Of a stretch of 35,516 nucleotides of DNA, positions 1 through 35,516 are shown one piece after another. The stretch is from Acidobacteriaceae bacterium (GTDB lineage Bacteria > Acidobacteriota > Terriglobia > Terriglobales > Acidobacteriaceae). The translations under genes and the position numbers were made by a program. The notes below the pieces were generated by a model, which saw only the letters and a program-made list of their open reading frames with translations, was not told the DNA's origin and searched no databases. Each line of letters begins with the position of its first letter. The stretch's first letter is position 1. The stretch spans positions 1 to 35,516 of the forward strand of contig PKUV01000182.1 of the NCBI GenBank assembly GCA_003131315.1, read 5' to 3'.

Positions 1-2
1 GC

Positions 3-278
3 TGCTACCATGCCAGTCCGATTCAGCAGGATTACATTCGTCCTGCAGGTCGCAAGCTGGCTCTGGGCGACATCGGCTGGCACACCTTTCGGCATACCTA
101 CCGGTCGTGGCTCGATTTGGTCGGTACTTCGATTGGAGTCCAGCAGAAGCTAATGCGGCACGCTCAGATCGCGACCACCATGAACGTTTACGGCAACGCC
201 ATGATGGAATCGAAACGCGAGGCCAACAGCAAAGTTGTGCAGATGGCGCTCAGGCAAGAAGTGAGGAAGGCAAAATGA
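3..278 (+). CDS. tyrosine recombinase (phage-type integrase), C-terminal part only
   Basis: Reading frame 3 is open from the window edge to a TGA at 276-278 and gives 91 residues of a tyrosine recombinase catalytic domain. The box II motif HTFRHTYRSW carries the H-x-x-R residues, RHAQIATTMNVYG carries the second conserved His and Arg region, and the Tyr in NVYG is the candidate nucleophile. The start lies outside the window. These enzymes cut and rejoin DNA at attachment sites, often at the 3' ends of tRNA genes. A tRNA-fMet 3' fragment lies about 115 bp downstream, which fits. The gene is intact as far as it can be seen, and a terminator-like hairpin follows it. Family assignment is firm; element type (prophage, integrative element or island) is unknown. 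Confidence 0.88.
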   Translation, partial: CYHASPIQQDYIRPAGRKLALGDIGWHTFRHTYRSWLDLVGTSIGVQQKLMRHAQIATTMNVYGNAMMESKREANSKVVQMALRQEVRKAK

Positions 279-310
279 AAAGAGCTGCCAGAAGCGGTTG
301 TTTTATCGCA

Positions 311-359
311 TTTCACTGCGGAGGAGGGCTTATTGCCCTTTTTTGCCCCTGCGGTGAAA
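311..359 (+). terminator. nested hairpin with T tract after the integrase gene
   Basis: The inner stem AGGGC (325-329) and GCCCT (335-339) encloses the loop TTATT and runs into a tract of six T (339-344). An outer arm pair, TTTCACTGC (311-319) and GCGGTGAAA (351-359), pairs over nine positions with one G-U. The position just after the integrase stop fits an intrinsic terminator, although the inner stem is short. Confidence 0.5.
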
Positions 360-391
360 ACATCCGATGCTCGTAACTCTATGAAGGGTTT

Positions 392-441
392 GGTTGCGGG
401 GGGTGGATTTGAACCACCGACCTTTGGGTTATGAGCCCAAG
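392..441 (-). tRNA. 3' fragment of initiator tRNA-fMet (CAT anticodon); candidate att core
   Basis: On the minus strand the sequence holds an anticodon stem-loop (TTGGG, loop CTCATAA, CCCAA), a variable region AAGGTC, a T arm (GGTGG, TTCAAAT, CCACC) and an acceptor 3' strand ending CCCCGCA-A-CCA. Three G-C pairs next to the CAT anticodon loop and an A at position 72 are marks of initiator tRNA. No D arm or 5' acceptor strand is found further right (above 441), so this is about 50 nt of a tRNA and not a functional gene. Such bare 3' pieces are left by integration into tRNA genes. The neighbouring integrase supports that reading. Confidence 0.8.
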
Positions 442-641
442 CGGTCAATCTAACTTGTTGTTGATTCGACGACTCTTACACCCTTCGACACTCGATTTCG
501 ACCCTATTCGGGGTCGATTCTTTGCCCAAGTTTTGCTCAAGTTTTGGGTCGTGACAAGCCACAGCCGAGATTGCGCATCAGCGCATCGCAATGCGTGGTC
601 CAGTAAAGAAGATCGTGGTGCTTAGATTCGAACCGAGGAAC

Positions 642-671
642 GGGACCTATCAGCCGAATTCGATAGGTCCC
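642..671. repeat. perfect 10-bp inverted repeat downstream of GH9 gene
   Basis: GGGACCTATC (642-651) and GATAGGTCCC (662-671) are perfect complements around a 10-nt spacer. It lies about 70 bp beyond the stop codon of the minus-strand GH9 gene, so it could act as a transcript end hairpin. There is no T tract on that strand, so intrinsic termination is uncertain. Confidence 0.5.
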
Positions 672-743
672 AGTGGCAGGCTTCAGCCAACCGCCACCTT
701 TCGCAATTCGAAAAGATCTCCTCCGCAACCTACTCCATATTTA

Positions 744-2594
744 TTAGCGGGTCGTATCGCTTCCCGTTGAAGCCGCCAGAAGGTACCAGGCCGCGTGCGG
801 CAGCCATTGCTCCCCCCACCGCCAGTCATTGTCAGCGCCCGTCTGCCGGTAGGGCAGCAGGTAGTCGATGTCGCTCTCATCGTGGAACCCGCTGGTGATG
901 CCGTTCGAGATTCCGCCCGGCGCGTTGGTGAATTCCCACGAGTCAAAATACATGTAAGGAGGATTGTTGCGGCCGACGCCATTCAACATGCTCGAATCGA
1001 AGGGGTTCAATCCCAGGATCCAGTTCAGTTGGCTGGTGGCAAAGGTCTCCAGTTGTTTGCGAAGGGCCGCATCCTGGGGGAAGGCGAGTTCTGTCAGGCG
1101 CGCTGCGGCCGCGACCGAAGCTAGACGCGCGTTCTCACCCTGCCACCACGGAGCCGCATCGCTATTGTGGGGGAAGAAGAAGCTGGTGTGGCGCAATCCC
1201 GTCTTGTCCTGCACGTATTCGCGGCTGTAACCGAACGGGTTATTCACCTCAGAAGTGATCGCGAGTTCAAACGCCAGAGACTTCCTCACCGTGTCTAACA
1301 CCTGCTCTTTTGCCGTGGGATCGGCGATCTCGGAGTAGTAGAGCAGGCTCACGACCGGAAATCCGCCGTCGGAAGCATGAAAGAACGGACGCTGACCATT
1401 ATCCGCTCGCCAGTAGTTCTGGTAGCCTCCTGCGCTGATCTGGCGTGCCATCAGAGTCCTGGCGCGGTGGTCGGCAGCTTGCTTGTACTTTTCGGTGTGG
1501 GTCGTCCGGTAGAGTTCGGTCGCGGCTGCCAGTGCGCAATAGTCGTCAACGATATTTTCCTTGCCGTCGTTGGTGAGTTTGAGATTGTTCTTCTCCAGGT
1601 AATCAAAGGCGTTCTCAGCGGCCTTCAGGTAATCCGAGCTGCGAAATTGGCCGGCTACAGGGTGTGCACTCGCCATCGCCAGTGCGGCAATCGCGACTCC
1701 TCCTCCGGAGCGATAACTGACTTCATACTCCCGGTCATTGTTAGCGCTCTCGACCATTTCGGCAGCGCCCTGGCCTGGGGCGCTTTCGATGCCAAAGCGC
1801 TTCATCTCGCCGGCAATTTCGCGTTCTTCGGGAACCTGCTTCACGCTGCCCGTCGATACCGAACGATAGAAGGATCCCTCTGGAACTTTCATCCGCACCA
1901 GATAGTCCGCCCCGAACATAGCTTCATCCAGCAGGCGCGTTTTGTATCGGGCAAACCCTTGCAGGTTACGGCGATTCGCATGCTCATAGCTCTTGAGCAG
2001 GCTGTAGACCACCAGCGGAATCTGCTGGGGATTGAAGTATGTCGAGAAAGACAAGTGGGAAAAATGTTTACCGTAGTCGCCCGTGGCATCCCACCACCCA
2101 CCGTGCGCGTCGATCGTACCGCCTTTCGTACCCTCAAAGCGCAGGTGGCTATCGGCCTTGTCCATCTCGCCCGAACTGCGCTCCTGTTTGAAGTAGTAGA
2201 TGACATCGGAAATTGTGCTGCGCTCCAGCAAGTCGCTTTGCACCAAGAACGCAAACGACTGGATGTTCGCTGCATTCGCCGTGCATTCCAAGTAGTACTT
2301 GCCCGCGGTGGCAAACGAGTCGAAATCAAGAGTCCAGAAGTGCCAGTCTCTCCACTTCTGAACGGGCCCGGTTGCTTTGGGTGTGATCGCCAGAACTACC
2401 TGATCGGTAGCTTCATCCTTTAGGACACAAGCGGAGACGCTATCACTTGCCTTGCCGACGATCACCGCGTGCTTCGGTCCGCTGGTTTCGTATCCCAGAT
2501 GATTAGTCAGGACCTTCAACACACCGGCAGAAGATTGCGCCACGAACAGGAACGAAGAGAGGACAACTAGAAGTAATCCAAGATGCCTTTTCAT
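744..2594 (-). CDS. secreted glycoside hydrolase family 9 enzyme with N-terminal Ig-like domain
   Basis: 616 residues. A signal peptide (1-23) is followed by a CelD-type Ig-like domain (about 25-120, beginning VLKVLTNHLGYE) and a GH9 alpha-toroid domain. GGWWDATGDYGKH at 165-177 carries the two Asp of the GH9 base/nucleophile motif, but with one extra residue (D-A-T-G-D) compared with the D-A-G-D of endoglucanases. GEQWLPH near 594-600 carries the candidate general acid, about Glu595. The start at MKRHLGLL was chosen because it gives a clean signal peptide; the frame stays open further upstream but only antisense to function, inside the deacetylase gene. GH9 includes endoglucanases and exo-glucosaminidases. 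The adjacent PIG-L deacetylase 34 bp upstream makes a glucosaminidase-like role attractive, but this is inference. It is the last gene of the group. Confidence 0.85.
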   Translation of the reverse strand: MKRHLGLLLVVLSSFLFVAQSSAGVLKVLTNHLGYETSGPKHAVIVGKASDSVSACVLKDEATDQVVLAITPKATGPVQKWRDWHFWTLDFDSFATAGKYYLECTANAANIQSFAFLVQSDLLERSTISDVIYYFKQERSSGEMDKADSHLRFEGTKGGTIDAHGGWWDATGDYGKHFSHLSFSTYFNPQQIPLVVYSLLKSYEHANRRNLQGFARYKTRLLDEAMFGADYLVRMKVPEGSFYRSVSTGSVKQVPEEREIAGEMKRFGIESAPGQGAAEMVESANNDREYEVSYRSGGGVAIAALAMASAHPVAGQFRSSDYLKAAENAFDYLEKNNLKLTNDGKENIVDDYCALAAATELYRTTHTEKYKQAADHRARTLMARQISAGGYQNYWRADNGQRPFFHASDGGFPVVSLLYYSEIADPTAKEQVLDTVRKSLAFELAITSEVNNPFGYSREYVQDKTGLRHTSFFFPHNSDAAPWWQGENARLASVAAAARLTELAFPQDAALRKQLETFATSQLNWILGLNPFDSSMLNGVGRNNPPYMYFDSWEFTNAPGGISNGITSGFHDESDIDYLLPYRQTGADNDWRWGEQWLPHAAWYLLAASTGSDTTR

Positions 2595-2628
2595 GATGAT
2601 CTTTCTGCTGCCGCCTGCGACAGCAGCG

Positions 2629-3525
2629 CTACTTCGCAGGGAAGAATGGAAAGAGCTTACGAATTTCATCCTCGTCGGGTTGCCGCCCGTATTCGGTGAT
2701 TTCAAATGCTTCGGCATGCACGATATGCGCGGCGTCGGCACCATACCGCTTTTGGAGCGCCTCGCGCCATTCAGGAGGCACGCTCTTCGAGCGGTTACTG
2801 GCGAGCCACTTCTTCCGCTCCGCCGGATCTTTTGGGACCTGGTCCAGTTGCCCGTCATGCCAAGGCAACCATTCATAGAATTGCGATACGTGAGCGTCGA
2901 GCATATCGATCTTCTTGTCGTACACATCGTCAATCGAGACCACGATGTCCGGCCGGAACGGTTGGGGACGCGTGAAGCGATCGGAAAAATAGAGGAACAC
3001 GGGGTTCTTGCGAAGCGCAGGCGTGTCGGGCACGATGTCGGGTACAGTGACCATATAAGAAGCATCCTGTACGAGGATGCCTGTGTAGCGATGGTCGGGA
3101 TGGTAGTCGTTCGGGCGAGGCGCTAATACGATGTCGGCCTGCCATTCGCGGATTTTACGGATGACCTGCTGGCGGACCGCAAGAGTAGGAAGCAGTTCTC
3201 CGTCGTGATTGTCAAGGACGTCATATTCGATTCCGATACGGCGACCCGCCTCTTCCGTCTCCGCACGCCGCCGGGCGGCTAGCGTCCGGCCGCTCTGCGA
3301 CTGGTGGCCAGCATCGCCGTTGGTAAGCGAGACAAACTTCACCTTGTAGCCCAAGGTGGCGTACTTGGCGGCCAGACCGCCGGCCGATTGATCGCAATCG
3401 TCCGGATGCGCGCCAAAGGCGATGACGCGGACCAGCGAAGCCTGCTGAGCAAGGACTGGAGTGAAGAGGAACAGTAGGATCAGTGTCCATGCCAAGCGCA
3501 AGAAACCACCGTTGGAAGCTGTCAT
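2629..3525 (-). CDS. secreted PIG-L family deacetylase
   Basis: 298 residues with a signal peptide (1-27). The zinc-binding motif AHPDD is at 39-43 and the second metal motif HPDH at 142-145, the two hallmarks of the PIG-L/LmbE family. Family members remove N-acetyl groups from GlcNAc-containing sugars, for example GlcNAc-PI, mycothiol precursors and diacetylchitobiose. Export to the periplasm suggests a glycan or free amino-sugar substrate and not a cytosolic thiol precursor. It sits 18 bp after the discoidin glycosidase-like gene and 34 bp before the GH9 gene on the same strand, so the three are likely cotranscribed. Substrate is not visible from sequence. Confidence 0.87.
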   Translation of the reverse strand: MTASNGGFLRLAWTLILLFLFTPVLAQQASLVRVIAFGAHPDDCDQSAGGLAAKYATLGYKVKFVSLTNGDAGHQSQSGRTLAARRRAETEEAGRRIGIEYDVLDNHDGELLPTLAVRQQVIRKIREWQADIVLAPRPNDYHPDHRYTGILVQDASYMVTVPDIVPDTPALRKNPVFLYFSDRFTRPQPFRPDIVVSIDDVYDKKIDMLDAHVSQFYEWLPWHDGQLDQVPKDPAERKKWLASNRSKSVPPEWREALQKRYGADAAHIVHAEAFEITEYGRQPDEDEIRKLFPFFPAK

Positions 3526-3543
3526 GAAAGAAACCTTTCCGCT

Positions 3544-5697
3544 TCAGTGAGTTTTCGTCGGCAAACTCGCGATAATTCCCCGGATCACGGTCATCGAGGC
3601 TTTCGGAAGTTCGTAGACTGTGTCCACGCTGGCGTTTACCGAGGCCCTCACCGCCGGCCCGTCCGGATCGGGGAAGCCGCCCTCTTTCGTTGGGTGCCAT
3701 TGGTATTGCGCGCTGCCAAATGTGATCACGGTCACCGGGCCGGTGAAGAAACTCTTGCCACCCGCGGCTTCACCATTAAATTCGATGCGCACCTTGTGTG
3801 CGTTCTCCTGGTCCCGGTTCACCAGCATCAGCGACCATTGGGCATCCGGCCGCAGCAGCGCGTAAGCGGTTACGAGGGAATGTCCAGCCGCATCCGAAAT
3901 ATCTCCGGAACCGGAAAATGTCTTGTGCACGCCGTTACCCGGCTGCACCCATTCTGTATTGATGAGCTGGCTGGCAAAGAACTGCGACGTCGGCTGCTGA
4001 ATCTCATAATTTCCCGTGGTGGTAAACATGCCGAATGTGCCCATCGAGTCGTTGCAACCCTGATGTACGCCCAGAGGAAGATAGTGGAAATAGTAGAGAG
4101 CCTTTCCTCCGGCATTGAAAAAAGCTCCCACGTAGTCTGCCAGCCAAAGCGCGCCGAAAATATCCACGGAGGATTCGCCGCCATTCCAAGTGATATTTGA
4201 CTCCGTAATGAACATCGGGACATTGGGCGGCAGACCGTCATCCCGCCAGACTTGAAGAATGTGGCTCACCAGCATGGGTTCATCGTACAAGCTGCTCCAA
4301 CCGATCTTGCAAGGCTCATAGGGATAATGTTCGAACGGAAAGAACGCCAGGTCCTGAATGCGTCCGTGAGATTTCAGGTAATCCAAGAAGCGCCCCGTCC
4401 ATGAAATCTTTCCCTGCGCATCCGGCCATACGACAATGTCCTCATTCTGACCCGTATAAACCGGTCCGCCCAACTTCAGATTGGGATCGACGCGATGCAG
4501 GGCTACCGCGAACTGCAGATACAGCTCGGCGTAGTCTTCGGGGAGTGTGTACTGCCCGTCGGCTTCTTCTCCCATTTCGACATAGGAGATCGGGTAACCA
4601 CGCTTTTCAATGTAAGCAATCTCCGCCGCTGCGTCTTCTGGCGTACCATAGAGCACCGCGATCGGGATCATTGCGGGCAATCCGCGCGGGTAGCCACTAT
4701 GGTAGAAGAGATCAAATCCCACATGTTCGTGCTGGGTCGAGCCGAGATCCGACGGCTCATGCCAGGGATCGATCGAGGAACAAAACGTGGTCGTCTGGTC
4801 CTGATCCGGCGTGTGCCGCGCCGAGTCGTGAAACCCATTCCCGTCCGCGGTGCCGATATAAAGTTCACGGATCGCATAGCCCACGCAGTTGCGGGGATCG
4901 GCGGAGCCATGCGAGTCACACGTATTTGACGACTCGGTCAACCAGATGCGCACGAACCGCACCGTCATGGGTGACGAAGTTAGCGGAAGAGTCACAGTGC
5001 CGCCCTTACCGTTCGCGATCACGCCGGAGGGAAATGCTACCCAGGAGCCTTTGGTCGGCTGCTTGATCGCCTCTTCTCCTGTCCAATACTGCACCAGGTA
5101 CTGTTTTGCGTACGGATCACCCCATGCGATCCGAAGGGCATTGATCGGCTGCGGAGTCGCCAGATCAATCACGACCCATTGTGGATGCAGCGAGTCTTCC
5201 TCCCCGGTGAATGCCTTGCTCAGATAAGGATTGCTCTTCCAATAGGTGTTCAGGTCTCCATCGGTCATGCGCGAAAAACCGTGGGTCTCGGTACCCTCAT
5301 TGCGCGTGAAACCTCGGTGAGGCAGCGGATAACCGTAGGAATGCTTGATGGTTTCGGTGGGAGTCGCGCGGCCGGTGAAATAGCCCTTGCCGCTGGGATC
5401 GCTCCACGTTCCTTGCGGATTCCAGTGCCACGCCTCCACCGCAAGTTCCGTATTCTGGCGATATGTCACCGGTTGCCATCCTGCTGCGAGCACAGCCGGC
5501 AACGCCGGCTGACCGAAGTACTTCTCCGCAGCGGCAGCGGGCATGCGATCAATCCCCGCGCCGAGCGACTGGTTGGGAATGAAAGAATTAGTGGCATGAT
5601 CCGTATCCACCCGGACGGTTTGCCCGTAGACAGTGGAAGGCACTATGGAAGCGACGATGAGTAGCGCATAAGCGAGATTCTTACCATGGTGTGACAT
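3544..5697 (-). CDS. secreted clan GH-A-like glycosidase with embedded discoidin (F5/8 C) domain, copy 1
   Basis: 717 residues. A signal peptide (1-26) precedes an N-terminal segment like GH39/GH-A enzymes (AGWQPVTYRQNTEL, about 72-85). A discoidin-like beta-sandwich insertion spans about 140-285 (SRMTDGDLNTYWKSNPY, then GYAIRELYIG). The barrel then resumes, with a candidate acid/base in EMGEEADGQ (Glu378) and a candidate nucleophile in ITESN (Glu499). In clan GH-A the acid/base Glu is normally preceded by Asn; here it is Glu377. A C-terminal beta-sandwich region follows. An SD-like AAGGGG precedes the ATG by 8 nt. A close paralogue lies at 14139-16286. Hydrolase activity is inferred from fold-like motifs. 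The family is uncertain, and a non-catalytic or novel-family protein is possible. Confidence 0.68.
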   Translation of the reverse strand: MSHHGKNLAYALLIVASIVPSTVYGQTVRVDTDHATNSFIPNQSLGAGIDRMPAAAAEKYFGQPALPAVLAAGWQPVTYRQNTELAVEAWHWNPQGTWSDPSGKGYFTGRATPTETIKHSYGYPLPHRGFTRNEGTETHGFSRMTDGDLNTYWKSNPYLSKAFTGEEDSLHPQWVVIDLATPQPINALRIAWGDPYAKQYLVQYWTGEEAIKQPTKGSWVAFPSGVIANGKGGTVTLPLTSSPMTVRFVRIWLTESSNTCDSHGSADPRNCVGYAIRELYIGTADGNGFHDSARHTPDQDQTTTFCSSIDPWHEPSDLGSTQHEHVGFDLFYHSGYPRGLPAMIPIAVLYGTPEDAAAEIAYIEKRGYPISYVEMGEEADGQYTLPEDYAELYLQFAVALHRVDPNLKLGGPVYTGQNEDIVVWPDAQGKISWTGRFLDYLKSHGRIQDLAFFPFEHYPYEPCKIGWSSLYDEPMLVSHILQVWRDDGLPPNVPMFITESNITWNGGESSVDIFGALWLADYVGAFFNAGGKALYYFHYLPLGVHQGCNDSMGTFGMFTTTGNYEIQQPTSQFFASQLINTEWVQPGNGVHKTFSGSGDISDAAGHSLVTAYALLRPDAQWSLMLVNRDQENAHKVRIEFNGEAAGGKSFFTGPVTVITFGSAQYQWHPTKEGGFPDPDGPAVRASVNASVDTVYELPKASMTVIRGIIASLPTKTH

Positions 5698-5766
5698 TGG
5701 TTTTGCCCCTTCAATGTGTGCTCGTCACAACCGTGCAACTTTTCCGGTTAGTCTGAGGCTGAGCGC

Positions 5767-5814
5767 GACAGCGCCGTCCGGCAGACTTCGACTCACGGAG
5801 GAAACGGCGCTGTC
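5767..5814. repeat. 11-bp inverted repeat between receptor 1 and the glycosidase gene
   Basis: GACAGCGCCGT (5767-5777) and ACGGCGCTGTC (5804-5814) are perfect complements with a 26-nt loop. It starts just past the receptor stop codon in the 123-bp gap before the next minus-strand gene. There is no T tract. It may attenuate or stabilise the receptor transcript relative to downstream genes. Confidence 0.55.
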
Positions 5815-5820
5815 AGCGGG

Positions 5821-8800
5821 CTAGAAGAGGAACTTCGCTCCCAACTGCATGATGCGCGGGTCTCTGGCTGACGTCACGACGCCGAACAAACTGGAGTTGA
5901 TCTCTCCGCTCGGATTGGTGAATTGAGCATGGTTAAAAACGTTGAACGCCTCAAAGCGCAACTGAAGTTCCTTCGACTCGGTAATCTTGGTTGTCTTCAG
6001 CAGCGCCATGTTGAAGTTGTTGAGTCCAGGGCCATGGAAGAAGCGGCGGCGGCTGTTCCCGAATTGCCCGAGCTGCTCGTTGCTGAAGAGAGATGTGTGG
6101 AAGTAAGCGTTCCCGTGGCGCGGATTGGTATCGGCCAAGACTGGTCCGCCGCCGGAACAATTTGGAACGTCAACCGGAATGGCATTGGCCCCAATCAGCG
6201 AGTTGTCGTCATTCTCCGTCAGAGTGATCGGCAGCCCTGTGGCGAAGTTCGTAACCCCGGATAAGGACCATCCGCCGACCACCTTCTTAGCCCAGCCCGC
6301 GCCGACCATCTTGTCGAATGGCATGAGCCAGTTGTAGCTGAAAACGAAATTGTGCATCACATCGAAATTGCAGAGGGACTCGCTCAGGCGCGGATTGAAG
6401 GGATTGGTCGAGTCCTGCAGGCCGGATGCGTTGTCCATGCACTTGCTGAAGGTATAGCCAACAAGAAAGCTTAACGATCCGGTGTTGTGGCTGACGCTGA
6501 CTTGCAGCGAGTTATAGCGCGAGTTTGCCACGGTGGAGACGAAGGGATTGGTGTCGAAAAGCGGCCCTAGCGGCCGAACGGCAGGAATGACTTGTCCGGA
6601 GGTTGTCACCCATGGAGTACTGATTCCAGTGCTGGAGTCGAACGGAGGAGTCTCGCTGAACGGACCACAAGGCCCAGCGCTGTTCGGCGCGAGATTATTC
6701 GGATTGTTCAAGGACAAGCAGAGGGCCTGATTGGCGGGGTTAGCCTCGATCGATGTAACCAAGCGGTGCCCCTGGTTCCCCACATAGCTGGTTGTAACCA
6801 CAGTGTTTGACCCAAGCTGGCGTTGGATCGAGAATTCGTAATGCTCGGAATATGGCAATTTGTTCCTGGGGTCGAAAGAGAAGTCGTAGGAGAGAGGCTC
6901 AACCTGCGGCCAGGGGAAAGTCGTATCGGGGTTCTTTGGGGAAACGTTGGTCGGAGGATATGGGAACGGAAAGCGTTGTCCTACGCCAGCGCCGCTGGAA
7001 CGAGTGATGTAAGGCGATTCGAGCAGCGGCGGGGCGGCGCTGCCGTAGTAGAGCCCGTAGGGCGGATCACCCACTTCGAGGAATTGTGAAAGGTCTTCCA
7101 CCGAGGTGTAGTACATACCAGCGCCAACACGAATGCTGGTTTTTCCCGGCCCGCCGAATAGTTTGCCGAGAATGCCCGAGGAGGAACTCGGGGAATAAGA
7201 CAGCCCCAGACGCGGAGAGAAATTGTGCCATCGCGTGGGCGCCAAGGTTCGAGGAACACCGGGATCGCCGGCAACCACATAGCCTAAAGGCGCACCAGGA
7301 AACTTTACAGACTGCTTGCCTGGAATAATCGTCTCGATTTTGTTCTGTGTGTCATACCAAGGCATGCTGGCTTCCCAGCGCAGGCCATAGTTGAAGACCA
7401 GGTTGGAGGTAACGCGCCAGCTGTCCTGTGCGAACAAGGCGTAGTACTTGCTGCGGGAATCCAGGATTTGCGGGCTGGCCTGCGTCAAGCTATCAGGAGC
7501 GCCAAGCAGAAAGTCGGCAAAATCGATGCCTGTCTCGGCCCCTGTAAATGCGTACTGACCGTTTTCTGCGGCAAGGTTCCTTTCGTTAATTTGGTCGTAG
7601 TGGAACTGCCCGCCGAACCTCAGCGAGTGAGTGCCGATCACCCTGGAAAAATTATCCAACAACTGCAACGAGTTATTGAATTGCCGGGTGCTGACCTGCG
7701 GAACCCCCATTGTGAAGTTATTGAACGTAATGTAAGGCACGCCTTCCAGCTTGGGTGCGATAGGACTGATTCCTCCGGTGGTGGTGTTCCAAGGTGTGAC
7801 GAAACCTAAGTTAGCCAAGCTGTAATTCGTTCCAACCCCGCCCTGAGGTAATGCCAAGGCAAGCGTATTCCGGACATAACTGAAACGGACTTCATTTACC
7901 GCGTAAGCGCCGAAATTCTTGGTATCGCCCAGATTCACCATCTGAGCGCGCCCGGCAGTGTTGGCGTTGTAGGCGAAACTGGAAGCCGGAACGTTGGCTC
8001 CACCGTTAGGATATGGCGAGTTCAGCAAGTAATCATCGGCAAAGTAATAGGCGAACAGAGTCCCGAAACGAGTATTTTGATCAATCCGAATTCCACCTTT
8101 GTCGTCGCGCAGTTTCTGCGGGTATTTAGAAGTCTCGAAGTAGCTGTTGGCCGCGTTCGGCTGCGGGATGAGGCCGAGGTTCAACATGCTCACCGCTACA
8201 GGCGACCAGGCAGCTTGCGGGATCATCCCGGTCGGAAAAACACATTGCGAGGAACTCGTACAGTCCACGCCATACTGCTGCGGGTTACCGTTCTGTATGC
8301 TGCTGGCAATATAATCGGTGGCTAAAAAGTGATACGGCTCGCCGTCCGTCACAGCGTAACCGAGACCCTGCCTACCGGGGCCTCCCTGCCCAAGCAGATT
8401 GGCGAAGCCGGGACCATTCACGACCGTTGCTACTTGAATTGGGTTATTGTTCAGGGTCTGTGTGACGGAAAATGCATCTGGTGCTTCTTGGGTAAAGTCG
8501 CCAGTAAAGTTCAGCGCAGAGGGCATCTGCGTATTCACTGTGGGCGCCTGGGTCTGGCGAGTGGCCTGGTAGTCGACGAAAAAGAAGGTCTTGTCCTTCC
8601 TGATCGGTCCACCGAATGTTCCCCCGAACTGATTCTGCCGGAAAACGGGCGTTTTGTCGGTAGGCAGCGAGTAGAAATTCTTGGCGTCCAACGAGGTGTT
8701 GCGGAGAAACTCGAAACCGCTCCCGTGAAATCCGTTGCTGCCGGATTTCGTCACCACGTTGATCTGTCCGCCACTATAGTTTCCGTATTCGGCATCGAAG

Positions 8801-9504
8801 TTGTTGGTGATGATGCGAAACTCCGCAATCGAATCCAGGTTGGGAATAATTGCGGCTCCATTGGTCTTACCTTCCTCGACGTTCGATCCGTTCACCATGA
8901 AGCCGTTGGACGCTTCGCGTTGTCCGTTCACCGACTGGTTGCCCGAGTTCAGTCCGCCATCCACCGAGCGGTCGTTGACGCCGGTCATGCCGGTGTCCGA
9001 TGAGGTGTAGGGAGAGACGCCGGTCTGGAGCGCCAGCAGATCCGTGAATGCCCGACCGTTCAGAGGCACCGCGGCGATGGTCTTTCCGGCGATCACCTCG
9101 CCCATCTGGCTGCTTTCCGTCTCCACATGGACGCTGTCGGTCCGCACCTCCACCTTCTCGTTGATCGTACCGACCTGCAGCGCAGCGTCAACCCGGAGCG
9201 CCGAGTTGGCATCGATCACCAGCCCGGTTTGGGTGTGGCTCTTGAAGCCAATCTGAGCCACCTGCAAGTCATACGTGCCGATCGCAAGGGCCGGGAGACT
9301 GTAAAAACCTTTCGTGTCGGTGGTGACCGTCGTCTTGACGCCGGTCTGCGTATTCGTGACCACGACTGAGACGCCCGATATCACAGCCCCGCTCGGGTCC
9401 GTAACCACCCCGGAAATGCTGCCAGTGATGCTGGCCCACGCCAGCCCCAATGCCAGGAACAAACCTACAAGTACTACGACGCTTGCGCGCTGACGACTAC
9501 GCAT
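5821..9504 (-). CDS. TonB-dependent receptor, Oar-like, with carboxypeptidase-regulatory N-terminal domain (receptor 1)
   Basis: 1,227 residues. A signal peptide (about 1-25) is followed by a carboxypeptidase regulatory-like beta domain (about 27-110, ITGSISGVVTDPSGAVISG). A plug region follows (about 125-260, with VPLNGRAFTDLLALQTG and GGQINVVTKSGSNGFHGS), then a long beta-barrel ending in a terminal aromatic (AKFLF), as expected for BAM-dependent outer-membrane insertion. AGGAGG lies 7 nt before the ATG. Such receptors are abundant in Acidobacteriota and import large substrates by TonB energy. The closest relative in the window is receptor 2 (31617-35138). A palindromic operator-like site lies 60 bp upstream. 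It heads the group that encodes the glycosidases and the deacetylase. No clear TonB box was recognised. Confidence 0.92.
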   Translation of the reverse strand: MRSRQRASVVVLVGLFLALGLAWASITGSISGVVTDPSGAVISGVSVVVTNTQTGVKTTVTTDTKGFYSLPALAIGTYDLQVAQIGFKSHTQTGLVIDANSALRVDAALQVGTINEKVEVRTDSVHVETESSQMGEVIAGKTIAAVPLNGRAFTDLLALQTGVSPYTSSDTGMTGVNDRSVDGGLNSGNQSVNGQREASNGFMVNGSNVEEGKTNGAAIIPNLDSIAEFRIITNNFDAEYGNYSGGQINVVTKSGSNGFHGSGFEFLRNTSLDAKNFYSLPTDKTPVFRQNQFGGTFGGPIRKDKTFFFVDYQATRQTQAPTVNTQMPSALNFTGDFTQEAPDAFSVTQTLNNNPIQVATVVNGPGFANLLGQGGPGRQGLGYAVTDGEPYHFLATDYIASSIQNGNPQQYGVDCTSSSQCVFPTGMIPQAAWSPVAVSMLNLGLIPQPNAANSYFETSKYPQKLRDDKGGIRIDQNTRFGTLFAYYFADDYLLNSPYPNGGANVPASSFAYNANTAGRAQMVNLGDTKNFGAYAVNEVRFSYVRNTLALALPQGGVGTNYSLANLGFVTPWNTTTGGISPIAPKLEGVPYITFNNFTMGVPQVSTRQFNNSLQLLDNFSRVIGTHSLRFGGQFHYDQINERNLAAENGQYAFTGAETGIDFADFLLGAPDSLTQASPQILDSRSKYYALFAQDSWRVTSNLVFNYGLRWEASMPWYDTQNKIETIIPGKQSVKFPGAPLGYVVAGDPGVPRTLAPTRWHNFSPRLGLSYSPSSSSGILGKLFGGPGKTSIRVGAGMYYTSVEDLSQFLEVGDPPYGLYYGSAAPPLLESPYITRSSGAGVGQRFPFPYPPTNVSPKNPDTTFPWPQVEPLSYDFSFDPRNKLPYSEHYEFSIQRQLGSNTVVTTSYVGNQGHRLVTSIEANPANQALCLSLNNPNNLAPNSAGPCGPFSETPPFDSSTGISTPWVTTSGQVIPAVRPLGPLFDTNPFVSTVANSRYNSLQVSVSHNTGSLSFLVGYTFSKCMDNASGLQDSTNPFNPRLSESLCNFDVMHNFVFSYNWLMPFDKMVGAGWAKKVVGGWSLSGVTNFATGLPITLTENDDNSLIGANAIPVDVPNCSGGGPVLADTNPRHGNAYFHTSLFSNEQLGQFGNSRRRFFHGPGLNNFNMALLKTTKITESKELQLRFEAFNVFNHAQFTNPSGEINSSLFGVVTSARDPRIMQLGAKFLF

Positions 9505-9563
9505 GTCTAACCTCCTGCCGAAAGAAGGCGGTATCAGGACCTAGCGCCATTCGTTTGGCCATT

Positions 9564-9578
9564 TTTCATCTAGTGAAA
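9564..9578. promoter_or_regulatory. operator-like palindrome, site B (upstream of receptor 1)
   Basis: TTTCAT-CTA-GTGAAA lies 60 bp upstream of the receptor 1 start. The same TTTCAY-N3-GTGAAA form occurs at 35249-35263, upstream of receptor 2, and at 14035-14049. Sites A and B also share the CTA centre and a flanking CAT. A related half site (ATGAAACTCA) is at 9616-9625. Confidence 0.55.
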
Positions 9579-9637
9579 TGTCAGTATCGGCTGTGAAAAA
9601 AACCATTCCGCATCAATGAAACTCAAATTCGGTTGGC

Positions 9638-9643
9638 TGTCAA
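9638..9643 (-). promoter_or_regulatory. candidate -35 box for receptor 1
   Basis: The minus strand reads TTGACA, a perfect sigma-70 -35 hexamer, about 135 bp upstream of the receptor start codon. The -10 partner at 16-18 bp spacing (TTCATT region) is weak, which would fit a regulated promoter. The operator-like site B lies about 65 bp downstream. Confidence 0.3.
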
Positions 9644-9729
9644 CCTTTTTTTGCTTCTGAAAGGAGAAGTCTTGTGGAGGAATCACAACCCGCATCCGAA
9701 AGTCTCCCCTGAGAGCACCGCAGCGAAGG

Positions 9730-9767
9730 GGCGTTAGCACGCCGACTAGCTTTCACTGAGAAAGCTA
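9730..9767 (-). terminator. tandem hairpins at the end of the nagB-like/manD operon
   Basis: TAGCTTTC (9747-9754) and GAAAGCTA (9760-9767) form a perfect 8-bp stem around a 5-nt loop, and the TAG stop of the SDR gene is part of the stem. A second small stem, GGCGT/ACGCC, is at 9730-9743. Position suits a transcript end; no T run follows, so it may not be an intrinsic terminator. Confidence 0.45.
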
Positions 9768-10541
9768 CTGATTCACTCCGCTTGCCAGGAAACCACCATC
9801 TACCACCAGCAAGGTTCCGGTCACATAACTGGCAGCATCTGAGGCGAGGAAAATCGCCGCGCCGACCAGTTCCTCCAACTCGCCAAATCGCTTCATGGGA
9901 GTGCGCACCAGGATCTCCTCGCCGCGCGGCGTGCCAGTGACAAGCTTCTCGGTGAGGGGCGTGCGAAAATATCCCGGCACGATAGCGTTCACCGAGACTC
10001 CGTGACGAGCCCATTCGATGGCGAGCGATTTGGTCAACGAAGCCACTCCGGCTTTGCTCGCGCAATATGCCGCGACCTCGTACAGTCCCAGGAATGATCC
10101 CATCGACGCGATATTGATGATGCGTCCGTAGTGGCGCTCGATCATGTGACGGCCGAAAACCTGGCACGCCCGTAGCGTGCCGGTCAGATTGGTGTCGAGA
10201 AGGCGGTTCCAATCGGCCTCGGAAAAGTCCAGCGTGGGGGCACGCTGGTTAAAGCCGGCGCAGTTGATGAGGATGTCAACTTTGCCGAATGCTTTCACTG
10301 TCGCCTTCAGCAGTCTTTCGAGAGAGCTGCGGTCAGTCACATCCGAAGCTATGCGTAAAGACTTCCGCCCGAGAGATTCGATCTGATCCGCGGCCTTTTT
10401 GACCAGATCGAGGCACCGGGCGGTGGGAACGACGTCAGCCCCGTCTTCAGCCAACCCACGGGCGATAGCTTGGCCGATTCCGGAAGTTCCTCCGATGACA
10501 ACTGCAAGTTTGCCGTTCAGTTCCAGACGACTATAGCCCAT
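9765..10541 (-). CDS. short-chain dehydrogenase/reductase, gluconate-5-dehydrogenase or KduD-like
   Basis: 258 residues, a classical SDR. The Rossmann motif GGTSGIG is at 17-23, NCAG lies near 93-96, and the catalytic residues are Ser146, Tyr159 and Lys163 (YCASK). The length and the C-terminal VTGTLLVVDGGF stretch are typical of classical SDRs acting on sugar acids. It is the last gene of an operon with manD (33 bp gap) and an ExuT-like transporter. In such settings SDRs interconvert fructuronate and mannonate, or reduce 5-keto sugar acids; the former would feed ManD directly. No signal peptide, so cytosolic. GAGGAG lies very close to the ATG. Exact substrate is inference. Confidence 0.83.
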   Translation of the reverse strand: MGYSRLELNGKLAVVIGGTSGIGQAIARGLAEDGADVVPTARCLDLVKKAADQIESLGRKSLRIASDVTDRSSLERLLKATVKAFGKVDILINCAGFNQRAPTLDFSEADWNRLLDTNLTGTLRACQVFGRHMIERHYGRIINIASMGSFLGLYEVAAYCASKAGVASLTKSLAIEWARHGVSVNAIVPGYFRTPLTEKLVTGTPRGEEILVRTPMKRFGELEELVGAAIFLASDAASYVTGTLLVVDGGFLASGVNQ

Positions 10542-10574
10542 AGCTCCTCGTTCTCGAGTTTCACCAGTTGCCCA

Positions 10575-11783
10575 TTACCAGTTGAACATGGTTCCGTCCA
10601 GCTTGCGGTTTACCGGTAAGTACGCCCGCTCATACGGAAATCTCTTAGCCAGTGTCTCATTGAAATCCACCCCGAACCCCGGTGCGTCACCCGGATGCAG
10701 ATAGCCATCCTCAAAGGAATAGGCATGGGGAAAGATCTCATCGGTTTCCTTGGTGTGGCGCATGTACTCCTGGATGCCGAAATTGCTGACCGAAATGTCA
10801 AAATGCAGCGCCGCCGCCATCGAGATCGGAGAAAGATCCGTCGCCCCGTGGCAGCCCGTCAGCACGTGATAGACCTCGGCCAGGGCTGCGACTTTTTTCA
10901 GGTGGGTCAATCCGCCGCTGTGCACCACCGTCATCCGGATGTAATCGATCAATTGTTCGGTGATGAGAATGTGGGCGTCCCAGATCGTATTGAACACCTC
11001 GCCCACAGCCAGAGGCGTGGTGGTGTGCTTGCGGATGATGCGGAAGCCTTCCTGCAGTTCGGCAGCGACAGGATCCTCCAGCCAGAATAGATGATAGGGC
11101 TCCAGAATCTTTCCCAGGCGGGCTGCCTCAATCGGCGAGAGACGGTGATGGGCGTCGTGCAGCAAGTGAATCTCGTCGCCATACTTCAGGCGCAGGGCCT
11201 CAAACAGCCTCGGCACATGAAGAAGATACTTTTCTGTGGACCAAGCATTCTCCGGCGGCAAGCCCTTCTCGGCCGGCTCATAGAACAGCTTGTCTTTGGC
11301 AACTCCGTAGGTGGATGGCAGGCCCGGAATGCCGCTTTGCGCGCGGACCGCGCGATACCCCATCTCTTTGTATTTGCCGACTTCCTCCACGGTCTCGTCG
11401 ATATCGCGCCCATTGGCGTGACCATACACCAGTACCCCAGTTCTGCTCTTGCCTCCGAGCAGGTTGTACGCGGGCGTGTTGAGCGCTTTGCCTTTGAGAT
11501 CCCAGAGCGCCATATCGACCGCACCGATCGCGGCCATGGTTACAGGACCACGGCGCCAGTACGCGCCGCGATAGAGGTACTGCCAAATGTCCTCGGTCTG
11601 AAACGGATCCCGGCCGATGAGACACGGGACCACGTGATCCTTCAAGTACGAAACCACCGCCAACTCGCGGCCATTCAATGTGGCGTCGCCAAGGCCGTGT
11701 ATGCCCTGGTCGGTATAGACCTTCAGGGTGACAAAATTCCGCCCCGGGCAGCAGACAAGCACCTTCGCGTCGGTAATCTTCAC
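10575..11783 (-). CDS. manD: D-mannonate dehydratase, enolase superfamily
   Basis: 402 residues, the usual length of the ManD subgroup. Metal ligands and catalytic residues are all visible: Asp210 and His212 (HDAHH), Glu236 (WLEDP), Glu262 (GEVFN), His312 (CHGATD), and Tyr159 and Arg147 on the mobile loop. It converts D-mannonate to 2-keto-3-deoxygluconate (KDG) plus water in hexuronate catabolism. Ala314 is the residue that, as I recall, marks the efficient mannonate-specific members, against Pro in the slow promiscuous ones. The start codon is GTG with an AGGAG about 7 nt upstream. It lies between the ExuT-like transporter (30 bp gap) and the SDR gene, a coherent hexuronate or aldonate operon. 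No KDG kinase or aldolase is in the window. Confidence 0.93.
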
Positions 11784-11813
11784 GCAGAATCTCCTAATCG
11801 GTTCCCGGTGAAT

Positions 11814-13136
11814 TCAAATTTGCCGCACCAATCCCTGGTTCGTGGCCTTCGTGTTGCGGACCAGCAGCAACGTCAGAATCATCCCGGCAAACGGAACCAG
11901 TCCCGCAATGATAATGATCGGATCGAATGCGTGAGTTGCCGCCGCCGCCCGGGCATCGGAGAAATATCCGATCAGCTTGAATGCCACGATCGTTCCGATC
12001 CCCGCTCCCGTGCCGCTCAAGCCGCTGACCGAAGCTACCGAGTCGCTGTGATAAAGGTCCGAAGGTAGCACGTTTGCGATCGTGCTGAAAGATGCATAGG
12101 AAAAAGTCGCAAGCCCGAAAAGCAACGCGATCAACACCAGGTTCGTCGTGAGAATGGTCGGAATCAGCAGAGTGACTCCGATTCCCCCAAAAACCATCAG
12201 TGCTTTGCGGGCTGCGCCGAGGGACCAGCCACGCTTGATCAAGTATCCCGACATGCCACCGCCGAAGAAGTTTCCCAGATCGGCGGCGATGAAGGGGATC
12301 CACACTGCGATCAGTCCACTCCTGAGATCGATTCCCTTCGCAACCAGGTAAATGGGGAACCAGTCGGTTATGAAAAACCAGACCGGATCCGTGAACGTCT
12401 TAGCGACGATCGTTCCCCACGTCTGCGGCAGTTTTAGGAGATCGCGCCAGTGAGCTCGTGTCCGGCTGGCTGGCTGCGCACCAGGATCGATCTTGTCCGC
12501 GGCGATCATCTGCAGTTCGGCCTGACTTACCCGGGGATGCGCTTCCGGCGGGTAATACAGCCAGCGCCACACCATCAGCCACAGGAATCCCAGTACGCCC
12601 GGGATCATGAACGCTGGACGCCATCCCCAACGGAAATAGATCGGTAGAATGACAAAAGGCGCAACCGCTCCTCCGATGGATGACCCGCTATCAAAGAGGG
12701 CGGTCGCCAGGCCGCGTTCGCGTTTCGGGAACCACTCCGAAACGGCTTTCGTGGCAGCCGGCCAGTTGGCCGATTCTCCCGCGCCCAGCAGGAAACGGAA
12801 TCCGGCAAAACTGCGCAGCCCGCTCGCCGCCGCAGTGGCCATCGAAAAAATCGAGTAACAGGCGACAGTAATGCTTAGTCCGCGTCGTGTTCCGATGCGG
12901 TCCATCACCCTGCCGAACACCGTTTGTCCAATCGAGTAGGCGATCCGGAACGCGATCACGATGCTGGCGTAGTCGCTGTTGGTCCAGTGGTATTCGATCT
13001 TCAAATACGGCGCCAGCAGCGAGAGCGTTTGCCGGTCAATGTAGTTGATGATGGTGGAGGCGAACAGTAGCGCGCCAATCCACCAGCGCAAGGAGGGAAT
13101 GGCGTGTGTAGGAGTCGGCTTTCCGGCGGTCGCCAT
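11814..13136 (-). CDS. MFS transporter of the anion:cation symporter (hexuronate ExuT-like) family
   Basis: 440 residues with about twelve hydrophobic segments. NYIDRQTLSLLAP in the first helix and the loop GRVMDRIGTRRG between helices 2 and 3 are typical of the ACS family (ExuT, GudP, DgoT), which carry hexuronates, glucarate or galactonate with protons. The inner-membrane location follows from this. It lies 21 bp after the nagB-like gene and 30 bp before manD, which supports a sugar-acid substrate such as glucuronate, galacturonate or an aldonate. The ATG has no strong Shine-Dalgarno, so translation may be coupled to the upstream gene. Substrate is inferred from context. Confidence 0.88.
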   Translation of the reverse strand: MATAGKPTPTHAIPSLRWWIGALLFASTIINYIDRQTLSLLAPYLKIEYHWTNSDYASIVIAFRIAYSIGQTVFGRVMDRIGTRRGLSITVACYSIFSMATAAASGLRSFAGFRFLLGAGESANWPAATKAVSEWFPKRERGLATALFDSGSSIGGAVAPFVILPIYFRWGWRPAFMIPGVLGFLWLMVWRWLYYPPEAHPRVSQAELQMIAADKIDPGAQPASRTRAHWRDLLKLPQTWGTIVAKTFTDPVWFFITDWFPIYLVAKGIDLRSGLIAVWIPFIAADLGNFFGGGMSGYLIKRGWSLGAARKALMVFGGIGVTLLIPTILTTNLVLIALLFGLATFSYASFSTIANVLPSDLYHSDSVASVSGLSGTGAGIGTIVAFKLIGYFSDARAAAATHAFDPIIIIAGLVPFAGMILTLLLVRNTKATNQGLVRQI

Positions 13137-13157
13137 GGGTAGTGGATGGGAGACGAT

Positions 13158-13943
13158 CTAACGCCCTACCATCACCTGTGCTTTGTCCTTCAATTGGTTC
13201 TGCAACGCCGGTCCCAACAGTGATGCTGAATTCTTGTCCAGATAAATGGTGGCGTTAGGGTGCGTGCGCAGAATCGATGCTGGCTCCATGGGGCTGATAC
13301 TTCCCTCAAAGCACAACTTCACGGCTTGTGCTTTGCGGGTGTCAGGCACGACCGCGAGAATCTCCTTTGCTTTCAGAATCTGGCGCACCGACATGGAGAT
13401 CGCCTGCTTCGGCACTTGCGAAATGTTGGCGAACCACGCCTCGCCTACCTGCTGTCGGCGGCACGCCTCGTCGAGGTTTACGACGATGTACGGCTCTTGC
13501 GTTTCGAAGTCTGCCGGAGGATCATTGAAAGCGATGTGCCCGTTCTCACCAATACCGAGAAAGGCGATGTCGATTGGCGCAGAAGCCAGGTCTTTGCCCA
13601 CAGCGCGCACGGCTTGGGCAGGATTTGCAGCATCACCTTCGAGCAAGTGATACCTGGTGATGCCGGTCTTCCGGACCAGTTGCTCCAGCAACATCTTACG
13701 AAAGCTTCCGGGATGCGTGACTGGCAACCCGACGTACTCATCGAGATGAAATGTCTCAACCTTTTGCCAATCGATGCCTGCCATCTTGGTGAGCGCGTCG
13801 AGGAACTCAAGCTGCGATGCTGCGGTTGCAGCGATGATCCGTGCATGGCCGCACTCCTCGATCGCCCGACGGATCGCGGCGGCGGCCTGCTCCGCCGCTG
13901 CTTTGCCCATGGAAGCTTTGTCGTTGAACACTTTGATTAGCAT
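13158..13943 (-). CDS. glucosamine-6-phosphate deaminase-like protein (NagB/PGL fold) with altered phosphate loop
   Basis: 261 residues from the ATG at 13943, chosen because AGGAG lies 9 nt upstream; an in-frame ATG at 13952 abuts that [13 protein letters not shown] (catalytic base Asp68) and [13 protein letters not shown] (130-142, His136) are diagnostic for NagB. However, the phosphate loop seen as P-T-G-G-T-P in E. coli is replaced by ATAASQ (39-44). The Asp141 and Glu148 positions of E. coli NagB are Asn134 and Asp141 here. The family deaminates and isomerises glucosamine-6-phosphate to fructose-6-phosphate; this variant may act on an unphosphorylated or different amino or keto sugar. It heads the manD operon, behind a perfect TATAAT box. 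No signal peptide. Confidence 0.8.
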
Positions 13944-13989
13944 GACGGACATCTCCTGGCAGCAGCCATATTTCTTCTCAGAACTCGAA

Positions 13990-13995
13990 ATTATA
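13990..13995 (-). promoter_or_regulatory. -10 box for the nagB-like/manD operon
   Basis: The minus strand reads TATAAT about 47 bp upstream of the chosen nagB-like start. The -35 region at 17 bp spacing (TACGGC) is poor, so activation may be needed. The palindromic site C lies some 40 bp further upstream, a position where an activator could bind. Confidence 0.45.
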
Positions 13996-14034
13996 CAGAG
14001 GCGGCAACCAAAGCCGTACAGAAGCGAAAATGAG

Positions 14035-14049
14035 TTTCATTCCGTGAAA
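14035..14049. promoter_or_regulatory. operator-like palindrome, site C (divergent intergenic region)
   Basis: TTTCAT-TCC-GTGAAA sits in the 195-bp gap between the nagB-like operon (-) and glycosidase copy 2 (+). It matches the spacing and arms of the sites in front of both TonB receptors. One regulator bound here could control both directions. Confidence 0.5.
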
Positions 14050-14138
14050 ACGATCGGCAGCTCGATGGCGCAAGCACTGCGGTTTGTTGTATGACTGTCT
14101 ATGCGGGATCGCGAATGTACTAAAGGCCTCCAAATCCT

Positions 14139-16286
14139 ATGACGCGTTCATCCTTCATCATTGCTCTCTGCGTGATTTTCTCGAACCCGATTCTGACTAG
14201 CGCCCAAACCGTGCGCGTCGATGCGACACCCAGTCATGTGGTGAACAAGTTCAGCCCTCTGTATGCGCTCGGTTCGACCGTGGACCGGGTGCCGAGCAAT
14301 GTCACCGACATGTTTTTTCGGCCCGACCAGATCAAGCAGATCCTTTCGGCAGGGTGGGGCGTGATCAGTTACCGGCAGAACACGGACTTGTTCGTCCAGG
14401 CCTGGCATTGGAATCCTAAGGGCGCCTGGAGCGATTCTTTGGGCAAAGGATATTTCGTGGGAGACTCCACTCCCACGAAGAAGATGATTCGGCACTCCTA
14501 TGGCTATTCTCTTCCACACCGGGGATTCACGCGAAACAACGGGACGGAGTTTGACGGCTTCTCGCGCCTGGATGACGGCGACGTCAACACCTACTGGAAG
14601 AGCAATCCCTATCTGACGAAGGCCTTCACCGGCGAGGATGACTCGCTGCATCCACAGTGGGTGGTGATCGCTCCGGATAAGAAGCAGGAGGTGAACGCGA
14701 TCCGTATTGCCTGGGCCGAACCGTACGCGCAGGCCTACGAGGTGCAGTACTGGGTTGGTGACGGCGATGCCATGGATGAGCAGGATAAAGGGCAGTGGAA
14801 AACCTTCGCTTCTGGGGATGTGAAAAATGGAAAGGGCGGTACTCCCACTCTTGGCCTCGCTTCATCGCCGGTGAGCACCAAGTTTATCCGCATTCTGATG
14901 ACGCAGTCGTCGAATACCTGCGATACTCACGGTTCCAGCGACAGCCGTAACTGCGTTGGATATGCCATCCGCGAGCTTTATCTCGGAACCGTCGACGATA
15001 AAGGCGAATTCACCGATCTGCTTCACCACTCTCCGGATCAGAAGCAGACGCTCACGTTGTGTTCCTCGGTGGATCCCTGGCACCAGGCTTCCGATCTTTA
15101 CGTCGCTCCCGATCGCATGGAATCCGGCGACCAGCCGGGGTTCGACCTGTTTTTCACCAGCGGAATAACTCGCGGCCTTCCCGCCATTATTCCTATCGCC
15201 CTGCTGTATAGCACACCCGAGGACGCTGCCGCGCAAATGACCTACATCAAGAAGCGGGGCTATCCCGTTTCATACATCGAAATGGGCGAAGAAGCTGACG
15301 GCCAGTACATGCTTCCCGAGGACTACGCCACTCTGTACCTGCAGTTCGCCACCGCGCTGCACCGGGTTGATCCGAACTTCAAGCTGGGAGGTCCGGCGTT
15401 TGAAGGCGTCAGCGAGGACATCAAAACCTGGCCCGATGCGCAAGGCCGGACATCATGGTTCAGCCGCTTCCTCGATTATTTGAAAGCCCACGGCCGCCTG
15501 CAGGATCTTGCCTTCATGTCGTTTGAGCATTATCCCTATGACGGCTGCGAGACGCCCTGGAAGAATCTTTATCAGGAGCCGGAGCTGATCACTCATATCA
15601 TGCAGGTGTGGCGGGACGACGGCCTGCCGGCGGGCATTCCCCTGCTCGACACTGAAACCAACGACCACGGTGGTGAGGCCGCCGTCGATATCTTCGGTGC
15701 TCTGTGGCTGGCAGATTCCTTCGGAGGCTTTCTGACGGCCGGCGGCCAATCGACTCACTATTACCACGATCTCCCCTACTCTCCGCCGCATCCCGCCTGC
15801 GCCAATAGCTGGGGAACCTACCACATGTTCATGGTCGATGAGCATTACAAGATTCAACAGAAAACCTCGCAGTTTTACGGCGCACAGCTGATCACGCAGG
15901 AATGGGCAGAACCGAAAGACGCCGAGCATCGCCTCTTCCGTGCCGCCAGCAATGTAAAGGATACCGAAGGGCATGTGCTGGTGACGGCATACGCTCTTGA
16001 GCGTCCGGACGGTCAATGGTCGCTCATGCTCATCAATAAAGATTATGACCATCCCCATCAGGTCCAGGTTGTGTTTCACAACGCCGAAAGCAATCGAGAG
16101 GACTCTTTCTCCGGTCCAGTCACAATGATCACCTTTGGGAAGGCCCAGTACCAGTGGCATCCTGATCGCAAAAAGGGCCACGCTGATCCGGATAGTCCGC
16201 CCGTTAAGTTCACACTTACCGGTGGGGAGAACACGATGTATACTCTGCCGGCGGCGTCCCTGACCATCGTCCGCGGGAAACGTTGA
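14139..16286 (+). CDS. secreted clan GH-A-like glycosidase with embedded discoidin domain, copy 2
   Basis: 715 residues, roughly two-thirds identical by eye to the protein at 3544-5697 and colinear with it. A signal peptide (1-22) is followed by an N-terminal barrel start (AGWGVISYRQNTDL), a discoidin-like insertion about 140-283 (SRLDDGDVNTYWKSNPY to GYAIRELYLG), EMGEEADGQ (candidate acid/base Glu385, preceded by Glu) and DTETND (candidate nucleophile Glu506). The sequence around the nucleophile and the substrate-facing loops (YYHDLPY against YFHYLPL) differs from copy 1, so the pair may have diverged in substrate. It is transcribed away from the nagB-like/manD operon, and a Tat-exported molybdenum hydroxylase follows 68 bp later. 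No well-known family was assigned with certainty. Confidence 0.68.
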   Translation: MTRSSFIIALCVIFSNPILTSAQTVRVDATPSHVVNKFSPLYALGSTVDRVPSNVTDMFFRPDQIKQILSAGWGVISYRQNTDLFVQAWHWNPKGAWSDSLGKGYFVGDSTPTKKMIRHSYGYSLPHRGFTRNNGTEFDGFSRLDDGDVNTYWKSNPYLTKAFTGEDDSLHPQWVVIAPDKKQEVNAIRIAWAEPYAQAYEVQYWVGDGDAMDEQDKGQWKTFASGDVKNGKGGTPTLGLASSPVSTKFIRILMTQSSNTCDTHGSSDSRNCVGYAIRELYLGTVDDKGEFTDLLHHSPDQKQTLTLCSSVDPWHQASDLYVAPDRMESGDQPGFDLFFTSGITRGLPAIIPIALLYSTPEDAAAQMTYIKKRGYPVSYIEMGEEADGQYMLPEDYATLYLQFATALHRVDPNFKLGGPAFEGVSEDIKTWPDAQGRTSWFSRFLDYLKAHGRLQDLAFMSFEHYPYDGCETPWKNLYQEPELITHIMQVWRDDGLPAGIPLLDTETNDHGGEAAVDIFGALWLADSFGGFLTAGGQSTHYYHDLPYSPPHPACANSWGTYHMFMVDEHYKIQQKTSQFYGAQLITQEWAEPKDAEHRLFRAASNVKDTEGHVLVTAYALERPDGQWSLMLINKDYDHPHQVQVVFHNAESNREDSFSGPVTMITFGKAQYQWHPDRKKGHADPDSPPVKFTLTGGENTMYTLPAASLTIVRGKR

Positions 16287-16354
16287 AGTGATCGCTGCCC
16301 GCAGGTTTTGATAGTTCTACCACCGGCTGATAGCTGTATTGTGGAGGTTACGAT

Positions 16355-16990
16355 ATGCGCGATGAAGACGAGAACCAGAAAAACCCTAATGACAGTCCGG
16401 AGAGCCCCGGCGTCTCCCGGCGCGACTTCCTCAAAATCTCCGGAATCTCCGTCGCTGTGCCTCTCGTCGCTGGTCCTCGTGTGATCAAGGCTGCGGGCCA
16501 GGAAGTCCGGGTCTATGGACCCGGCAAGGTCCCCATGGAATTCGCCATCAACGGCAAGAACTATAAGGCGAATCTCGAACCCCGGGTCACTCTGTTGGAC
16601 GCCTTGCGCGATGAGTTCGAACTCACCGGGGCCAAGCGCGTCTGCGACCGCGCAGAATGTGGCGCTTGCACTGTGCTGGTGGATAACAAACCTGTCTATG
16701 CCTGCGCGATGCTCGCCATCGAAGCCCAGCACAAAGCCATCACCACCGTCGAATCGCTGACGCGAGACGGCAAGTTGCACCCCATTCAGCAGGCGTTTGT
16801 GGACAATGATGCTTCACAGTGCGGTTTCTGCACGCCCGGTTTTGTCGTTGCCTGCAAAGCATTTCTCGACAAACATCCTCACCCAACGCCCGAAGACATT
16901 CGCCGAGGTCTCAGCGGCAACCTGTGTCGCTGTGGAACCTATGCCGGAATCCGCAAGGCAATCGCGCAAGTTGCGCAGAAGGGAGCCTGA
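16355..16990 (+). CDS. Tat-exported [2Fe-2S] subunit of xanthine-dehydrogenase/aldehyde-oxidase family enzyme
   Basis: 211 residues. A twin-arginine signal, SRRDFLK (Arg22-Arg23), with a hydrophobic stretch to about residue 47, routes the folded complex to the periplasm. The plant-type cluster ligands are Cys97, Cys102, Cys105 and Cys117. The second cluster ligands are Cys156, Cys159, Cys191 and Cys193 (CGFCTPG and CRCG). GGAGG lies 7 nt before the ATG. This subunit passes electrons from the molybdenum site to FAD. The arrangement small, large, FAD differs from the small-FAD-large order of E. coli paoABC, but the Tat signal on the Fe-S subunit is the same trick. The other subunits lack signals and would travel with it. 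Confidence 0.93.
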   Translation: MRDEDENQKNPNDSPESPGVSRRDFLKISGISVAVPLVAGPRVIKAAGQEVRVYGPGKVPMEFAINGKNYKANLEPRVTLLDALRDEFELTGAKRVCDRAECGACTVLVDNKPVYACAMLAIEAQHKAITTVESLTRDGKLHPIQQAFVDNDASQCGFCTPGFVVACKAFLDKHPHPTPEDIRRGLSGNLCRCGTYAGIRKAIAQVAQKGA

Positions 16991-16993
16991 CCT

Positions 16994-19357
16994 ATGCCGG
17001 ATTATGCATGGCCTGATGCTCAACACCGGACGTTGATCGGCACGCGCGTCAGTCGCGTCGATTCTCCCGTCAAGGTTGCAGGGCAGGCGAAGTACACCTA
17101 CGATGTCCACCGTCCTGGCATGCTCTACGGCAAGGTGCTGCGCTGTCCCTATGCGCACGCGAAGGTCGTAAGCATCGACACGAGTGCGGCTGAGAAGATG
17201 CCCGGAGTGAAGGCGGTTCACATCGTGCAGGGGCCGGGCACGACCATCCACTGGGCAGGAGATGAAGTTGTTGCCGTGGCTGCCGTCGACGAGCCCACGG
17301 CAGAGGACGCCATCCGCCTAATTAAGGTCGAATACCAGCAACTACAACATCTGGTTAGCGACACCGAGCCCCCCAAGGGCGGGGTGCAAGAAGAAGGCCC
17401 GCTCAGCATGGACGCTATCGATGACATGCTGGATAACCAGGTGCCCGCCGGACAGATGGTCAGCGAGATCCACCAGTACGGAATCGGAGAGAAACCCGAC
17501 GAAGCCAGGCTGAATGATTTCAAGGAGAGTGGCGCCTCAGACGCTGTGCTCGATGCCCTACGGAAAGCAGCGATTCATCCCGAAGCCGCGAGCAAGCTGC
17601 CATCGAGTTACCAGAAAGCCGCAGCGCAGACGGCGGGTGATCCTGAGAAGGCTTTTGCCGAAGCCGATGTTGTTTCCGAAGGGCTCTATGGTGTTCCGGT
17701 CATTACTCATTGCTGTCTCGAGAGTCATGGGTCGATCTCCGAGTGGACCGATCCGGATCACCTGTTCACTCACATTTCCACGCAGAATGTCTCCGGCATT
17801 CCGGGCCAGATGGCAGAACCGTTGAAAATTCCGGCCACCAACATTCGGGTTCACCAGGACCACATTGGGGGAGGCTTCGGCAGCAAGTTCTCCCCTGATC
17901 GTTGGGGAATCTTTACCGCCGAAATCTCCAAGAAGGCTGGCGGCAAGCCGGTCCGCATCATGCTGGAGCGCGACGCGGAACTCGAAGTTGCAGGAGCTCG
18001 GCCTTCGGCTTACGCCCGTGTGAAAGTGGGCGCAAGAAAGGACGGTACTCTGGTTGCGTGGCAGTCCAACTCCTGGGGCACAGGCGGTCCCGGAGGCGGC
18101 GGCATGCCTCCCATTCCTTACGTCTTCAGTATTCCGAACCAACGACAGGAACACATCGCGATCCGCAACAACATCGGTCCCGCACGCGCCTGGCGTGCAC
18201 CCAACCATCCGCAGGCCGCCGTCCTTACTATGTGCGCTCTGGACGATCTGGCGGCTAAGCTGAACATGGATCCGGTGGAATTCTTCGGCAAGAACCTTAC
18301 CCTGACCAAGCCGCGCGAGAATACTTACCGCGAAGAACTGGCCATCGCTTCCGAGCTGATGGACTGGAAACAGAAATGGCATCCGCGGAGGCAGATCGCG
18401 TCTGGGGACCTGGCGCGCGGTGTCGGATTGTCTTTTCATACCTGGGGAGGACGCGGCCATGCGAGTGACTGCGATCTGACCATCCATCCCGATGGATCGG
18501 TCGACATCAAGCTGGGCACCCAGGATCTGGGAACGGGAACACGTACTTGCATCCTCATTGTTGCTTCCGAAACATTAGGCATTCCCATGGATGCCATTCA
18601 GCTTCAGATCGGCGACACGACCTATCCGCCTTCCGGCGGTTCGGGGGGCTCGACTACCATCGGCGGCGTCAGTTCTTCTACACGCCGTGCGGCCACAGAT
18701 GCGCGTGACGCGCTGTTCGCCAAGGTTGCACCCGCGCTTAATACCCAGCCAGATCAGTTGGAATGCGTGAGTGGGAAGGTGAGCGTCAAGGGCGACTCCA
18801 GCCGGTCCCTCAGTTGGAAAGAAGCTTGTTCCAAGCTGGGTGTAATGCCGCTCACCGTACGCGGTAAGAATCCGGACAAGAGCAAACCTCCCGATCTGAC
18901 CAATAGCGGTGTCGGTGGCGTGCAGATGGCGGAAGTCGAAGTCGATACTGATACTGGCGTCGTCAAGGTCAAAAAGATGGTCGCCGTTCAAGACTGCGGG
19001 TTGGTCATTGACCTTAAGACCGCCGAGAGCCAATGCTATGGTGCCATGATCATGGGCATCAGCTATTCACTGTACGAAGAGAAGGTCATGGACCCGAGTA
19101 CCGGCCGAATGCTGAATGCGGATATGGGGTTCTACCGTCTTGCCGGTCTCAGCGACATTCCCGAGCTGGTCGTGCATATGATGACGGGCAAGGGTTACGA
19201 CGAACGCGGCGTGATCGGACTGGGCGAGCCTCCAGTGATCTCGCCCGGCGCAGCAATCTCTAACGCCGTTGCCAATGCGATCGGTGTGCGTGTGCCGTTC
19301 CTGCCGCTCACGCCGGACCGCGTCCTGGCGGCGCTGGAACAGAAGGCAGGTGCCTGA
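16994..19357 (+). CDS. molybdopterin-binding large subunit of xanthine-dehydrogenase/aldehyde-oxidase family enzyme
   Basis: 787 residues. It begins with the XDH a/b-hammerhead (about 15-120, RVDSPVKVAGQAKYTYDV). The Moco-binding domains follow, with GGGFGSKF and the glycine-rich PPSGGSGGSTT stretch. The active-site Glu is in GLGEPP (about Glu745). Residues about 124-213 look like an extra segment of some 90 residues between the hammerhead and the GDPEKAFAEADVV strand where most relatives have a short link. It hydroxylates aldehydes or heterocycles using water. Start is 3 bp after the Fe-S gene; the stop overlaps the next ATG by one base (TGATG), implying coupling. Substrate is unknown; sugar aldehydes would suit the surroundings. 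Confidence 0.9.
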   Translation: MPDYAWPDAQHRTLIGTRVSRVDSPVKVAGQAKYTYDVHRPGMLYGKVLRCPYAHAKVVSIDTSAAEKMPGVKAVHIVQGPGTTIHWAGDEVVAVAAVDEPTAEDAIRLIKVEYQQLQHLVSDTEPPKGGVQEEGPLSMDAIDDMLDNQVPAGQMVSEIHQYGIGEKPDEARLNDFKESGASDAVLDALRKAAIHPEAASKLPSSYQKAAAQTAGDPEKAFAEADVVSEGLYGVPVITHCCLESHGSISEWTDPDHLFTHISTQNVSGIPGQMAEPLKIPATNIRVHQDHIGGGFGSKFSPDRWGIFTAEISKKAGGKPVRIMLERDAELEVAGARPSAYARVKVGARKDGTLVAWQSNSWGTGGPGGGGMPPIPYVFSIPNQRQEHIAIRNNIGPARAWRAPNHPQAAVLTMCALDDLAAKLNMDPVEFFGKNLTLTKPRENTYREELAIASELMDWKQKWHPRRQIASGDLARGVGLSFHTWGGRGHASDCDLTIHPDGSVDIKLGTQDLGTGTRTCILIVASETLGIPMDAIQLQIGDTTYPPSGGSGGSTTIGGVSSSTRRAATDARDALFAKVAPALNTQPDQLECVSGKVSVKGDSSRSLSWKEACSKLGVMPLTVRGKNPDKSKPPDLTNSGVGGVQMAEVEVDTDTGVVKVKKMVAVQDCGLVIDLKTAESQCYGAMIMGISYSLYEEKVMDPSTGRMLNADMGFYRLAGLSDIPELVVHMMTGKGYDERGVIGLGEPPVISPGAAISNAVANAIGVRVPFLPLTPDRVLAALEQKAGA

Positions 19358-20346
19358 TGCGACCTTTTGAATATGTCAGCCCAAATACCCGAAGCCAAGC
19401 CATCAGTCTGCTGGGCGCAAGCCGGGGCAATGCCGAAATCCTCGCGGGCGGGACCGATCTGCTCACGCTGATGAAAGATGATGTGGTCGCGCCAAAACGG
19501 TTGATCAATATTAAGGGAATCAACGATCTCCACGGGGTTTCCTCCAACGCACAAGGATTTCACATCGGTGCGTTGACTACTCTTGGCGATCTAGCCGATG
19601 ACGCCACAGTAAGACAAAATTACCCGGCGCTGGCTGAGGCTCTGGCCGAAGCCGCGAGCCCGCAAATTCGCAACCTGGCCACGCTTGGAGGTAATCTGTG
19701 CCAGCGTCCGCGCTGCTGGTACTTCCGCAACGGATTTGGCCTTTTGCCGAAAAACGAGACTGGCAAGGAACTGGTCGCAGAAGGCGAGAACCGCTACCAT
19801 GCCATTCTCGGGAATGAGGGCCCTGCCAAGTTTGTCAGCCCGTCCACCCTTGTTCCCATTCTGGTCGCCTATGGTGCGAAGATCCGGCTGGAAGGGCCGA
19901 AAGGGAAACGCGAGCTTCCGCTGGAAAAGTTCTTCGTTATTCCGAAGAATGAAGGCGAACGCGAACATGATCTGCGACCGAACGAGATCGTCACCGAAGT
20001 GGTGATCCCGCCTGCGTCGGACGTAAGAGCCGCACACTACGAAATCCGCCAGAAGGAGATATTCGACTGGCCGCTTGCAGTTGCTGGCGTTGCATTGAAG
20101 ATGCGCGGCTCCAACGTTCAATCGGCCCGTATCGTGATGGGATATGTTGCGCCCGTGCCCTGGCCTTCGCCAGAAGCGGAGCAGGCCTTGGTGGGGCAGC
20201 CTATTAACAAGGATACGGCGCAGAGAGCGGCCGAGGCCGCCCTGACGAACGCTAAGCCGCTCAGCCATAATGCCTACAAAGTCCAACTCGCGCGTGTGGC
20301 GCTGAGGCGCGCGATCTTGAAGGCCGCATCGGGAGGTGTCTCATGA
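19357..20346 (+). CDS. FAD-binding subunit of xanthine-dehydrogenase/aldehyde-oxidase family enzyme
   Basis: 329 residues. An N-terminal FAD-binding domain (ILAGGTDLLTLMK near 28-40 and ATLGGNLCQRPRCWYFR about 108-124) and a C-terminal CO-dehydrogenase flavoprotein-type domain (from about 215) are clear. PaoB-like and 4-hydroxybenzoyl-CoA-reductase-like relatives carry a [4Fe-4S] loop here with four Cys. This protein keeps only Cys114 and Cys120; the later positions are replaced in GFGLLPKNETGKELV and GNEGPAKFV. The extra cluster is therefore probably absent. It starts on the last base of the large-subunit stop and its own stop overlaps the next small gene (ATGA). It receives electrons from the Fe-S subunit. 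Confidence 0.9.
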   Translation: MRPFEYVSPNTRSQAISLLGASRGNAEILAGGTDLLTLMKDDVVAPKRLINIKGINDLHGVSSNAQGFHIGALTTLGDLADDATVRQNYPALAEALAEAASPQIRNLATLGGNLCQRPRCWYFRNGFGLLPKNETGKELVAEGENRYHAILGNEGPAKFVSPSTLVPILVAYGAKIRLEGPKGKRELPLEKFFVIPKNEGEREHDLRPNEIVTEVVIPPASDVRAAHYEIRQKEIFDWPLAVAGVALKMRGSNVQSARIVMGYVAPVPWPSPEAEQALVGQPINKDTAQRAAEAALTNAKPLSHNAYKVQLARVALRRAILKAASGGVS

Positions 20347-20576
20347 TTCTGGAATCGGATCGCTTCAACACCCATCATCCGAACCTGTGCCCGGCGCTGC
20401 GCTGGAAAGGCCAGTTCATTCTCGCCGAACCCGATACCAGCGTGCCGCCTTGCAACGATGGCCTGTTCTGGTGCATCCATACTCAGACGTGCATCGGTCC
20501 AGATGGCGCGTTGGCAGAACCCGGAAACTGCAATTCGAGAAGCCGGGCCTGTCATGGGACGGGGAAGTGCGGCTAA
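20343..20576 (+). CDS. cysteine-rich small protein, translationally coupled to the FAD subunit
   Basis: 77 residues with seven Cys (16, 37, 44, 50, 63, 70, 76) and the motif FWCIHTQTCIGPDG. Its ATG overlaps the stop of the FAD-subunit gene (ATGA), a classic coupling arrangement, and this supports it as real despite its size. No signal peptide or membrane segment is seen. The Cys spacing suggests metal binding or disulfides. It could be an assembly factor, electron carrier or regulator of the molybdenum enzyme. No named family is recognised with certainty. Confidence 0.62.
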   Translation: MILESDRFNTHHPNLCPALRWKGQFILAEPDTSVPPCNDGLFWCIHTQTCIGPDGALAEPGNCNSRSRACHGTGKCG

Positions 20577-20605
20577 CCCCGATCAACACAAGAGAGGCCA
20601 TAAAT

Positions 20606-21271
20606 ATGCGCAGGATTGCTACACCATCAATTGCGATCGGGTTCATCTTCATGTTCTCGCTGGCCTGCGCCGCCCAGAATGGCAAGGTAGAGACTGTCGG
20701 GCCATTGACCGATAGTGCGGTTTCTGAAGGTGTGCGGCAGACACTCGACTCAAAGGGATATCGCCTGACGCTCGATGGCGGGACGCCCACCTGTGAGCTG
20801 TGGGTGCGCAAGAGCGTCCCCGCACAAACGAAAAAGGATGAGGGTGTCACGTATCCGCAGCTTGCTGAGTCCGTGCTGGTCGGGGTCGTGCATTTTCCGC
20901 AAGCCGCGGCCGATTTTCGGGGGCAGAGAGTTCCCGCGGGTTTCTACACGCTCCGCTACGGATTGATGCCCAACGACGGCAATCACCTTGGGGCGGCTCC
21001 CAACCGGGATTTTCTCCTTCTCATCCCGGCGGCGTCTGATGCTAATCCCAAGGCCACTTTCAAGTTTCAGGAATTGATGGCTTTGAGTAAAAGCGCTACG
21101 GGGACGAAACATCCCAGTCCACTGAGTTTAGTTCAGGCGGATAGCGGGATAACCGCACCTTCAGTTTCCAAGGACGATCAGGACCACTGGATTTTTTCTG
21201 CCAGCATGAAACTCGCCTCAGGCGAGGAACTGCCCTTTGCGCTCGTGGTAAAGGGGACAACACAACAGTAG
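20606..21271 (+). CDS. uncharacterised secreted protein following the molybdenum hydroxylase genes
   Basis: 221 residues from an ATG preceded by AGAGAGG. A signal peptide (about 1-23, ending ACAA) points to the periplasm. The core has a beta-rich look: LTDSAVSEGVRQTLDSKGY, then VGVVHFPQAAADFRGQRVP and AGFYTLRYGLMPNDGNH. The pattern 'vpaGfYtLr' resembles DUF2911-type domains of Bacteroidota and Acidobacteriota, but the match is weak. The frame remains open upstream over the small Cys-rich gene, but that part gives no export signal. It is the last gene of the plus-strand group and may be cotranscribed with the oxidase. Function unknown. Confidence 0.72.
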   Translation: MRRIATPSIAIGFIFMFSLACAAQNGKVETVGPLTDSAVSEGVRQTLDSKGYRLTLDGGTPTCELWVRKSVPAQTKKDEGVTYPQLAESVLVGVVHFPQAAADFRGQRVPAGFYTLRYGLMPNDGNHLGAAPNRDFLLLIPAASDANPKATFKFQELMALSKSATGTKHPSPLSLVQADSGITAPSVSKDDQDHWIFSASMKLASGEELPFALVVKGTTQQ

Positions 21272-21320
21272 ATCGGCGGACTTTGAGTTATCGGCCAATC
21301 CCTTGAAGTACGACTTTAGA

Positions 21321-21355
21321 AGTATGATTTTGGCTGCGCAATGTGAAATCATACT
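21321..21355. repeat. 10-bp perfect inverted repeat in convergent intergenic region
   Basis: AGTATGATTT (21321-21330) and AAATCATACT (21346-21355) enclose a 15-nt spacer. An alternative stem, GGCTG (21332-21336) with CAGCC (21356-21360), competes with it. There is no T run. It lies 50 bp past the plus-strand stop. Confidence 0.5.
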
Positions 21356-21455
21356 CAGCCGTGTGCGGATTTAGGGGGGCAGGTCAGTACATTGCGGAAA
21401 TCTCACTCCGTAACAATACGCAGGTCAGCGGTGTAGGGCGAGGATAGCCAGCGAT

Positions 21456-21481
21456 TCCCTTCACGGCGCGAGCGTGAGGGA
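21456..21481 (+). terminator. hairpin followed by T-rich tract between convergent transcripts
   Basis: TCCCTTCACG (21456-21465) pairs with CGTGAGGGA (21473-21481), leaving one bulged T, and TTTGCCATTTTTG follows. Located between the plus-strand oxidase group and the minus-strand nine-gene array, it likely ends the plus-strand transcript. Confidence 0.5.
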
Positions 21482-21512
21482 TTTGCCATTTTTGTCAGAC
21501 GCTTTTACTCTC

Positions 21513-22409
21513 TTAGTGTTCTGCGCCTTTTTGCACCATACCCGGATACCACGACCGCACGGCAAGAATACGTGATTTGACGTTGGGAGCACTGTAATAT
21601 CCAACGGTGGCGTTGAGCCGAAAGAAGTAGGCATCCCCGGCTTTGGCAGGATGCCGTCCGGCGATTCCGTCCATTCCTCCGCCTGCCACCATTACTCCGT
21701 GGCCGCTCAAAACCAGGTAAATCTCCTCTTCGCGCTCGTGATGGTGGGGAAAGTTAGTGCCACTCGGCTCGATTTCCATTAGAAAAAGGCTGGTCAAAAC
21801 ATGGCCAGCTGCGAGCCGGTCACGCTTACTGTCGAGATCTCCCATAAGCAGCCGGAAGCGAGCCGAGGATGGGTGGCCACTCACAATGGCCGTCGGCACA
21901 TCTTCTATGTTTGCCTTTAAGGGCTGCGGCGGTGGTTGAGATTGCTCAAATCCATTGGTGTGAAAACCCATAACAACCACAGTCAGCGGCAGGTCAGACC
22001 TATTACTTAACACATTTGGAATTGTCGCCGGGATATACAGGTAGTCTTCCTTCTTAAGCGGCACGATTTCATTTGCGTACTTCACCGAGCCGCTACCTTC
22101 GAGGACAACGTACACCTGATCTTCGTCTGAATATTGAACTGTAGCGCAGACCCCATTGGGATCAATTACCACTTCACCATATCGGGCAACGCCGACAACG
22201 ACGGATGTATCCCAGTCTCCCTGCCCGAACAAAGGCTTGTAGTGGCAAGTTGACGTTGTAAGATCGGACCTTTTTCCGCCAACTGCGGAAGTGTTGCGAT
22301 AGAGAAAGGTAGGATCGATCGTGCGCTGGTCCGCATGAAGCAGGGGTGCGCAGAAAGCGCCTACCAGCAACGCGATTACTATGACGGCATTCCGTTTGGT
22401 GAGATCCAT
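21513..22409 (-). CDS. secreted bicupin protein
   Basis: 298 residues with a signal peptide (about 1-26). Two cupin domains are visible. The first (about 80-145, SDEDQVYVVLEGSGSV) lacks the usual His ligands. The second (about 205-290) has PHHHEREEEIYLVLSGHG with His222-224 and Glu228/229, so only the C-terminal site should hold a metal. Cupins include isomerases, dioxygenases and sugar-binding proteins. It ends the nine-gene minus array, 61 bp after the first SelA-like gene, with AGAGG upstream. Export with sugar-oxidising partners suggests a role as isomerase or epimerase on sugar acids, but no reaction can be named. Confidence 0.83.
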   Translation of the reverse strand: MDLTKRNAVIVIALLVGAFCAPLLHADQRTIDPTFLYRNTSAVGGKRSDLTTSTCHYKPLFGQGDWDTSVVVGVARYGEVVIDPNGVCATVQYSDEDQVYVVLEGSGSVKYANEIVPLKKEDYLYIPATIPNVLSNRSDLPLTVVVMGFHTNGFEQSQPPPQPLKANIEDVPTAIVSGHPSSARFRLLMGDLDSKRDRLAAGHVLTSLFLMEIEPSGTNFPHHHEREEEIYLVLSGHGVMVAGGGMDGIAGRHPAKAGDAYFFRLNATVGYYSAPNVKSRILAVRSWYPGMVQKGAEH

Positions 22410-22470
22410 GAGTTATTACCTCTGGCGTATCGCGATTAAAGAATACCCTTCTATAGTTAGAGGAACCCGC

Positions 22471-23772
22471 TCACACCGATTGTTTGCGCGCATTGGCAAG
22501 AATCTGGCGTAGACGATTACCAACTGTGAGATCTTCCCCGACCCGTAAGGTCATGGAGACAATTTGCAACTGATTAGGAGGGGCTTCCTGTTTTCTTTTA
22601 GGGTCATCGCCTTCGCGGACAACCGGAACCAGGCTTGGGTTACTATTCGTCAGCACCTCAATACGAGGATCGCCTTCCCGCAGACGCTGGTCACATTCGG
22701 CTACTTTCATGCCAAAGCGCTTCTCATCCCACATCACTGTCAAGGTGGGATAACTGTTACCCTCTTCAGGGATCTCGATAGAGGTCGTAACTCCCGGCAC
22801 TGTTTGAACTAACTTCTCGATGCGTTCGACCCGGCTTCTCCACTCTTTGTTTAATGCCCCGAGATCCGCATGCGACCAATACTCAATTGCCGCAAGTATA
22901 CCGATAATTTCTTCTTTGCCTACTTTCATCGCCCGGCATACGGCGCCTTCCCACGGATTGCTATTTGCCAGAGCCGCATCGATGAGATATTTTCGGCCTA
23001 ACAGTATTCCGGAACATTGCGGGCCACGCAGACCTTTTCCACCGCTGAAACAATAAAGGTCGACACCCATTTTTGCGTAGCGTGTGAGATTCTCAAACGG
23101 AGGAATGCCCGCTGCATCGTCCAGTAGCATGGGGACCTCCGCCTTGCGCGTGATCTTCAGCGCTTGCACAAGACGGTCGTCTCGCCAAGTTGTGTAGACC
23201 ATTGCTGTCTGCGCATTAATGGCCGACTGCATATCCTCCACTCCATGGGCGAGCACCAATTTGCCTCCGGCGAGCCGGATCGCGTTATCGAACGCACTCC
23301 GGCCTCCCAACATAACGACTTCATGTTTCAAGCCGGTGGTGTCGGGCAATTGCCAGATATTGTTTGGATCGGACCCGGCGATGCAGGCCGCAGTCGCTAC
23401 AGCCATCGCGCCCGCCGACCCAGATGTGACCATTCCAGATTCGGCTCCAGAAAGCTCCGCAAGCCGCTTCCCTACTGCGCGTTGCAGTTCGAACATGTCG
23501 ACAAAATGCTGGGATGCATCCTCTACGGCTTGCCGCACCTCCGGTAGTTCAAGTGAGCCGCTCAGATAGGTCCACGTCCCTCGCGCATTAATAAATGGCC
23601 GAACCCCAAGACGGGTATAAACATGCGCGGACGCAAATCTTCGTGTAGTGGCAGCGACCGTGCTCGCAAGACTGCGAGAGCCAATAGTGACAAACAGCGG
23701 GGCAGCCGAAAGGAACTTGATAAAAGACCGCCGGTCATTCCCGTTATTCTGAAACCTATGTCCACGCAACAT
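22471..23772 (-). CDS. Tat-exported SelA-like PLP-dependent enzyme (glucosaminate ammonia-lyase-like), copy 1
   Basis: 433 residues from the ATG at 23772, chosen for the AAGGAG just upstream. An N-terminal twin-arginine signal, DRRSFIKFLSAAP (Arg14-Arg15), precedes a fold-type I PLP domain: RLGVRPFINARGTWTYLSG, ESGMVTSGSAGAMA, LLDDAAGIPP (Asp218 or Asp219 as pyridine-N partner) and FSGGKGLRGPQ (Lys246, PLP lysine). This SelA-like family includes DgaE, a D-glucosaminate-6-phosphate ammonia-lyase, and has no selenium role here. Tat export suits a cofactor enzyme that must fold with PLP in the cytosol. It is about 60% identical by eye to the copy at 27004-28284. Its neighbours are a PQQ dehydrogenase and a bicupin. 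Elimination of ammonia from an amino sugar acid is inference. Confidence 0.82.
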   Translation of the reverse strand: MLRGHRFQNNGNDRRSFIKFLSAAPLFVTIGSRSLASTVAATTRRFASAHVYTRLGVRPFINARGTWTYLSGSLELPEVRQAVEDASQHFVDMFELQRAVGKRLAELSGAESGMVTSGSAGAMAVATAACIAGSDPNNIWQLPDTTGLKHEVVMLGGRSAFDNAIRLAGGKLVLAHGVEDMQSAINAQTAMVYTTWRDDRLVQALKITRKAEVPMLLDDAAGIPPFENLTRYAKMGVDLYCFSGGKGLRGPQCSGILLGRKYLIDAALANSNPWEGAVCRAMKVGKEEIIGILAAIEYWSHADLGALNKEWRSRVERIEKLVQTVPGVTTSIEIPEEGNSYPTLTVMWDEKRFGMKVAECDQRLREGDPRIEVLTNSNPSLVPVVREGDDPKRKQEAPPNQLQIVSMTLRVGEDLTVGNRLRQILANARKQSV

Positions 23773-23872
23773 TGCGCTCCTTTTCTGAACTAGGGAAACA
23801 AATGTCTGCGATTTCGTGTATCGATTGCTGCTACGTTCGACCCAAAGCAAGCCGTTCCCTACAACCGGATAA

Positions 23873-25510
23873 TCAAGGCAACGCAAAACTAAACAAATCA
23901 TCTCCCGATGCAATGGCGACATATTGTTTACCGCCAGCTGAATAACTCATCGGAGATGCATGCAAGATCTGACCCGTATTAAAGTGCCATAAGGGTTTTC
24001 CGGTCTTAGCGTCGACTGCCTCAAAGCACTCTGCATCATCGGCAAAAAACACCAAACCTGAGGCAGTTGTCATGACGCCGCCCCAAGAATGAGAATTTCC
24101 CTCTTGTGGATAACGCCATGCAAAACTATTCTTCTCGAGGTCAAAGGCAAGAAGAACCTTCTTGCCCCTATTTTTGGGATCATGAGTGGTTCCAGTCGAG
24201 TAATAGTTGCTGCCTTCCGCAAAGTCCCCTGGTTTTCTAAAGTATGCTGCGCAATTATCAGATGCTAGAAAATAGAATAGATGTGTGAACTCGCTGTAAG
24301 AGGGAGAGAACCAGTTGGTAGCTCCTTCATCACCCGGACAAATTAGTGTGCCATTGGTAGTTGGCTGTAAGTCCGAGACTATTGGTCGGCCGTTGGCGCC
24401 AATCCCATTCGCCCAATTTATTTTCTCAGAAAACTGGGTCGCTGACAGGAACTTGCCATTGGTACGATCAAAAGTATAGATGAACCCATTGCGATTTGCC
24501 TCGACTAGAAGTTGTTGCAGCTTTCCCTTGTAAACTCTATCAATCAGAACAGCTGTTTCAACGCTGTCGTAGTCATATAGATCATGTGGGGTAAACTGGA
24601 AATACCATTTTAATTTTCCCGTATCCGCATCGATTGCCAGTAAACTCGCGGTGTAAAGGTCGTCTCCGGGGCGAACGCTGCCATCGTAATCTGGAGCAGC
24701 ATTGCCCGTACCCCAGTAGACAGTATTTAATTGAGGGTCATAGGTTCCCGGCATCCATGTTGTACCACCCCCATGCAGGTACGCATCTCCCGGCCAGCTT
24801 TCGGAGCCGAATTCTCCAGGACCTGGAATGGTCCAGAGGCGCCATACTAACTTTCCAGTACCAGCGTCGTACGCTGCAACAAAACCGCGCACTCCCGAAT
24901 CGCCGCCAGAAGTTCCCACCAACACTTTGTCCTTAACGACCAACGGAGCGCTTGTAGCTCCATAATTCTTGTTCCAGTCAGCATAGGCGACATCCCAGAG
25001 TAAGTGCCCGGATCGGGCATCGAGACACAACAGGTGGGCATTATCCGTTTCCATATATAAGCGCGTCCCTAATAAAGCGACGCCACGGCTTATATGACCG
25101 GCAGCATCATCGACAAGGCCACTGGACACAGGGCGCGAATAATGCCACAGCATGCGCCCATTTATTGAATTTAGAGCGTACGCATCGTTGGAGGCGGTGA
25201 TGTACATCACACCATTCACTACTACAGGGGTAACCTCAAGCGTGCCAGCATTTTTACTATGGAATACCCATTGCGCACGAAGTTGCCCAACATTTCCAGG
25301 GGTTATTTGCGTAAGGCTACTATAGCGTCTTCCTGTGTAATCGCCATTATAAGAAGGCCAATTCTGCTCAATCGTGTGGGAAAGCAACTGCGCTGGTTGC
25401 ACATCCACGGCCGCTGTTATTGTTTGACTCCTGCTCTGGCCGACTGAACCGAACAACAACACACAACCGCAAATTGCTACATTCCATATGCTTCGTATAT
25501 TCACGATCAT
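23873..25510 (-). CDS. periplasmic PQQ-dependent dehydrogenase (quinoprotein)
   Basis: 545 residues. A signal peptide (1-29) is followed by an eight-bladed propeller with tryptophan-docking repeats. Cofactor and active-site motifs: SGGDSGVRGF with Asp204 where methanol dehydrogenase has its metal-binding Glu, WGTGNAAPD (Asn270), and TPHDLYDYDS with Asp313 (catalytic base position) and Asp315. It has no fused haem domain, so electrons probably go to the di-haem cytochrome encoded at 30640-31521. GGAGG lies 12 nt before the ATG inside the previous gene's end, with 5 bp between genes. It would oxidise alcohols or aldoses in the periplasm; given the neighbours, an aldose or amino sugar to its lactone is likely, but that is inferred. 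Confidence 0.9.
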   Translation of the reverse strand: MIVNIRSIWNVAICGCVLLFGSVGQSRSQTITAAVDVQPAQLLSHTIEQNWPSYNGDYTGRRYSSLTQITPGNVGQLRAQWVFHSKNAGTLEVTPVVVNGVMYITASNDAYALNSINGRMLWHYSRPVSSGLVDDAAGHISRGVALLGTRLYMETDNAHLLCLDARSGHLLWDVAYADWNKNYGATSAPLVVKDKVLVGTSGGDSGVRGFVAAYDAGTGKLVWRLWTIPGPGEFGSESWPGDAYLHGGGTTWMPGTYDPQLNTVYWGTGNAAPDYDGSVRPGDDLYTASLLAIDADTGKLKWYFQFTPHDLYDYDSVETAVLIDRVYKGKLQQLLVEANRNGFIYTFDRTNGKFLSATQFSEKINWANGIGANGRPIVSDLQPTTNGTLICPGDEGATNWFSPSYSEFTHLFYFLASDNCAAYFRKPGDFAEGSNYYSTGTTHDPKNRGKKVLLAFDLEKNSFAWRYPQEGNSHSWGGVMTTASGLVFFADDAECFEAVDAKTGKPLWHFNTGQILHASPMSYSAGGKQYVAIASGDDLFSFALP

Positions 25511-25515
25511 TACAA

Positions 25516-26892
25516 TCAGTGTCCTCCGTTATCCCTGGTGACGAATGCTTCTCCAAGAGCCCCACGGTCAACATGGTGAGTATCGATTAGGTGAATCGAC
25601 ACTCGCACCACATCCTTAGCTCCTGCAATGACCTGGTGAAGTTCAACTTCATTTTGTGGACTGACAGATTGGATCGGAACGTGACCTCTTTCCACGCCGC
25701 TTTCGCCATAGAGATACGCCTCCAATTCTCCGGGAAAGAAAACTCCAAAACTGCCACTGACGTCTAGATTTCCACTGCTTCTTGTGACCACCAAAGGTTG
25801 ACCGACCAAACCTGCGTCAGTGACAGTATGAAGATCTCGCCCCATACGAGCAGGGAACCATGATGTGTCCATGCTATAGGTTTCTCCCGGCGATAACACC
25901 GCCATAGGGCTATTGAGTTCCGCTTCCATATAGTATGGGGTCTCTTCAAGGTTCTTCGACGAAAGGTAGGGCACTCCCTGCGCGTCCAGCTCTACGGTGG
26001 GCCCATTTTTATAGAAAATAACCGACGCTTTTCCTGGATATGACGCTCCTTCTGTGTATTGATGTTTCTCAACCATCGCATACTGATAGGACCCATCGAT
26101 CACGGCGAGCCAACCGGCAGTAGAATCTATCCATACTTCGCTCTCCAGATAGCGCCAATTCAAGCGGAACAGGTCGTCTTTTACGCTATAGGACGGATCG
26201 TTCGCGAGTCCATCCCGAGGGTGATATCCAATTAAATACGACGAATGAGGATTGAGCGGGGTAAAAGCCCAGAAGTCGTGGTTGTATTGGCTGGCATCCT
26301 TCGGGTTCGACAAATCGTATTGAGACACAGACTGCACCGACCAGGATATTGTATGGCCTGTGAAATTCCTGGTGATGGCATGAAAAGAAATTTCCGGAGA
26401 ATCATTGCCAATGCTGATCTCGCGGGTATATTGCAGTCCCGTGGGCGGATCGGGGGGACCTTCTAAACGCACGGCACATCGGTCCTTTTGCGACACAATC
26501 GTGAAGGCATAAGACCCATCGTCCAGTTCGGTGGAAGCTCCGGTCCAATGCTGCTCGTCGTCGTTACCTTCCGGCAAAGGCCAAATCTTGTCGCCACCGT
26601 AATTAATCCAGCGGCCTGCCGCCTCAGCAGGAGAAATGTATTTTCCTTTGTACTTGGGATTAACAAATAAATAAGGGTGCCCATTGAATGTGACTTGCAT
26701 CAGTCGGCCGCCGAGTTGAGGTACAAAGGTCAATCGTACCCAGTCGTTCGTTACTTCCTGGGCCTGCCAGCCATCGAACACTGTCGGGCGGATCTGACAT
26801 GGAGAAGGTGAAACCGGCGTTGAGCCTTGGGCATTTGCTATGGCTATCATAGCGCCCAGCACCAGAGCCACACTGAAACCATATACTTTCAT
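25516..26892 (-). CDS. secreted DUF4380-type protein, galactose-mutarotase-like fold
   Basis: 458 residues from the ATG at 26892 (GGAG 9 nt upstream; clean signal peptide to about residue 21, ANAQ). The body resembles the DUF4380 and aldose-1-epimerase-like super-sandwich: VRLTFVPQLGGRLMQVTFNG, a GGDKIWPLPEG motif, LQYTREISI, and a C-terminal beta domain. These proteins bind sugars and may act as mutarotases, but catalytic His and Glu cannot be fixed by eye. It lies directly before the PQQ dehydrogenase gene in the operon (5 bp), so it may equilibrate sugar anomers for oxidation. Longer starts add residues without an export signal. Confidence 0.75.
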   Translation of the reverse strand: MKVYGFSVALVLGAMIAIANAQGSTPVSPSPCQIRPTVFDGWQAQEVTNDWVRLTFVPQLGGRLMQVTFNGHPYLFVNPKYKGKYISPAEAAGRWINYGGDKIWPLPEGNDDEQHWTGASTELDDGSYAFTIVSQKDRCAVRLEGPPDPPTGLQYTREISIGNDSPEISFHAITRNFTGHTISWSVQSVSQYDLSNPKDASQYNHDFWAFTPLNPHSSYLIGYHPRDGLANDPSYSVKDDLFRLNWRYLESEVWIDSTAGWLAVIDGSYQYAMVEKHQYTEGASYPGKASVIFYKNGPTVELDAQGVPYLSSKNLEETPYYMEAELNSPMAVLSPGETYSMDTSWFPARMGRDLHTVTDAGLVGQPLVVTRSSGNLDVSGSFGVFFPGELEAYLYGESGVERGHVPIQSVSPQNEVELHQVIAGAKDVVRVSIHLIDTHHVDRGALGEAFVTRDNGGH

Positions 26893-27003
26893 CTTCAAGA
26901 TCTCCAATTGGCACACTGATCTGTCAATTCGTGACAACTGTGATAGATTCCGTTCGCAGATATCATCTATTGGTACTTCTAATGCGATGGCTATAATCGA
27001 GTG

Positions 27004-28284
27004 TTAGACGCCCTTAGTCCTAGCTACTGTTAACAGTTGGCGCAGTCTTTTACCCACAATAATGTCCTCGCCTGGTTTTAGTGTCATGGATATTATCTGA
27101 AGCTTATCCTCGGCGTCAGGCAACTTAGCAGGCCCGTGAGGAATTCTGATTAAGACGTCACTTGGGTTGTCATTGGTCAACACCGCGATGCTGGGTATAC
27201 CGTCAAGCAACTGCTTTGCGCAATCCGCGGTTTTATAGCCCCACGCCTCTTGATCCCATAAGACAGTAAGTGTGGGATATTGGTTTTCCGTGGTAGGCGT
27301 GAAGATCTCGGTGTGGACACCCGGGACTGTTCCGACTAGCGTTGCAATGCGTTCGACGCGTCCAGTCCATTCGTTCGTCAGCACGGTCATGTCTACACGA
27401 AGAATGGCCTCGACGGCAGCGAGACATCCCATGATTTCCTCTTTGCCAACCTTCATGGCACGGCATACTGCACCCTCCCAAGGATTGGTGTTCGCAAGGG
27501 CAGCTTCTATAAGATCTTTACGTCCAAGGAGAACTCCTGTCGATTGCGGGCCACACAAACCCTTGCCACCACTGACTGTATATAAATCGCAGCCCATCTT
27601 TGCGAATAACCGGAGGTTTTCCACGGGAGGAATACCGTCGGCGGCATCCATGAATATGGGGACGCGTCGACTTTTGGCAATCGCTATCTCCTTGGCCAGT
27701 TGGGAAGGAAGCGACGTCGTATAGATCATTGCCGTATTACTGGTAATCGCGTTTTGAAGCTGCTCTGCCGAATCTGCAATTACAAGTTTCCCGCCCGCCA
27801 GGCGAATCGCACTATCGAACGGGCTTCGGCCACCGACCATGACAACTTCATGCTTGAGTCCCGTAGTATCTGGCAATTGCCAAACAAATTTCGGGTCCGC
27901 TCCCGCAATGCATCCTGCTGTGCCTGAGGCTATAGCGCCTGCAGCTCCAGAGGTAATCATGCCGGATTCCGCACCGGTCAATTCCGCCAATCGCTTCCCG
28001 ACAGCATGCTGGAGATCAAATATATTGACATAGTGCAGGGAGGCGGCCTCCTGAGCGGCTTTCACTTCGGGCAATTCCAGAGTAGCGCTTAAATAGGTCC
28101 ATGTCCCCCGTCCGTTAATCACGGGTTTTACACCCAGACGGGTGTAAATGTTATCTGTGGAATCTTTCGCTACCTCTGCCCATCCCGTTCCAAACGCCTG
28201 CTGGATGCCTACTCGTGTAAGTAGGGGCAAAGCAGATAGCCATTTAACAAACGTTCTACGTTGCATTTTCAGGTTCGGCTTCAT
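27004..28284 (-). CDS. Tat-exported SelA-like PLP-dependent enzyme (glucosaminate ammonia-lyase-like), copy 2
   Basis: 426 residues. A twin-arginine signal, QRRTFVKWLSALP (Arg9-Arg10), precedes the PLP fold: RLGVKPVINGRGTWTYLSA, ESGMITSGAAGAIA, FMDAADGIPP and VSGGKGLCGPQ (Lys241). The start could also be Met7. It is colinear with the copy at 22471-23772; Asp-Asp in copy 1 is Asp-Ala here next to the cofactor site. Its gene is 15 bp downstream of the triple-RidA gene, the closest link between PLP enzyme and RidA in the locus. RidA proteins destroy reactive enamines made by PLP lyases, which supports an eliminating reaction. Two copies suggest two stereo- or substrate variants. Confidence 0.82.
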   Translation of the reverse strand: MKPNLKMQRRTFVKWLSALPLLTRVGIQQAFGTGWAEVAKDSTDNIYTRLGVKPVINGRGTWTYLSATLELPEVKAAQEAASLHYVNIFDLQHAVGKRLAELTGAESGMITSGAAGAIASGTAGCIAGADPKFVWQLPDTTGLKHEVVMVGGRSPFDSAIRLAGGKLVIADSAEQLQNAITSNTAMIYTTSLPSQLAKEIAIAKSRRVPIFMDAADGIPPVENLRLFAKMGCDLYTVSGGKGLCGPQSTGVLLGRKDLIEAALANTNPWEGAVCRAMKVGKEEIMGCLAAVEAILRVDMTVLTNEWTGRVERIATLVGTVPGVHTEIFTPTTENQYPTLTVLWDQEAWGYKTADCAKQLLDGIPSIAVLTNDNPSDVLIRIPHGPAKLPDAEDKLQIISMTLKPGEDIIVGKRLRQLLTVARTKGV

Positions 28285-28299
28285 TTGGTACCCCTGTAG

Positions 28300-29535
28300 T
28301 CATTCTTTTCGTCGTCTTACCGCAATAAGTGAGATTTGCTCAGTAGCCTCTGCGTTCAAGTCGACAGTCTGTTGCAGAGTCGTTCGTGCAGGAAAGTCAT
28401 TCTTGAAGAACTTTCCATAGAGATTAGTCATTCGATCGGAGTCATTGATTTGACGCAGATAGACGGTAGAAAATACCACATCGGCGAAATCCATGTCAGC
28501 TTCCTGCAGGCCATCCAGAAGATTTCGCATGGATTGCCGGAGTTGTAATTCGAAATCAGGAGTAACAATTCCCTGCTCTGGGATGAAACCATCCTTGGCG
28601 GAAAGATATAGGGTGTCGCCATAGAGCACGCCAGGACTGGCGGTTGGACTCGGTAGCATATTTCTGGGACGGACGGCCTTACGCTTTGCGAGATCCGCGC
28701 CCGCAATGCAACTAAAAATGACATGATTGTTGTTTGGAAGATCGGCAACTTGAATCGTTCCCCGTCCCGGCGTATTCCCGAACTCAAAATAGGTTCTGTA
28801 AATGTCACCCATCACGTCATATTTACCGCTAACGCTCATGTAGGGATTCACCCATAGAACGTTTTTCAGACCCATGTTGGCAGTTTTTAATATCGCAGCC
28901 ACGTTATCGAGAGCCTGCTTGACCTCGCCACGGAAATCCACTGCGAGTTTGCCAGTCAGGGGATTGGTTCCCCCCTGTGCTGACATGTATAAAACGTCAT
29001 CCGCCTGGATCGCGGGTGGATCCACGTGTTGTCCTTGAGGCCATCCCTGAGGCCAGATTTGCCGTCGCTGGATTGTATTTCGTGCGGATATACAGTTGAT
29101 TTCAATCTTCTCGCCGTGAGGAAGGGCAGCAACTACGAGGACAGTCCGTGCGGGAGGATTCGGACCAATAGATTTCCAGTAGACTTCATTCATCGCAGCT
29201 ACATCATGCGCGTCAGTCAGATAGATGTTCATCCAAACAACGTTGCCGAAGTCCATTCCCGCTTCATGCAGGATGCTTTGTACGTTTCGCAATGACTGGC
29301 TTACCTGTTGTTGAAAGTCTGTTGCAAGACTGCCGTCGGAATTACGACCACCTTGACCGGAGACGTACAGACTGCCGTTGGCAAGAACGCCAGGACTATA
29401 GGATGTACCTATGGCCTTGTCGGCAGCCGGCTTAATTATTCTGGAGGATAAGTCTTGCGCAGAGAGTTTTGTGCCGAATGCAACAACCAATACACAGAGA
29501 AGAACAAATGGACCGCGTCTTACTACATTGCTCAT
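28300..29535 (-). CDS. secreted fusion of three RidA (YjgF/YER057c/UK114) domains
   Basis: 411 residues from the ATG at 29535, which gives a good signal peptide (1-26, LSAQ). Three tandem RidA domains span about 32-150, 165-280 and 295-408. Domain 1 has PPARTVLVV (Arg130) and the Glu of KIEINCISA. Domain 3 has PARTTLQQ (Arg384) and TEQISLIAV. Domain 2 keeps an Arg in TPGRGTIQV (Arg258) but lacks the usual Glu (HVIFSCIAG), so it may be structural. RidA normally forms a cytosolic trimer that hydrolyses enamines or imines from PLP enzymes; a three-domain chain could fold as an internal trimer. Export and the neighbouring PLP gene suggest the same job in the periplasm. Confidence 0.87.
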   Translation of the reverse strand: MSNVVRRGPFVLLCVLVVAFGTKLSAQDLSSRIIKPAADKAIGTSYSPGVLANGSLYVSGQGGRNSDGSLATDFQQQVSQSLRNVQSILHEAGMDFGNVVWMNIYLTDAHDVAAMNEVYWKSIGPNPPARTVLVVAALPHGEKIEINCISARNTIQRRQIWPQGWPQGQHVDPPAIQADDVLYMSAQGGTNPLTGKLAVDFRGEVKQALDNVAAILKTANMGLKNVLWVNPYMSVSGKYDVMGDIYRTYFEFGNTPGRGTIQVADLPNNNHVIFSCIAGADLAKRKAVRPRNMLPSPTASPGVLYGDTLYLSAKDGFIPEQGIVTPDFELQLRQSMRNLLDGLQEADMDFADVVFSTVYLRQINDSDRMTNLYGKFFKNDFPARTTLQQTVDLNAEATEQISLIAVRRRKE

Positions 29536-29589
29536 CAGGCCCCCACAACAACGGTTAGCAGTTATAATGTCGAACGACACTGATATCGC

Positions 29590-30576
29590 TCATAAAGTCG
29601 GAATGAATCCATGGGCCTTGGTGTGAATCTTGTACACCGAAGTCTCGGCGGTAATGTACAGCGTTGAGTAATCCGCATCTCCCCAGGCAAGGTTCGCCGG
29701 TTGCTCTGGAACTACGATGGTTCCGAGATGAGCGCCTTGATGACTCCACACCCAGATGCCCTTCGGGCCTACCACATAAAGATTCCCTTCCATGTCAACC
29801 TTCATGCCGTCTGGCACACCGTCCTTTGGATCCGCGGTCTCGACGCCAAAGATGCGCCCGTTGGCCAGGGTGCCATCCGACTGGAAGTCGTAGACGCGAA
29901 TGTTTTGTTGTTCGGAATCATCCACATATAACTTTTTCCCATCTGGAGAAAAAACAAGTCCATTGGGCTGCGTCAGGTCTTTGGTCAGCAATTGCACCTG
30001 ACCATTTTTAGCAATTCGATATACGCCTTGGAATGGAATCTCCTGCTTCTGTCCGGCGACCAGATCCATATTTGGATCGGTAAAGTAGATCGCGCCGTCC
30101 GGGCCGATGACGACGTCGTTTGGACTGTTAAGACGTTTTCCCTGATAGCGGTCGGCGACAATGGCATAGCTCTTATCGTCCGGTGATAGCCGGATTATCG
30201 CGCGCAGGACGCTGGCGCAATCCAAAAGGCGCTGCTGCGTATCATATGTATTACCGTCCGGGTCTCCGAGAGATATCATCTCCTGCTTTTGGCCGCTAGC
30301 AACGTTTAGCCGAAAGATCTTGTTTAAGGTTTCATCGCTAACCCAGAGATAGCCGGCCTTGTCCCAGACTGGACCTTCAGTAAAGCCAAATCCAGAGGCA
30401 ACCTTGGCCAGCTGGGCATTGTGATCGACTAAGTTCCAGAAAGAAGGTGACATTCCCTGCAGTTCAAATGTGCGCTTGGCAACTTGGGCACGAACGGCTG
30501 TACACATTATTCCGCCCAGGAGTGCAATCCCGGCTATTGAGCATATCGAAAGTTGTTTTATCCGTGACCGCAACAA
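29590..30576 (-). CDS. secreted SMP-30/gluconolactonase-family lactonase
   Basis: 328 residues from a TTG at 30576 with AGGA 8 nt upstream and a clean signal peptide (to about residue 31). Another in-frame TTG at 30630 would give 346 residues with a less convincing leader. The six-bladed propeller shows all metal and substrate positions: Glu67 (GFTEGPVWD), Asn153 (NSPNDVVIGPD), Asn205 (QPNGLVFS) and Asp256 (PDGMKVD). It hydrolyses aldonolactones to aldonic acids, the step after a PQQ sugar dehydrogenase. It lies between the cytochrome c and RidA genes, which fits the oxidation route. Confidence 0.86.
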   Translation of the reverse strand: MLRSRIKQLSICSIAGIALLGGIMCTAVRAQVAKRTFELQGMSPSFWNLVDHNAQLAKVASGFGFTEGPVWDKAGYLWVSDETLNKIFRLNVASGQKQEMISLGDPDGNTYDTQQRLLDCASVLRAIIRLSPDDKSYAIVADRYQGKRLNSPNDVVIGPDGAIYFTDPNMDLVAGQKQEIPFQGVYRIAKNGQVQLLTKDLTQPNGLVFSPDGKKLYVDDSEQQNIRVYDFQSDGTLANGRIFGVETADPKDGVPDGMKVDMEGNLYVVGPKGIWVWSHQGAHLGTIVVPEQPANLAWGDADYSTLYITAETSVYKIHTKAHGFIPTL

Positions 30577-30639
30577 GGTATATGTCCTTTGTGGAAGAAG
30601 TTGGCAAATGACAATTCGCCGGCGGAGCAATTATTCCGT

Positions 30640-31521
30640 TTAATTCGATTTCAAGTCGTCGTCATCGTCGTCTGACCTGGGATGCTTCTTGGCGACATGA
30701 CTGGCATTCTTTGTCCCAACGCTGAGCAGGTAGCTAATCAGATCGTTCAGCTCATTGCTATTGAATAGGGAGCCATAATTAACCGGCATCAGCGAACGAG
30801 ACTCCATGTCAATCTGTTTCAAATCAAACTTCTGAAACAACTGAAACGATCCATCCAGCGTTTGTAACGCAATGGAGAAATTATCGTTACTTTTGACTAT
30901 TCCTGTAACTTTCTTGCCGGAACGAGTTACCACGGTGGTGGCATTAGATCGCGCCGGTAACTTGTTTTTAGGGTCGGTGATCACTCCACGAATTTGGTCT
31001 GCCGTCTCATGCGATCCATAGAGTGAGAGATCACTAGCAATAAAGCCGCCCTTTCCGTTGACCATGTGACATGTAGAGCATTGTGCTTTCCCGAAGAAGA
31101 GCAATTCTCCGGCATGTACGTCCCCAGGGAGCTGTACAACCGCTCCCTTTCCTTGCAGAAACCGCAAATAATCAACGAGGACCTTTACCTTTTGCGGTTC
31201 CAGCGAACCAAAGGCCGGCATGCCTGTACCGGAGATTCCATTTCGAACAATTCCGATCAACTCGCCGTTCGACAGCTGCTGCACTTCAGAGACCGTCGCA
31301 ATATCAGTCGCACGCTCCCCGCCGCGACCATCCGCCCCATGACAGGCGGCACAGTTCGTTGCAAAAAGACCGTATCCTGGGGAGGAATTAGGGGATGCAC
31401 TAGGGACTGTGGTGGATTGGCTGGCGTCGACCGATTGTTGCGCATGCAATGAAGCGAAGGAGAGCATTCCTACGATTACAAGCAGGCGAGAGATAGCTGG
31501 CCACGAGTACAGTATCCGCAA
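30640..31521 (-). CDS. periplasmic di-haem c-type cytochrome
   Basis: The call uses a TTG start at 31521 because a strong GGAGG lies just upstream and the product then begins with a typical signal peptide (293 residues). An ATG at 31560 (306 residues) has no ribosome site and a poor leader. Two haem motifs are visible, CAACH and CSTCH, with GMPAFG as a likely axial Met for the first haem. The C-terminus ends in an acidic run of Asp. The second half resembles cytochromes from PQQ dehydrogenase clusters. It probably accepts electrons from the PQQ dehydrogenase of the same operon and passes them to the respiratory chain. Next gene is 63 bp away (9 bp if the longer lactonase start is used). Confidence 0.84.
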   Translation of the reverse strand: MRILYSWPAISRLLVIVGMLSFASLHAQQSVDASQSTTVPSASPNSSPGYGLFATNCAACHGADGRGGERATDIATVSEVQQLSNGELIGIVRNGISGTGMPAFGSLEPQKVKVLVDYLRFLQGKGAVVQLPGDVHAGELLFFGKAQCSTCHMVNGKGGFIASDLSLYGSHETADQIRGVITDPKNKLPARSNATTVVTRSGKKVTGIVKSNDNFSIALQTLDGSFQLFQKFDLKQIDMESRSLMPVNYGSLFNSNELNDLISYLLSVGTKNASHVAKKHPRSDDDDDDLKSN

Positions 31522-31616
31522 GAACCCTCCTTCCCCTTCCGCTATACACTCAGACGCCATCTAGCAAATAGATAAGACGGTATCAAAGTGTATAGCGTTT
31601 GAACATCTATCTCCGC

Positions 31617-34600
31617 TTAGAACAATAACTTTAAGGCGACCTGCATGATACGTGGATCTCGAGCGGAAGTCACATACCCAAAACCGCCCTGGCCTACGTT
31701 GTCGACATTTCCCGATGGATTGTTGAACTGTGCATGATTGAAGATGTTGAACGCCTCTACACGGAACTGCAACTGCGTACTTTCGGTGATCTGCGTATCT
31801 TTCAGCAGGGCCATATCAGAGTTGAAGATGCCCGGCCCAGTAAAGAACCGACGCGAAGCATTTCCGACCTGTCCAAGTGGTTCTGGAACGAAGTAGTGTG
31901 GATTGAAATATGGTTGCCCCGAACGCGGATTGCGATTGGAATACAGAGAACCACCATTGACGGCATAACTAGGCTCATCGATTGAGTCATTGAATGTTCC
32001 ACTGAGTGAGTTGTCATCGGATTCACTGAGCTGAATGGGCTGGCCGCTGGCGAAGGTCGAGACTCCAGACAAAGCCCACCCTGCGGTGAATCTTTTTGCG
32101 ATATCGCCATTACCGATGAAGTTGTTAAACGGCAGCTGGACAGTATAGCTCACCACTAAGTCTTGCGGGACGTCGAAAACAGACAAAGCGCGGCTTAGCC
32201 TGGGGTTAAAAGGGTTGGTTGCATCAAACGATGTCGAACCATTGTCAATAGATTTGTCAAAGGTGTAGGCAAGCAGAACATTTGCATATTTGTCGGTATG
32301 TTTCACGCTTACCTGCAGGGAGTTAAAACTTGAGCTGACAGCTGTTTTCATGTACGGGTTGCTGCCGAAATTAATCCCAAATGTAGGTCGCGTACCGGTA
32401 ACAGTCTGTCCGTTTGCCAGGGTATAGACATTGTCTTCCCCACCTGGACCGCAGGGGGTTGAACCCGGTGCCAGGTTCGCAGTGGTCAACGAGAGGCAGA
32501 GCGCTGCATTAGCTGGATTCGCATCTTCAAACGTCAGGAGGTGCCGACCAACCGATCCCACGTAGCTGGCGCTCACCACCGTAGACGTTCCCAGTTGCCG
32601 CTGCAGAGACAAGTCAAATTGCTGCACGTACGGTATTTTGTTGTGAGGATAGAAGTAGTCACCCCCGGAAATGGGCGTGGCTTGGACCCAATTGAAGGAT
32701 GTGTCTGGATTTTTTGGCGATACGTTGGTTGGGGGAAACGTGAAGGGAAATTTTATTCCCTCATTATTCCCTGTCGCACGATCGATATATGGGGATGCCA
32801 AGAGTGTAGGTACAGGGGCATTGTAATACAAGCCATACGGTGCATCCCCGACTTCGACAAAGCCAGTGGCATCCTCAATGGAACTGTAGAAGATGCCGTA
32901 GCCGGCACGAACACTGGTTGCACCTGGGGCGCCAAGAAGTTTCCCGAGCCAGCCTTCTGCCACAGCCGGCGCATAGGCAAATCCCACTCTGGGAGCAAAG
33001 TTGCTATACTGAATGGGGGACAATGTTCGCGGCACACCCGGATCTCCCGGAACTACCAACCCTAACGGCGCACCCGGGAAGGCTTGGGACTGTTCGCCGG
33101 GGATGAGCGTCTCCAGTTTGTTTTGGGTGTCATACCAAGGCGACATGATCTCATAGCGAAGACCATAATTGACCGTCAGTGTGGGCCGCGCGCGCCAGCT
33201 ATCCTGCGCATAAACTCCATAGTATTTGCTGCGTGAATCAAGAAGCTGCTGGCTGGCCTGCGTAAAATTAGCTGGAGCACCAATCAGGAAGTCGGCAAAG
33301 TCCAGGCCTGTCTCTTGACCATTAAAGCCAAATGCCCCGTTCGCATCATCGTAGTTTCGTTCGTTGATCTGATCGTAATGAAAATCTGCGCCGAACTGCA
33401 GGGTGTGGGTGCCGACAATTTTTGTGAAATTATCAATGATCTGGAATGTATTGTTGTACTGATTCAAGGCATCCTGGGGAAGTCCAAAGGCATAGTTATT
33501 GAACATAAAAGATGGGACCCCTTCCAGCGCTGGACTGATAGCACCAATTCCACCTGTACTATTCCAAGGAGTATTAAAGCCCAACGAGCCCAGAGAGACC
33601 CCCGTGCCACCCTGCGGAAGCCCGGTGTGGTTAACGTCTCGCAGATATACGAAACGAACATCATTGACAGTGGAACTATTGACCGTTGTCGTCAGGCCCA
33701 AATTTATCATCTGAGTACGACCCTGATTAGTACTATCAAAGCCGGGGATATTGATACCTTGGGCATAAGGAGTAGCGGTTGAGAATTGATCGAAAAAGTA
33801 ATATCCGAATAAAGAACCGTAACGCGTGTTCGTATCCAGGCGGAATCCGCCTTTGTTGTCGGTCAAGGTCCCGTTATAGGCTGAAGCCTGATAATTAATG
33901 CCTGACGGTAGATTTTCGTTGGGCGCTGGAATGTATTTCAGAGAATTCAGTGCGACCGGAGACCACGCACTCTGTGGAATTGTGGCGTTCGGGAATACAC
34001 ATTGAGCGGAAGTCGTGCATCCTTGCGTATAGTAGGGCTCTCCCTGCGATACGGCATACCCCAGTTCCTGCGAAAGTGTACTGGCCCAAGAAGTTCCGTA
34101 CACTGAATTGGTGAGCGCCCCTGCTTCATCGGACAGATTTCCAGTGCGATCTGCTGTGGTGGGAACAGCAAAGGACTGGGTCTGGCCTAAGATTTGTTTA
34201 GTTCCCTGATAGTCGGCAAAGAAGAAAACCCTGTCTTTTTTTATCGGCCCGCCAATAACCCCACCGAACTGATTCTGGATGAAGACCCCACGCGAGGGTG
34301 CGAAGTAATTCTTCGCGTCCAGATCTGTATTGCGCAGAAAGTCGAACACATCTCCGTGAATTTTATTGGTTCCAGATTTGGTGACGACATTGATTTGGCC
34401 ACCGCTGTAGTTTCCATATTCAGCGTTGAAATTATTGGTGATGATGCGAAATTCCGCAATGGAGTCGAGATTCGGAATCATCGCCGCTCCATTGTGAACA
34501 CCTTCCTCCGCGTCGGCTCCATTCACCATGAAACCGTTCGAGCCGAGCCGGCCGCCGTTTACAGACTGGCCTCCGTTCGATTGGTCGCCGGATATCGTTG

Positions 34601-35138
34601 CTGCGCCTACTCCCGTCGTTGTGTCATTGCCTTGATAAGGCGAAACGCCAGGCTGTAAAGCCAACAGGTCAATATAAGAGCGGCCATTCAGGGGCACCGA
34701 GGTGATCTTGGCGCCCCCGATGACCTCGCCCATTTGCGAACTCTGGGTTTCCACCAGGGGCGCTTCGCTCTCCACCTCGATGGTATTTACCACTGATCCC
34801 AACTCCAACTTGACGTCGATGCGAATGGCAGAGTTGGCGTTGATGGTGATGCCGTTTTCCTGGACATCCCGAAATCCAGGCTTGCTGATGGTGACGTTGT
34901 ACACGTCTACATTGAGAGCCGGGAAACTATAGAAGCCCTTAGAGTCGGCGGCGGTGGTATGTTTCACATTCGTCGACACGCTGGTGGCGACCAGAGTAGC
35001 CCCGGGAACCACGGCGCCGCTCGGATCGGTAACAATTCCTGAGATTGAACCGGTAATGTCAGCCCATGCGACAGCTGCCCCCAGCAATACAACCGCACTA
35101 ATGGTGACCGTTACAACTAGCCCGATAAACCGATTCAT
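31617..35138 (-). CDS. TonB-dependent receptor, Oar-like (receptor 2)
   Basis: 1,173 residues. A signal peptide (about 1-26) is followed by a carboxypeptidase regulatory-like domain (ITGSISGIVTDPSGAVVPG). The plug has VPLNGRSYIDLLALQPG and GGQINVVTKSGTNKIHGD, and the long barrel ends in KLLF. It is a clear paralogue of receptor 1, with long shared stretches. It is the first gene of the nine-gene minus array, 57-95 bp ahead of the cytochrome, so its cargo is probably the substrate of the PQQ/SelA-like pathway. A palindromic operator-like site lies 110 bp upstream. GGGAG precedes the ATG by about 8 nt. Confidence 0.92.
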   Translation of the reverse strand: MNRFIGLVVTVTISAVVLLGAAVAWADITGSISGIVTDPSGAVVPGATLVATSVSTNVKHTTAADSKGFYSFPALNVDVYNVTISKPGFRDVQENGITINANSAIRIDVKLELGSVVNTIEVESEAPLVETQSSQMGEVIGGAKITSVPLNGRSYIDLLALQPGVSPYQGNDTTTGVGAATISGDQSNGGQSVNGGRLGSNGFMVNGADAEEGVHNGAAMIPNLDSIAEFRIITNNFNAEYGNYSGGQINVVTKSGTNKIHGDVFDFLRNTDLDAKNYFAPSRGVFIQNQFGGVIGGPIKKDRVFFFADYQGTKQILGQTQSFAVPTTADRTGNLSDEAGALTNSVYGTSWASTLSQELGYAVSQGEPYYTQGCTTSAQCVFPNATIPQSAWSPVALNSLKYIPAPNENLPSGINYQASAYNGTLTDNKGGFRLDTNTRYGSLFGYYFFDQFSTATPYAQGINIPGFDSTNQGRTQMINLGLTTTVNSSTVNDVRFVYLRDVNHTGLPQGGTGVSLGSLGFNTPWNSTGGIGAISPALEGVPSFMFNNYAFGLPQDALNQYNNTFQIIDNFTKIVGTHTLQFGADFHYDQINERNYDDANGAFGFNGQETGLDFADFLIGAPANFTQASQQLLDSRSKYYGVYAQDSWRARPTLTVNYGLRYEIMSPWYDTQNKLETLIPGEQSQAFPGAPLGLVVPGDPGVPRTLSPIQYSNFAPRVGFAYAPAVAEGWLGKLLGAPGATSVRAGYGIFYSSIEDATGFVEVGDAPYGLYYNAPVPTLLASPYIDRATGNNEGIKFPFTFPPTNVSPKNPDTSFNWVQATPISGGDYFYPHNKIPYVQQFDLSLQRQLGTSTVVSASYVGSVGRHLLTFEDANPANAALCLSLTTANLAPGSTPCGPGGEDNVYTLANGQTVTGTRPTFGINFGSNPYMKTAVSSSFNSLQVSVKHTDKYANVLLAYTFDKSIDNGSTSFDATNPFNPRLSRALSVFDVPQDLVVSYTVQLPFNNFIGNGDIAKRFTAGWALSGVSTFASGQPIQLSESDDNSLSGTFNDSIDEPSYAVNGGSLYSNRNPRSGQPYFNPHYFVPEPLGQVGNASRRFFTGPGIFNSDMALLKDTQITESTQLQFRVEAFNIFNHAQFNNPSGNVDNVGQGGFGYVTSARDPRIMQVALKLLF

Positions 35139-35247
35139 TGTTATGCTCCCGCTTTCTCAAAAGATAAATTTCTTAAGTACAAAATGCCTGGCCCTGTACA
35201 CGAGGCCCCTACCCAATTCAACGTCGAACATAACGAGCCGCGCGACA

Positions 35248-35264
35248 TTTTCACCTAGTGAAAA
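35248..35264. promoter_or_regulatory. operator-like palindrome, site A (upstream of receptor 2)
   Basis: TTTTCAC-CTA-GTGAAAA is a perfect 7-bp inverted repeat with a 3-bp centre, the best of three copies in the window (others at 9564-9578 and 14035-14049). It would control the nine-gene array. Size and symmetry fit a dimeric regulator such as a GntR- or LacI-type protein; none is encoded in this window. Confidence 0.6.
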
Positions 35265-35307
35265 CCATTGCTTGGTTCTGAAAGTCCGACGCACGATGGG
35301 ATAAGTG

Positions 35308-35335
35308 TTTATCTCAATCGCAGTAGTCGGGTCAA
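35308..35335 (-). promoter_or_regulatory. candidate promoter for receptor 2 and the nine-gene array
   Basis: The minus strand reads TTGACC (35335-35330), a 16-bp spacer, then GATAAA (35313-35308). Five of six -35 bases and four of six -10 bases match sigma-70 consensus. Operator site A lies about 65 bp downstream of the -35 box, the same relative place as site B for receptor 1. Confidence 0.33.
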
Positions 35336-35466
35336 CTTATTTTTGCGTTCCGTGATGAGACCAAGAGGGGCAGCCCCCGCTGGCTGCTCCGAACTTTCTC
35401 CCGCATTAGAGCACTTTCACCGATAGTGTAAGCTAGACATGGCGAAACTCCGGCGACGCGAGAGAG

Positions 35467-35516
35467 ATGGCGCGAGCCTACGATGATGATTTGAGGCGGA
35501 AGTTTTTGGCGGCCCA
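35467..35516 (+). mobile_element. start of an IS630-family transposase gene (partial)
   Basis: The first 16 codons from the ATG at 35467, preceded by GAGAGAG, read MARAYDDDLRRKFLAA. This strongly resembles the N-terminal helix-turn-helix start of IS630-family transposases (pattern MARxYSxDLRxKxLxA). The gene runs off the window, so intactness and the DDE domain cannot be checked. Confidence 0.66.

Follow-up and report, generated by a model that had tools for sequence, protein, structure and literature searches.

The window analysed here, a stretch of 35,516 nucleotides, is an entire contig (C94) from a soil acidobacterium, the host, whose genome of 6.0 Mb is 99.7% complete. It carries a cassette of nine open reading frames (ORFs) at 21513-35138, separated by intergenic gaps of 5-111 bp (Table 1). 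Profile searches with Pfam and NCBIfam matched the gene families named in a preliminary description of this DNA, and its account of nine same-strand genes at this position agrees with both the ORFs and the profile matches.

Table 1. Genes of the cassette, from first to last in the direction of the minus strand.
Feature	Coordinates	Strand	Remarks
TonB-dependent receptor, Oar-like	31617..35138	-	First gene of the cassette; carboxypeptidase-regulatory domain and OMP_b-brl_4, 644 bits; Sec-like signal
Exported cytochrome c	30640..31560	-	Haem motifs CAACH and CSTCH; TIGR02603, 81.8 bits (cut-off 68.15)
SMP-30/gluconolactonase	29590..30630	-	Motifs TEGPVW, NSPNDV and LYVDDS retained; Sec-like signal
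Exported triple RidA	28300..29535	-	ORF 28300-29580, likely ATG near 29535
SelA2, SelA/DgaE-like PLP enzyme	27004..28284	-	Tat-type signal; predicted amino-sugar-acid ammonia-lyase
DUF4380 protein, mutarotase-like fold	25516..26892	-	ORF 25516-26937, likely ATG near 26892; Sec-like signal
Quinoprotein dehydrogenase	23873..25510	-	Near "acido-empty-quinoprotein group A"; no vicinal Cys pair; Sec-like signal
SelA1, SelA/DgaE-like PLP enzyme	22471..23772	-	Tat-type signal; ORF to 23922, likely ATG near 23772
Exported bicupin	21513..22409	-	Present at 17 of 48 SelA1/2-clade loci

The three conserved motifs of the SMP-30 protein are presumably its metal-ligand sites. The DUF4380 protein scores narrowly under the Pfam cut-off (28.1 versus 29.4 bits), and its predicted structure (mean pLDDT 79.1, pTM 0.80) has an aldose-mutarotase-like fold, with GalM as top PDB match (TM 0.43 of query length). 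A PDB search with the bicupin gave no match at E 0.001. Cytochrome c is likely the electron acceptor of the quinoprotein, a role that we infer.

Both SelA-like enzymes carry twin-arginine motifs, NDRRSFIKFL in SelA1, starting from the internal ATG at ~23772, and MQRRTFVKWL at the N-terminus of SelA2. The other seven proteins have Sec-like N-termini, as read by eye; in SMP-30 and cytochrome c the Sec-like segment comes only after a longer leader. Signals were assigned by motif plus a hydrophobicity test, with a count in 1037 background ORFs. The h-region of SelA2 failed the stricter hydrophobicity test and passed the relaxed one. In addition, TatC is encoded in the host genome, on contig C66. 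Among relatives, a Tat motif by the relaxed test lies ahead of 160 of 181 SelA-like proteins and 42 of 50 RidA1 proteins, versus 131 of 1037 background ORFs. The 21 SelA-like proteins that fail comprise 12 over-long ORFs with the motif just ahead of the enzyme domain, two cut at contig ends and seven which, on reading, have no clear motif. The hydrophobicity test behind the Sec calls is weak: 402 of 1037 background ORFs pass it, as do 35 of 42 triple-RidA-class proteins. These motif calls agree with the earlier assignment of Sec- or Tat-like N-termini to all nine products. Regarding the proposal of Tat-exported PLP enzymes, the motifs in SelA1 and SelA2 are in line with the predicted export; PvdN and PtaA are earlier examples of it (PMC6206403).

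SelA1 and SelA2 are 59% identical and match SelA/aminotransferase class V, which we take to be fold type I. Their closest solved relative is DGL (profile E 1.8e-62). With TIGR01437 they reach 161 and 150 bits, below the cut-off of 385; a further profile-score test gave 148.8 and 138.5 bits, and both lie far under the DgaE cut-offs. The Schiff-base PLP lysine, within SG(A/G)K, is present in all 181 relatives, the window pair included. The carboxylate-binding Arg226 is retained in the window enzymes and is Arg in 137 and Lys in 27 of the 181. Among the DgaE phosphate-binding arginines 301, 332 and 346, the alignment covers position 301, which is Thr in both SelA1 and SelA2 and Arg in just 20 of 181 relatives. 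In DGL, three arginines lie close to the docked phosphate, and His163 protonates the enamine; the H163A variant is still active but lets free enamine go, according to the available text (PMC9529869). The window pair has no counterpart of the His162-His163 proton-donor loop, a region hard to align, and shows VYTTWRDD and IYTTSLPS instead. Of the 181 relatives, one has an SHH motif in the loop as aligned. Loss of the His pair has exceptions, since three of the 181 (L172, L181 and L186) show such a pair before the PLP lysine in a plain text search. Hence, the predicted active sites appear better suited to a free amino sugar acid than to a 6-phosphate, and the Thr at position 301 together with the His-less loop points to a free acid as substrate and to release of the enamine. 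As a predictor of a RidA partner, loss of His163 is weakened by counter-examples both ways: a Rhizobium SelA-like protein without signal keeps SHH yet has an adjoining RidA, and four SelA-like proteins (L103, L104, L109 and L110) have no signal, no SHH motif and no RidA in the fetched stretches.

The triple RidA scores 209.1 bits with TIGR00004 (cut-off 106.25) and has three domains. Each repeat contains a P(A/G)R motif (ORF positions 143, 271 and 397), whose arginine we take to be the substrate arginine. The model (pLDDT 87.7, pTM 0.86) reaches a TM of ~0.28 of its length with single RidA chains, close to one third, and of 0.52 (350 columns) with chorismatases, which presumably consist of RidA-like domains. 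From these values, the predicted structure fits a single-chain trimer. A RidA gene lies within 5 kb of 98 of 181 SelA-like genes and within 500 bp of 83, more than chance would give at a density of ~1.4 RidA domains per Mb (293 matches in 203.6 Mb, 37 genomes). RidA is also present at 29 of the 32 deduplicated loci that have a quinoprotein gene no farther than 8 kb from the SelA-like one, versus 53 of the 130 that have none.

Relatives at E 1e-40 were found in 37 of 396 genomes of the phylum. In a scan of named genomes (591 pattern matches), 70 of the best 80 of 577 relatives are acidobacterial by title. SelA-like ORFs under 280 aa, identical SelA cores and matches past the distance or score limits were left out, and co-occurrence counts are lower bounds because many contigs are short. 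At 48 deduplicated loci of the SelA1/2 clade, RidA3-class genes recur at 34, quinoproteins at 27, TonB receptors at 24, DUF4380 proteins at 22, cytochromes and bicupins at 17 each, and SMP-30 at 13. In these counts and in those for the SelA3 clade below, the 10-kb limit covers every partner but RidA and RraA, for which any match in the fetched stretch was counted. All seven partner types are found in the window and at three more loci (L132, L204 and L205). Thus the gene set described for the window does co-occur elsewhere, most often through RidA and the quinoprotein.

The SelA3 clade forms a sister module of the cassette. Its 13 loci contain their own quinoprotein (12), RidA1 (11), a cytochrome (9) and RraA (8). 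The third SelA-like gene of the host, on contig C60, belongs to this clade; its product also has an export signal, and it stands beside an exported RidA and RraA proteins. Its neighbours include a KDPG aldolase (Eda) that exceeds its cut-off and two genes that score under theirs, one KDG-kinase-like and one for a galactonate-type MFS transporter. A route to 2-keto-3-deoxy acids would predict such neighbours.

Another set of cassettes contains a deacetylase. Of 162 loci, 45 have an EF_0837-type deacetylase no more than 8 kb from the SelA-like gene, 32 a quinoprotein and only 3 both; 88 have neither, partly owing to short contigs. This pattern suggests two routes to amino sugar acids of one type, by oxidation of a free amino sugar or by deacetylation of an N-acetyl acid. 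The L083 deacetylase scores 407 bits (cut-off 371), and a BBE-domain protein is part of the cassette at L081, L087, L088 and L089. Plasmid pACIX902 of Granulicella tundricola resembles the window in having SelA-like proteins and RidA, both with Tat-type signals, and a TonB receptor in one gene row, which also includes RraA. It differs in that a deacetylase, a lactonase and a BBE-domain protein, the last with no obvious signal, replace the quinoprotein and SMP-30, and in a C-terminal extension on one SelA-like enzyme. The genome to which the window belongs gave no match to the EF_0837-type deacetylase at 1e-20.

The quinoprotein is barely over the cut-off of TIGR03075, PQQ-dependent alcohol dehydrogenase (481.6 versus 480.05 bits), and under that of TIGR04528, acido-empty-quinoprotein group A (527.6 versus 650). 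It is the only TIGR04528 match (E up to 0.001) in the genome, which makes its place in the cassette unlikely to be due to chance. Its nearest kin are alcohol dehydrogenases. The vicinal Cys pair of 1kv9 aligns to non-Cys residues in the window protein and is absent from 36 of 37 aligned relatives, one having CC. The window protein keeps GTGN and TPHDLYDYD, presumably metal-binding and catalytic motifs. Oxidation of an aldose at C1 is a putative activity, because the vicinal cysteines are missing and the kinship is with alcohol dehydrogenases.

In profile searches of the host genome, PqqB, PqqC and PqqE were none over cut-off. The best PqqE match (91 versus 381 bits) was rejected as a sign of PQQ synthesis, as the same search matched all 14 controls, with none over cut-off. 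Synthesis of PQQ by the host itself was also rejected, only a pqqC/pqqD relic being left, in which a pqqD-like ORF follows the terminal 3' part of pqqC (145 bp at 80% identity to the gene of a congener, G417). In the congener, PqqB, PqqC and PqqE all exceed their cut-offs, with a pqqD-like reading frame in between, and a related cassette is present. As the host has none of the three over cut-off, the dehydrogenase would need scavenged PQQ or another cofactor. The step first proposed for this protein, PQQ-dependent oxidation of an aldose to a lactone, is not supported in that form, given this gap in the host and the alcohol-dehydrogenase-like sequence. Tracking of PQQ synthesis by the cassette was rejected as well: PqqC passes its cut-off in 4 of the 12 genomes that have a SelA2 relative (E below 1e-100) and in 17 of the 68 others.

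Base composition sets the cassette apart: its GC content is 51.0%, versus 57.1% in window bases 1-21300, and its genes have 0.47-0.56 GC at third positions, versus 0.64-0.73 in the eleven other genes measured. Among the best 80 of 577 relatives, the one closest to SelA2 is from Paracidobacterium acidisoli (76% identity); the single copy of the congener is 58% identical. The cassette was likely gained horizontally, from a relative.

The genes, their export signals, their conservation, and the cofactor and ligand residues are read from sequence. On this basis, we lean, by a small margin, towards a periplasmic route from a 2-amino-2-deoxy sugar to a 2-keto-3-deoxy acid and ammonia; its substrate, order of steps, enamine hand-over and PQQ source are our construction. 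The TonB receptor would take up the sugar, or oligomers of it, into the periplasm, where the DUF4380 protein may equilibrate the anomers. The quinoprotein would oxidise C1 to give a lactone and pass electrons to cytochrome c, and ring opening by SMP-30 would yield the amino sugar acid, in chemical terms a beta-hydroxy alpha-amino acid. The Tat-exported SelA1 and SelA2 would then eliminate the beta-hydroxyl to yield an enamine, which the exported single-chain RidA trimer would hydrolyse, as enamine or imine, to ammonia and the keto acid. The latter, KDG or one of its epimers, would enter the cytoplasm for phosphorylation and cleavage. From the preliminary interpretation, this keeps the export signals, the co-occurrence and a plausible chemical order of oxidase, lactonase, ammonia-lyase and RidA; the PQQ oxidation is the part that lacks support in its proposed form. 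A bolder version is tentative, and we are inclined to doubt it: in Acidobacteriota the whole oxidative deamination of amino sugars would be extracytoplasmic, His-less Tat-exported lyases would pass the free enamine to an exported single-chain RidA trimer as an obligate catalytic step, the toxic intermediate and the ammonia would remain outside, and the module would move as a cassette from genus to genus, even into a PQQ-scavenging host.

The strongest alternative, though an unlikely one, concerns the substrate. The exported SelA-like enzymes might dehydrate another beta-hydroxy alpha-amino acid, one that is D-serine- or threonine-like or that derives from the cell wall, while the quinoprotein oxidised an alcohol rather than an aldose. 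The alcohol-dehydrogenase-like quinoprotein and the distance of the SelA-like proteins from true DgaE would both be accommodated, and OngC, the deaminase of a pathway compared below, also acts on D-serine and D-threonine, as the available text reports (PMC9537276). This alternative accounts poorly for the lactonase and the mutarotase-fold protein that recur alongside (13 and 22 of 48 loci), and for the KDG-type sugar-acid genes that adjoin the third locus of the host.

Less probable still is that the quinoprotein is a relic, non-catalytic or with a different cofactor, and that lyase, RidA and lactonase act on amino sugar acids of other origin, such as LPMO products. Just 4 of 10 genomes with a quinoprotein beside the SelA-like gene, the window included, have PqqC over cut-off, the nearest NCBI family is itself named "acido-empty-quinoprotein", and the vicinal Cys pair is missing almost throughout the relatives. 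Against a relic, the window protein retains GTGN and TPHDLYDYD, the gene recurs together with its cytochrome, and the congener combines PqqB, PqqC and PqqE with a related cassette. We regard as very improbable a plain sugar-oxidation operon in which the PLP and RidA genes are passengers or detoxify enamines from other reactions: RidA is known chiefly as a remover of reactive enamines, in the available text of PMC9529869, but here few genes accompany the SelA-like ones as regularly as RidA does, at 34 of 48 SelA1/2-clade and 11 of 13 SelA3-clade loci; it also has an export signal, as they do, and lies within 500 bp in the 83 cases above.

If the periplasmic route is correct, it would place PLP-dependent amino sugar catabolism outside the cytoplasm and make RidA a pathway enzyme rather than a house-keeping detoxifier. 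It would also yield a testable explanation of why a RidA (OngD) is essential in oxidative chitin breakdown. Acidobacteriota are major, little-studied soil bacteria, and ammonia freed extracytoplasmically from amino sugars would be relevant to soil nitrogen. In addition, the "empty" acidobacterial quinoproteins gain a concrete genomic context.

In the best-studied bacteria, oxidation of amino sugars and removal of their ammonia take place inside the cytoplasm. A search of the open PMC literature found no description of an exported RidA/SelA-like set. The nearest system is the ong pathway of Pseudoalteromonas prydzensis, in which GlcN1A is deaminated to KDG, a KDG kinase follows and the RidA gene, ongD, is essential, its role being left unexplained in the available text (PMC9537276). 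Conversion of a non-phosphorylated amino sugar acid to KDG with the help of a RidA protein thus has a cytoplasmic precedent. Both systems have TonB receptors, a free amino sugar acid (predicted for the window), a PLP deaminase and a RidA gene. They differ in location, ong deamination being cytoplasmic whereas the window proteins carry Tat- or Sec-like signals, and in the enzyme, OngC being of fold type III and the window pair SelA-type. Furthermore, ong starts from LPMO products with a deacetylase, and its eight-gene cluster is described without quinoprotein or lactonase (PMC9537276). In a 2025 paper on the ong deacetylase, a term search showed neither periplasm nor RidA (PMC12017989).

DGL is a SelA-like PLP enzyme that shares the PLP lysine and the carboxylate arginine with the window pair, but it acts on a phosphorylated acid after PTS uptake and has His162/His163 and Arg301, which the window pair lacks; the Dga genes, as described in the available text, include no named RidA (PMC9529869). 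PvdN and PtaA, folded PLP holoenzymes that are Tat-exported and active in the periplasm, are precedents for the predicted export of the pair, although they serve siderophore tailoring rather than catabolism, with no RidA in the text available (PMC6206403). In Rhizobium NZ_CP071401, RidA is directly beside a SelA-like gene, as in the window, together with an ABC transporter; unlike in the window, there is no signal peptide, His162/163 is kept and the 17-kb stretch has no annotated dehydrogenase or lactonase. Overall, amino-sugar-acid deamination itself is already known in the cytoplasm, and the cassette is a real, conserved exported variant.

The cassette (window 21513-35138) has a GC content of 51%, down from 57%, and a third-position GC of 0.47-0.56, down from 0.64-0.73. 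This joint drop is a sign of horizontal gain of the cassette.

Elsewhere in the window, positions 9765-13952 hold another sugar-acid operon. It encodes a KduD-like SDR and the D-mannonate dehydratase ManD (717.8 bits vs a cut-off of 550). Two further products score below their cut-offs: an MFS transporter of the galactonate type and a protein resembling glucosamine-6-phosphate deaminase. Apart from F5/8 type C, neither the 717-aa nor the 715-aa protein of the window has a Pfam match at E 0.001.

Features of the window outside the cassette, and long SelA-like proteins at other loci
Feature	Position	Source
F5/8 type C domain protein, 717 aa	window 3544-5697	Pfam
F5/8 type C domain protein, 715 aa	window 14139-16286	Pfam
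Molybdenum hydroxylase, three subunits (2Fe-2S, Moco, FAD)	window 16355-20346	
Long SelA-like protein with C-terminal stretch	L083 10184-11791	
Long SelA-like protein with C-terminal stretch	L062 3943-5547	
Long SelA-like protein with C-terminal stretch	L060 9028-11193	

The long SelA-like proteins, which carry Tat-type signals, have roughly 100 additional residues at the C-terminus, which the window enzymes lack. A SelA-like gene without signal lies on Rhizobium leguminosarum plasmid p2 (L219, NZ_CP071401.1); RidA is immediately upstream of it, and ABC transporter genes flank the pair. A tblastn search finds relatives in 237 plasmid records, of which 138 are Rhizobium. Contigs labelled Betaproteobacteria, Alphaproteobacteria and Arcobacter contain the cassette (L126) or SelA-like genes (L146, L165), reflecting either mislabelled bins or transfer.

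The source genome itself has a second exported locus (L043, on contig G000:C60), with the gene row RidA1-SelA3-RraA. Neighbouring genes encode KDPG aldolase, KDG-kinase-like, FAH, SDR and MFS proteins; the FAH gene is 2,4-didehydro-3-deoxy-L-rhamnonate hydrolase-like, with a score below the cut-off. On another contig, L041 1189-1948 (G000:C187, about 32738-33497) is a PQQ-synthesis relic, reduced to the 3' end of pqqC plus a pqqD-like ORF; in the congener genome G417, PqqB, PqqC and PqqE all score over the cut-off.
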